DNA of 64,000 bases. Source: Ulva prolifera. Its lineage: Eukaryota > Chlorophyta > Ulvophyceae > Ulvales > Ulvaceae. Below are positions 1 to 64,000 of this stretch, one piece after another. The stretch spans positions 5,098,354 to 5,162,353 of the forward strand of contig CM041198.1 of NCBI GenBank assembly GCA_023078555.1, read 5' to 3'. Position numbers and translations under genes: made by a program. The notes below the pieces were generated by a model. It did not search any database. It was not told the origin of the DNA and saw only the letters and a list, made by a program, of their open reading frames with translations. The stretch's first letter is position 1; each line of letters begins with the position of its first letter.

Positions 1-1
1 G

Positions 2-3000
2 TTGACTAGGCTGCATGAACACAACTTTTTCTGCAATGCTGTCAAATGCCAATTTGCCATGCAAGAAGTCAAATACTTGGGCCATATTGTTACAGCAGAT
101 ACCGTGAAGCCAGACCCACACAAGGTTTCAGTGTTGCAACAATGGCCTGAGGCTGATTTAAAATCGTCAACCAATACCATCCGATCATTCTTGGGTCTTG
201 CTGGCTATTTTCGCAGATTTATTCCAAAATTTCCCACCCTTGCTGCCCCACTCCTCGAGCGCATGAAAGCCAAAGGCAAGAGCGCATGGACTGAACAATG
301 CACTCGAGCATTCAATGACATCAAACATGCTCTGATCAATGCCACAGGCCTGCGCCATCCCAATCTCAACCAGCCCTTCCATGTATACACAGATGCCAGT
401 GATTATGCCTATGGAGCTGTCTTGATGCAAGACCATGAAGCAGCTCTGCATCCCATTGCATGGGTAGGCCGAAAAATGAATTCCTCTGAGGTCCACCATG
501 CCACTTTTGAAAAAGAGCTGGGCGCCATTGTTTTTGCTGCACGCCAATGGCGTTGCTATCTGGAAAATGGCCACCCCGTGTATGTCCACTCTGACCATAA
601 TCCACTGAGATACTTGCAGACCCAGCAACGCTTGAATAACAAGCAAGCGCGTTGGGTAGAGACGCTGTCCCGCATCAACTGGCACATCATGTACGTGCCT
701 GGTGACAAGAACGTGGTGGCTGATGCAGTGTCTCGTGCCACGCACCTGCCTACCATGACAGTACAACTGCATGATGACCATCCCATTTCTTGTGCCTCTC
801 GTGCGGGAAATGCCATTCCAGTGCAAGTTTCTTATGCATTTCCGGCCGTAAGTCTGACCACGGCTATAGCACGCAGATGCCACTCTTCCCCATCCCCGGA
901 TCCAAGCGGATACGAGCTTCCAATCGCCAGCACTGGATCAACGGCCATATCATCTGGCCAGTCGCCGATGAATCAGGCCATTCCATACCACCAGACGTTG
1001 CCAACAATCTCTCCCCAGCCCTGCGACTACTCCCGGCTACGGGAGAAGTTCGATACACCCCCGCCCGGCCTGTCCCCGCCCATGCCAGACCTGCGTTCCC
1101 AGTCGCAATTTCCACCTCTGTCCCAGCCACAGGACCCACGGCGGCCCACGCAGCCGCCGCCATCAGTGATTTCCATCAGCTCGGGGTCCAGCCCCCGCAT
1201 GGGCGAGCAGCTGGAGTCTCAGCGGTCCCCGGTGTTGATGCCAACGGGATCTCCGCCAGCGCTGCCACCGCCCCCATCCCCACTTCCCCGCCGGCCCATG
1301 CCAACGCCGACCCGCCGCCGTTCTCTGCGACCGCTCCTGGTTGCCTCCGCACCCCATCTCCAATGTCAGACATTGACTTCGCGCCTACAGCGGAGGAGGC
1401 CGAATTCCTCGGCCTCACCCCTCCACCAACAGCCCGCGCGTGAGGACGACGTAGCAACCGCGCAGCCGGATGCTTCCGCGGTGGACTGGGTCGACCAGGA
1501 GGACCTGGTGTGTGACGGACGCGCAGTCGACGCACAGCGTGTGGGTACGCACTCACAAGCAGAGCTGCTTCTGAAACAATCCAACAAATACTTGACTCTA
1601 GATCTGCACGCGGACGACTTCTGGCAGCGATTGCGTAGTGGCTATGCACATGATTCTGATTTTGCCGAGCCACCTGCATCATACCATTACGACCCTAAGC
1701 ACCAGATTTATCTGCACAAGAACAAGATTGTTGTCCCTGATCATGATCACTTGCGCCGGCAAATTCTGTTGTGGCACCACGTACACCCCTGGCATGCACA
1801 CATGGGTGTCTCTCGCACAGCATCATTGATCACAGACTCATTTTACTGGCCAGATATACACAAAGATGTCAAGAAATTTGTGTCACAATGCCATAGCTGT
1901 CAAACCATGAAGTCCCCGTCGGAGCGGGAGGCAGTCATGTCCCCACTACCTGTACCTTCTGCATGCTGGCGTGTCGTGAGTGTAGACATGATCACGCAAC
2001 TGCCTAACTCCACGTCTGGTCACAATTGCATTGTTGTATTTGTTGATCAATTCAGCAAGATGGTAAGATTGATCCCCACAGTGTCTACTCTGAATGGTCC
2101 CGGATTCGCTGCATTGTTTTTCCAGCACATATACCCCCATTATGGCCTGCCACTTGGCATTTGTAGTGACCGCGGTACGCAGTGGAACAATAAATTTTTC
2201 ACATCCCTTTGTGATCACCTAGGCATTGCATTGCAGCTGACATTCTCCTACCATCCTAGAGCCAACGGGCAAGTTGAGCGTTACAATCGCGTTGTGGAAG
2301 AAGCTGTTCGGCATTTCATCGGTCCTGCACATGATGATTGGGATGCATTCCTGCCACATATCGAGTTCAGTATGAATAGCTCCAAGTCGGCAGCCACGGG
2401 CTGCACGCCGTTCTCTTTGAACCGTATCACTCCGCCGCTGTCTCCCACAGCCCTTGCGCTCAAATTGCCACAGCATCAGCAACCAGCTCCAGCTGTGATG
2501 CACCGCATGTATTACTTCCTAGCAAAGCAAGCTCTGGTAGAGGCCAAGCAGTCAATGTGGTCGGATTTCAACAGGAAATCTGCTTGGCCGACCTTTTCTG
2601 TGGGTGATTTGGTCCTGCTATCTATACGTAAGGTTGCTCTGCATCATCCATCTCTCCGAAAGAAGTTTACTCCGCGTTGGTTGGGTCCCTGTAAAATTCT
2701 GGAAGTAGTGGGCCGGGCCGCGGCCCGTATATCATTGCCGACCACGCTGCAGCGTCTAGGTCTACATGATGTCTTTCACTTCTCTGTGCTGAAACCTTAC
2801 AATGAGTCCTTCGATGCTGCATGCGCCACCAGCCCTGAAGCTGCCAAGTCATCGGCCACTGTGGACACGACCACTTATGAAGTTGAATGTGTAGTCAATT
2901 ACATGCAGTCGCGGCATCGCGATGACGACATCTCCATCGCGTGCCCTCACTACCTGGTGCGCTGGGTTGGCTACGATGCATCTCATGACTCTTGGTTACC

Positions 3001-3349
3001 AGTTGATGAGTTGTCCGGATGCCTGGAGAAAGTTGCCGATTATCTGTTCCACAATGCCTCCAGTACTCAGAGAGCGCACATGATTCATGAGTTTCCGCGT
3101 GAAGCGCGGCTACACCTGTCCCATATAGCAGCCAAGGCTGAATCCACCAGGCGTCCCGTCGCTGGGGGGAAGGTGCCCGCGGGTGGCAGCAACATCGACG
3201 ATCCCAAACGCAAACCGCGTAGACGTAGTTCTCGGTTGAGCGAATCCCATAAGGCAGCACTTTCCAGGGTCACCTACTGCAGTTATTGTGGTAGGATGCG
3301 GACTGAGTCCGCAAAGCGCATGTGCGCTAATGCTGCCCCCCCGCTGTGA
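2..3349 (+). CDS. Ty3/gypsy Pol polyprotein (RT end, RNase H, integrase, chromodomain), 5' partial
   Basis: This is the C-terminal 1115 residues of a Ty3-type Pol; the frame is already open at the window edge, so the true start lies outside. Residues 1-95 are the end of the reverse transcriptase (SFLGLAGYFRRFIP). RNase H follows with YTD131, E170/E172, HSD198 and VAD241. Residues ~250-545 are an unusually long Pro/Ser-rich linker. The HHCC zinc-binding module (HAHMGV ... CHSCQ) leads into an integrase core with D662, D723 and E759, the last two 35 residues apart as expected for DD35E. Near residue 960 a chromodomain begins at YEVE and continues through YLVRWVGY and SWLP, with aromatic residues at the usual cage positions. 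The last ~90 residues are basic. The stop is TGA. Intact motifs suggest a potentially functional enzyme. Confidence 0.95.
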   Translation: MTRLHEHNFFCNAVKCQFAMQEVKYLGHIVTADTVKPDPHKVSVLQQWPEADLKSSTNTIRSFLGLAGYFRRFIPKFPTLAAPLLERMKAKGKSAWTEQCTRAFNDIKHALINATGLRHPNLNQPFHVYTDASDYAYGAVLMQDHEAALHPIAWVGRKMNSSEVHHATFEKELGAIVFAARQWRCYLENGHPVYVHSDHNPLRYLQTQQRLNNKQARWVETLSRINWHIMYVPGDKNVVADAVSRATHLPTMTVQLHDDHPISCASRAGNAIPVQVSYAFPAVSLTTAIARRCHSSPSPDPSGYELPIASTGSTAISSGQSPMNQAIPYHQTLPTISPQPCDYSRLREKFDTPPPGLSPPMPDLRSQSQFPPLSQPQDPRRPTQPPPSVISISSGSSPRMGEQLESQRSPVLMPTGSPPALPPPPSPLPRRPMPTPTRRRSLRPLLVASAPHLQCQTLTSRLQRRRPNSSASPLHQQPAREDDVATAQPDASAVDWVDQEDLVCDGRAVDAQRVGTHSQAELLLKQSNKYLTLDLHADDFWQRLRSGYAHDSDFAEPPASYHYDPKHQIYLHKNKIVVPDHDHLRRQILLWHHVHPWHAHMGVSRTASLITDSFYWPDIHKDVKKFVSQCHSCQTMKSPSEREAVMSPLPVPSACWRVVSVDMITQLPNSTSGHNCIVVFVDQFSKMVRLIPTVSTLNGPGFAALFFQHIYPHYGLPLGICSDRGTQWNNKFFTSLCDHLGIALQLTFSYHPRANGQVERYNRVVEEAVRHFIGPAHDDWDAFLPHIEFSMNSSKSAATGCTPFSLNRITPPLSPTALALKLPQHQQPAPAVMHRMYYFLAKQALVEAKQSMWSDFNRKSAWPTFSVGDLVLLSIRKVALHHPSLRKKFTPRWLGPCKILEVVGRAAARISLPTTLQRLGLHDVFHFSVLKPYNESFDAACATSPEAAKSSATVDTTTYEVECVVNYMQSRHRDDDISIACPHYLVRWVGYDASHDSWLPVDELSGCLEKVADYLFHNASSTQRAHMIHEFPREARLHLSHIAAKAESTRRPVAGGKVPAGGSNIDDPKRKPRRRSSRLSESHKAALSRVTYCSYCGRMRTESAKRMCANAAPPL

Positions 3350-3563
3350 TGCTGAAGGGGACGCCTGGATGTAAGCAGACTGCCTCTGTGAGGCCGGGGA
3401 TTTCCAGGCCATAGGTGATGTGAGGAGGGGGCTCCCGGGAGCAAGGCCAACCCCTGCCTAAATCTGATCCGCCAGGTTGCATGTCGCGGGGCACCAACCT
3501 GTTTTTCCATCATGTGACTTCCATAAAACCCGACAGACCCAATTCCATCATCTGAACCCACCT

Positions 3564-3878
3564 ATGTGTGCAGTTAGAAACTTGCCAGTCCCTGAGATCC
3601 CACAAGATCCGACATCCCATTCCCTCGTCCAGCGTCGACGCTTTCTCCAGAACGTCCGCCAGTTGATGCTAGATGCCACTACAATGCCAGCGCTTGGAGA
3701 CTACCACTCTCAGTACCTCACTGACCTCTGCCATGTCAGAAGAGTTACTCGCAGGCTGCATGATGCAGTCCTAGACCTAGATGAGGCCATGAGTGAAATG
3801 ATAAACCGCTACTCAGGTCGTCAATTGTTGCCAGAGTATTTCCACGATCTCTGCGATGAGTTCCCCAGCCAGCTCTAG
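3564..3878 (+). CDS. Small unrecognised ORF between pol and the 3' LTR
   Basis: A 104-residue frame begins at an ATG about 215 bp after the pol stop and ends before the polypurine tract. The product is rich in charged and helix-forming residues (LVQRRRFLQNVRQL, VRRVTRRLHDAVLDLDEAM) with no membrane segment or signal peptide, so it does not look like an envelope protein. Its position matches the place where some Ty3 elements carry an additional 3' gene. I do not recognise the family. The frame stays open further upstream, so the start is a choice. It could be chance, but the composition looks coding. Confidence 0.4.
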   Translation: MCAVRNLPVPEIPQDPTSHSLVQRRRFLQNVRQLMLDATTMPALGDYHSQYLTDLCHVRRVTRRLHDAVLDLDEAMSEMINRYSGRQLLPEYFHDLCDEFPSQL

Positions 3879-4083
3879 AACTAGCCTTAATTCCAACAAG
3901 GTCACTCATCCGTATTCCAGATGAGTAGACCCTTCTCTGTAAATACCACATTGCCCCGGTCTTATGATGTACCCTACCATTCAAGTCAATGTGCTGTCTC
4001 CATTTATCTGCTTACCTGAGCTTCCAGACTTGCCCTGAGCTTGCAGAGCATACTCTTGTTTGCCCTGCTCCGCTCCCGTGTGT

Positions 4084-4092
4084 GGGGGGAGG
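4084..4092 (+). other. Polypurine tract of the Ty3 element
   Basis: A run of purines (GGGGGGAGG) lies directly before TGTTGTAATGG, the usual arrangement of the plus-strand primer and the first bases of a 3' LTR. Confidence 0.55.
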
Positions 4093-4886
4093 TGTTGTAA
4101 TGGCCAAGTCTGTCTGCTCAGAAGCACACCTATTCCAGATATGCAGGCACCAATTGTGGATACATGTGTATGTATCTCAGGCTAGTGCCTTGCAAAACTT
4201 GAGCCAGGCGAAAGTATACCAAAGAATACCTCAGAATGCCAGCATGTACCACGTCACAGCTGTGCACATGAGCTGCATGCATACAGCTACATGTGCATAA
4301 TTCCACATGCCCAAAAGTGCCACTAGCATTCCTCAACATGTATAATCTCACATACCAATCCCATGTATCATGCCACCTTTTGCCACAGCCTTTTGGCAGT
4401 GCGAAGTGCCAGCTCAGTGCATGACACGTCATGCATGCGGCGCATGCATACTCCTGGTCTGCGCTTGCGCACGCCAAGGGTGCAGCGTCAAAGACCATGC
4501 CAGCCAACCTACGTCTGCGTATCCATGCAGCACGATGTTGCTGCATTGGATTGACGGAGGATGATACATGCCAAATCCCAATGCCCGCAGCAGATCGCCA
4601 GATCTCGCGGGATGCTGCACCCTGATCCGTACAGAGATCAACGAGCAGCGCGATTCCACAGTTCCACAGAGCTATCAGTAGCGAGGACAGCACAAAGCAG
4701 GGATGGACCTGGGCACATATATTCCAAGTGTTTTGCTGTGATCGACACAATTACCTTTGGTCGATTGGGGCGCTCCTGTTCCAGTCATTCCACTGTGTGC
4801 TACATTGTTACCCGAGTCCTTCTCTCCTGTCGTTTCTGTACGCTCGCTAGGGTGCCCAGCTCCCTGCGCTACCCGATAATTCAACA
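4093..4886 (+). repeat. Probable 3' LTR of the Ty3 element
   Basis: The stretch begins TGTTG directly after the polypurine tract. The first downstream CAACA that gives a matching inverted terminus ends at 4886, for a length near 794 bp. The right end is pyrimidine-rich (TCCTTCTCTCCTGTCG), typical of a U5 end. No second LTR is in the window to confirm the limits, and no gene-like frame is supported inside. Confidence 0.35.
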
Positions 4887-5066
4887 CAGTGTAACAGCCT
4901 GCTTGAAGCAGGGCCCTTATTTGGAGGGTCCATGAAAGAACTAGACATGCTAGAGTCATTGTCACTGCAGTGCATGTAAGTTCCTGCCTCTTTGAAGCAC
5001 AGATGCCACACATCTAGTGTATTGTTCATGGCATTGGCATGACAGTTCAGAGGTCGACCTCTCATT

Positions 5067-5127
5067 GATGGGAATAATATACCTGTGGGTTTCGATCGAT
5101 GGGAATAATATACTTGCGGGCTTCTTC
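5067..5127. repeat. Two tandem copies of a 31-bp unit
   Basis: GATGGGAATAATATAC occurs at 5067 and again at 5098, and the following bases also match with a few changes. Function unknown. Confidence 0.7.
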
Positions 5128-5436
5128 ACGCAGTGAGAGGATGACAAAATCCCAACAAAAGGCCCTGCAGGCAGCATTGCGTGCACCGAACATTCACGCC
5201 GCCTAACAACCCGGTAATATCTGCCGCTATCGCACACAAGCCACAGCATGCTAGCACAGGCACTGCGGCGTAGCCTGCTCAGACCCACCACAAGAGTACG
5301 GAAACCACATCAGCTGCAGCACAAGACACGTCATGCCAGGTCCTTTAGACACGTCAGGCAGGTCCGGAAGCTGCTGTCGCAGCGCCACCGTATGCGTGGC
5401 ACACGTTGTCACTCAACCCCCCTCAGCCTCAGGGAC

Positions 5437-5461
5437 TATAGACTACAGGCTGTAGTCTATA
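5437..5461. repeat. Perfect inverted repeat (11-bp arms, 3-nt loop)
   Basis: TATAGACTACA is followed by GGC and its exact reverse complement. This could be a cruciform or RNA hairpin; no gene context explains it. Confidence 0.7.
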
Positions 5462-6416
5462 CCTTACCTAACGTGGAGGGTAGATTGCGTCGCCGCATGC
5501 TCAGCTCCCGTTTACGCCTCACATGTCAACACATTGCACGTGCATGCACCGTAGCAGTCTAAGCCACATCGCCATCACATACCTGACTAAGCTCCATCTA
5601 GCTAGAAATCTGCACGCCGACATCTGCCCACAGCTGCCATGGTGCGCGCCAAGGCCATGTTAACGCTCCACCAAGCTTAAGGATGTGTCTGCAATGATCA
5701 TGGACGTATATGCGAGATTGGGTCATGCATGGATTCCATGGAGAAAACAAGGTACAGAAGAGAAACCGAGGAGAGACAACACACATCTTATTTGAAATGC
5801 AATGTGCCTCCGCCCACAAATGGATCTGCGAACGCACATGTTCTGGCCCCATCGCAGCAGGTCACCGAGACCCCAATGCAATGGTGTCTGCGATGCATGT
5901 TGCATGTCTGTACTAGCTTACAACGCTGTGAGCAACACGACGCAAGAAGGCGTATCGTGCCGTGTAATGGAGAAATGAGGGACCCTGTCACCCTCGGGAC
6001 TGTAAGTTGACGGTTAGCCGATGGACGCACAGTGCGCGCCGGACACAACAACGCAGCACCTGTGCAGAATCATGCGCCAGCAACGGCGACAGCGGTGCTG
6101 TGGCCAAGCCGCTTGTTGGCGTTGATGTTAGTACACCTGGCTGCCAGCAGGTCATTCCCCTGAAGAGCTGCAAAGCACGCAAGTGCGTCGCAAGCATGTC
6201 CATGCTTCCAGCTGTCTTCCGTTTTAGCGGGCGGCGCACGGCGCGTATATTGCCAGGGCCTCGCTACCGGCTTATATAATTAGCACACAAACCTGGCATG
6301 ACCCGCAGCGAATGCAGGCAGCTGCGCACTCGCCTCCAGTTGCGCTAGCACGCTATGGCACAGCGCATTGCTACAGCCCTCATGTGTTGCGGGACAAGCA
6401 AACAACGCGAGCTACC

Positions 6417-7333
6417 TTAACGAAGCAGGATGAATTGAGCCTGCAGTGACAGCGGTATTTGCACGAGGGTCTCGACGAGGCCCTCGACCAGGCCCTCGAC
6501 CTTGCGTGCCCGCGTGTCCAGTGCCTTGGCGACGTACTCCGGGGTGCCCGGCGGCGTGCCGCCCGCCTTGAAGCCCGCGTGCAGATCCCGAATGCCGAGC
6601 TTCGTGCCCACAGCGGCCGCCGCGGCAGCGTCGGGTCTGTGGACACCGCATTTGGCCGGGTTCACCTCCAGCCTGATTCTGAGCACGCCATCAGCTTCCA
6701 CGCGCAGCCGCCAGAACACCGTGACGGAAGCTCTAGCTGCGAGCTCGCGAGGTTGCCCGCGATGCTGATGTTGTCCAGGTACGCCACCACAGGGGCGCCG
6801 GCGTCTGACGCGTCGACGCGCTCCAGGACAGGCTGCAGCGTCAACGCAACCAGGAGGGGGCCCAGGGGGTCACCTTGGCGGACGTCGCGCTAGCAGACAA
6901 CCGGCTCGACGTCCTCCGCAGCGCCGGCAATGTGAAACGGGGTCCCGGCACCGTAAGCCCACTGCGTGAAGGGTGGCAGCGCCCGGGCACGCTCCTTCAC
7001 GGCAGCCCACGTGGCAGCACGGTCGATGCAGTTGAAGGCGTTCATAATGTCATCAGAGGACACCGCAGCGCCCTCCGCGAGAGCAGAAGACAGCTGCGCA
7101 GGCCATACACGACTGTCTCGGTCCCGCCCCGCGCGCCAACGCCGACATGCAGCGGCGCCAGGTTCCGAAGTCTCTCCGATGCCGCGGCCGTACTCGCGCA
7201 GCGTGCACACAGCCACGATCCGGTACCAGGTCTCCCCCACCGCGATCGGCCTCGTGCCGCCATCCGGCTTCTACAGGCGGATGAGGAGCCCGTCCAGCAA
7301 GAACCAGAGTTGCACTCGTACGTTTCGAGATAA
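6417..7333 (-). pseudogene. Degenerate LINE (non-LTR) reverse transcriptase
   Basis: Read on the minus strand, the order is that of an algal LINE RT: KPDGGTRPIAVGETWYRIV, then DIMNAFNCIDR, then DVRQGDPLGPLL, then VVAYLDNISIAG (the catalytic box, with the expected second Asp replaced by Asn), then LEVNPAKCGVH. Two in-frame TAG stops interrupt it, one just before KPDGG and one just before the RQGDP box. A frameshift lies between the YLDN box and LEVNPAKC, near 6720. No endonuclease domain was found upstream. It is a dead fragment about 300 residues long. Confidence 0.8.
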
Positions 7334-7878
7334 AGTACGTTGAACAAAAATACGCATATGGTATGTGGGCTCATTAGGGGGGTGGGATCGAAAAGTACGC
7401 TGTTTACGCTACTAGGGCTGCTGAATTACAATGAAGCACAGATTAAACCAGAGATTACAGAAAATTACTAATTACTACTTATAGTATGCTGTTGTAATTA
7501 AGTGTTAATTTGAAATTTTGTGATTAACTCAAAGCCGGTTATTATTAATTATGTCTTGCGATTACAGTGTACATCATAATTAAGTGGAGAACCGAATGCG
7601 GCCATGACGAGCTCTACATGCAATGTACAGGGCATGGCTGCGTCTACACGCTCATATGCCACTCATAATTACAAGCGTCCACGCTCATGCACGGTCGCTT
7701 ACGCAGGCTCTTATTTACCCCCCCATTTTCCGCATATATACGAGCGGAAGATTTTCGATTTGAGCGAGTTTGTTTTGTCACGAGATGTACAACATTTGTA
7801 TTTTCGGCACCAATAGTGCGAGTTTGAATAGCACCATGTGCATTTGTGTAAGTGTGCTTGCCAGGGCAGTATCCCTAG
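7334..7878. other. Intergenic stretch with an AT-rich patch
   Basis: No gene is seen. About 7430-7600 is strikingly AT-rich (many AATTA/TTAAT motifs) compared with the GC-rich surroundings. It may be an old insertion or a nuclear copy of organelle intergenic DNA, but nothing in it identifies a source. Confidence 0.4.
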
Positions 7879-8457
7879 TTGTGGGGGGTGCACTGTCGTG
7901 TACGTGACTGCAGGCTGCAGCTTGGTGGCCAGCAGTCCACCCAGAACAGGTGGTATGCCATGCCCAACAGCAAAGCCACTCGTGGCCTTGCTGCAAGTTG
8001 CAGGTGGCATGTGGTGAAGCCAGGTGAACCGGGTGTACGCATCCTACACACCGACAAAGGGGGAGAGTTCATGGTCGCGGCCTTAAAACTCTACCTCCAG
8101 CGTCGTGGCATAACTCACCGCTTGACCCCCACAGCCGCTCATCGCTGTACTGGCATGATCGAGAGGAGGATCGGAGTGGCCTTTGAGTCACTCCGTGTTG
8201 TGCTGCTCGCGAGCGGCCTGCCTCTGTTCCTGTGGATCGAATGCCTCGCCAGTGTTGTCCATGGTCACAATCTCACGCCGTCCTCGGCATTGTACCATGA
8301 CAAATTGGCGAGCATCCTCAAGGGCCTGAAAAGTCAGCATGCTGTCAACGCGTCTGCGGATGTTGACGAAGCTGAGAAAAGCCTGGGAAAGGGAAAGCGC
8401 ATGAAAAAGGCCGAACGCGATAAGTTGAGGGATGAGGAGAAACGCAAGTACAAGTGA
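7879..8457 (+). pseudogene. copia integrase fragment
   Basis: The frame carries the second half of a copia integrase core: LHTDKGGEF (catalytic Asp) and CTGMIERRIGVAFESLR (catalytic Glu region), ending with VHGHNLTPSSAL. The first catalytic Asp and the zinc-binding N-terminus are absent. After SSAL the sequence departs from the family into a Lys-rich stretch (KGKRMKKAERDKLRDEEKRK) that ends at a TGA. The next frame continues in the same phase with integrase-tail sequence, so the original protein was probably one piece with an insertion or local divergence here. Confidence 0.75.
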
Positions 8458-8487
8458 CTTGCGACAACAGAATTAGACGAGTTTTTA

Positions 8488-11019
8488 GTGCGGTCTTGTG
8501 ATAAGGATATCATTCCTTATATGGCCTTTTTCAGAGACACCTCCGTTGAGGTGTTCCAAGATCTGCTGCGGCAGCAGCGTCCGTGGGGGGTTGAGGTGTA
8601 TGCATACCCTAGGGATGACAAGCTGCGGAAGTTGTCCCAAAGGGGTGTCCTTGCATACTGGGTCGGGGCTGGGCTGGGCCCCAGCATGCAGCGTGTGTAC
8701 TCCCAGGATGTTCCTGGGGGAAGGGTTTTTGTTGTGCGTTTGGTTGTGTGCACTGCGGATCAGATGATCCGCCACGTACGAAAGTACGATGCGTCCGCCG
8801 TTGTGGACAAGAGGGAACCTGAGGAGTTTGCGAACTCCTATACCGTTGCCTTCGAGGGGGACGATGACGGTGAGCGTGTGACTGACGCTGATGTCCCTGC
8901 TTTCGCGGCGGAACACACATATGACGGGGGAGTGTTGCGCCGTCTGCGTGACCAGCTTCACACCCCCCCTGGCCATGGTAGGGCCCCTGTCATGGAAATG
9001 ACATTCCGGCAGGATAACCCTGAGCCTAGTCCTGCTGTGTACTCTCCGCGATTTGGAGATGGCTCCTCTGCGGAGATAATCCGGCGCGACCCTTCTCGGG
9101 CCACACCGGAGATAGCCAGATCAGCTTTGCATCGCACGCGTGCGACATCCAGAGCTGCTGCTCACCCTGACGTCCCTGTCCCCCCTCGTGTGCGCGGCGA
9201 AGTGCATCACCCTGTCGCCACGCCCTCCCGCACTGCGAAATATGTTGTCACGCGCAGTGCTATGTTGCACGACCCTGGTGTAGAAGTTGCGTTCCCTGTT
9301 CAACTGTCTGTCAGTGCGTCTGATGACGACATGGATGAGGATGACGACAGTCCTAGCATCTATGACGACGATGACGAACAGCGCATGGATTACACCGTCT
9401 CAGATGATGAAAGGGCTGCGGCTCATCAGAATCTGGAGGCTCAGCGGGTCCGTTTCGGGAGTAATTCGGCAGCGGCCTCAGCATCTGGCGCGGGGGCAGT
9501 TGCTCAGCCCTTGCGAGGAGCTGAGGCGCCGAGGCCCTTTTGGGAGGATGAGCCAGATGAGGTGGAGACCGGGTCCGAATTAGGGGGAGAGGATCCGGAC
9601 CCCTCAGCCGCAGTTGGGGTTGATTTGCCTGACGAGGTGAGGGCCATTCCAGCCGCCTTGCCTCGCATAAAAATCAATCCTCTTGTACGCAGACGCCTTG
9701 TTCCATTGGCTGCGGATGTAGCAGCTGTGCATTTGCATGAGCCTGCGGGCTCTGACTTTGCTAGCAGTGAGACAATTGTAGCTGCTATTGATGTTTCAAC
9801 TTGCGATCAGGACACATCAGCCGCGGCTGACTGTGGAGTGTCCTGTGCAGGCCTGAAGCCTCAGCATGTGGAGTCTGGTGAGCAGCAGAATGCTCAGCGT
9901 CGTGGGTCGCGCAGAGCAGCTGCCGCCAGGAAGCAGAAGCCTTCCGACCCTGATTTGCCTTCTATGAAGGAAGGACTCGCGGGTCCTGACAGGGATGCAT
10001 GGCTGCGTGCCATGCAGGAGGAGGTAGATGCACTGGGTGAGCACGGAACCTTCGGGTTGTGCTATCTGCCTGCGGGCAAACGGGCTATCTCGGGCAAATG
10101 GGTGCTCAAGATCAAGCGTGGGCCTGCTGGTGAGATTCAGCGGTACAAGGCACGTTATGTAGCGCGTGGTTTTTCTCAGGTAGAAGGTATAGACTTTTTC
10201 GAGACCTGGTCTCATGTTGGTAGTTATGCGACACTGCGTGTGTTGCTGTCAGTTGCTGCTCAGGAAGATTTAGAGATTAGGCATATAGACATTCAGTGCG
10301 CTTTTCTGAATGGTGAGTTAGAAGAAGAAGTGTTCGTTGAACAGCCCCCGTTCTTCACTGACGGGACAGCACATGTGTGGAGATTGCATAAAACCTTGTA
10401 TGGCTTGAAGCAAGCTGCTCGCGAGTGGCATAAAGCTTTAATCAAGGTCTTAGCTGAGATGGGATTTTTATGCGCACAAAGTGATCCCGGACTGTATGTC
10501 AGAACATCCGGTCGCTGTTTTATTTTCTTGTGGGTCGATGACTTGTTCATTTTTAGCAGCTCTGCGGGACTGCAAGAACTTGTCAACGTCATTCTCACGA
10601 AATTCGAAGGCAGAGACCTGGGTGAACTTGCATGGGCACTTGGCACAGAGATCATGCGTGATCGCAAGGCCAAAACAATCATCATGACACAACGAAATAA
10701 AATTCACAACTTGCTTGAAAAGTACAGTATGTCTGACTGTCGCAAGTCTCCCACTCCCTTAGTGCCGCGGCAACAACTAAGGAGTGCGAAAGAGCATCCT
10801 GACCTGGAGAAAGCCAGTGCTGCTGAGCATTCCAGGTTCATGAGTGCTGTAGGAAGTATCCAGTATATTGCAGGAGTGACACGACCTGACCTGAGCTATG
10901 TGGCACATGCCCTGGCCCGGCACATGTCAAGTAGTCTGAAGGAACATTGGTCTGCCGTGCAACATGTTCTGAGATACCTGCAGTCCACAAAGAAGAGCTG
11001 CCCGGACCTGCTTTGCTAG
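8488..11019 (+). pseudogene. copia integrase tail and reverse transcriptase, RNase H lost
   Basis: This 843-residue frame starts with a non-ATG codon and continues the upstream integrase frame. The first ~100 residues include a KLRKLSQRGVLAYWVG-type integrase tail. Residues ~150-490 form a long acidic, low-complexity linker. The copia RT follows: GKWVLKIKRG, YKARYVARGFSQVEGIDF, HIDIQCAFLNGELEEEVFVEQP, LHKTLYGLKQAAREWH and FLWVDDLFIF, the catalytic box near residue 684 with Trp replacing the usual Tyr. It ends soon after VLRYLQSTKKS, where an RNase H should begin. Only ~45 bp separate the stop from the polypurine tract, so RNase H has been deleted. Confidence 0.85.
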
Positions 11020-11064
11020 AGGCTCGTAATAAACTCCAGCTAGTGGAGACGTAGCAGGGTTTAT

Positions 11065-11071
11065 GGGGGAG
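11065..11071 (+). other. Polypurine tract of the copia element
   Basis: GGGGGAG immediately precedes TGTCACAATG, the usual junction between the internal region and the 3' LTR. Confidence 0.55.
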
Positions 11072-11418
11072 TGTCACAATGCATGAGCCTGCGGGCAGCA
11101 GTGTGGTGACAGGTGCACCCATGCACGGACGATCCGCGGATCTAGTGCAGGGGTAAGCCGCCAGCCGAGATTATCTCGATGTAGTGAGAGAGATCCCGCG
11201 AGGGTTTCCCGCCGTAACCTTGTGTGTTCAGTGTGCATATAAGCATGTGCACACTGAGATCTGTAACCATTTCTCCTTACTGTTTCCCGGTGCTAGCACT
11301 CTCCTTATAGCGTTCCTCGGTTCTACCTCTGTGCGCAGCAGGTATGGAACGCTGGCTGCCCTTACCTGACCTGTACGAAAGACTGCGCGTCTGACCTGAC
11401 AAAGAGCATTTTCTGACA
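11072..11418 (+). repeat. Probable 3' LTR of the copia element
   Basis: It begins TGTCACAATG after the polypurine tract and probably ends at TTCTGACA (11418), giving TGTCA/TGACA termini and ~347 bp; an earlier TGACA at 11397-11401 is the alternative. A TATA-like GCATATAAG near 11236 and a pyrimidine-rich 3' part fit promoter and U5 regions. The 5' LTR is absent, so the limits are untested. Confidence 0.45.
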
Positions 11419-12105
11419 CGTGGTTACTCATAGATACCTGTTCGAATGCAAGCGCGAGTGGAAGCGTCATACCGTAAGTTTAGTTGGGCGAAATGTTAAG
11501 TATGTGTGCGGAGTACTTAGCACATGACGCCTGAGATCTGGGATCACACCTGCATGGTCAGTATCTGAGTCAGATACTTGAGCCATGACCTTGTTCGACC
11601 TATACAGAGAGCTGGAATGTGTCTTCTTATTCGCGGGCTGGTGACTACCACGTGTCACCCCGTGCGTGCATTCGCATGTGCACCTGCCTTGTGCGCCACG
11701 AGGCACTTTCACAACAAGTAAAGCCGATCTATGCAGTGGCCGGGCCAATAGTATATCAACATGGCTGAGAAACTACTCTCTGCATGTCACGTAATGTGCA
11801 TCAGAGCAGAATTTGAGTAAGTTCGGTAGGTTGTGCGACATGTTGAAGGTGGATCCCGCTGATAAGATGGTTTTTGTTGCACAAAATAGAAATGCTGAAG
11901 CAGTGGAGGCTTGTGAGGAGGAAGTCTTGGTAGCTGGAATAGAGGATCATGTGCTCCATGAGGGTTCACATACAGTAGTGGAAGAAATTGAGTAAATACT
12001 GTATCTTATGTGAGGTCATTATGTAGCAATACATGCCATACCATGATAGAACGTGCGCTGTCGCTATGAACCTGCCTGCACACCCCGTCCGAGGTGAAAC
12101 TGGCC
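11419..12105. other. Intergenic stretch, no gene recognised
   Basis: Only short frames occur; a plus-strand 60-residue acidic frame at 11813-11995 is the best but has no recognisable features. Confidence 0.45.
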
Positions 12106-12209
12106 GATCCGAGGTCACCTCGCACGGATCCGAGGTCACCTCGTACGATTCCGAGGTCACCTCGTACGATTCCGAGGTCACCTCGTACGATTCCGAGGTC
12201 ACCTCGGGT
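12106..12209. repeat. Tandem array of palindromic ~21-bp repeats
   Basis: About five units of 20-21 bp. Each contains CGAGGTCACCTCG, a 6-bp inverted repeat around a single C. The central units are identical and the first two differ by one or two bases. It lies just past the point where LRR paralogue A (minus strand) loses its C-terminus. There are no unique spacers, so it is not CRISPR-like. Confidence 0.9.
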
Positions 12210-12212
12210 AAC

Positions 12213-12239
12213 CTCGTGCCACCTCGACCTCGGCACGAG
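12213..12239. repeat. Inverted repeat next to the palindromic array
   Basis: CTCGTGCC and its exact reverse complement GGCACGAG flank an 11-nt loop that again contains ACCTCGACCTC, directly after the 21-bp array. Confidence 0.65.
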
Positions 12240-12249
12240 ACGAGTTTAC

Positions 12250-14452
12250 TTAAAACCTAGACTTTGTGACGTCCCTATGCAAGAGGGCACACGCGGCGAG
12301 CACCGCCGGCCCGACGAGGCGCTCCTGCAGGGCTGACCCGTTAGCGTCGACTCGCAGCTCCCGCAGACCTGCCGGAGCTGCGGCAGAATGGCCACGAGGG
12401 CTGCGCGCATGCGCTCCGGCCACAGCTGCGGCGCAGACCCATGAGCGTGTGTGTGCCACAGCAAGGCGCGCAAGCGCCGTCAGCGGCCTCAGTGAGCGTA
12501 GGAGGTCGGCAGCCTGACTCGCGTGCGGCACATTCGTGCGCAGGTTGATGTCGAGTTCCGTCAGCCCCACGAGTCGTGAGAGGCCTGTGGCGACCACGCA
12601 TGCCGTGTCCATCTCTGCATCCGCCTGCAGCCCCAGCTGCATGTCGATGATCGGATCGAAGAGGATAACGTCGGGGACGGTGCGGGCAAGGCGGCGGAGG
12701 GCCGTCAGGGTGCCGAGCGCGCTGCTGAATGTGTGCGCATGCTTCTTGAGCAGATCCGCCTTGAACCGCAGCTCCAGGCTCTCACGTGCAGCGCAGTCAG
12801 ACAAGGTGTCTAGAATCGCAGACAAGCCGCCTACGAGGTGGTGGCCAACCCCACGATCCACGCTCACGTGACCGATGCCGCCGACAGCAACGTCGGAGAG
12901 GGCGCGCATGGCCGGCACGGCCGCCGCGAGGGTGCGCAAAGCGCAGCAGTCTTCCGCGGTGGAGGGCACCGTGCGGAGGAGGCGGAGGCTGCGGAGGGTG
13001 GTGTAGCGCGCAACCGCACGCATGAGCGCCTCCATCGCCCGCTGTGGCAGGTGGTTGTCGGTTGCATCAAGGGCGCAAAGACTGGGGAGGGCAGCAAGTG
13101 CGACCGACAGGGCATCCACGGCAACCCCTGAGAGCGCCGCGCCGCTGACGTCGAGCGCTGTGAGCGCGGTGAGGGCGGTGAGGGTGGTGAAGGAGATGGC
13201 GGGAGCCCGGGGGAAAATCGCGTCAGCGAAGCTGAGGTTGGTGAGGGGTGGGAGCAACGGGAGCGCATCTATGGCCGCCTGGAGCGCGGGTGGGGGCAGG
13301 CGGAGGATGGTGAGGGTGCGGTGGGTGTCGGTGGAGGGGTGGTGGGCGCGGAGGACGGGGGCGTGGAAGGGGGGCGGGAGGTGGAGGAGGGCGTGGGGGA
13401 GGGGCACGAGCGAGAGCACGACGAGCTGTAGATGCTCTGGGAGGCCCACCACCTACACACACGTGAGTTGTCATGAGTCGTCCGTGCTGTGACCTCCAGA
13501 GATGCACATTCTTGTGTTACGGAGGTAAGTTGCTCGCTGGCTGTCATGGGCATCATGATTGACTAGACTGCAGTCTAGGCAATCTCTCGCACGCGGTGGA
13601 ATTGCAGCGCATAGGTAGTGTTTCGTGCGTCACATCACACGGCTGGAAAGTTCCACACACCTGGTCATGCACAGCCTGGGCAATGGTGCGCTCTTCTCGA
13701 TGCATGTGGGTGGCCAGGGCGGCTACGGCCTGGGCCTTGGTGGTGTCGTCAAATCAGCAGGTCTGCAGTCTGCAACAACCCGAGCCAGTGAGACCGAGAG
13801 CGTGGAGGTGCGTGTGGCTGCTGGTTGCACAGCTAAATCAGAAAAGACGGCAACGTCATCTGTACACATTCACCACATGATCACGATGCTTCTCTGCTCT
13901 TGATCACCAAGCAAATTGCAAGCTGTACACATCCGCCATGCTGTAAAACCCCTGAATGCGGCAGTACATGTTGTGCACTGCGTGTCTGTTCATGTCAGTG
14001 CTCTTTACAAGGCATTGCAACGCCAACGGGTGGACAGTAGGAGGACAGGGGAAGCACAGAGAAGCCAACCAGTATAAGTCCACGATCGGCTCTGACTCTT
14101 GCAATGCAACATGCACGCCTGTGCCGGGGTGGTTTTCTCAACTGCAGCAGTCCCATCAGCAGCAGTGGAGCTGGAGATTGCACCGCCGTTCTGAGCAACA
14201 TCAAACCCGCTTTCAAGATATTTATTCACGTATTGCAGCCATTCACGTACACCATGGAGCCATGCGAAGCAGTCCTCTTGACTGACAGGTGATAGCTTCT
14301 TCCGGTGACGCAGAGCTGTTGCGGATGTCTTGCAGCAGCTTGCTCCGTGATACGCACTCTGGCGGCACAGGTAGACCACCTGACGTTCCAACGACGACTT
14401 TCAAGCCCGTGGACTCTGTTCTGATGGCGATCGTCGGACCTGACGTCGTCAT
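12250..14452 (-). pseudogene. BTB-LRR paralogue A, broken
   Basis: The gene has the same three-exon plan as D. Exon 1 starts at ATG 14452 (MTTSGPTIAIRTESTG ... VSRSKLLQDI) but shifts frame after SASPEEAIT; the rest (SQEDCFAWLHGVREW) lies in another frame. Exon 2 (13661-13769, acceptor TTGCAG, donor GTGTGT) is 109 nt instead of 108 because of one extra T after the LLI codons. Exon 3 begins at 13452 after GTGTGTAG and reads LPEHLQLVVLSLVPLPHALLHLP, then ribonuclease-inhibitor-type LRRs. Around 12380-12450 two compensating frame changes alter the protein locally, and the frame then leaves the family after GPAVLAACAL, about 270 residues short of D. Three separate lesions make it a pseudogene, although its LRR frame alone is still 400 codons long. 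Confidence 0.75.
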
Positions 14453-15825
14453 TGCAAGCTACCGAGGACTGCTGCAGCACACCCTGTGTTGAATTTGATT
14501 CATCTTGACTCTACTGAACCTCATCATATCCATTTCCCGCTGCAGGTGCTGTGCACACGCTCCTAACGAGTCATGCACCGCATGCTGCCAGGATCGCGTC
14601 GAGCGGCGAGCTGATTGTGGCGAACAAACTAAACGGCGCCATCACGGCATCGAATGCCACGCAGCAGGTACCATTGTACCTCCTGCGTGATGGGTCGACC
14701 TGCCATCGCACTTCCCAACCGCAGCAAAGTGCTGTGCATGCTGTGGCATTTCGTGCACACCCCGTAGCCACTTTAAGCCAGTTTGAGAAGGTCGCATCGG
14801 CCCCACGACAATTATGAGTGTGATTGTGCCTCACGATGGCTCGCGTCTATACAGTGTCTCCTTGGCTGACGTTGGCTATCGTTAGCTCAGCCTGTCACGA
14901 TTGTGTCGTCGGGGGTCGAGACCTCGAACACATCTCTTGCCAATGCACTACCGTGCTGACAATTAAAGGGTGTTGTGTGCCAAGAAGGAGTACACGGAGT
15001 ATACAAGCTAAAAGATGCTTCATTGTACTCTGGATGCATAGCAGTGGCCCTTTACACAGAGAGGCTCCCTCAAGCACGCTCCGTAAAGCCAAAACACTGT
15101 CCCCTGTCCACTCCGCAGCCCTAGTGCACCAGGAGCTCACACAGGGACAGGAACTAGTCAAGCCGCACTACTGACCACGTCAAGCTACACAGAGGCCGCA
15201 CCTCTGCAACGCTCTCACTCTTACCAGCCAACATGACGTGTACTCAGGTTCCGCGAGGTACACAAGGTGGGGGTGCCTGCTGGCCAAGCACGGCAGTGAG
15301 GGCACTGCGAATGAGGTCCACCTTGGCCGCGTTCTGCCAACAACTGCCGGAGCGGTTGTGTGGGCTACCAGCATACTTTCGACACGTGAGTTCCGTCAGC
15401 AGCGGACTTGCACTGAGGGGATCAGCAGCCTGCCGCGCACGCGCTCCTGACATCATGCACTTGTGAAGGCACCTATGTGCCGTGCAACACTGCATCGATG
15501 GCATGGCGTTGCAGGCCACAATTCACCGTGCAGGGCGGGCTCCTCTGAGTCCGCGGCAGCATGCCGATCATAGCGGATATGCTGATTCATGCAGCGCTGA
15601 CGGTGCTGTTGAATGTTGGAGTGACTAGACAGACAGGATGTCAGTGTCGTGAGCGGGCTTGGCACAGAGAAGCCGTCCAGATTCAAACACTATGCGGTCT
15701 CTTCTTGAGGTGTGCAAAACGCTGCTGGGCTGGAGCGGGCTGGAGCGCATGGCGAGCGTGCGTGTGCTATCAACAACTTCGCTCACAAAAAAAAAGTCAC
15801 AGCCTTCTCCCGCCTCTGGACTCTC
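14453..15825. other. Spacer between BTB-LRR copies A and B
   Basis: The plus strand at ~14575-14820 (SGELIVANKLNGAITASNATQQ) resembles segments at the same place upstream of copies C and D, so it belongs to the duplicated unit and may be a remnant of a divergently transcribed gene. The rest has no recognisable gene; a minus-strand frame at 15244-15519 (AAKVDLIRSALTAVLG) has some coding character but no partner exons that I could join. Confidence 0.4.
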
Positions 15826-18747
15826 TCAGTCCTGCTCAAATCTAACATCGTGGCATGCCGCAGACTCCGCCGCTGCAGCCACGACCTGCTGCTTCTCTGC
15901 AGCACCCACCACCCCATACAGCCGTAGCGACCGCAGATGTGGCAAACCGCGTACGAGCTCAGCGACCTGCGCCACCTGATCCGGCTGCGCCACATGCACA
16001 ATCAACGTCCGCAGGGGCAGCGGCGCCAGCGCCGCCATGCATGCCGAATGCTCTGCCTCAGGGTACCCCATCAGGCAGAGCTGCCGCAGGTGCGGGGTCG
16101 CGGGGAGGACGTGCGCCGCAAGGCCCGCCACATCCCCTCCGCAGTGTATGCTGCACTGCAGCGACGTCAGCGCTGCGGCGCCCCCCAGCCCGGAAGGCAT
16201 CAGGCGCTGCGCGGCCGCGGCTCCGTCGGCGAAGAACGAAACGTCGACCGCGAGCTCGCGCAGGGGCGCAATGCACGAGACTCCTCGGAGGATGTCACAC
16301 ACCGGGCCGCCGACCTTGATAGCTGTCGAACAGATGGACAGCCGGTGCAGGGCGGTGAAGGCTGCAAGGTTGTAGGCGAATGGCGCGAGCCAGAGGTCAT
16401 GCCACTCGTCGATGCACACGTCGAGGGTGCGGACAAACCGCAGGAGGGGCAGATACGGCGAGAGGAAGTCGACGTCGGCGAGTTCATCGGCGTAGGCATC
16501 TCCATCGAGGCCGTAATTAACGACCGCGTAGAGGTCGATCGAGAGGCGCTGGATGTGGGATGCGGCGAGTATGGCCGTCACGAGGCGGCCGCTGCCGGCC
16601 GCGACGGCCTGCACGGGGAGGTGGAGCGTGCGCAGCTGGGGCATCGTGGTGGCTACGAGGTCCACAAGCGTGGCGACGGAGGCCGCACGTGGGGCGAACG
16701 TGGAGCAGTGGCAGCGCAGCTCAGTCAGCGCATGCATGTGCGGCAGCGCGCCGAGCACGACGGCGGCCTGGAACGGCGCATCTGCAGACTGGAGGCGGCC
16801 GTCGCGCAGATGCATGGACAGCACGCGCAGGCCGGTGAGCGCGGACAGGTGTGAAAGGGCGGGGGCGGCCTGGCGCCTCGCGAAAGTGAGGCCACAGGTG
16901 TCGAGCTTGAGGGCGGAGAGCTGAGTCAGCGCGCCGAGCGCGCGGCCGAGGATGTCGCGCTCGCCGCCCCACGTCTGCTGCGCATACGTGCTGTGCATGA
17001 TGGGTGCGCCGAGGTGCGGCACCGCGAGGTCGAGGCGGGAGAGGCGTGAGAGGCGCAGCAGCGCGGCCGCGAAGCGCGGGACGAGGTCGACTGCGAGCTT
17101 GAACTGCGAAAACTCGAGCGTGAGGGTGGCCATGCATGGGAGGTGCGTGAGGGCCTCGAGCAGCGCAACGGCGCCGGTGGAGAGGGCGTGGTCGGGGCGG
17201 GTGTGGCGGGCGGCGCCGACGCTGCCGACGTCGAGGGTCTCCAGGCGCGTCAGGGTGGACACGGCGGCGGCCAGGATGCAGACGCTGTCGCAGCCGGGCA
17301 CGTTGAGGCGGATTGCGGACAGGAGGTTGAGGGTGGCGAGGTAGGTGCAGCGGCCGAGCGAGGGCGCGAGCGCATGCATGGCCGGCGGGGTGATGCTATT
17401 GGCGCTGAGGTCTAGGGCGGCGAGGGCCGGGAGGGCGGGGATTACCGCGGCGAGCGTGGCGGTGGCGGCGAACGAGAGTGCGGCGTCATGGAGGTTGAGG
17501 CTGGTGAGGGCCGGAAGAGCGGAGAGGAGGGGGGCCAGGGCGTTGGTGGGGCGGGGCAGGGTGAGGGCGGTGAGGGAGAGCGTGTGGAGGTGTGTGATAG
17601 CGCGGGCGGCGAGGAGGGCGGGGGTGACGGCCGCAGGGGGGAGGCTCTGGAGGTGGAGGGTGTGGTGGGTGTCGGTGGAGGGGTGATGGGCGCGGAGGGC
17701 GGGGGCGTGGAGGTCGGGTGGAAGGTGCAGGAGGGCGTGGGGGATCGGCAGGCGCTCAAGCACGGCGAGTTGAAGGTGCTTGGGTAGGGCGTGTAGGGCC
17801 TGCGGACGGATTATGTGATCAGCAATGCCTCTGTGGCTACAGGCGTTGGGGCTGATCGCTGGTCGCTCGCCTGAGGTAGCTGAGAGCGTGCCTCAGGACA
17901 AAGCAGGTCATGTGAATGCCAGTAACAGTAAAAACTTTCGTGACGTGTGTGTCTAGCATGACGTGGGTTGGGGGGCGTGTCCGAGAGTTGCTGGCCGACG
18001 GACGCGATGAATTAGTTCGCTCGCGAGACTGTCCAGCTTCGCTGATGTCTGTGTGCAAACGTCACAGCAGTCTCCAGCGCAGGGTGTAAGGAGCTCGTGC
18101 CTTTTGGGCAGCATCCGCCGCAGTGCCAAGCTGTCGCAGGGCGCTGGCAAGCTGCTCAGCTGCTACGCCCTTCGTCTCTTCGTCGATCAGCACGTCTGCC
18201 GCCTACAGGTGACACGTTCCGTTGGCGAACAACCGCCTTTTGGTTTTTTTTTCTACTTTTAGTACATAGGCACACGCTCTCTTCGCAGAAAGGCTGGGCG
18301 AGCAGCGGAAAAGCGCTAGCCACACATGAACTGGGAACAGACCATCATGAGCGTGCACAGCTCGCCTGCGCAGAGATCATCAGCCCCATCCTCTTCCAGT
18401 GGCTGTTGATATATACCAGGTAAATGTGATGTTACCTGCAGCAGCATGGCACGTCGTCACTGTGGCATGATCTGGTGCCAAAGACTACCCTTCCAGCGTG
18501 AGCAAGGCATTGTGACGGCAGACGGGGGAGGGCGACGGACGTATGCATGCCATAGCATAAATGCTTCTTCACTGAGCGGCAGCGTGGTGTCTCCTCGTTC
18601 TGTAGCAGCGAGGGCGACGTCCAGCAGCAGTTTGCTCCGCGAGATCAGTTCGTCTGGCACGACCTGGTGCTCGCCACAGCTGCGACATAGCTGCACGCCT
18701 AGTGGACTCAGCTTCACCCAGGATGTGGTTGCGCTTGCTGATGCCAT
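15826..18747 (-). CDS. BTB/POZ-LRR protein, paralogue B (three exons)
   Basis: Proposed exons: 18489-18747 (ATG at 18747, MASASATTSWVKL ... ISRSKLLLDVALAAT ... LPLSEEAF), 18101-18195 (DVLIDEETKGVAAEQLASAL) and 15826-17799 (LRR exon, acceptor GTCCGCAG). The joined frame is 2328 nt, 775 residues. Exons 1 and 2 together resemble a BTB/POZ (SKP1-like) fold. Exon 3 opens with an F-box-like helix (LPKHLQLAVLERLPIPHALLHLPP) and continues as ~600 residues of leucine-rich repeats of the ribonuclease-inhibitor kind. BTB-LRR proteins of this type are expected to be substrate adaptors for cullin-RING ubiquitin ligases, an inference from architecture only. Exon 1 is shorter than in D, and the exon 2 donor would be the rare GC type (AAG/GCACGA). 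Either point may mean the 5' part is imperfect. The LRR frame itself is unbroken. Confidence 0.65.
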
Positions 18748-19626
18748 CGCCCGGCCCCTTTCCGTACCGACCGGTGCCGTGATTACAGCTGCTGCCAGGT
18801 CGTGTGGAGGTGCCACAGTGTGCACGGCCCGTATCTTGTGCAATTACATTGGCCATCGCAATTGCTGCAGGCAGAAGGTAGCACTGGCCGCAAACATGGG
18901 GATGTTGAAGTCGTTGACCGGCACGCAGCGCAGTCGTCGAAACAATAGCACAATCTACAGGTTACCAGATGGTGATGTTGCTTCGGATGGGATTCGGTTT
19001 CGGTGTTTGTTTTCTCCCGTTCACTCTTTTGTAATGTACCGGTTACCAGATACGCCTAGATCTATCTCTAGAGCGGCGCGTGCAACTGTTGAATAGACAT
19101 GGGTAGACATGGGTATGTAGCACGATCGCGAGTAGCACGCATGGAGCGATCGTCTAAGTAGCAGTCCTTCGACATAAGACGTGGTACTGGAATGTTCTTC
19201 CTGCACCAAGCTGGGGTGTCCAACCATTATCTCTGCGCATGCTGCACGCTTGCTGCACTACTACGAACGAGGAGCTGAACGAGATGAAGCACCGAGTTCG
19301 CTAGAGTACGCGGTACGCGTACCGGCGTCGCCGCCGCAGACAATCCAACTCTGCCGCAGCCGCCATCTATGGATATACGAGCCTGGGTTGGGTGAGCATG
19401 ATTCAAGTCGACTTTCGCCTACCCCGTCCGACCAGAGTGCCAGCTGCAGCTGTGCGCATGCAGTGCTGTGGATCAGTGCGCACGCTCTTGTAGCTAGCTA
19501 GCTAGAGCTCGTAATACCTCGGTGGGTCATCAAAGCCCCACACGGTTGATGAAACGACGTGAAGATGCACGACCTCGACCGGAATCGTCGGTCAAACGTG
19601 CAGCACAAGCTCTTTGTCTAGCCATG
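18748..19626. other. Spacer upstream of BTB-LRR copy B
   Basis: No gene is recognised. It presumably holds the promoter of copy B. A short CTAG microsatellite lies near 19491-19505. Confidence 0.4.
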
Positions 19627-20298
19627 CATAATCACACCTGGCATGTACATCCACGTGGGGCAAGGCAGGTTTGGCAGTACTCACGGTCCCGTCTGATGAC
19701 CTCTCGCCGCTCACAGGCCGTCCGGCCTGAGCAGTGGGGTGCCCCTCGGGAGCCCCGTCCGCTTGACGCCACCAACCGATGGCCTTGAGATCTGACTCCG
19801 CTAGGCTGGATCCAATTGGCGTGCGGGATGCCTTTGTTGGCATGTGCAGGGATTGCGGAGACGGCTTGGGCAATGCATTGTCCTGGGTGCGGTGCGGTGC
19901 GGCGTGGGCCGGCGAGGCTACGCGGCGGTGTGCCGGGCTGGCGTGGTTTGCTGTGGCTGGGGGGGTGGGGTCTGGGGCTAGGGCGGCCCCCAGCAATCGG
20001 GCGGCCATGATGGGCGGCCTCAGGCAGCAGTGTGTTAGGCGTGGCCCTGTCGTAGAGAGGCGGGCGTTGTGGTGTTGGCGGTTGTGTTGCTGTGTGTGGG
20101 CCGTGGGGTCTGTGCGTGCGTGTATGGGTGTGTGGGTGTACACATGTGTGCTTGGCGGTCTGCGGATCTGTGTGGTTTGCTGCGCCGGTGATGGGTCTCT
20201 GGCCATGGTGAGTGTCGCGTGCGTGGGTGTTTGCTTCGTCTGTTTGCTTCTTCCGCGGTGCTGCCTTTGTCCTTGTAACATAATCACACCTGGCATGT
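19627..20298 (+). mobile_element. 5'-truncated LINE copy 1 with 20-bp target-site duplication
   Basis: A 632-bp insert (19647-20278) is flanked by a perfect 20-bp direct repeat at 19627-19646 and 20279-20298. Its 3' end is GCTGCCTTTGTCCTTGTAA, shared with four other sites in the window. Long perfect target-site duplication, a constant 3' end and a variable 5' end are the marks of LINE retrotransposition with 5' truncation. There is no poly-A tail; the end carries TGTAA, the green-algal polyadenylation signal. The Cys-rich plus-strand frame inside it has no recognisable domain and is probably not a host gene. Confidence 0.8.
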
Positions 20299-21929
20299 GG
20301 GTCTTGTGGTGCCATCTGCGTCTCTGGCGGGGTCCGTGCAACACTTAGCATGTCCAGTGCATCGGCTGGAGTGTGAGGTGGTGTTCACGCCTTGTGTCGA
20401 TGAGGGTTCTTGCTATCTGTTGTTTGATTCGAGTTGGTGCTCCACCGTACAGCGGCACGGGATATTGTAATTACATTGTAAACTGACTGTCTGCAATGCA
20501 TGGCACAGTCTGCACCATATCGCGGCATCCCTGTGCTCGCGTGCTGTGTATCTTGCCCAAACTCATGCGCACATGATACTTCAGGATCCTTCACTCGAAA
20601 GCCACCCAGATGAGGAAACTTTTTCGCATCGGCCTCGGCATCACCGGTAGACCAACTTGTTGCATGCCGCTGGTCAATTGAGTTCCTCTCCATGCACATG
20701 ACCGCAGCGCTTCACCAAGGGCAGCTGCTGTGCCCAGATGCGGATGCCGCGCCAGGGTCGCACCCAGCCCGCATTCAGCGAGCAGGGTCTGGGCTCTGCA
20801 GCGAGCAGGTGCGGCGGGAGTGCCCCGGGCCACACGCAAACTATTACATCAATGGCAGGGTGGGGGCTGGCATCTCTTGCTGCCATTGGGAGGGGGCTAC
20901 ATGAGACTCGGCATACAGCCCCACTGGCATGCATGCGGCGAGCTGCTGCGCTCCGAGTGCGCTGGCACATGGACTATGCCCTGTCGGCATGCCCACCTGC
21001 TCCACCATAAAGCAGTTCTGCATTCCAAAATTCAGCACATCTAGGCCAGCGACAACACTCACCCACCCTGTGACAACCAATGTGGCGCGAGTGGCCATGA
21101 GGCAGCGGGCACAGAATAGGCGGGCGCATGAGGAGACACTTGTAGCACACACTGCGCGGCGTGTGGACGGGCGCATGGCAGTTGGCATCCGTAACCGCTG
21201 CGGCCGTCCAGGATCATGGTGATGCGAAGGCCTTGTGTGTTTGTTGACTTGCTTCGCGCAACCACCTCGAGAACTGGCAGCTTGCAATCGCTCAGACGAT
21301 TTGCCGCACGCTCATTCAGCCCGACGCAAGTCCCACCACCGCTGTCTGCAACTCACAGCCGCACGCAACGTGTGCACCAGCCCTTACCAGACGTCCTTTT
21401 AACTCGTGAATCGACATTCTGACCAAAACTGGACGTGCACAGCGCCTTCTCGTGATACGCACAGTTCGATCGAGCCGCCACCTCACGCCAACTCCCATTA
21501 AATCCACCTCATCGATGGTGTTGGGAACCAAACGATGCGCATCGGCCTGGCCTTGATAGCGTCCGCATTCAATCGCCAACATAGCCCACATGGATCTGCG
21601 GTCACGCGAAGGACCTGCTTCACTGCACGTGCCTACATCGTATGCATACAGTCTGGAGGCTCCCCATACAGTGTGGAAGCCTGGCTACATCCTGTCGTCA
21701 GAAGCCAGCCAAGCAGATCCATTACGCGGGAGGACGTAGCTCCTCACTCTCAGCACACGCATTCACACCTGATAAGTTGGAGCTGTCGATCAGAGCAAGC
21801 ATCTCAAGTGACAGACAGATGTCCCGAGACGTGGTCTGCACATGCGAGGTGTCATGGGCGTACGGCCAGGGGACACGTGTCAGCCAAAACATGCCAGCCT
21901 CACTGCAATGAAGAGTCCAACAACCACGC
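20299..21929. other. Spacer between LINE copy 1 and BTB-LRR copy C
   Basis: No gene is recognised. A minus-strand frame at 20844-21287 contains a hydrophobic stretch (TLVVTGWVSVVAGLDVLNF) that could be a membrane-segment exon, but no joined model could be built. Confidence 0.35.
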
Positions 21930-23105
21930 AGACGAGTCCTGTGCGACGCACTGGCACGCCGGCAGCTCGGCCGCCGCCTGCTGCAGCTCCAGCACCGCCT
22001 GCTCGCTCGGGGCGTCCCACACCTCGATGCGCCGCAAGTGCGGGAGGTGCAGCACGAGGCACTGCAGCTGCAGCACCTCCCCCCGCTACGGCATGTGCAA
22101 CACCAGCGTCTGCACGATCAGCTGCGGCAGCACCTCAAGCCATGCCACATGATCCGCTGCCGGGTAAAACCCGAGATGCAGCTGGCGCACGCCGGTGAGC
22201 GCGGCGCACGCCGCCGCAAGGCGCGGCGCCGGCGGCATAGCTGACTCGCGGGGGCGGGGACATTCCCCCCGGTGCGGCACCACCGTGCATTCCATCGTCG
22301 TCATGCCTGTGAGCTGTTGCGGCGCAGGAAGACCGGACCCATGGGGGGCTCCTCCGGCGGCGCTGCCGCGTACTGTAGTTTCACGCGCAGCTCCCGCAGG
22401 CTGCCGAGAAGCACGATCTCCTCCACGACCTTGCACAGGCACCCCGGCGCCGGCGCATCCACGCCCGAGATGTGGCACCTTGCCAGTGCGGTCATCTGCG
22501 GCACGGCCGCTACCAGCGGCGCGATCAGCGCGTCGTCGTCCTCTGTTGCAGAGACCACGATTGTTCATGTGTGTGGCAGGATCGGCACGAACGGCTCGAT
22601 ACGGCTGGGCTATTCCCCTGGACGGCGTGTGAGCCTGCAGGTGCCACCTGCGGCCGCCACGGTGAGGTCGAGCGCGAGCTGCTGCAGGTGCGTGGCGGCG
22701 AGGAGGGCGGGCAGCAGGACATCGCGGGCTCGAACCGTCGTGCTGAGGCTGGCGTGCAGCGAGGTGATCTGCGGGAGGGCGCATGCGGCGAGCAACGCCG
22801 GCCCGACAAAGTCGTGCTGTAGGTTTAGGGTGGCAGCGAAGACGCGCAGGTCTTAAAAGCTGGGGAGCTGCGGCAGCACAGCCGTGAGGGCCTCCTCGGG
22901 CATGCACTGCCGGCACCGGCGGCAGGACTGTGACACCACGAGGCGTGTGAGCGCCGTCAGCGGCGACACCGTACGCACCAGCTTGGCGATCGTCCGCTCA
23001 CACCACGACATTTACGGCAGATCGAGATCGAGGGCCGTGAGGCGCACAAGTTGCGAGAGGCCGGCCCCGAGCACGTGCTCCATGTCTTCCGCCGCAGGCA
23101 CATCT

Positions 23106-23269
23106 GTCCGCGGTTTTACGCCAACATAGGCCTCACGGACGTCAGGGGGCGTGAGGGAGAGGCGGCGGAGGGCCGTCAGGCGGGCGAGCGCGTCGCTGAA
23201 CGCGGCCGCACACTCACACGGAATGGACATCCCGGTCCGCGGTTTTACGCCAACATAGGCCTCACGGAC
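23106..23269. repeat. 35-bp perfect direct repeat inside LRR copy C
   Basis: The 35 bp at 23106-23140 recur exactly at 23235-23269, 129 bp apart, encoding DVREAYVGVKPRT twice in the same frame. Copies A, B and D lack it. Confidence 0.85.
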
Positions 23270-24542
23270 ATCCCGTTCACGAACGTTGAACGGGAGCAAC
23301 AGGTCCAGGTCCACAAGCGTGGTACTCTCGTTTAGGGCGCCCAGTAGCGCGGTCAGGCTGGCTGCGGAACGGTGGTCGTCCTTGTTCTTTTCGCAGCTCC
23401 CGCCGACGGCGAGGGCGGTGAGGGCGGCGAGGGCGGTGAGGGCGGTGAGGGCGCGCATCTGCGGCACGGACGCCGCGAGTGCGCTCACGGCGCCGCAGTC
23501 GGCGGCGGTGAGGGGCACCGTGCGGAGGAGGCGGAGGCTGCGGAGGGTGGTGCAGCGTGCAACCGCACGCATGAGCGCCCGCCTCGTTGGCAGCGGCAGG
23601 CGGTCGTCGCTCGCATCTAGGGTGCGGAGGCCGGTGAGGGCGGCGAGCGCGGCAAGCAGGGCCCCCTCGGCGGCGTTGGAGAGGGCAACAGCGCTGATGT
23701 CGAGCGCCGTGAGGGCGGTGAGGGCTGTGAGGGCTGTGAGGGATCTTGCGGCGCTGCAGGGGACGGCCGCGCCGGCGAGGCTGAGGCTGGTGAGGGGCAG
23801 CAGGAGCGGGAGCGCTTTGACAGCTGCCTGGAGCGCGGGCGGGGGCAGACGGGAGATGGTGAGGGTGCGGTGGCTGTCGCTCAAAGGGTGGTGGGCGCGG
23901 AGGGCGGGGGCGTGGAAGGGGGGCGGGAGGTGGAGGAGGGCGTGGGGGAGGGGCATGCGCGCAAGCATGGCGATCTGGAGGTGCTCTGGCAAGTCATCCA
24001 CCTACGGGAACGCTGGTGGTCATGCGTCACGTGTGACTGGCTGTTTCTGTGATGTACATGAGATGTACATGCTGATGTAATGGTCACACGGCACTGAATG
24101 GCTGCAGTTGCGACGTGGTTGCGTTGAATTCTGGCACGCGCTGATGATGGCCATGTATCAGATGCATATGCTGCTACCTGCTGGGTTGCACACGTACACA
24201 CCGCGTGTGGCTGGACGTGACACACCTGAGGTGCCATGGCCTGGAGAACGGTGTCCTCCGCATGTTGCAACCGCTTGGCGAGCTCGGCCGCTGCTTGGGC
24301 CTTAGTGGTGTCATCTATCAGGACATCTGCAGTCTGCAGAAGTGCCAGGCCACTGTGATCGAGTGGAAGAAAGCAGTACTGGTGCATATGCCTGTTCGTG
24401 AATCAGTCACTACATTGGAAAGCAACGCAAGCTGCACAGGTCACTGCATCTTCAATACTACACGTTTGTTATGCACCATGCAGGTTGTGTGCTTGTGCTC
24501 GCCAATGGTTGGTAAGGTCACTTCTGTGGACAGGTGCTGGAC

Positions 24543-24602
24543 ACACATCGTAGAAAGAAACATGCTGCCTTTGTCCTGGTAACACATCGCAGAAAGAAAC
24601 AT
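24543..24602 (+). mobile_element. LINE copy 2: an 18-bp insertion with 21-bp target-site duplication
   Basis: ACACATCG(T/C)AGAAAGAAACAT occurs at 24543-24563 and 24582-24602 with one mismatch. Between the copies is GCTGCCTTTGTCCTGGTA, which matches the last 18-19 bases of the LINE family. It is an extreme 5' truncation and lies in intron 1 of BTB-LRR copy C. Confidence 0.7.
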
Positions 24603-25543
24603 ACCAGCAAAAGTCTGCAAAAAGACATGACCGTTTCGTTGACATGATGCACGCCTGTGACCTGTTGAGTTTCTTCGCCTGCATCATCAACTTCGGCAGC
24701 AGTGGAGCTGGATGGTGAGGCGCCATTCTGATATCGCACTTGAGGTCAATCTTTACAAACCGGAGGCAATTCAGGCAGTCCTCTTCGCCGACAGGGATTG
24801 TAGCCTCTTCATTCAATGCTGAGGGACTGCAGATATCACATAGCAGCTCGCTCCGCTTTCGACATTCTTGGGAAGCAAATTTCGTGGATGACTGTCCAGC
24901 ATTGACCTTCACGCCCGTAGACTCGATCCTGATAGAGGTTGTTGGACCTGACGTCGCCATGGCGTGCTACCAAACGCATGCATCGGTATGAATGAATCAT
25001 GCGTACATATAAATGTGCATCTTGTGGAAATAAGTGCTGTGCAGACGCTTTCAACGTCGCTTTGTCCACATACCGTCAGTATCAGTCGATTGTACCCAGC
25101 GAGTCCACAGGCGCCATCTGCCATAGCATCGTGCGTCATGTAGCACTGCAGTTCGTGTTTATTCCAGCAGTCGATCTGCCATTAAGATTCGCAACCGAGC
25201 AGCACAGTGTGGTCGTGTATTGCACACCCTCGCGCCACTTGGATTCGCGCTGGAAGAAGGGTGCAGCGATTCCACGAAGTGATCGTTCATTTGAGGCATT
25301 CAGCCTGAGCATGTCATGGAAACATACTTAGGTAGAGCTTCCGGGCGAGAATGTGCAGACTGTCTGCACAGCATCAACAGAAATGTGGACAGTACTAGTT
25401 ACCTGTGGACACAGAACAGCGATCACTCACCTTGGTCGAGCTCATCAGCGTATCAACGCCACAGACTTGACCATATCATTCGTGATACACATTTGCCATT
25501 GGCCTGGATGTCAAGGAGGGGCACACGCAGGGCACAAGCACAG

Positions 25544-25776
25544 ATGATGCGCGCTGCGTTTTCTCTGGGTACCAAGGAGTGAGTGCACCCCAAATAGACC
25601 AGCTTCCAGCCATGGAATTGAGACCAGACTTGTCGCAGGCACAAGAGGTCCTTGATTTGATGGGTCCCAACCAGCAACACAAGCTTGCTCTCACAAGCAG
25701 GCCGTCCAGTACAATAGCAGAACGTATCCAACTGCATGACAATCCATTTGGAGCTCGACACATCACGTGCAGATGA
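25544..25776 (+). CDS. Possible exon of an unrecognised plus-strand gene
   Basis: After an acceptor (AAGCACAG) the frame reads DARCVFSGYQGVSAPQIDQL and then PAMELRPDLSQAQEVLDLMG to a stop at 25774-25776. The composition is soluble and protein-like, unlike neighbouring chance frames. It lies head-to-head with copy C and tail-to-tail with copy D. A second candidate exon follows at 26038. No family is recognised and the full model is not solved. Confidence 0.3.
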
Positions 25777-25981
25777 TTGAAAGCGCAACTGAGCCAGAAC
25801 TAGCTACATTCCGGCATTCATAGCCTTGCATCATGAGGACACAAGGGTGCATATCCCAGGGCCAGGATACGACATGATTATGCCAGCAACAGGCCAGCGC
25901 CGCAGCTGCGACTGAACAGCAGCAGCATCGGACCCAGCTCCACACTCACCGCACCCATACAGTATTGTAGCACAGGGGCTG

Positions 25982-26030
25982 ACCATGTACATGCATGGCT
26001 GCACCATGTACATGCATGGCTGCACCATGC
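25982..26030. repeat. Tandem 21-bp repeat, about 2.3 units
   Basis: ACCATGTACATGCATGGCTGC is repeated directly, followed by a partial third unit. It lies just before a candidate splice acceptor at 26037. Confidence 0.8.
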
Positions 26031-26037
26031 CCCGCAG

Positions 26038-26276
26038 AGTTTACCACAGTCGCTGCCAGCCTCAAAGGCTCTGGCTGGCGCACTTCACTTCAAGCAGCTA
26101 TACAGACCAAGGACTCTTTGTACCTCAATGGCTGCAGCCTGGACGGCGAGCTCGATCCATCCACTCACCTCTCGGCAGCGGCGCCCTCAGGAGCATGCAG
26201 ACTGCCGTTCGCACTCGCTCTCACACATGCAAGCAGCTCCTCTCTGGGTCGCCGCTCAGCTCAAGGAGGTGTGTGA
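26038..26276 (+). CDS. Possible terminal exon of the unrecognised plus-strand gene
   Basis: After acceptor CCCCGCAG the frame reads FTTVAASLKGSGWRTSLQAA and IQTKDSLYLNGCSLDGELDP, ending at TGA 26274-26276, 130 bp before the 3' end of copy D. It looks coding but has no recognisable motif. It may join the exon at 25544. Confidence 0.3.
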
Positions 26277-26408
26277 AGCAGATGTGTTGCAGCGCGCATG
26301 GAGAACTCCACAGTATACTGTCATAGGGGCTGGCACTCGAGTCACGAATACGGACAGCTCAACCCATGCGTCACACACTCGACCTCAGAGTGCCTGTTGG
26401 TGTCACGT

Positions 26409-29400
26409 TCAAAAGCCCAGATCGACACAACGGCATGAGGGCAGTTCGGCCGCCAGCTGCCGCAGCTCCTGCAGCGCCTGTGCTCCCAGGTCACCCCGTG
26501 TCTCCAAGAGGCGCAGGTGCGGCAGCCGCGGGACAAGCTCCCGCAGCAGCAGCCCCTCCCGCCGCGACGGCGTGCCCACGATCAGCGTCTGCAGGTGCAG
26601 CTGCGGCAGCACCTCCAGCCACACCGCGTGATCCTCCGCCTCGTACACCCCGACGTTCAGCCGGCGCAGGCCGGGAAGCGCGGCGCACACCGCCGCCAGC
26701 CGCGGCGCTGGCAGCGGCACGGCCGTGTGGACCTCAGCATCCGCGTGCGGGTGCGCCACAGCCATGCATTCAAGCACGCTCAGGCCTGTCAGCTGCTGCA
26801 CGCGGTGCAGGAACACCGAGCCGACGGGGGAGTCCCGCGGCGGGCCTTCCTCGTACTCTAGACTCACCCGCAGCTCCCGCAGGCCGCCGAGGAGCGCGAC
26901 CGCATCCAGCACGTCGCGCATGCAGCCCGTCCCGGGGACATCGGTGCCGCTGATGGTGCACCTCTCCAGCGACGTCATCTGCGGCACCGCCGCCGCCAGC
27001 GGCGCTAGCAGCGCTTGGTCTTCAAAGGGAGCCAGGCAGACGTCCAGTGCGCGAACGTGCGGCAGCAGCGGCACAAACGGCTCGAGGCCGCTGGCTTCTG
27101 AGACGGACCGCCTGAGGTCCAGCGCGAGCTGCTGCAGGTGCGTGGCGGCGAGGAGGGCGGGCAGGAGGGCATTGCGGGCATGCGCCGTGGTGACGACGCA
27201 GGCGCGGAGCGTGGTGATGTGCGGCAGGGCGCAAGCGGCGAGCACCGCCGGCCCGGCGAAGCTCTCCTGCAGGATTACACTTCTAGCACCAACGCGCAGC
27301 TGTTGCAGGCTGAGGAGCTTTGACAGCGTGGCCGTGAGGGCGCTGCTCAGGAGGTCCGGCATGTCGATGCCGTAAAAGCCGGGGTCGGGGAGCGTCACCG
27401 CCAGGCCCGCGAGTGCGGTCAGCGACGCGACCGCACGCAAGAGCACAGCAGACTGTGCCGCGCACGAATCTGTTGTGTGCAGCTCAAGGTCGAGCACTGT
27501 CAGGCGAACGAGGCGCGACAGGCCGGCGGCAAGGACGCCGTCGGTGTCAACCTCGGGCTCCACCTCCTGCCACAGCTGCATGTCAATGTTGGGTTCGGCC
27601 GGGAGGACGTTGGGAACGGCGAGCGCGAGGCGGCGGAGGCAGGGAACGTCCGCCAGGCCGCCGAGCGCGTCGCTGAACGCGGCCGCAGAGTCCCCCGGCA
27701 GCTGGAACCTGAACCGCAGCTCCAGGTCCTCGAGCGCGGCGCACTCGTGCATGGCGCCCAGCAGCGCAATCAGGCTGCCCGCGACACGGCTGTCGTCCTC
27801 CGCGCCGCTCCGATATTCGCTGCCTACGCTGCCGACAGCAAGGGCGGTGAGGTGGAGAAGGTGCGGTATCACCACTGCGAGGGCGCCCGCAGCGCCGCAG
27901 TCGGCGGCGGTGAGGGGAACCGTGCGGAGGAGGCGGAGGCTGCGGAGGGCGGTGCAGCGCGTGAGCGCAGGCGCGAGCGCCTCCATCGCCGTCAGCGGCA
28001 GGCGGACGTCGCTCGCGTCGAGGGTGCGGAGGCTGGGGAGGGCGGCGAGTGCGGTCGCAAGGGCCCCCACGGCTGCCTCAGGGAGGGCTGTGCCGCTGAC
28101 ATCGAGCGCCGTGAGGGCGGTGAGGGCTGTGAGGGCTGTGAGGGAGATGGCGGTGCCGCGGGGGAAGGCCCCGCCGGCGAAGCTGAGGCGAGCGAGGAGT
28201 GGGAGGAGCGGGAGCGCTTTGACAGCTGCCTGGAGCGCGAGCGGGGGCAGACGGAAGATGGTGAGGGTGTGGTGGGTGTCTATGGAGGGGTGGTGGGCGC
28301 GGAGGGCGGGGGTGTGGAAGGGGGCCGGGAGGTGGAGGAGGGCGTGGGGAAGGGGCACGAGCGCGAGCACGGCGTGCTGGAGGTGCTCTGGGAGGCCCGC
28401 CACCTACACACACGTGAGTGGTCATTAGTGATGAACAACACGCCAGTGGTGTCAATTGTGAACGTACGGGTGCATTGAACTGGGTCGCCAGGTGTCATTG
28501 GCCGGAGTCTCTGGCACGCCCTGGTGAGGTGGCAATGCATGAGTTTGACGGCAGCTTGACGGCAGGTCAGGGCAATTACTCAACACTAAGAGTGCACTGG
28601 GCGATGCTTGAGAGCAGCGTGTCCCAGCTGAATGTTACCAGTCGCCAGGCAAACGCTGCCTTGCAAGGCTTCGCAGTGACTGTGTCATTCAAAGCTCAAC
28701 ATGGGAAAGCTACTCCCGGACCAGCAGTCCAGATGGCAAGACTTTTGGCTTGCCGCCGGCGGTGCAAGGTACAGTGGATGGAGCCACCATGCTGTCAGAG
28801 CCCATATGTTGTTCCTTGTTGAAAGAGCACTGCGAACGCAGAACAGGACCATGCCCCTTGCCGCATGCTACCAGGCAATGGCAGAAACTGTCTCAGCATA
28901 TCGTGTGCAGCAGATGCAGAGATAGTGTGTTCACCAAATTCATGGGTGGCAGCATGTGACTCAGAAACATCACATTTAATTTGCTTGAATAGGAAGGGAT
29001 CAGATCGTCATGCTCGGACATCCTGATAGTGAATCATTCGTACTCAAAAGGTCTGTGAGTGCATCCGGACAGTTTTATGAACCGCAGCAGCACACTCTGC
29101 ACCTGTTGGGAGCACCAATGGTCTCTTTTCCGAGCAGATCCTTGACAAACTCCCTGTCACCGCGCACAAGAACGTGCATGGTGTGCTGTGTGAAAAGCCC
29201 ATGTGGCTGGCATGCAAAAGCCAGCGGATGTAGCCGACGCACCTGAGACTGCACAGCCTGGGCAATACTCTGCTCTTCTTGTTGCACCTGCTGGGCGAGG
29301 GCGGCTGCTGCTTGTGCCTTGGTCGTGTCATCAATCAGCAGGTCTGCAGTCTGCAACGATCAAAGGCCGTGGAGAGCATGAAGGCGAGATGTGTGTGTGC

Positions 29401-29933
29401 ATGATTGCAGGATCATCGCATGAGATGAGAACACAGTATGAGCGTGTATTCTGCGTCTCAAACTTACACGGTTCTATCACATCATGCAGACTGTTGTCCA
29501 TGAAACTCAATGCTGTGCTCAAGGCGTTGCTGGGCCGAACGGTGGACATGCAAAGCACAGAGCATACCCGGATGAGCCTGCAGCACGTCGTGATCGTTTC
29601 GTCGATAGCTTGTGTGCCTGTGACACTATCACTTTCGTTGAATGCAGCAGCAACCTCAGCAGCAATGGAGCTGGACAGCGAAACGCCGTTGTGCACAGCG
29701 TCAGGAGAGCCCCTGAGATCATCCTTCACATGCCGAAGCCATGCTACGCAGTCGTCCTGACTGATAGGAATGCTAGCTTCCTCGTGTGAAGCCAAGCTAC
29801 CGCAGATGTCTTGTAGCAGCTTGCTCCGTGATACACACTCTGGGGGCGCATCTTCCGTAGCTGATTGTCTCAAGATGACTTTTATACCGGTAGACTGGAT
29901 TCTGATCGCTGTTGTGAGACCTGATGTCGCCAT
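26409..29933 (-). CDS. BTB/POZ-LRR protein, paralogue D (intact, three exons)
   Basis: Exons 29568-29933, 29243-29350 and 26409-28403 join in one frame to give 822 residues. Exon 1 starts at ATG 29933 (MATSGLTTAIRIQSTGIKV ... PPECVSRSKLLQDICGS ... ASIPISQDDCVAWLRHVKDD) and ends at donor GTATGC. Exon 2 is 36 codons (TADLLIDDTTKAQAAAALAQ), acceptor GTTGCAG, donor GTGCGT. Together they resemble a BTB/POZ or SKP1-like fold: the IRI..TGIKV strand, the SRSKLL helix, an acidic/Ile strand, and a late LL..AD.LI..... helix. Exon 3 follows acceptor GTGTGTAG and has no ATG of its own. It opens with LPEHLQHAVLALVPLPHALLHLP, F-box-like, then ~600 residues of LRRs (LTALTALDVSGTALPEAAV). The likely role, by architecture, is a cullin-ligase substrate adaptor. 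It is the best reference copy for the array. Confidence 0.75.
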
Positions 29934-30570
29934 TGCGGGCTACTGACCTTCGGTGAACCCACGCTCCGCGTCGATATTAGTCCGAAGTAATTACGTTTGA
30001 TTGCTCAGCTCCGCAGATCATGTGCTGAGCATATGCTGTCACAGTCCGTGTGACCATACAGCGTCAGGAGCGAGTTCATAGGAAAATCACCGGCGCCATC
30101 AGATATGCCAAGGAATCGTACGTCGCACATCACTCGCAACTGCGCTTCCTGCATGGTTGATGGGCTGGCCAGCCGTCGGGGTTGTTTTAAAATGAAGAGG
30201 ATTCCTTTATGCATGCTATGGCCTTCACAATATTGTCCCGTGCTATGGCTTTCCATGCACACCCGAAGCCACTCTGCACCGCCTGAACATGGTCGGAGCT
30301 TTCCAGGAAGTGATCGTGAGGTGTCTGTATAAACCAATTCTTGCATCCACTTTGTTCCAAAATATTATGTGTCAGCTCTCACACAGCATTCATACCATGT
30401 ACAGGTTTATGCCACACACTTGTTTGCTATTCCAGAGGCGTCAGCAATCATGTACACTGTTCAAGCTGTGAGCTGCCGCGGTCAGCCGGTCAGCGCTACC
30501 ACGTTGATCACATCACAAGTAATAGTACCTTCCATTCGGCCCTCAAGGTGCTGATTTGCAACAAGGCGGC
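29934..30570. other. Spacer upstream of BTB-LRR copy D
   Basis: This holds the presumed promoter of copy D. The plus strand at ~30065-30330 resembles the segments upstream of copies A and C (for instance GGCGCCATC and CACACCCGAAGCCACT). A plus-strand frame at 30369-30554 (YTVQAVSCRGQPVSATTLIT) may be another exon of that divergent unit. No complete gene could be built. Confidence 0.35.
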
Positions 30571-31111
30571 CTAGCACATGCAGGATACGAGCAATGTCAA
30601 CAGTGACGTTTCCTTGTTCTCCTTGTTCTGCAAATGCACAGCCCTGGTGGCATGCGACCAGGGAACAGAGAACAGTGTCCCGCCCTCATAGCGCAATGTG
30701 TACCCGCCCTCGCCGAGCTCTGCACTGTACATGAACACCGCAACAGCACAAGCTGCACATGAGTCCATGGGCCGCTGCCCAACAGTCCAGCTGCCCAATC
30801 GTCCACTGGGAGATTCATACAGCACCGGCTTGCAAGGGTCTTCTCCTACAGCACGAGGTACCTCACCCATGCAGGCCTTTCAACAGACTGCCGGAACTTC
30901 GCCAGCTGCACGACGATCTACTTGAATCATTATATGTAATTACACGCCACAGGCAGCTCAGGTGCAGCTCCAGCAAGCCAGCAACAGCCATGGTCTGGCA
31001 CTCTGTGCAATGCATGCGCCATGCATATGTGCAACGAGCACACGGGCCGCGTTGTCCGTGACCAGATTCTTCATGGCCAGCGAATACACCCCGCACATGC
31101 TTGACGGTTCG
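30571..31111 (-). CDS. Unrecognised spliced gene, 3' part (three exons found)
   Basis: Proposed exons 31036-31111 (MCGVYSLAMKNLVTDNAARVL, acceptor CCCTGCAG, donor GTTGCA), 30867-30905 (LAKFRQSVERPAW, acceptor GTGCAG, donor GTGAGG) and 30571-30828 (PVLYESPSGRLGSWTVGQRP, then FMYSAELGEGGYTLRYEGG and a stop). All junctions are in phase 0. The protein sense across joins is good, but the family is not recognised and the 5' exons are not found. It lies upstream of BTB-LRR copy D and on the same strand. Confidence 0.4.
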
Positions 31112-33482
31112 CTGCAGGGGGCCACAGATACTTCCGCCCCGCCCGCAGCCCGCGGTCTGGCAGTGTCAACACATTCAGAAAGGGTCAAGGAGATCCACAA
31201 CGAAACAAGCCATGTCAAGCCACGATATATCCACATCCAACCGAACAGTTAACCGCACAACTTTGCCCGATGCTCCACAAGGTTTCACTACGGGCTTAGA
31301 GCGACTGCGGCACGCGCAGCCCTATCTGCCCAGGAGGGAGGAGCCCATCCATGGTCGGAACCAGGACACCATGCCATCATTGAGGCCGAGGCGGATGCTA
31401 TGGCAGAACTTCCTTGAGGCTGCATGGTCTGGATTGGCCGGAGGCAGCCTTCGGCATGGCCAGCATGTCAGTCGCTGACCACGGGAACAGTCTTACAGCA
31501 GCCCTGTGGTGTTCAAAGCGGGTCATATTGTGTCAAGGGCGAACCATGGTGTGCAGCTGACCTCTGCTGCATATGGTTTAGGCGACTGCCAGTGTCTCAG
31601 AACATGTGACTGAAAATGTGACTTGTGTCCACATGATCCAAGGAGAGGTCACTGCGTCAGCAGGCTCAAAACGCTGACTGTACTCACAAATGTACATGAG
31701 TGGCTACAGCGCGACCGTTCGGAACAACGAAGGCAGCGCCACGACGGCCACACACTCAGCGGATGCCGTTGCAGCTCTGACCCGAACACGTACAACACTG
31801 TATGAGGGCTTGGTGAGCACGGCATGCATGCAGAAATAGTGTTTGAACCCATGCATGTCCCAGAACACACTAGGGCACGGCACATCGGTGTAAAGTAAAG
31901 TAAAGTAAATCTGAATTTACTGAGCTGTATCTTTTTGGACATAGACCACTCTGAGTTAACAAGACCACACATGCCAAAGGGGCAAACCACCTGGAAACCC
32001 CCCGTAGACGAACGAGCGCAACTCACAGGGCCTCCTCCTGTGCTAAGCGAGGTGGTCACGCACGGCCGTTTCGATTCCCCAAAGCACACGCAGAATCGAG
32101 GCCACGACCTCTTGAAACGGAGGGGGTAGCTTTTACACCGTCCTCAACCCATTGGACCGAACCTGCTCTCAGGGTGATGCATGTGGGTGAGAGCACCAGG
32201 CTCGAGTACAATATGCGGGTCTGCAGCTACTGATGCAATCAGATTTGACCTCACATTCGTTCACATGCAGATTTTGGTCAACAAAGGAAGACATGCAGCG
32301 CTACACTGCCCAAACCTCCTGAATGACAACGTGCCAGTTACCACAAATGCCCCATCCGGCCTGAAAGCTGCGATCGTGCAAGGCATTGCTGGCAAGGCGT
32401 ACAGTGTTTGGGAGGAAGGTCACAATGAGTGGTGATGTGGGATTGCAGCCTCAGCACTGGGGGAGGCGCTGCAACAAGCCACACGCACGACACCACTGTT
32501 GCCTGAAGCGCAGTCCGAGGATGAACCAATGCTGAACACCCCAAAGCGGCCTCGTGGGTACGCGTTGGTTACTTAAGCAGCTTCGTGGACCTGTGTGTAC
32601 CCAGCTAGCCAGCTATGTGGTGTCAGGCCTGCGTATGCTGGCATACACAGGTGCAGTGTCGAGCCCATTTTGCACGGCCGTACCTGTGGATTACCGCATT
32701 ACTGTGGGCTCCTCGATGGCTGTGATCTATGCAGCGGATCAGCGCCATGGTAGTGTGTGGTGCAGCGCAAGGGGCTGGTTGGTGGTGCTGCTGCCGTATC
32801 CATGCGACATCGGTGCTAACCATTTGGTAGAAGCGTCGGCCGAGGTGCTTCCGATTCCATCGGCAGAATTACTTCATTAAAGCCTGAGCATTGCCACATG
32901 CAGACATATAGATATGCAAACGTCCTGGCGGTGTCACGCGCAGAATGTGGGGAGCAAACTGCGTCAGAAGAAGCACACACAGGACTCCCCGAAACCCCAA
33001 GAATCGAACACGTCGCGAACAGATGTCGGAATGGGTGTTATGCATTACGTCCATGTTGGGATCAACCAAAGCCGGAACAATATTTGCACTTTGCGGATAC
33101 CCAGGCTGCATTGTGACGAAGGCGGGATCGGCCATCTGACGTCACACCCGAAAACATGGATCTATTTGAACAATGAATGAAACGGGTGTCGCGACACATC
33201 GTTGTCGCGGGTGAAACGTACGCCATGGCCACCCTCCCCCCGACGAGTGTGACGCAGGTCACTTGCAGCCACCACCACAGCTCTTGACATCTGCGACGTT
33301 GTCATGAAATCTGGCGGGACGTCCTGCATATTAGACTGCAAGGAGCGCTACGTAGCCTTCCTCAGGTGCTCTGCCCGTAGCTGCTCATCACCGCTGACGC
33401 TCGAAAGGTTGGCGTAGGCATCGACAAGATCGCTCCAATTTAATTTCAATTTAGTCTGTCCGATCGCCAATCGCTGACTTAG
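31112..33482. other. Long stretch with no supported gene
   Basis: Only weak frames are seen (for example plus 32554-32880 and plus 31101-31478), none with recognisable motifs. A short TAAAG microsatellite occupies 31891-31909. The right end presumably carries the promoter of the first GT92 gene. Confidence 0.4.
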
Positions 33483-36400
33483 ATGCTGCTTTTGTTCTTG
33501 TTGATCGCGCTTGCGTGCGATGCCGTACATGTCGCTGTGCGGCCTAATACTCTCTTCGTGTCAGCTGCAAAGCAGCTCAGGAAATCTGTGAACATGCGCC
33601 GTCCTGGAGGTGCACAGCGAGGCCTGTTCCTCACCTGGGAAGAGGCGCATAAGACAGGCAATCTACCGGAGCTCGACGAGCCTGTCCGCGCTCCAAGCGG
33701 CGATAACTCCGTGGCCATGTGCACAGTCATGAAGCAAGAGAACAGCACAGACGTTCGAGAATGGCTTTCCTACTACAGGTTTGTATTCCCCGGGTCGATC
33801 TAGCGCGCTTCTATCCGTAGCTCTGGATGCACAAAGACATTCGTGTGCACCGCTGAAGCGACGGTGCTAGGCCAACACAGCCGGAACACGCGTGCGTAAT
33901 GACAGTAATCATCAAGCGTACGTAACATCGTATGTTTTTTATCCGTATCTATGCATTGTGTACGCTGAGCTGCGGGAGTTCGGCCCATGTGCGGTATTGC
34001 GTCATCGAGACACACTCGGAATTGCCATTCGCCAACGCGGAACGATATTCAGCTCCATAAAGTATGATCGAAGCAGGACTATGCCTTGTCGACTGCATGC
34101 GCACGCAAGTATGAGCACCATCAGCATGGCGCTGCAATGGCCTGATGCCGCGTGCAAGCTCTCCATAGGTCCTTCGCGTCACGTCGCCTGCCGGTTTCAC
34201 AATCACCCGTGATATGCCTCCAGCAGAAGTCTGGTGCAGCGAGGTCGCCATCACATCGGACGCACCGCTGTGTGTCAGGCGCCCCGCGTGACTGGTGCTA
34301 CTGCCAGCACCGCAATATCACCGGTGGCGAATACATCAGCCATGCCGACCACTGCTGCGCAGCAGTGGCGGAACATCTCTTTCAATCATCGGTTAAGTCT
34401 GCATCAGGCTCGCCCCAGAGAGCGTACTTGATTACTCGCAGTCCTGTTGCCTTATCACAAATGGCCCGGCCCTAGCTCCAGTGTTGATGCTCTGACAGCC
34501 ACAAACCAGGCATCGGTCTGTAAGTGAAGTGGATATTATTCTCATCGGTTTCCAGTGGCCACCTATCATCCTTCCATAGTGTTTGCATGCGAACCACGCC
34601 ACTGAGTGCTGCACCATAGTGCTGCACCATCCACTGACCACCATCAGTGAGCCACCCAGTGATCCACCCAGTGAGCCATAGCAAACACGATTGCATGGCT
34701 GATGTGTTGGCAAGTGCATCGCAGGCTCATCTCAGGCTCTGACCCTGCTCCAAGGCTACATGCAGCATAGCACCCTGCCTGCCTGTGCCTCACTGAGCTG
34801 CACTGCTGCATGCATATAGCCTTATCTTCAGATATGCAGGAGACGCATGTGCCAGGGCTGCCCTGCCTGCCTGTTGCGGTGCCCTGTGGATGCGACCAGG
34901 GTATGCACAGGGTATGCACAGCAGGCTTCGCTCCAACCGCACCTTTGCAGTGCTCCATTTCGTAGACAGCGGCAGTGGCGCATTCCACACAGCCACGGAG
35001 GATGGCTGCCTGCTCATGCATACACACAACCACACATACGATGCCATTTGCGTACCCTGCCTGTTGCATCACAGCGACTGCCTTGTCATCTCTGTCCCGT
35101 GACTCCCGGCCCGGCGGCGCCCATGACTTTTCTGAAATCATTTATACAGAGCGTATGCGCACTGAGTCTGTGTTGACCAGTGTTGGGTCATTGGGCCCGA
35201 TCACACAGAACAATTCCGAATACTCATATCTCATTTCGGGGTGGCAGCCCTGGAATTGCTCCGAAGCGACTCACCCCTGGTGTTGACAGCCCCCCAACCC
35301 CAGTTGCACCCCCCCGGCATATGTGCCGCCCCTGACTCATTCTACTACCTCCCATCGACCATGCGTTGCAGGTGGCTAGGGGTGGACCACGTCTACCTCA
35401 CCGAGAACTCGGAGCAGCGCTCGGAGGAGCTGTACGCGCAGCTTGCCGACTTTGTCGAGGAGGGCTTCGTGACGTACAGCCTCGAGGCCGTGCCGAAGGG
35501 CCAGACGAAGGTGTACTACGACTGCATGAGCCAGCACTACCACAAGCACAACTGGCTCATGTTCTTCGATATGGATGAGTACCTCATCCTCACCGGCCAG
35601 TGCGCCTCCCACCCCCTCCTGCCCTCTGACAGAGTCAGGTTGTCTGGATCGTCGGACCACCGATTCTGGTGGTGCCTGATAGCACGACCTGGTGCTTGCC
35701 CGGAGACCCATTGAATTGTGACCGCTGTCTGCGCATGTACCACACTTGAAATCAGTGAATTTTTCAGATGGATCGTGGCCTCGATGTATCTGGGTTACGC
35801 GGTACCTGCTTTGGTGTTCAGCCTTGCACCATCCCTGCTGTTATGGTTTTTCCCGCGCCGACTTCCCCCATGCACCCCCCGCTCGCCTGGGTGCGGGCCC
35901 CGCCTGGGTGCGGGCCCTGCCCCTGGGATGTGCGTGTGGACGGCTGTGGATTGGTTCACTGACAGACTGGATGCTCACTGACAGCAAGGCAGTCTGAGAG
36001 TAGGTCGTGCGGAGCGCGAGCAGCGCCAATGTAATTGCTGTGAGTTAGCTGCTGCATGCCGCATTCGGCTGCCTCGGCCGGGCATGCACAAAACAGTACA
36101 TGAAATGCCACCATGCAGGCCCGACCAGAAGCTTCCAGCCTTCCTCGATGAGTACAAGGAGTTTGCGGGGCTTTCTGTGCACTGGGTGATCGTCGGCCCG
36201 AGCGAACAGGACCGCCGGCCGCGCGCCGGCGGCGTCATGCGCACCTACAGCCACTGCTCGGCGGCCGCGAGCCCCTGGATCAAGACGATCGCCAACACCT
36301 TCTACCTCACCAACATCGCCTACCACCCCCACAACTTTGAGTTCCGGTGCGGCGCCCCATACGCATGAGCTGCATGCGCTGACCCCTGCAAATGCCAACA

Positions 36401-37306
36401 TATGCACTCTGAATGATCTTCCGTGTTGTATCGTGGCGAAATTGAACTAGAGATGATTGAGGAGCAAATGTGCACATGCATGGACATGGTGCATACTTGC
36501 ATCGGCGCGTGCGGCGATATCAGCGATTGTACATGAGTCGCGAATGGCCCATATGCCAACATATGCCCAACATCCAGCCATGCGTATACGCCGCGACCTC
36601 TCCAGGCTTCCCGAACGCACATGGCACCGTGTCACGCACCTGCAGCCACCGTGGTGCACAGCATGCCTGCCACGCCTGCCTGAGCCCACCTGACCTCCCG
36701 TGCCAACTCTCACCACCCTCGTGGTGCCGCCCTGTTGTAGCATGACCTGCCAACGCCTCACCGCTGCAACCCTATCTGCCACGCCGCAGCCCTCACGGCA
36801 AGCCACGTTTGAACGCAGCCCCCGTCCTGTTGTGTCCTTCTGATGCGCGGGATTCAGAACGTCCTTGCGACACACCTCTGATATCCCCGTTGCCCCCCCC
36901 CCCGCCCCCATCTCATATTCTGCCGCATCCCAAGCCAGCCATCCAGTGCCGCCGTGTTGCAACCCCCCCCCCCCCCCCCGGCGTGCAGCGACGGCCGCTT
37001 GACGGTGGACGAGGAGAAGGTGCCGATCCCTCAGTACACGAAGAAGGCGATGTGCACGCACGTGCCGCCCGCGACGTCCCGCGCCGCGCCGCCCTGGGCC
37101 CCGGAGGCCCTGCCCGTGGAGCACAACAGCCGCGGCGAGTACTGCACTGCATGTCCCGGCTTCCGCGCGCCCGCGCCGGCGCCAATCGCGAAGATCGCGC
37201 TCTTTCACTACATCACGCGCTCCCGCCAGGACTACGAGATCAAGCGCTCCCGCGGCGGCGGCTCCACGAAGATCCGCACCTGGGAGGAGTTTGAGGAGTT
37301 TGCCCG
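33483..37306 (+). CDS. GT92-family glycosyltransferase 1 (four exons found, 3' exon unresolved)
   Basis: Exons 33483-33778, 35372-35599, 36119-36346 and 36989-37306 join in one frame (356 residues so far). The start ATG opens a hydrophobic signal anchor (MLLLFLLIALACDAVHV). GT92 (DUF23) landmarks follow: AMCTVMKQENSTDVREWLSY, WLGVDHVYLTEN, VYYDCMSQHYHKHNWLMFFD with the DxD-like DMDEY near residues 165-169, then WIKTIANTFYLTNIAYHPHN and IALFHYITRSRQDYEIKRS. These enzymes transfer sugars, typically galactose, to glycans in the secretory pathway. Donors are GTTTGT, GTGCGC, GTGCGG and GTGCGG. The acceptor of exon 4 follows a run of 17 C. The terminal exon is not identified: a LINE fragment lies 265 bp beyond exon 4. 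The second gene in the pair is at 40941. Confidence 0.85.
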
Positions 37307-37557
37307 GTGCGGATTGACGCTGGGGTGGATGCATGCATGTGTGACTGTACACGTGTGTGCGTGCATGACTGGAGGATGCAGGGCTTGCAGGCCGCGGTCT
37401 TGAAGCGCGGATGTTGCCATGATGTGTGCGCATGTTGTGCATCGGCACATGCATCAGCGGTGCTGTTGGGAACATCTGATCGCAGTCCGTGTGGACGCTT
37501 GTGGCCACGCTGCCAGCGTCACCGGCCCGGCGTCAGCATGCGGTGCCGGATGCGGTC

Positions 37558-37737
37558 TGATTGTCCTGTGTTACGAGGACAAAGCAAGCAAGGCAGGTAG
37601 CACCGCGAGCAACAACCAGGGGAATCGCACACCCACGCAACCAGCCACACGCAGCACATGACAACACACGCACGCAACGTCAGCACCCGCGCTGGCCACA
37701 GCCACACACCCACACACATACAATGATTGTCCTGTGT
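37558..37737 (-). mobile_element. 5'-truncated LINE copy 3 with 14-bp target-site duplication
   Basis: TGATTGTCCTGTGT occurs at 37558-37571 and 37724-37737. Between them is a ~152-bp insert whose 3' end (minus strand) is GCTTTGTCCTCGTAA, the family terminus. It closely resembles copy 4 at 57611. It lies just downstream of the last recognised exon of GT92 gene 1. Confidence 0.75.
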
Positions 37738-38027
37738 GATGATGCGTTGAGCACCCGCCAGTCTGCCTCTTTGTGTATAAGCACAAATCACAGCCGCTTG
37801 CAGAGAGTGGTCGTGGGTTGAGTGGCGATGCGGTCCATTACAGTGGCTGTCTTCGGAATCATCCACATGCCGGTCTGGGGTGCTTTGCTGTGTCAGGCTT
37901 GATCACGTCGCAATATTAAAGTTTTTTTTGTCCCGTTGCCATTTGTTGGCGAGTCATGAATTCACTGAATTGTGTGCTGCTTGTGTAATGTTGTCGCCCT
38001 CTCTGGTGTGTGCTGGAACTGCGACTT

Positions 38028-38301
38028 GTGTAAATAGATGGAGGGAATCACTATGTTCGATGCTGCTATGCCCTTCGCAGCTCAATCGTGGTAGTCTAGA
38101 TTCTACATTCCAGAGATCTACGTTGTTGTGGGGCGAGGACTCCGACATCAGCAACGCAATCAAGTGTAAATAGATGGAGGGAATCACTATGTTCGATGCT
38201 GCTATGCCCTTCGCAGCTCAATCGTGGTAGTCTAGATTCTACATTCCAGAGATCTACGTTGTTGTGGGGCGAGGACTCCGACATCAGCAACGCAATCAAG
38301 T
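38028..38301. repeat. Perfect 136-bp tandem duplication
   Basis: The 136 bp beginning GTGTAAATAGATGGAGGG at 38028 are repeated exactly from 38164. The absence of differences implies a very recent event or an assembly duplication. Confidence 0.95.
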
Positions 38302-40454
38302 ACAAAGTCTGTTGTGAAAGATGACACCTGGCACCCTCTCCACATGGCTCATTCACACTCACGGCATCCTTGTCCATGTGCATTCTGCTTGACTCCCTGC
38401 AGAGCAATCCAGCGGGTGTTAGGTCTTTGGGCAGCTGTGTCCACCCTGCCTGAGAATTGTCCAACCTGCTTCCAAGCGTAGCAGTGTTGTCATCGCAAGT
38501 GCTGCCATTTGCTGTCATTTGCTCACATGCAAAGCTGCAGACCCATAGCCTATCGTGATCCATCACGACTCAGAACATACTGAGCCACCACATCAAGAGC
38601 TCGTGGGTGCAGGATCGCTAGTGTTACCGGGGGAGTGTGCGACCTGCCAAGGCAAGCTGCGGAGGAGTGCTGCCCTGAGGAGTCGTTTGTGTTGTGAGCT
38701 CCTTGGTGATGGAGCAGGATGCACAGTCAATGGGCGTGTCTTTTTCGGTCATCTGGCTACCTAGATCTCACGTGAATGAGAAACAGCAGTGCAGCAAGAG
38801 GGAGGTAGCGGATAGGAGATGTAGATTAGAGAGTAGCCGTCCCTACCTGTGCCAAAGCAAATGCACACTCAGGCAGCAGGCTCTAGGCAAGGTCAATCTC
38901 ACCGCAGAGTTGGCACAGGGCGTGGTCACAGCGCAGCTGCTCGAGGCAGCATGGTCATGAACCATGGAGATGCTGCATGAGTCCAGTCAGGCAGAGGGCA
39001 AGGCCAGGGCAGCATAGTCAAGGGCCACAAATTAGCTGAGTTCTCGTGACGGCAGAATGCCTCATGCTGCAGTGCTAAGGATGATGAATCACTGACGATC
39101 GTTCTGTGAGTGACAGACTTTTGAGTAGCAGTTGCAGTACGTCGTCTTTGGCATGCGTTTGTGTGATGGATCGACTGCACGCTGTTAGTTATCAGGACAA
39201 TGAGGTTCCGGGCAGTGAAGGTGCGTCATGGTGTCGAAGGCATGGTCAATGCTGCGTGCAGGCTTCGGGGCCTGCCTTTTCGAGTGCTGGATGTTGGGGC
39301 AGAGTGTGAACTACTCCACTGTGGTGTGCTGCTATCTTTGCAATAGTATTGCCTGAGGCAATGCATCTTTGTTCGTGGCAGGTGTCGTTCGTGCCCTTGT
39401 TAGTTCTGTTTCACTACCATGATGGGTCAGATCTTTTGGATGTCCCCCGAGGACTCGGTTGTATTGAAGCAAGCAATTGATCATTCCGTAGCTTCGGCAC
39501 ACTCAGACACAGCAGTTGCTGTGCTAGCATGATCAACAGACAAAGGAGCCAGTGGTCTTGGATCAGCCAGACATTGCTGCTAACGGTTGATGAGCTGATG
39601 AGCGTATGTCTGTATTTCTGAACAGCTGAACGATCAGTGTCACTGAAGGTGGCCTGTAGGCATTGCTCAAAGTCCCCATTCACCTACCTTGCATGATGTG
39701 GAACTGCCAAATTGGCTCTGTGCCAACGCACAATCTTAGCCAAACAGTGTAGGCCCCGATCTTGTGTTTCCAGCTGAAGATGGACACGCACACCGGATGA
39801 TGCTGCTCTCGGCAACCTGGCATCACTCTGCGACAAATTCCCGATGCAGCTGCACCCGAATCAACTACGTATACATTCCGTGATGCTTCTGAAGCCGCTC
39901 AGCGATCATGTAACCTGACGAGCAGCGTAACGTCACAACCGCCACGTGGTGAAGCAAGTGCATATTTGTGATTAGCAAGCGACGAGGCCGTCAATTCAAC
40001 GTGCTACGTGCAAGGCGCCGCCCTGTTGCCGATTGATGCAATGCTCTCAAGCAGGCTGAAGTGAGTGTCTACCGATGCAGATCGAAACGCGCCTGCTAGT
40101 GTACATGCTCGCAGCAGATCAAGATCCGGCATTGACTCCCGCAAACTTTAAAGTTTCAGCTTCACATCGACGCGTATGGTGGGAGTTCCCACGCCGCACC
40201 TGCTCGAAATTGAGAGTCCAGCTGGAGCCAGATAGAGGATAAGCGAAGGTGACGTAAACGACTGAGAAGCAACAGAGTCTGCGCCAATGTGACACCACTA
40301 GGTACAAACTAATTTCCGAAGACTGTGGTCAGCCGAATGTGTGCACCGCTGTGTGCAAGACAGTCCATGTCCGCTCTGAATGCTGGCACCATATGAGCAC
40401 GCGTACTCGATCACGCAACGCGCGCCCTGGGTTTGTGTAGGTGTACGTGCTCGG

Positions 40455-40475
40455 AAACAGATTTTAAATCTGTTT
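40455..40475. repeat. Palindrome with 10-bp arms
   Basis: AAACAGATTT, a single T, then AAATCTGTTT. It is AT-rich and lies ~490 bp upstream of the second GT92 gene. Confidence 0.7.
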
Positions 40476-40940
40476 GGTGGGCGCAGACATATTTGCGTTG
40501 CGCTTGTTCAACATGTGCATGTTAAAGCGTGACAGGCCGGTGCGACCAGAGGGCAACACATGTGCCCTTTAGCCACAGCAGCTATTGACGCGATCGACCA
40601 GTTCCATCCGAGGTTCCAGTTCTCCATCGAGTTTCAATGGGACACAGAGATGTCGCCGGCACTAGTCTGTAACCCAGCACGCCAATCTCGCAGCGAGCAT
40701 GGCCAGCCCGCCTTGCAGCGCAGACCTCTGACCAGCTTCCGACTTCCCAATTTGAGCAGGGGCTCCTGATTGGCGGAGCGCGTTTGGATAAGGCACATTG
40801 CGGCTGTATCTTCTGGAGGACACAGAACAATGGGCAGCGCAGGACAATCTGGGGAACACTCTTAACTTGGTCCCTGGCTGGCAACAACGCCTTGCACATT
40901 GCAGATCATCCAAACTCAAGAGATTTACAGCCTCCTTCCA

Positions 40941-43900
40941 ATGTCAGTCCTGGGCGCCATCTGTGCCTGGTGCATCCTGTACCTCAACCTATCTGCTTCA
41001 GCAGCGGCAGCAGGGAAGGGGGCTCGTGGAAAGTGGCCATTGAATAAGATATGGAATCATGTACATGAAGTTGGTCATATGCAAGAGCTCCTGGAGCCGG
41101 TGCACAAGCCGGGGCAAAACAACTCAGTTGCGATCTGTGCTACCATGAAGGATGAAAATGCTACTGATGTCAGGGAATGGCTCTTGTACTATCGGTGCTT
41201 TCCCCACTCTGGCTGCATTCTGCGGTATATTATATCGGTGTACAGAGATGTCTATCTTGATTGGCCGGGCGTGGGCTGCGGACTGCGAAACCGTGCCGCT
41301 GTGCTCCACGGTGTCGCGCAGTTGCGACTTCTTCCCGTGAGGACTGAGGCGCGTGGATGCGAGTGGACAGCTGTCAACAAATCATGAACGCAACATGACT
41401 CGTAGCCTAGCAAAAATTGCATTCGTTGACACGTTTTCGCATAGTTCCTTGTTGCTGGATTGGGCCGACCACTCGTGGTCGGCGACATGGACCTTGGACA
41501 GTCTGTGGAAGAACGGCACTGCAGTGCACTGTGGAAGGTCTGGACAGCAGCCTGAAGCCTGAACGCGCCTGAATCAACTCAGTAAAATTCAAACAAAGTC
41601 AGAGTGGACATACATCAGCTACCGCGGATAATTTGGTTTCTTTTGCAAAAATCGCATGCTACCGTTGAATGGATGTGTCAACTGTGAGACATGCCTTATC
41701 TGCAGCAACTGCAATCCAGCACATACACATACAGCACAAAAACAACAATGCAGCCACTGCGATTGTTTGGTACAATACCCGTCTCGCATTTCATGGGTCT
41801 CACCATGCAAGCACTAGTACTTGCAGTGTTGCCCGACACCAGCTTCCAGACCAACAGCATGCATATGCCCTTGAGGAAAGGCAGTTGCTGTTGTTGATGA
41901 CCCCATGCAGGAGGAGTCCGCCTGCATCTAGGCACTACGTGCACGGCTGTGGCACAGACAGAGGGACAGCTGTGGCACAGAGGCACAGCTGTGGCACAGA
42001 GGGCACAAATGTCAACATACCCGGGCCATTCTTGCGTCACGAGGCCAGAAGCAGCAGTCTGTAAGCATCTGAGATGGGAACATTCATCGCAGTCCTCATC
42101 AGCCCTAATCAGTGCCACCTGCCCCCTGCTGACTGTACATGCTTGTCTGCAGGTGGCTTGGAGTGGAGCATGTGTACTTGACGGAGAACGCCCCCGAGGT
42201 GCCGGCCGAGACATCCGCCCAGCTGCAGGACTTTGTGGCCGCAGGCTTCCTGACACTGAGCACAGAGGCGCTGCAGCGCGCCCAGACGAAGGTGTACTAC
42301 GACTGCATGAGCCAGCACTACCACAAGCACAACTGGCTCATGTTCTTCGATATGGACGAGTACCTCGTCATCGTAGAACAGTGCGGCCCCTTCCTATAGA
42401 ACACTTCAGGCTGTGTCTGTGCGCTGCCTTCGCTGCTGGGTGTCGATGTACATCCACACGCCACATGCTGCGGGATGCATGTCGGTACGCAGTACGAGAA
42501 AGCCCCGGATAGCAGTGCTGCCGACTGTGTGAGCATGCATAGGAATAGGCTGTTGACAGTGGGCGTTGCACTGCTGTGACGGAGCTGCCATGTTGCAAAG
42601 AGTTGCCGAACAACTCAAGCACATCATGCATTGGCGCCGAAGACCCTGACGCACCGGCGCCCCGCGTCGGCACATGTGGCTTGCTGATTGCCCCGCAACG
42701 GACGCGTACCGCCCAGTTGCGGACGTTGCTGCTGAACACTGGCGCTCGCACGCTGCAGGCCACGGCAGAAGCTGCCAGAATTTCTCGATGAGTACAAGGG
42801 CTACGCGGGGCTGTCGGTGCACTGGGTGATCGTCGGCCCGAGCGGCCACGAGGAGCGGGCGTCAGCCGGAGGCGTGCTGCGGCACTACACGCACTGCAAC
42901 GCCGCCGGCAGCCCCTGGATCAAGACGATCGCCAACACATTCTACCTCGCCAATATCGCCTACCACCCCCACAACTTTGAGTTCCGGTGCGGCCCGCGTG
43001 CGCGCCTTGTGTGGCATACAGGGTGGATTGGTGGGGTCGATGCTGCATATGCATGGCCAAGCTGCTCGTAGCTCTGCGGCAGGCTGCCACCTGGGAGGAT
43101 GCTGGCACGCATATGAATGCTCGGGCTGCACCGCGCTGGCCTTTGCTGTAGCAGAGCCTTTTTCTTTGGACTGCCTTGCTTAATATACATGCACATGCGC
43201 ACTTGGCAGCGATTTGGGTCCATCGGTCATTGGGCTCATGCAAGTGGTGTGGCTTGGGGTTTCTCTGTTGCTCACATCTCAGCTCGTTTGTGGTTGTTCC
43301 GAGGAAGATGGCCGACCGGCGTGATCAGCTGGGCCGTGGAGTCATTTGAACAATCCACTACGTATGGCTGTCTGGTCCCACCATTGTACAGTTGGCTGTT
43401 ACCAGGAGCGTACTGCCCACCAGCGTCTGCTTGCATGCTGCAGGGACGACATGCGGTCTGTCGACGAGACGCTGCGGCCGATGCACGACTTCCACGACCG
43501 CATCATGTACAGCACCACGCCCCCCGCACGCTCTCAGGCTGCCATGGGGCTGGACCGCAGCGAGCCGCGGGCGAACGAGCACGGCCTCTTCCGGTACACC
43601 GTGCCGGGCTTCATGATGTCGCCGCCGTCGATCGAGAGGATTGCGCTGTACCACTACATCACCAAGTCGCGGCAGGACTTTGTGGACAAGCGCAGCCGCG
43701 GCAGCGGCACCGCGAAGGTCCGCACATGGGACGAGTTCGAAGACGTGTCGAAGTGCGCCATCTCCCCCCCCCCTCCTGCACCGTCCACACGCCACGGCCC
43801 GCATAGACTGCAAGGCCATGGCGCGGCCATTCCACCCTGGGAGCATGCAACAGGGTGTCGTGATGGGTCATGGCAGTGCCACACATGCAAGCTTGGCACT

Positions 43901-44299
43901 CCTTCGTGGCGCAGCTTTGCCACATGGCCCCCTCCCCCCCTGCTTTCCCCATGATCAGCGTGTGTACTAGTGCAATCCCGCTGGTTGCGGGGGCAAAAAC
44001 CCACTCAATTGCAAGCGAGCAATTGTCTCCAACATCCTGATGCGTTCGGGATGAATTGATAGTCCGAGTGCGTGGCAACTGGTGCGGTGTGGGAGCCAGC
44101 ACTGCTGCCTGCATGGTCTGCGCATGCAAAACACATGGCAGGGGGCTGATGGCGCATCGGGTGGATGGTCTGGCAGTGTAGTGAGCGGAGGCATGGGTGC
44201 TGCAGGACTGCGAGCGACCAAGGCGGCGTCTGCAGCATTCCGTCCAGCCTTGCTGAGCTGTGCTGCCCGGAGAGCGAGTATGTGCTGCCAAAGCAGTGA
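40941..44299 (+). CDS. GT92-family glycosyltransferase 2 (five exons)
   Basis: Exons 40941-41194, 42153-42380, 42759-42986, 43444-43752 and a proposed last exon 44206-44299 give a 370-residue protein. The N-terminus (MSVLGAICAWCILYLNLSAS) is a signal peptide or anchor. Shared landmarks are AICATMKDENATDVREWLLY, WLGVEHVYLTEN, the DxD-like DMDEY near residues 151-155, HWVIVGPS, WIKTIANTFYLANIAYHPHN and IALYHYITKSRQDFVDKRS. Exons 2 and 3 are each 228 nt, exactly as in gene 1, with the same phases. The last exon (TASDQGGVCSIPSSLAELCC to TGA) is chosen from a TGCTGCAG acceptor and matching phase; it is the least certain part. The in-frame TTG at 40899 is a worse start than this ATG. Membership of the glycosyltransferase family is secure; the sugar and acceptor are unknown. 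Confidence 0.85.
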
Positions 44300-46209
44300 C
44301 AGAGACTGCAAGCATGCTAATGCACATGCTCTACCTAAGCCCTCTGAGGCGCATGAGGAGTGGCTGATGCTCCATGCTTCAGTCTCTGAAGGCTACCCTC
44401 GAGCTGAACCCGCTCAGAACAAACTCGGTGAGAGGCAAAAGTTGTTTGAAAGCTGCTGACGATCGGGGACAGGATGCGATGGCAATGCACCTAGGCCTCA
44501 GTGCCACCCTTTTCCCAGGACATGGGTTTACGTATACAAGCTGTGCTCTGCAAACCAGGCACTACATGTAAGAATGATGCGAGCCTGCTTCTTGACAATT
44601 TTGGCTTGGATGGAGCACGCAGTTCTGACTTGCAGCATGCTTTTGAGCGCAGCAAGTTCAGCCGGCCGCACCGAATCAGCACAGCATGCTGTTGTACTCG
44701 GTCTCGAACAGCACAGTTGCCTCATGCTATGGCTGCAAGAAACTGAGCGTTGCACATGGCTGTGGTTGCTATCGATGAGGATCTTCCGGGGTTTGCGCTG
44801 CAGATCTGTATTGCGAGCAGAACAGAGCCAAGATACACAAGCCGACAGACGCATTACGGCGATGTCGGCGATGTCGGCCGGCCGTTACATCCAGTCGTCT
44901 CGAGATAGCCGTATGCATGTTGAGACACGCTTGGACACCTGAAGCGCAACGCTCGAAGCACGATGCTTGATGCAATCAACGCCTTTCGACCTGAAGGCGG
45001 TCTCATATACATTTTTGCATCGCTGGTTATTATGCCTCGGCTGGGCCCAGCTGCTGGGTATAAGGGAGTACGGGTTGGGCCAGGGCCCTGTTGGGCCCTT
45101 ACGCGAGCGCTTTGGTGGCGGAGCGCTGCGCTAGAAATTGGCTATGGAGGACATTTCGTGACGTCGACGTGTCTGCGTGCGTGTTGGCTTCAGGATATTG
45201 GCGAAGCGTAGCTGCGGAAACCTTGGCGGAGCAACGCAGGGCACAACGTGGCTAGACGTCACAAGGTCATGGCTGGAGGTCCCATGCCGCAGCGCGCTGG
45301 ATGTTGCAGGACAGAAAGCAATACGCAGCGCATAATCAGTGGAGCTGTATATTTAACATCTGAGGGCATGATTCAACGTTAATGGACAAACCTAAAGTAA
45401 AATAGAAGGAAAGTAGGCTAGAAACGATGAAGTTGAAAAGCAAAATAGCACTTGAAAGTAGCTTAAAGTGGGGGTCAAGTTAAACTTACAGCTCTAACAA
45501 CCAGTACCGAATGTCCCGAACGCATTTCCGGGCGGCCATAATGAGTCATGGCAGTTGGGTGATATTGCATATAGGCAAATTGTAGCAAGTGAACACTTTT
45601 GTGTCAACACAGCTCCCGCTGTCTTGACAAATGCTTGACTGGGGGCGCACTTCGGAGGGCAACAAGCTGCTAGGTTGCCGGGGATGCAGGTTGAGTATGG
45701 GTATGCTAGAAGAGCACATGGCCATTTCCAATACCGCAGATTTGAAATCCAATATCAATAGGTCACGTTGAGTAATACGCTGTATGCTTCTGATGACAAT
45801 ACATATGTGTGCTGAATAGCAAGTATGTAGCAGCAACAACCGCTGTCGACTTTCGAATCTCTATGTAGGCATATCAACGCGCCAAGATCACATGAAGCCT
45901 CGGGGTTGTCGGCAGGCCCAGGACATGGTCATGATTATGTGTTTCTCAGGTAAACAACATACCTACCTGTGCAGTGTGCATGGCACACTGCGTGTCAACG
46001 GAGTGGCACCAGCCAAGTTCACAACCATATGTGCACGGGACCCCATGAAAGAAACTAGTTGCATGGACGGTGTAGTAACGCATTGACAGGTCTCTGAACT
46101 TGAGATGTGTGTGCAGCCGCCACCAGCTGCCCGAAGCACCATTTCGGCTCACAATCTACACATGTCATGACATCCTTGTCCGCGCGCGGCTTGTGCAGCG
46201 CGACAGTGC
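44300..46209. other. Intergenic stretch, no gene recognised
   Basis: It lies between the 3' ends of two convergent genes. About 45340-45500 is purine- and A-rich (AAAGTAAAATAGAAGG). Nothing coding is supported. Confidence 0.45.
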
Positions 46210-49200
46210 TCACGAGGGAGCGCCGGCAGGGAGGCCGAGGCAGAGGACGTTGAGCTGCATGATGAGGTCCCGCGCAAACTCATGCACGTGCGCCAGTATG
46301 CGGTGCCGCTCCGCAGCGGCCATGCCGGCCGCCAGCTGCGCCGCGTCGCCCTTCAGCGCCTGCGCGCCACTCACCACCCTCACACTGGCAGGCCGTTACA
46401 AGCAGAAGTGCGCCAAGAGCGCCTCACTGTGTGGCAGACACCCGCTCGGGATGTGAGGGCCTCGCACCTCTGCGCAGGCGGTGACCTGTTTCAGTGCCAT
46501 CTCGCCATGCTTGTCGGTGAGATCAAGGGAGGAGAGGAGCTGGCGCGTTGCGTCGTGCACGCGTGCGCAGAGCGGCGCGACGGCGCGCTGCGGCAGCCGC
46601 GGCAGGTCCTCCCGCAGCGCCGCCACCAGGGTCACAAGCGCCGCGGGCGTCACCGGCTGCGGCACGGGCAGGAGCGCGAGCGCGGCCGATACCTCGGCCT
46701 CGGAGCCCCACTCCGCTACGCTCCCCTGCAGCTCCACTGCCGAACGTGAGAACAATTGTGGGAGGATGGAATGGTGTAGGTGCGGCCATGGTGTACAGAC
46801 TTACGACCTCCTCAAATGTACAGCGACCGGGAACGAGTAAAGGGTCGAATTTTGCAGGCTGCCTCTTCGTGCGCAGAGCCATGGGATGTCAGCCCAGCAG
46901 CGCCACATCAGCAGCAGTGCATGAGACCGCTGACACTGAAAAGCATGAAACACATGCATGGGCTTATGGTTGCGCACCTGGAAGCGCGTGCTCAGGCTGC
47001 TGTCCATGTTGCTCCGAAGAGGCCCGGGTCCGCTGCCGCCGCCATAGTGCCACGGCGGCCGCTGATCTGCAATGACCCTATGCCCAGCCGCCCCCCCGGT
47101 GCTGGGCTGATCAGAGAAGATGTCATTGAGCGCTAGGACGTGGCTCGGCAGGGAGCGGTGGCTATGCGTGCCCGGGTGCCGCGCCGCACTCCCGCCACCC
47201 ACACCAGCAATCCCCTGCGCCTCCGCTGGCACCGGCGGAGCGTCGTCCCAGGGCATCGGCAGCTGCTGTGAGTCACGCGACATGTCGCGGCCGCGCATGT
47301 GCGAATGCATTGCGTCCGCCGCCGCCACATGCATGCCGTGCTGCTGCCGCAGCGCCTGTAGGGAGCTCTGCCGCTCGACCGACGGCGCGCCCCTGCTGAC
47401 GTTGCTTGCGCCATTGCTCATGTCTCGGCCCGGCCCGCGCGCCACTGGCGCCGCTGTCGCGGCATCAAGCCGTGGCGGGGCGCCGCCGCCGCCACCGCCG
47501 TGATTCCCAGCCGTTGCCTGCCGCGCACGCTCATTCAGCGTCTGCAGCGGCATCGTGCGCCCTGGTGTTGTGCGCACAGGGTCGCTGCGCGGCAGCATGT
47601 GAGCCGAGTTGATGTTGACGCTCCCCGACGCCTGCTTCTCCGGGGTGCTCAGCGTCTCCAGCGATCCGGATGCCCGCCGGGGTGTCTCCCCTGCAGGCTG
47701 CGGGCCCGCGTCCCGCAGCTCCGGGGGAATGCACACCTCCGATGCTGCCGTTGCTGAGCCCTTCCTCCGCCCCAAGTCTGCCGCAGCCGGCGTTTCGGGC
47801 ACATCCTCCGGAGCCTGCGACCGTGCGCCGTCCTCTACACTGGCCGCTGTGGCCGCATTCCCCAGTGCTCCAGGGTCCGCATCCACTGTGGCGTCCGGGG
47901 CAGTATCGGCGCCTGCGACGATCTCAGCATTGCCGTCACAGGCTTGCAGCGTGGAATCTGGTGGCGCTTCTTCGCTGCTGCTACCACGGCGTCCCTGCGC
48001 TGCACCGGCCACCTGCTCCGCCAGCCACCTGCTGCGTGAGGTGCTCCGCTGACCTGGCGCGGACGGGTCGGGCTGGAGGCGGTGGTGTGAGGCGGCGCCA
48101 ATCTGGACTGGCGTCTCGGGCATACCATCTGACGCCTGCCGGCCAATCTCAAATGCGACCTGCATGCATGAGTTCGATGCAAAGCAATCGGAGGCCCCAG
48201 TCAGCGCAGGAGCGCTGCCACTGTTCATGGGGGGTTATTCGTCGGGCTTGATGCTTTTACATGCTGCATCCTCGCTGGAGGTCTCACAATAAACCGGGCC
48301 ACTCCTGGCATAGTGGGCCAGCCATCCAGAGAGATGCCTGCGCTGGCTCTTTTGTTTTTGTGGAAGAATGGCCGGATCGCACTGATGTGTGGCTGACCAA
48401 TCCAGGCGGTCGGGCATCAACGGCACCGCGACACACAGCCGACGCTTCGGACGCGTCTGCCGCAGCCCATGAGGGGGCACCCTCAGCCGCTGCATCTGGC
48501 GCGGCGTCTGCGGGCGCGTGTGCGGTGGCGGGCGGCGGCGTTGCCAGGCGCTTGCTGGCGATTGTCCGGCCCCCGCCGGCGCCGGCTGCGAAACTGCCAG
48601 CAGTGGGGCCTGTGGGTGGGCCTGTGGGTCCGCTGCCGAGGACCGGCGTGATGGTGGCCCCCATTGGGGAGGGGCCGACATCACAGGCTGCTCCGAACGA
48701 GAGGGATCGCTGCGAGAGCATAGGGCGGACAGGCTCCACCTGCGGCGGCATCACTTCGGTCCATTTCGCGGAGACTGACACGGCATGTCCAGTGCTGGGA
48801 CTATATGTTCACTGTCCGTAGATAGGAGACTGCAGATTGTAATGGCACACAGTGTTCTGAACATAAAACAACCCGACACGTTTTCGTCCTCTCTGTATCT
48901 GTCTCTCTTTCTTTCATTGGAGGCTGCTAGCGTCTGCCCAATTCCGCCAATGCAAGCCATGCCAACACAACCTCTTGGATGCACATGACAAGGCAGGCAA
49001 CGAAGCTGGAAGCAGGCGCACTTGCGACAGAGGGTGCTTTGTCGGCGACTGATACGGGAGCTTCTGCGCGGTGACGACCGGCGTCGGCGCCGGTGCGGCC
49101 TTCGCGGGGGGTACGATGCCGGCCAGCGCGTCCTGCAGGTGCTGCGGCACCGGCACCGCCAGCCGGCCAGCGTCGTCAGCCTCCTGGTATGCCTGCTGCG

Positions 49201-52200
49201 GATCCATTGCTGCCATCGGGTCTGCGCGGGAGCACGGCGGGGTTCAGGCCGGGCCGGAGCTTACCGCTGCGGTGTCTCGACATCTCCGCTGGTTGCAACA
49301 GCCGAGTCATTGGGAGACCAGCAGTGAGCGACAGGCAAACATACGGACCGTGTGGCTACATGGCTGCGCGTCAGCCCCGAAGCAGGCACGTGTGAGCTGC
49401 ACACATGACTGTGCGCACGAACATGCATAGCCTTCGAGAGTGGCCGCACCGGTGAAGACGCGGAGGTGCACGAGCGCAACGCGGCGCCACTGCCGCAGCG
49501 CATGCTGCGCAATCTGCTGGACCGCGGAGCACGGAAACTGCAGGCACGCGGTCACGACTTCCACAACGTGGCGCGCTGCGAGCACGTCGGCTGCACAGTA
49601 GACCGTCGTCACCTCGCGGAGGGCCTCGAGGAGCTCGAGACGAGCGGCGCGGGGGTGAGGCGGGGGCGGGGCAGCCTCGAGGCCGGCGAGCGCGGAGCGC
49701 GCCGCGCTGGACAGCTGAATGCCCTCAGCCGCGAGCGCAGCAGAGATGACAGGCAGGTAGGCCTCGACATGCGCGACGTCGTTCTGCACAGCATGGCATG
49801 CGGGGTCAGTGCGCAGCTGTATGACATCGATTGGCCAGGATTGGAGCCATTGCGAGGTAAAGCACCAGGCATCGCATTAAAAGCAGCTGTTGGGGAGCCC
49901 CCAAGCGCATGCAGAGCAGAGCGGCAGCAACTCTCCCACACAGAGAACACAGCCCTCTGGCCCGGCCAGGAGTAGGGGGGGGTGGAAAGCTGTAAGTAGT
50001 GGAGCCGTGCGGTGCACAGTGAGCAGCAGTGATGCAGGGGCAGGAGGAGTGCGGCTGATTCTCAGTTGTGCCGAGCACAGGTTAGCTGGAATGGAAAGAA
50101 GTAGGGGGAGGAGCAACCAGGCCGCGGGAAGGCGGCGTACCGCGGGAGTGGGGTGCGTCGCCCACTGCAGGGCCGCGGAGCGGCTCGCTTCCTGCTGGCT
50201 GCTGGCAGCCCGCAGCTGTGTCTGCAGCTCGGCACGGGCCGCCTGCTCCAGCGCGGCCACCTGCACTGACTGTGTTGCTCAGCGTGTGCAGGCGTGTCAG
50301 CTGCATGGTACAGGCCGCTTGGTGCGTCTCTATGCACCTAAGGGGCTGGGACGAGCTCCACATACAGGCAGTTTGTTTTGACAGCAGCATGCCCGAAAAA
50401 AATAAAAACCACATCCACAGAAGTCCTTAGCAAGCGGTGTACATGCCACACGCCCTGCTCCACAGGCATCCCGGCGAGACAGCGTGGGAGATCTTGCCAC
50501 GCATTTGGGCAATGGATGCCCTCAAGCAAGCGTCGACGGGATCCTGTGCAATTGGATCCTTGGCTGCGGGGCGCAGGGGCACACCTGCAGCTTTGCGGCA
50601 GCCTGGAAAGCTTTCACCCGCCGCGCTTGACTCGCCTCCGCGGCGCCTCCAAGGCGGCCCCCGCTCTTGGCGGCAGCGGCCGCCGCCGCCGCCGCCGCGC
50701 TCGCCCTGGACATCTTCACAGGAGCCTTCTTCGTGGCCTTGGTGCCCGCGGTCTTGGCGGCCTGGGCCTCCAGGTCCTGAGCCTTGAGGGCCGCGGTGAG
50801 GGTGACGTGGGAGATTGGCGACGGTGCCGGCGGAGAGGCGGCCTTGCCTGCTGGCGGGGAGGTCGCTGGCGATGATGCCCCTGCATATCGGTGTTGCGTC
50901 GGCTTGCAGCATTGTCAGGTCTGACGCCTAGAAAAACAGAAAACCTAGGATTCGGAATCATTCTATGTGATCGGGTCCAACACCCCAACAATGCTGCACA
51001 TGGGCAAACAGCTGAAATCACAGACACCTTCTGTGGCCACACATGTGGCCATGCCCAGCCTGAGGATAGCGGCGGAGCCTTTCTGCACGACGCTGACAGT
51101 GGGGCGGCGCTTACACACACTGGGTAAAACCATGCGCAACCTGAGCAAATTAGAGGCAGCACAGACTTTGAGAGTTGAACACACCGACACATGAGAATAA
51201 CAACTTCTGACCGACTGTTGCCACCGTGCCTACCGTCACACCCTCGGCCACAGAACATAGAGCGGCCTTCACGTCGTCTGATGTACGTCCATGGCGAGGT
51301 CATTTGGTTTCAAACATGTGACACGCAGCGGCGCTGTGTGTTTGGCGGGGGCAGGCGCACCGCTTCGGAGGGCGGGGTCTGCGGCGACGCGGGCGCGCTT
51401 AGAGCGGCGGGTGACGCCCTCTGCCGGGGGGGACTCGCGGCGATGCACGGATCGCGGTGACCGGCTGCGGCGCGGCGTGCCGCCATGGGAGTGGCCCTGC
51501 AGTGTCGCAGCTGTTGAGAGTCACACGCGTCAGGCCGGGAGCGTCCCGGGGCATGCTGACTTACCTTTGCCCCGCAGGTGACGATGTGGGCATACGGCAG
51601 GTCACATGAGGCAGAAGGCCGGTGTGGTGCTGGGTATGAACTCTGCACTGCCAGGAGTCACGCATGCATGCACACATAGTGTTCCCCCGCCCCGGAACCG
51701 CGGTGCACGGGATGTCCCGCTGCACCGAGTGGGTGCAGAGCTTCATTGCTGTTGCCATGGTTGCTGGAAGCGCATGCTGTGGCTCCAGGCGACATGTCTG
51801 CAGGTCGAACTCATCGACCGCCTGACCGCTGCCCGGCATGCATGCTGGCCTGTCGAGAATTCAAAGCATCCGGAGTCCGTTGCACTTAGCGCAACGCATG
51901 CATGTACCCTACATCTCCCCAGGGCTGCACAGGGCCACGTGGCACAGTCGGTGCCACACGCCCATACCTTGCAGGGCATCAGCGTGGCAGGAGGTGGCGC
52001 ACGGTGCGGATGTGGTCGCCGACATGCATCGCGGCTTTCGGCGCGTTGTGCGAGATGAACTGCTCAAGCCAATGCATGACCTGCTGCTGGTTTGTGCACG
52101 GCGGCATCGGTGCCCGAGTTGCAAACGGCTCGACGGCGCTGTACGTGTAGTGGCCGTCACGCGCGTCGCGCTCCTGCCCCTGCACCGCCAGGTGCTCCTG

Positions 52201-53326
52201 CTCGTGCTGGTCAAAGAGCACCCACTTGTTCACCCGCCGGCCGTCCGGCATGTGGTCTCGCCGCTGCCTGCAGGCGCCCCGCGTACGTTGCCTACTCCCT
52301 GGAATGCATCATTCAGGAGCATCGCTGCTCAGTGACGGAGGTGGCTGGCAACATCGGGGTGCAGTGGGGAATGTTAGCAGGGTGTTGAATGCAGACTGGC
52401 TCTCGTGGTCAGGCAGGCTGATCAAGAGAGCCACAGCAAGATGGATCGTGCGATGTGTACTGTGAGACTAGAGTGGAATAACAACGAAGGGGACATAGGG
52501 TGCAGGACGTTGGACAAGGTGAAAAGGTGCTCTGGAGATCACCGACTGTGGTGTACGCTGAGCCATTTTGACTGGCTCTCACACGTGTCATATGTGCTTT
52601 CACGACCCTCAACAGAATGATACGTAGTGGTTCGATGAGAACATGAGTCAGTTCTGGGCAAGCCACTCATGTTGCTCATCTGCTGCAGCGTCCGTGACAG
52701 ACATGCGCAGTCCAGATGCAGCAAGGAGCTTCTACATGGCCAGTCACGGGGCAACATATGACCAGCACTCAATGAGACATTGCAATGCCATTCCAGTTTC
52801 ATGGTGGACTTTAGCCGGGGAGCACACACTCGTGTCTGGTGTAGTACAGGCCATTCTCATCCAGTGCTGGCGGGTCGAGGAGAGAACTGTCGCTTCCCTT
52901 GGACTTCAGCTGAGTTTCATGGATGATCATTTCAAGCCATTCGATCACCTCTTTGCGAGTGTTTACCTGTATGGTGCCATAATGCTCGAAACCATCGACG
53001 TTGTGATAGTTATAGTGGGCATCGCCTTGGTCTTCGCCCTCAACAGCAAGCACAGCGTTGTCATCTTTGTCCACGAGGTAGAAGTTGACGTTGCGATGCT
53101 TGGAGTCCCGGCCGTGCCCATGATGGTGATGAGCTGATGATCCTTCTCTCGTCTGCATTATGTGCATGTAGTGTGCTACTCTAGACATGTTTTTGACTCA
53201 CAACAGTTGATCTGAAGCAATTTTCTCTGACCGCGCTTGGGCACGCACCTCTTTGTAAGTCACGTACACCGCGCCAGTTGATGCCGCATTGGCATTTTCT
53301 GTTACCTCGTTGGTGTCCATCGCCAT
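46210..53326 (-). CDS. Large probable nuclear protein with a TFIIS N-terminal-like domain (13 exons)
   Basis: Exons 53249-53326, 52830-53152, 52003-52267, 51565-51642, 51361-51496, 50585-50880, 50141-50260, 49423-49783, 49022-49221, 48291-48739, 46978-48220, 46486-46725 and 46210-46359 total 3939 nt, 1312 residues, with every junction in phase. ATG is at 53326 and the stop is TGA. Residues ~48-102 and ~146-205 are two copies of an unnamed domain: VNFYLVDKDD ... GDAHYNYHNVDGF ... EVIEWLE, and VNKWVLFDQH ... DGHYTYSAVEPF ... QVMHWLE. Residues ~249-293 are Arg/Ser-rich with a nuclear-signal-like RRSKRAR. Ala-rich and coiled-coil exons follow. Residues ~482-545 (LELLEALREV ... ALRQWRRV) resemble the TFIIS N-terminal helical bundle. 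The rest is mostly disordered, with a helical C-terminus. A role in transcription or chromatin is inferred, not shown. Confidence 0.7.
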
Positions 53327-53938
53327 TGCGGTCCCAGGCGCTCAGAGTGATGGCAGGTGTGCACGAGCACTGCAATAGCAAAGCAACTACAGCATGCGGC
53401 AATTAACGCTCTCAGGCTCGACATAAACAACAAACCTTGAAGTGCAGCCGTTGACCTATCCGTGCAAGCTGTCTCATCAACATTGAGTCAACTCAGTGTC
53501 TGGACGTGTTCGAATTGCCATGTATATGCGCTGTACTAAAGCGGTGCACCCGCGTGCAGAAGCAGTATGCCAGCGGCTTTCGTAAAATTTGTTTCGTACT
53601 GCTGCGGAAAGAGCAGGCTTGATGAGAGAATGACGTTGTCAACACACCAGCACATATCATCCACGGACGACCATTTGCGACAGTACAGCTACGCTGACGT
53701 GTCCGTGTTGTAAGACGTATTCCAGGATGCTTGCCAGCACGCTGATGTAGGGGCTTTCGTGGTTCCAAAGCCTGCAATCCTGTGCTTGTAGACACGGCGA
53801 TCAGCTGAGCGAGCATTCCCATGCTTGCCGCTTGGCACGGGGCTCTCTCTTCGGGACGCAGCTGACCGGCCATACACTCCGCGTCAAGGAGTCACACAGT
53901 CGTGGCCGGTGTGGTTTATATTGCTCCGACACAGCGCG
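53327..53938. promoter_or_regulatory. Divergent promoter region, partly duplicated at 60.2-60.5 kb
   Basis: This separates the minus-strand 13-exon gene from the plus-strand aminotransferase. About 53321-53520, upstream of the first ATG, is clearly similar to 60247-60460 (for example CACGAGCACTGCAATAG and CTCGACATAAACAACA versus TTGACGTAGACAAACAA). No gene is recognised inside. Confidence 0.4.
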
Positions 53939-56260
53939 ATGTACCGCCCCCCGTTGCCATGCGGCGGTCGCAACATATCGGCTAATGTTGGACGAGCACC
54001 GCAGGCCGACGCTGTGAAGCCCAGCCTAGTTCACTTCGATAATGCTGGATGCAGTTTTCCAGCTCCCGGAGTTGTAGATGCAGGTGGGGCTGTCATGATT
54101 AGGACTACCTCTTGCGGGCGCACGGGATATCAGAATCAGCAGTGGCGGTCTCTGACCTTGTTTCACAGTCATGCACTTCAGGCCTACATTGATGCAGAGT
54201 CTCATTATGGAGGATACGAGGCCTCAGAGCTGTGCGCGCTCGGGCTTTCGGGACTTGCGTGGCTGTTTTCTTTGCATGCTGTGCCCACATGCTGCTGGCC
54301 ATTGAGGCCAGGTCTGAAAGCACGACTGCGTTGATTTCACGTTGTCACCTGCGTGTGCTCACACACCAGATTTGAGAAATCTTTCTTCAGCCTAGCCAAA
54401 TGTTGAAACAACAATTCACCACCTCCCCGAACCACACAGTGGCCTTTACGCAGGCCTGAGATGGAGGTGCAACTGAATCGCCCGTACAAAGAACTTGTAG
54501 CTCTGCTCTCATGTGAGCAAAGCAGTATTGGTATAGTCAACAGTGCAACAGCAGCATGGCAGCGTATATTCCTCGGCCTGCCACTTTGGCAGCCAGGCTC
54601 ACGCATCTACACATCCATGGCCGAATATGGAAGTAACTACTTGGCATATCTCCAGGTGCTCTCTCTCAAGGTGAACCTGCTTTGTTGGGAGTCCTGAGCT
54701 GCCCTGAGCGTTCAAGCTCAGCCTGCGCGGGCGGTCGCTGTGTACAAACTCACAGTGATACAGGCAAAGGCTTCCTGTCACATTGCAGAATTTCGCATGG
54801 TCACTCGAGAGGTCACTCGCATGATGATCTTTGCAAGCAAGTGCCCTGAAAGCATAACCCGCTGCCGCTGAATTTGGTTCACACCCGGATGATTTTTAAT
54901 TGTCAATGGCAACGCACCTGGACACATTCTAGTGGTGACCGGCGGCTGCACCCGCTTGTCTCTGACGCGGTCATAGAGTCTCCTATGGGTGTGCTGGAGT
55001 CACCTGACGCTGGCACATTGACAGCCATTCCATGTTGCTAGCAGTCGCAAAGTACAGCCCGTACGATCTCTGCCATGAGGCGGCTGTTCTATAAAAATTC
55101 TCCGCTTTCAGCGCACCGTTCCAGTACGCACACTGAACAGTACCAGATGTATCTGTCAAGCACCGTCTCGCTGCGCAACACAGCGGCGCGACATGCCGGC
55201 ACCCCGTGCAGGCGCGGGAGCGGCACGGCACGGAGGTGTGCGTCGTGCGGGAGCTCCGCAGCGGCGCGCTCGACCTCGGCCACCTCGAGGAGCTGCTGCG
55301 CGGCCGCCGCGCCGGCGCCTGCAACGTCGTCTCCATCTCGCACATCCCCACCAGCAGCGGCCGCGTCTACGACGCCGCCGCCGTCGGCGCAGTGCTGCGG
55401 GGCTTCCCTGGTGCGGGTTCCTCTGCAGCTGCGCCACATGTTCACATCCCATGCTCTTGCTTTCCGCAGGGGTAAAGTACTCGATGCCGGCGCCAGCGCA
55501 CCTTGCATGTGGATACTTATACTTGACTTTTCCTTCTTTTTGGTTCGGCATTCTGTTGCTGGATGATGCCAGCCGGCCAGAGCGCGTCATGCATGTGAAC
55601 CTACTTTGGCTCCGTGTTCTCTGGTGTTGATGTAGAGGATGATGCCGAGAGCTCTGCGCCTACCGCCGCGCTCATTGGCCGCGGGGCGGGGCGGCGTGAG
55701 GTAGGCGAGTCCGCAGTCGCCGCCACTGTGCATGTGGGAAGTTGTTTCGTCCATCTGCATCGCCGCTCTAGTCCAAATCTCTCCCGTGTAACGTGTACGC
55801 GGTTGAAACCGTCTGCTTGGCCCCAGCCCTGCCGACAGCATGCATGCAGATGTGGTCTACCTTCGGGACGCTGCCGGTTGGCATTGAGCTGCATGCATGT
55901 ACAACGTAAGCACGCATGAATAGTCTGGCCCCAGCCCTGCCGACAGCGCCGCGCATGCATGCAGATGTGGTCTACCTGCTGGACGAATGCCAGAGCGTCG
56001 GGCAGCTTCCGGTGGATGTCCAGAGCATCGGCTGCCACTTCCTCTCAGGCACCGGCCGCAAGTACCTGCGCGCCCCACGGGGCTCCGGATTTCTCTATGT
56101 ATCACCCCGGATATTGCGAGGGGCCGACCCTGCGCTGCCGGCGGGCATTGAGCCGGCGGCGCTGGACGTGAGGGGGGGCACGTGGCTGGGGGCAGACCAG
56201 TACAGCATGCATGCGACGGCGCGGCGGTACGAGGAGTACGAGATGAGCTTCGCGGCCAAG
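53939..56260 (+). CDS. Class-V aminotransferase / cysteine-desulfurase-like enzyme, C-terminus not found
   Basis: Exons 53939-54073, 54182-54231, 54454-54655, 55212-55410 and 55965-56260 join in one frame (294 residues). Landmarks of the PLP-dependent class-V family are HFDNAGCSFPAPG, YIDAESHYGGYEA, GIVNSATAAWQRIF, SMAEYGSNYLAYLQ, VVSISHIPTSSGRVYDAAAV, YLLDECQSVGQLPVDV and TGRKYLRAPRGSGFLYV, where Lys should bind PLP and the Asp of LLDE the pyridine nitrogen. This subgroup resembles isopenicillin-N-epimerase/selenocysteine-lyase-like enzymes. Donors GTGCTC, GTGCGG and GTGCGC; acceptors end GCAG. Exon 1's donor (GTAGAT) is the weakest call. The usual last ~100 residues are not recognisable after 56260, so the gene is either truncated or has a distant final exon. 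Confidence 0.75.
55819..55977. repeat. Duplicated splice-acceptor segment
   Basis: Bases 55819-55862 recur at 55927-55977 with a 6-bp insertion. Both copies contain GCATGCAG followed by ATGTGGTCTACCT, the start of the last recognised aminotransferase exon. Only the second copy continues into the conserved protein. Confidence 0.85.
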
Positions 56261-57610
56261 GTGCGCGTGCGCCAGCGTGTATGTCGGGGGCAGTGTGTGA
56301 GTGCTGGTCTGCGTCAGGCTGCATGCATGAACCGCATAGTCGTTGCTGTGAAGTCACAGCGTGCATGGCGGCAGTGGGGCAGGCTACATGTGCAGCCCAT
56401 GGCGGACTGATGACGAGACGTTCTCAGTTCAGCTTGCGGAGCATGATGTGGCTACGTCTCGACAGCGACATTTTTGAGCGGTTAACTCATGACATGAGCC
56501 CGGTCTATTGCATGTCTACAGGGGATTCCAGGCTGCCGCTAGCTAACAGTGTGGATGCGCCTGAGCTGCATACATCGCCCATCCCCAGCATCACCCCGAC
56601 TGTGTGATCCTCCCCTACACAGTCTCTGTCAACTTGCCCACTAGCATCAGGGCCGGTCAGAGTGAACAGGCACCGCCACATGAGCACACGAGCTCAAGGC
56701 CGTTGCCACGTGTCATTTGTTGGTGTTTCACCACCAGTTGCTATGGGGACCGCCTCACATTGCCAACAGTGGGCACAACATCACAGTTGTGTAAGTTGCA
56801 GTAGCCATCACTGGCAAGGATACTACAATCATAGCTATCAGCAGAGATTGACAGCAAATGCACATTTGCATCAGTAACAGCATGAGGCATTGGAGTGACT
56901 ATCTACATCCATCAGCAATGCAGGCCAGCATCAGCAAAGTTGGCATGAGCGAGTGTCAGGTGGATCAGGGCATATGGCTGCGATGCCTTGCAGCCTGTGT
57001 TGGTGATCTGTTGTGCAATGACTCCAGCTCATGTAATTCATCTTCGGGCTAACGCTCTTACTGTTGCATGGCATGGCGTGATGCTTCCATGCAGAAGCAA
57101 TGTGATAAGGCCATGAGATGAGAGTGCACCCATGTACCTGATGGGGATCATCACTTCCTGCAGATCAGTGGCATGCGACTCAGGACCTCTGTGAGTGGGC
57201 CTGATGCCTGGTGAGTCATGTGGACGTACTGATGCTGTCAGTACGTCCACAGCATCCAGTGCTTGACTGGAACGACCTGATTGATGGGTGGTTATATGCT
57301 TTCCAATCATCAGGATAGCCATCACCTTTGATTGCCCTCAGCATGTAGGCCTGCTCCGCCGCCTGGCCTGTGCATCGACAAATTGTTTGGCATCACTCTT
57401 GTGCTGCCATCATCGCAAGATGGTTGCTCCAGCCTCTGGATCAATTGGCATCTCTGCCTTATAGGTCATGTTCTGAAAACAAAACTAGGTCTCCTAAAAC
57501 CTGACTGTGCTGCTGGCAGTGCACCGCTCCTGATGACTGCTGACCCACCATCTAGAGACACAAGTAGTAAGAGGCTGATTGCAAACAGGCTGGCAGTGTG
57601 TGCACCTGTG
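56261..57610. other. Stretch with no supported gene
   Basis: It may contain the missing aminotransferase C-terminus, but no class-V motif is visible. A strong hairpin lies at 57219-57251. Confidence 0.4.
57219..57251. repeat. Perfect hairpin with 14-bp arms and 5-nt loop
   Basis: TGTGGACGTACTGA, loop TGCTG, then its exact reverse complement. It is the strongest simple hairpin I noticed in the window. Confidence 0.85.
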
Positions 57611-57775
57611 TTACAAGGACAAAGCAAGCAAGGCAGGTAGAACCGCGAGCAACAGCCAGAGGAACTGCACACCCACGCAACCAGCACACGCAGCACACAT
57701 CAGCGCAACGTCAGCACCTGCACTGGCCACAGCCACAGAGCCACACCCAAGCCCCCACACCCCACACCCACCTGC
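57611..57775 (-). mobile_element. 5'-truncated LINE copy 4
   Basis: The minus-strand 3' end reads GCTTTGTCCTTGTAA. Similarity to copy 3 (37572-37723) runs through most of the ~165 bp. No convincing target-site duplication was found, so the 5' limit is approximate. Confidence 0.65.
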
Positions 57776-58589
57776 GGAGCCTCTTGAATGTGTCAGTGCA
57801 TTTGCACAAGTCTGCATTTTATGTCCTCCGCAGCATAGCTCTATGCTTGAGAGGAGGCTCGACCTCACATTTTCCTCTCAGCCACACCTGGTGCCTACAA
57901 CATCAGGTTTCTGGCACATGATTTGCACCAAGCAGGCATCTCTACCGAGACACGTCTAGCTGGATCTCCGCCTTGCTTGACTGCTGGGAGCTGGCTGGCT
58001 GTGCTGGCTATAAAATGGGACACACAAGGACACAGGAGAGTGTCCTTGTAACACGCAAGAGCACAATCGTCACAGAGCCTTGCCAGGTTCCACTGCATGC
58101 AGCTGGGCAGGCAGCCAAAATATGAGTCAGCCTGCTCATAAAATTTGGGACCTTGCGGACTCTTTGTAAAGCACTGAGTCATGCAAGTACTCCACAGACA
58201 TCTCTGCTCACAGACATTGCTGCACGCTGACACCTTCCAGAGGACCTCACACACATGCAGGACTTTGCAGATGGTATGGCGTCGGCTCTTTCTCATCCTG
58301 CAGCAGTCCACCACAGTGCTTCATACAAGTCCCGCTCAAACAGTCCTGTCCCTCGACGACTTGACAACATGACACCGTATGGGCCGAGGAGACATGTAGC
58401 AACGCAGGAACCGCAATACAGCATAATGAAGCCGCAGGCATCACCCCACGTAGAACAGTCAGCCAGCCGCCCTCAACAAGGCTGCAACGCACACAGTCCA
58501 GCACCCCCACGCAAGCAGGTGCCCACCTGCCCACGCAGGCCCAACCCGATGATTGCACCCACACGATCCGCCTCGCGCGGTGGTCGGTA
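57776..58589. other. Stretch between LINE copies, no gene recognised
   Basis: Several chance frames on both strands occur, none with recognisable motifs. Confidence 0.4.
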
Positions 58590-58804
58590 TTCGTGAGGGC
58601 ATAGCCACACACATGCACCCCATGGGGCTGGTGAGGGCTGCGTGGCTGGTGAGCGGGCCGGTGCGCGGGTGGGCGCCGACGTCTGGTGAGCATCTCCTGC
58701 CGTGCATGCATTGCCTGCCGTGCATGCATTCGGGCATGCGGGCGTTGGCATGCTTGTTCGTTTCCCTGGCGGTACTACCGGCCACTCCGGCTTTGTCCTT
58801 GTAA
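58590..58804 (+). mobile_element. LINE 3' end, copy 5
   Basis: It ends GGCTTTGTCCTTGTAA at 58804, preceded by CTGGCGGTACTACCGG, similar to the GCGGTGCTACC found before the terminus in copies 1 and 3. The 5' limit is a guess; no target-site duplication was recognised. Confidence 0.5.
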
Positions 58805-59716
58805 CACAAACACCCCTTCCCTAGCCCATGCACGCCCCGCAATCACAAACACCAACCCACACACCAACACCCTGTTCTCTATATCAGCTTCCATTACAGG
58901 CCATCAAAATCAAATCTGTGACTCCACAATTTTTGCTACTCTTTGTGTTGCATGGACTGACTTGAAGAGGGCACCACACAGAGACACAGCCTCTGCTTCC
59001 ATAACATGTTGCACCACCCAGCCACAGGTGGTTTCGGCATGGGGCAGTAGTCTTGTGACAGTGGTGTTTTGGCGGGAACGCAGTCAGCATGCCTTTGTGG
59101 GTGTGCAGGTCCCACTTCCTGTAGTGATGTGAGTCAGCTCCAGGGATTGCTAGCAGGCACCTACACACAGCCCAGGCCATAGTAGGCCTGTTAATCCTCC
59201 CCCATTCACTACACTCATGTTGTGCTGTGAGGGCAAGATTACAGACCATTGCATGCCATTGCATGCCAGAGAAACAAAACCGACCCCAGTGCAATGCTAC
59301 GTGTTCCCGATGGTCGCCCTCGCACATCTATTCAGTCCGAGCGCTCAAGCTCATGTATTCTACAAATACCACACGAGCACACCAGGCCAGGGCAAGTGTC
59401 CCTGTCAATGTTAACCTACCTGTACACATGTTCAACATACTGTAGGCCTGTTGCAGCTTGTGCCAGCATGTGACAGCTTCTGAGCCCCCTGAAATATTTG
59501 CAGTGCTTTTGGCATCTTATGTAAGCCTTTCAAGTGTTATGAGGCTGTGTGCCAATGTCTATCCATGGCCACCTGGAATTTGCCCAGGCAGGCAGCACCA
59601 GGCGTGCAACCTCTTGCACTGTGCTCCTTGCTTTGGAGCACTATGCAGTATGCAGTATAGCATGCTACATTGACTGATCTGGAGGTTCACTCAGTACTAT
59701 ATGGACAGGCATCAAA

Positions 59717-59902
59717 TTATATGTAGTCTGACAACAACATCGTCTTAAAAGGAAGCTCACAACACTGGAGCTGCTGCGATGTTTTGAGTCTCTTTGCAAG
59801 CAGCACCTCGTCCACGTGCTCTTTGTTCACCACGCAAGACAGCTGCATAATTGCCAATAGTCCGGTAAGCTCGTCGAAATTATGGTACTCGTTGGGCTTC
59901 AT
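59717..59902 (-). CDS. Small unrecognised ORF or exon
   Basis: An ATG frame of 61 residues (MKPNEYHNFDELTGLLAIMQ, then VDEVLLAKRLKTSQQLQ) has helix-like, coding-like composition and lies downstream, on the same strand, of the duplicated first exon at 60.25 kb. No splice model joins the two convincingly. Family unknown. Confidence 0.25.
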   Translation of the reverse strand: MKPNEYHNFDELTGLLAIMQLSCVVNKEHVDEVLLAKRLKTSQQLQCCELPFKTMLLSDYI

Positions 59903-60229
59903 CCGCTAGTATGGACGCCCGCCATGATGCTGGTCGGACGCGAACACCGCACGGTGACACGAGTGGAGTTGACAGACAGTGGAATATCAGGGCATCATTG
60001 AGTGCTATCTGCCCACCGAGCACGATGGGCATACGCTGGGCACCGTCTGAGGCCATCTGAGCCGAGGCTGGGCAAAACGGGGTTTATGGACGAAAGTCCC
60101 GTTTTCACTGGGCGTTTTCACCTGTTTCACCCAGACTGCTTACAATCGTTTCAAGAGGTTTACTGTGAGTCTATAGGACTTTTCTGCGCTGTCTGGAGCT
60201 TTCTGAGGTGCTCGCGGTACAATTTGACG

Positions 60230-60460
60230 TGCATGATGCCTGTGGTGTCCATCGCCGTTGCCGTCACAGACGCTCAAGAGTGATGGCATACGGTACACGA
60301 GCACTGCAATAGGAAAGCAACAACAGCATGATGCACCTAACGTCCTCAGGATTGACGTAGACAAACAACCTGATCTCCTGCCGCTGAGCTACCTGTGGAA
60401 GTTGTCACATCAATGTGGTGTCAACTCGGTGTCTGGATGTGTTCATATTGCCCTGCCACA
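60230..60460 (-). pseudogene. Partial copy of the 5' end of the 13-exon gene
   Basis: The minus strand matches the promoter and start of the gene at 53326 over ~210 bp. The coding part reads MDTTGIMHVKLYRE where the parent reads MDTNEVTENANAASTGAVYV. The parent's first ATG is replaced by ACG, and the donor position after the Glu codon has CAC instead of GTG. None of the parent's later domains follow. It may be a promoter capture or a dead duplicate. Confidence 0.5.
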
Positions 60461-61669
60461 AATGACGTCATCGATATCATAAGTTCCTTGCTCTTTCAAG
60501 ACACGTTGTGGCTAAGGCAGCTGTCACGCCCCAGCAGCGAGATCGTCGAGAACAGATGGTGCAATCACTTCATTCGCCTTTGCCCGCATTCGCACGCTCT
60601 GCGCTGCTTGTGTTTAACTCGCACTGTACTCAAACTGTATCGCGCTGAACACTGCCGTCGCGATTGTAGCCAACGCGGTGTGCAAAGCTCAGCGCCGTGC
60701 GCATACGTCATACTGGAGGAATAGGGCCCAGTGGTGTAAACAATAATTTAATTGCCCCCGGGCTATCGGGGCCACTCTGATTTTGACATCGGAGCATCCG
60801 CTCTGTCTTTTCAATCTGCTCGCGGTGTCGGGTGCACTTGTTTTTGTGCGCGGAGTGAGAGGGGCTCCTCGCAAACGGCTTCGCCGCGCATTTCCTCGTC
60901 GACCACCGGAAGTGCGTGGGATTCCCCCCCCAAAAAACTGTTTTTTTGACCTGACCGTCGTGGACTGTAGACCACTGAATCTGATCTTGGGGTTGTCGAC
61001 ATAGTCGTACACAACATCGCTGCGCGGAGCAACAACAGCCTACAATGCATGAGAAGGGGCGGTGCACCTGCAGCGCTGCGGCCCGTACGCCACGCAAGGC
61101 CACGTACACATAGGCGTGTACAGGAGCATGCAGGGCCCTGTCGTATTTCAACTATGTGGCGCAGCATAGACGTCAATACATGTATCTGGTGTGTTGACGC
61201 TCCACCACGCAAGGGTGTTTTCGCACCTTACAAATGTCGTGTTGCGTTCATCACTTATGCTTCACGGGCGCCTGAGATCTATGCGACAACACATTTGGAG
61301 TAGGAAAAGCTCTTCAACCGGCCCGCTTTTATCTGCAGTCCGCTGGCGACTCCGTCCCAAGGGAATTCAGCCTCTTGTAGCATGCGACAGGACTGCAGCA
61401 GGACGGTGCGTGCCGCTGTCATCCCTTGTACTCTCACATGCTTCCGTATATGTCTTATTGGCAGCGCTTGGATGCAGTCCCCAAGGAGTATTGTGCGTGC
61501 AGCTTGTCCATGCTTTGCATGCCTTCTTCGGAATCCATTACCTCTTTCTTCACCTTCAGCATTCCTACAGCCTTACTAGTATATATACTTAAAGAGGTGC
61601 GTTCCCTGCTTGAAGAATGTGGTGGCACGCAAGTCACGGTCCGTCGTGCGACGCACTATAACCAAGAGC

Positions 61670-62335
61670 ATGGGAGTGCTCGAGACGGAATGCTATCTGT
61701 CTAGCAGTTCGCAGGTGCAGATTGTGGATACCAAGCAGATTCTCGGCAAGCTCCAGACCCAGAGCGCCCAGGGTGGCGAGAAGTTAGACAACTTAAGTGG
61801 GAAGGTTGAAGACCTTCAGGACGCATATGCGAAGCAGGTCACAGGCATAGCTGTCTTGGGCGCGAAGTTTGATGGCCTGACGACCAAGAGAGTCGACAGT
61901 GCCAAGCAATCGAAAATCATGGGCAAAGACATAGCTGTCTTTAGCTCGAAAGCTGATGTCTTAGAAAGGAAGGTTGACGTCACAGGTGGGAAGGTTGGCA
62001 ACCTCAAGGACGCATATGCGAAGCAGGTCACAGACATAGCTGTCTTGAGCGTGAAGGTTGACAACTTGACGACCCAGAATGCCCAGATTGCCGAGCAGTC
62101 AAAGATCACAGATTCAAAGGTTGATGACCTCAAGGATGCATGTGCGAAGCACGACACAGGCATAGCTGTCTTGAGCGTGAAGGTTGACAACTTGACGACC
62201 CAGAATGCCCAGATTGCCGAGCAGTCAAAGATCACAGATTCAAAGGTTGACGACCTCAAGGCCGCGTCCGCAACGTTGGGCATGGACGTGGCCGCCCTCG
62301 CCGTGAGAGTGGACGAACTTGAGCAGCATCACTGA
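61670..62335 (+). CDS. Repetitive coiled-coil protein
   Basis: From ATG 61670 the frame gives 221 residues, largely a 42-residue repeat: KVDNLTTQNAQIAEQSKITD preceded by KDAYAKQVTDIAVLSV-type segments, 3-4 times, ending AVRVDELEQHH. Hydrophobic residues (V..L...I..I..V..L) follow a heptad-like pattern with few prolines, so a long parallel coiled coil is likely. The two central units are almost identical at DNA level (126-bp period), indicating recent internal duplication. The frame is open 20 codons upstream of this ATG without another ATG. An acceptor-like TTCGCAG at 61715 leaves open a 5' exon. I do not recognise the family; tail-fibre-like, scaffold or surface roles cannot be told apart. 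Confidence 0.6.
   Translation: MGVLETECYLSSSSQVQIVDTKQILGKLQTQSAQGGEKLDNLSGKVEDLQDAYAKQVTGIAVLGAKFDGLTTKRVDSAKQSKIMGKDIAVFSSKADVLERKVDVTGGKVGNLKDAYAKQVTDIAVLSVKVDNLTTQNAQIAEQSKITDSKVDDLKDACAKHDTGIAVLSVKVDNLTTQNAQIAEQSKITDSKVDDLKAASATLGMDVAALAVRVDELEQHH
62044..62262 (+). repeat. Near-identical 126-bp tandem units in the coiled-coil gene
   Basis: The stretch from ~62044 to 62136 recurs from ~62170 to 62262 with very few differences, encoding LSVKVDNLTTQNAQIAEQSK twice. Confidence 0.9.
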
Positions 62336-64000
62336 GGTGTCCTTACCCATTCCATATGCGAGCATCACGGTGAGGCAGCACTATGTTGTCCTTACGGCTA
62401 CCTTGTGTATAACACAGTCCTTACAGACGGGGCCAGGCCAGCACAATGTTTGTAAGAAAACCTGGATGTAGCCCAACTGTAGGAAGTATTACGGGCTTGG
62501 CTTTGGTCGGGAGGAGCTGGTGTGTCAGGATATGGTAAGGACCAGGACCGGGTAGGCAGCAGAGATGAACACTAGGCTAATATTTTATGTATTGGAGTGA
62601 GTGATGTTGAGGTAAGGGTACCCCGAGCCTTTGTGTGCATATGTTCACGTGAAGGTTGTGGTTCAATATTTGAGAGCATATTGTGTATGCTCTCGCTTGC
62701 TTTGCCTGCCCATTGTGCTGATGTTTGTCTGACTGCAACGCTGAAACGGATCGAATGGTGTACCTCTGTACAAGGTAGCTCTGTCCGTAGATTGTCACAG
62801 ACGCAGTCCTTATGAACAGTACGTTATTCAATATATGTTGACATGACAGCACCATAGCCGGGTGTGCCCTCTGGCCACTGACCCAGTATGTCGGGACTGC
62901 TACGGCATTCCATAACAACCGCGCTGGACAACTAGAACTGCAGCTTACGCCTCAGACGCTGGCAAGTTGCATAAAAAGTGTCAAATGACGGTGAATGCTG
63001 CTCCATACGGAATGCTGCTCCGCACGTATATGATGTAGGTTTTAGCGGTAGACAGGCACTCCAAGCGTGGCTCAGTTCCCTTGCAGCCACGCACTGATGC
63101 ATGAACTATGACTTCGGACGGCGCTGGTAACAATATGACCGGCCCGGATGAGAAACACAGTAAGTATCACTTCCATTACATGTATGAAAGGATCCAGATG
63201 TAGCGTCGGCATGCGAATCTACCTTGGATGGCTGCACACAACGGGATGGTAGCGGGATGTCACGAATGGCTGCGATCGCAGATAGATTTCTCATGTAACT
63301 TGGCGGTTGAAATATTCTCATCTCTAGCAGTCTAGTTGTGCCCAATGACTGTGGTACAGCGATTGCGGGCGCTGAATCAGCAGTCAACTCGTGGCGCCCT
63401 TGTTAGCAGCAGCAAAAAAAGACGCTGCATCTATGCCACAGCCACAATGTGCAGCTTTGTATGAACAGTTAGGTTTGTCATTGTCTTGCTGAAGATCAGT
63501 ACGGCTGATTGGTCTACATCTTAGCGCACAGACGTCCGCCCGACGGTGATGCACATACGTACGATTGTCCACGCTCAAAACATCACATCGGTTTGGTCAT
63601 AAACTGCGATCAACATTTCCTCGTGATTTGTAAGTTCCTTGTTCGGTGCAGCAAGGGCAGCCATTCGAATTGAAGAACGTTTCCGTGTCTGGTGCGAGCA
63701 CAGGTTCGAGCACGTAGCGGCCTACGCAGTCCTACAGCCGTAGCTCGATGAAGCACTCAATTCGACTTTTGGTCGGGGCTGTCGTTTCCATTGTAGCTTT
63801 CATGGTTTCCCATTCGCTGAAGCCCACACGAGGCACAAGCAGACTCGTTTCACCATGCAACCAGTTGCAGCATACCCACCATGATCCCACACTAAATGTC
63901 ACGAGCATCGGAATCTACCTAGGTCTCATGGCTCAGCTGCGAAGCACTGTAGCCATGCATTGTTAGTGTTGCAGTGTGGATTGGTGCCAAATTGTTGTTG
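62336..64000. other. Right end of the window, no gene recognised
   Basis: No frame with family features. A short plus-strand frame at 63748-63966 begins with a hydrophobic stretch (LLVGAVVSIVAFMVSHSL) that could be a signal anchor of a gene running off the window, but there is too little to call. Confidence 0.35.

Follow-up and report, generated by a model that had tools for sequence, protein, structure and literature searches.

The four-copy array described here belongs to a large, dispersed gene family, of which copy D is one intact member. Its predicted product joins an N-terminal domain, for which sequence comparison supports a kinship with SKP1/BTB, to an LRR domain whose ribonuclease-inhibitor (RI) fold is strongly supported by structure prediction. 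On balance, we consider it probable that these genes encode substrate receptors of cullin-RING ligases and evolve by birth and death; binding to cullin would be mediated by the N-terminal domain.

Structure of the array

The window, which is the whole stretch of 64,000 nucleotides that was analysed (G000:C3:5098354-5162353), comes from an assembly whose 44 contigs total 88.9 Mb. The source genome, judged by its spliced genes and its size, is that of a eukaryote. The three exons of copy D splice and translate into a single frame of 822 amino acids (Table 1), and the junctions at 29568/29350 and 29243/28403 are those given by the initial annotation. Both introns are in phase 0 and bounded by GT...AG. 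Copy D has a real gene plan and is probably functional, its family being of uncommon architecture, and it is the only clearly intact gene among the four copies of the array.

In tblastn searches, the exons of D have collinear homologues in copies A and C, and copy B is matched by exons 1 and 3 only. Nucleotide repeats give a concordant picture for copies A, C, and D, as they do for the exon-3 opening of B. Copy C is a pseudogene. The match to its exon 1 shifts into another frame between 24739 and 24727, its exon 2 matches at 61% identity, and its exon 3 contains in-frame stop codons starting at 23014, 22855, 22612, and 22567, followed by a frame change further on. Copy A is also a pseudogene, with a frame change near 14300 in exon 1, an exon 2 that starts with six out-of-frame residues, and a stop after 400 codons in exon 3, which matches D up to residue 395 of 664. 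Copy B has an intact long frame across exon 3, as part of a 688-codon open frame. Its exon 1 shows 27% identity to that of D, and its exon 2, which gave no tblastn match with exon 2 of D, can be read from the motif as AG/AADVLIDE at 18202.

A tree of 17 exon-3 openings places A, C, and D in one clade (100/100) and B elsewhere. Since A and C are also broken, the array is best described as three related duplicates, two of which are dead, with the more distantly related B located among them. The proposal of four minus-strand copies with a shared exon order is borne out for the homologous exons of A, C, and D, and for exons 1 and 3 of B, but has to be modified in that A and C are broken and B is strongly diverged. 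Similarly, the four copies do cluster in tandem, but the array is only one corner of a family with loci on contigs C1-C7 and C9.

Table 1. Exons and exon-like regions of the four array copies (window positions)
Feature	Position	Strand	Description and basis
Copy D exon 1	29568..29933	-	N-terminal part of the BTB/SKP1-like domain, 122 codons; splicing and translation, AF2 model, SKP1/EloC profile match
Copy D exon 2	29243..29350	-	End of the BTB/SKP1-like domain, 36 codons, (T)ADLLIDD...; splicing and translation, motif after AG
Copy D exon 3	26409..28403	-	Three-helix opening and RI-type LRR, 664 aa and stop
Copy C exon 1	24605..24960	-	Tblastn with D exon 1; donor by sequence reading; frame change 24739/24727
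Copy C exon 2	24226..24333	-	Tblastn, 61% identity
Copy C exon 3	21945..24001	-	Pseudogene; first in-frame stop at 23014-23012, further stops, frame change
Copy B exon 1-like region	18514..18747	-	Candidate region without assigned donor; tblastn, 27% identity
Copy B exon 2-like region	18095..18202	-	AADVLIDEE...; end approximate, without assigned donor
Copy B exon 3	15826..17799	-	Inside the 688-codon open frame; acceptor CCGCAG before 17799
Copy A exon 1	14131..14452	-	Tblastn; frame change near 14300
Copy A exon 2	13661..13769	-	First six residues out of frame; tblastn and sequence reading
Copy A exon 3	12250..13452	-	Early end, 400 codons

Genome-wide family and splice plan

Searches of the genome with exons 1 and 2 of copy D gave 22 matches at E ≤ 1 in 17 loci, the exon-3 opening gave 29 matches at E ≤ 1e-3, and a hand-typed, consensus-like family probe gave 55 matches at E ≤ 1e-3 in 46 loci. 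All of these counts are lower bounds, and the weakest matches may be other LRR proteins. At least 37 loci on C1-C7 and C9, including the four in the array, cover the exon-3 opening of the probe (query start ≤ 60, end ≥ 75). Of the earlier suggestion of a lineage-specific ubiquitin-ligase adaptor family, these counts bear out the size of the family; relatives outside this genome were sought in viral and prokaryotic contigs only, and none was confirmed there.

The splice plan was compared across 24 loci, comprising 20 family loci and the four window copies. Exon 1 is matched at E < 0.003 in 20 of these and more weakly in L070 (0.023) and L065 (0.083), while the frames of L061 and L073 contain no match to it. 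The start of exon 2, AADVLIDE or a near variant, is located directly 3' of an AG in 17 of the 25 sequences examined, and the other eight have no match to the motif. Twenty of the 24 loci were inspected at the edge of exon 3 (L068, L071, L072, and L073 were left out), and a phase-0 AG is present in all 19 that contain the opening motif, L075 having given no motif. This AG sits two codons (A, C, and D) or three codons before the motif, in a setting where AG accounts for 5.6% of the dinucleotides (0.056). In eight members, intron 1 either contains an in-phase stop or is not divisible by three in length, and read-through would therefore break the frame; their donors were hand-picked at GT, and the GT at these sites is therefore no evidence. 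The three-exon plan put forward initially is thus widely retained at the exon-3 edge and the exon-2 start, but it is not universal, since the LRR part is spread over two frames in L056, L057, and L063. A relative of these three, L058, carries an additional open stretch of more than 100 residues within the LRR frame, as would be expected of an intron that leaves the frame open.

Purifying selection acts on some pairs of family members outside the array. The dN/dS ratio of L062/L064 is 0.39 for exon 3 and 0.47 for exon 1, and four other pairs outside the array have ratios of 0.38-0.49 at dS values of 0.9-1.05. Within the array, the ratios are 0.80 for D/C, 0.67 for D/A, 0.67 for A/C, and 0.82 for D/B, which is as expected from dead copies and fast change.

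Domains of the predicted protein

Aligned with hhalign to SKP1/Elongin C (EloC), exons 1 and 2 reach a score of 32.8 over 116 collinear columns, at a probability of only 60%. None of 300 column shuffles attains this score, the best of them reaching 18.6. With subsets of the templates, the scores are 27.7 for SKP1 only, 26.1 for the SKP1 of the same genome only, and 21.9 for EloC only, as compared to 6.6-10.5 for ten decoy LRR profiles. Pfam contains no BTB or Skp1 model that matches exons 1 and 2 of D, and one of the 21 family rows matches Skp1_POZ, namely the exon-1-like frame L077, which is above the cut-off. This frame (C2:4190908, plus strand) precedes an exon-3-type match at C2:4194056 by about 3 kb, and the member L070 lies nearby on the opposite strand. 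The AF2 model of exon 1 of D has a mean pLDDT of 70.6, rising to 84-87 in the blocks that make up residues 11-70. Compared by VIA, this model has EloC and SKP1 chains in its six top rows, with low Z values and an unrelated chain close behind, and Foldseek gave no support for BTB/SKP1. The intron-split BTB/SKP1 fold of the initial annotation is thus favoured by the shuffles, by L077, and weakly by the exon-1 model, and the profile comparison finds the collinearity with SKP1/EloC, but neither Pfam on D nor Foldseek recovers the fold.

The alignment of this region, A1, excluded A and C because of their broken frames. Its exon-1 loop was cut at the conserved Trp helix in B, L058, L060, L063, L068, and L069, to which no donor was assigned, and a stretch was removed from L056 and L057 as an assumed further intron. 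A search of the PDB with this profile had a cyclase at the top (E 0.11), yeast Skp1 in second (0.16) and fourth place (1.1), and otherwise noise, and was not retained as evidence. Several family members have a long variable loop after the Trp-bearing helix, as Skp1 has after A3 according to PMC1257465.

The family resembles SKP1 and EloC in the core of the domain, by profile and by the exon-1 model. Unlike SKP1, it is fused to an LRR and lacks the SKP1 C-terminal helices to which F-boxes bind (PF01466), and these are matched in this genome at the canonical SKP1 locus only. The PxPN motif that contacts cullin-1 is present in none of the 21 family rows, and it is absent from the SKP1 of the same genome too. 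The canonical SKP1 gene (L076, L079, and L080; C3:341416-342061, minus strand) has PLMN where plant SKP1 has PLPN, and its nearest solved chains are from Arabidopsis. An intron shared between SKP1 and the family was considered and rejected, since a reading of the frames places the SKP1 introns elsewhere than at the position common to the family.

For exon 3, the model confidently predicts an RI-type LRR with an opening of three helices, at residues 6-15, 18-24, and 27-37, followed by the alternating strand/helix horseshoe of this LRR type. By VIA-align, the one method used for this comparison with the PDB, its structural neighbours include RI, NLRP3, NLRC4, and NOD2; RI-type LRRs are also found in F-box LRR proteins and in Rna1p. 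The confident model and these neighbours strongly support the RI-type LRR proposed for exon 3, where Pfam gave only weak LRR hits and noise in D, B, A, and C. Two sequence searches of the PDB were set aside. With the 822-residue product, phmmer listed DRC5 at E 0.0034, followed by chains of CARMIL and RanGAP at 0.19-0.87; every one of these matches falls in residues 159-316. The profile A2 had two matches, neither of them an F-box protein; a designed protein (2.3e-4) was discounted because its score is made up of three 6.6-bit hits, a repeat effect.

The opening of exon 3 may resemble an F-box in layout. The three predicted helices are compatible with the F-box-like opening suggested earlier, and 20 columns are more F-box-like than 200/200 shuffles, in a comparison with six F-boxes, five of them entered by hand. 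However, no F-box or F-box-like model of Pfam matches any of 17 family rows, and none of the F-box matches in the genome (18 and 20) overlaps a family locus, the nearest being about 8 kb from the weak match at C5:9102215. Furthermore, the rows of RI and of the NLR proteins also align from residue 1 of the exon-3 model, so the opening may instead be an LRR cap.

Possible functions and known systems

We infer the binding of cullin and of substrates, as well as a function in ubiquitination, by analogy only. Judging from the same parts elsewhere (see PMC1257465), the BTB/SKP1-like domain would dock on cullin and the LRR horseshoe would pick the substrate. The protein would then be a cullin-RING substrate receptor that chooses proteins for ubiquitin tagging, and the family would grow by tandem and dispersed duplication and shed copies as pseudogenes. 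The same genome contains cullin matches at three places and one canonical SKP1.

FBXL proteins contain a recognised F-box and use SKP1 as a separate protein. In contrast to SKP2, FBXL2, FBXL17, and D3 in their pairing with SKP1, the family carries the SKP1-like domain within its own chain and shows no F-box by Pfam. Rad7-Elc1 (5zb2) likewise consists of two chains, whereas the family protein is a single one. A bolder version of the receptor reading, which we regard as doubtful, is a one-chain SCF adaptor encoded by dozens of genes, in which the SKP1-like domain and an F-box-like helical linker would be fused in cis before the RI-type LRR and cullin would be reached without free SKP1. We rate it slightly lower than at first, because the alignment of RI and NLR chains from model residue 1 weakens its F-box part.

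Many BTB proteins self-associate. Self-association without cullin is the main rival to the cullin-receptor reading: the BTB/SKP1-like part would do nothing else, and the proteins would be intracellular LRR recognition receptors or scaffolds that bind microbial or self ligands. This is rather unlikely in our view. The NLR proteins among the structural neighbours of the LRR would suit such receptors, as would RI, but the same LRR type is common to F-box LRR proteins and Rna1p. The decaying tandem copies and the high dN/dS ratios of the array fit recognition genes, and the lack of PxPN in the family rows also fits; however, Pfam scans of the exon products found no NB-ARC, NACHT, or signalling domain, and the nearest profile and fold relatives of exons 1 and 2 are SKP1 and EloC, which are cullin adaptors. 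A putative NBS-LRR protein is reported from Ulva in PMC8891106.

It is less likely still that the array is a functionless remnant in decay, in a family under drift within a transposon-bearing stretch. Copies A and C are broken, the array ratios range from 0.67 to 0.82, and Ty3- and Copia-type elements are present in the window, but D and B retain long open frames (664 and 688 codons, respectively), and L062/L064 are under purifying selection elsewhere. Finally, convergence of a small alpha/beta domain, which would leave LRR proteins with an unrelated N-terminus, is improbable: it would account for the null results of Pfam for D and of Foldseek, the modest hhalign probability, and the low Z of the exon-1 model with its unrelated runner-up, but not for the collinear match over both exons, unequalled by shuffles and far above the decoys, or for the member above the Skp1_POZ cut-off.

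If the cullin-receptor reading is right, ubiquitin-ligase receptors have multiplied through this family in a eukaryote with at least four BTB matches and at least 18 and at least 20 F-box matches, these being lower bounds from six-frame, exon-by-exon searches. This would recall, with a different receptor, how F-box and BTB genes have expanded in other lineages, and offer a case in which the joining of SKP1-like and F-box-like parts in one chain can be tested. The BTB-LRR family of amoeba-associated chlamydiae would then have a eukaryotic counterpart. The architecture had been called unusual, but BTB-LRR fusions are already known from parachlamydiae, as described in PMC1257465 and PMC4209131. 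Like the family described here, the PEX1 family of Parachlamydiaceae (PMC4209131) combines an N-terminal BTB with C-terminal LRRs and shows birth-and-death expansion and tandem copies. The PEX1 proteins are bacterial and proposed to be secreted effectors, whereas the present genes are eukaryotic, have three exons, and are SKP1-like in sequence. Searches of open-licence papers turned up no description of a BTB-LRR family in algae.

No tRNA was found in the window. Its left edge (2-3346, plus strand) contains part of a Ty3-type polyprotein with matches to RNase H, integrase, and chromodomain, and a Copia-type reverse transcriptase frame (8458-11019, plus strand; RVT_2, E 2.2e-54) adjoins the array. 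A frame on the plus strand at 35166-35711 is weakly similar to glycosyltransferase family 2/92.
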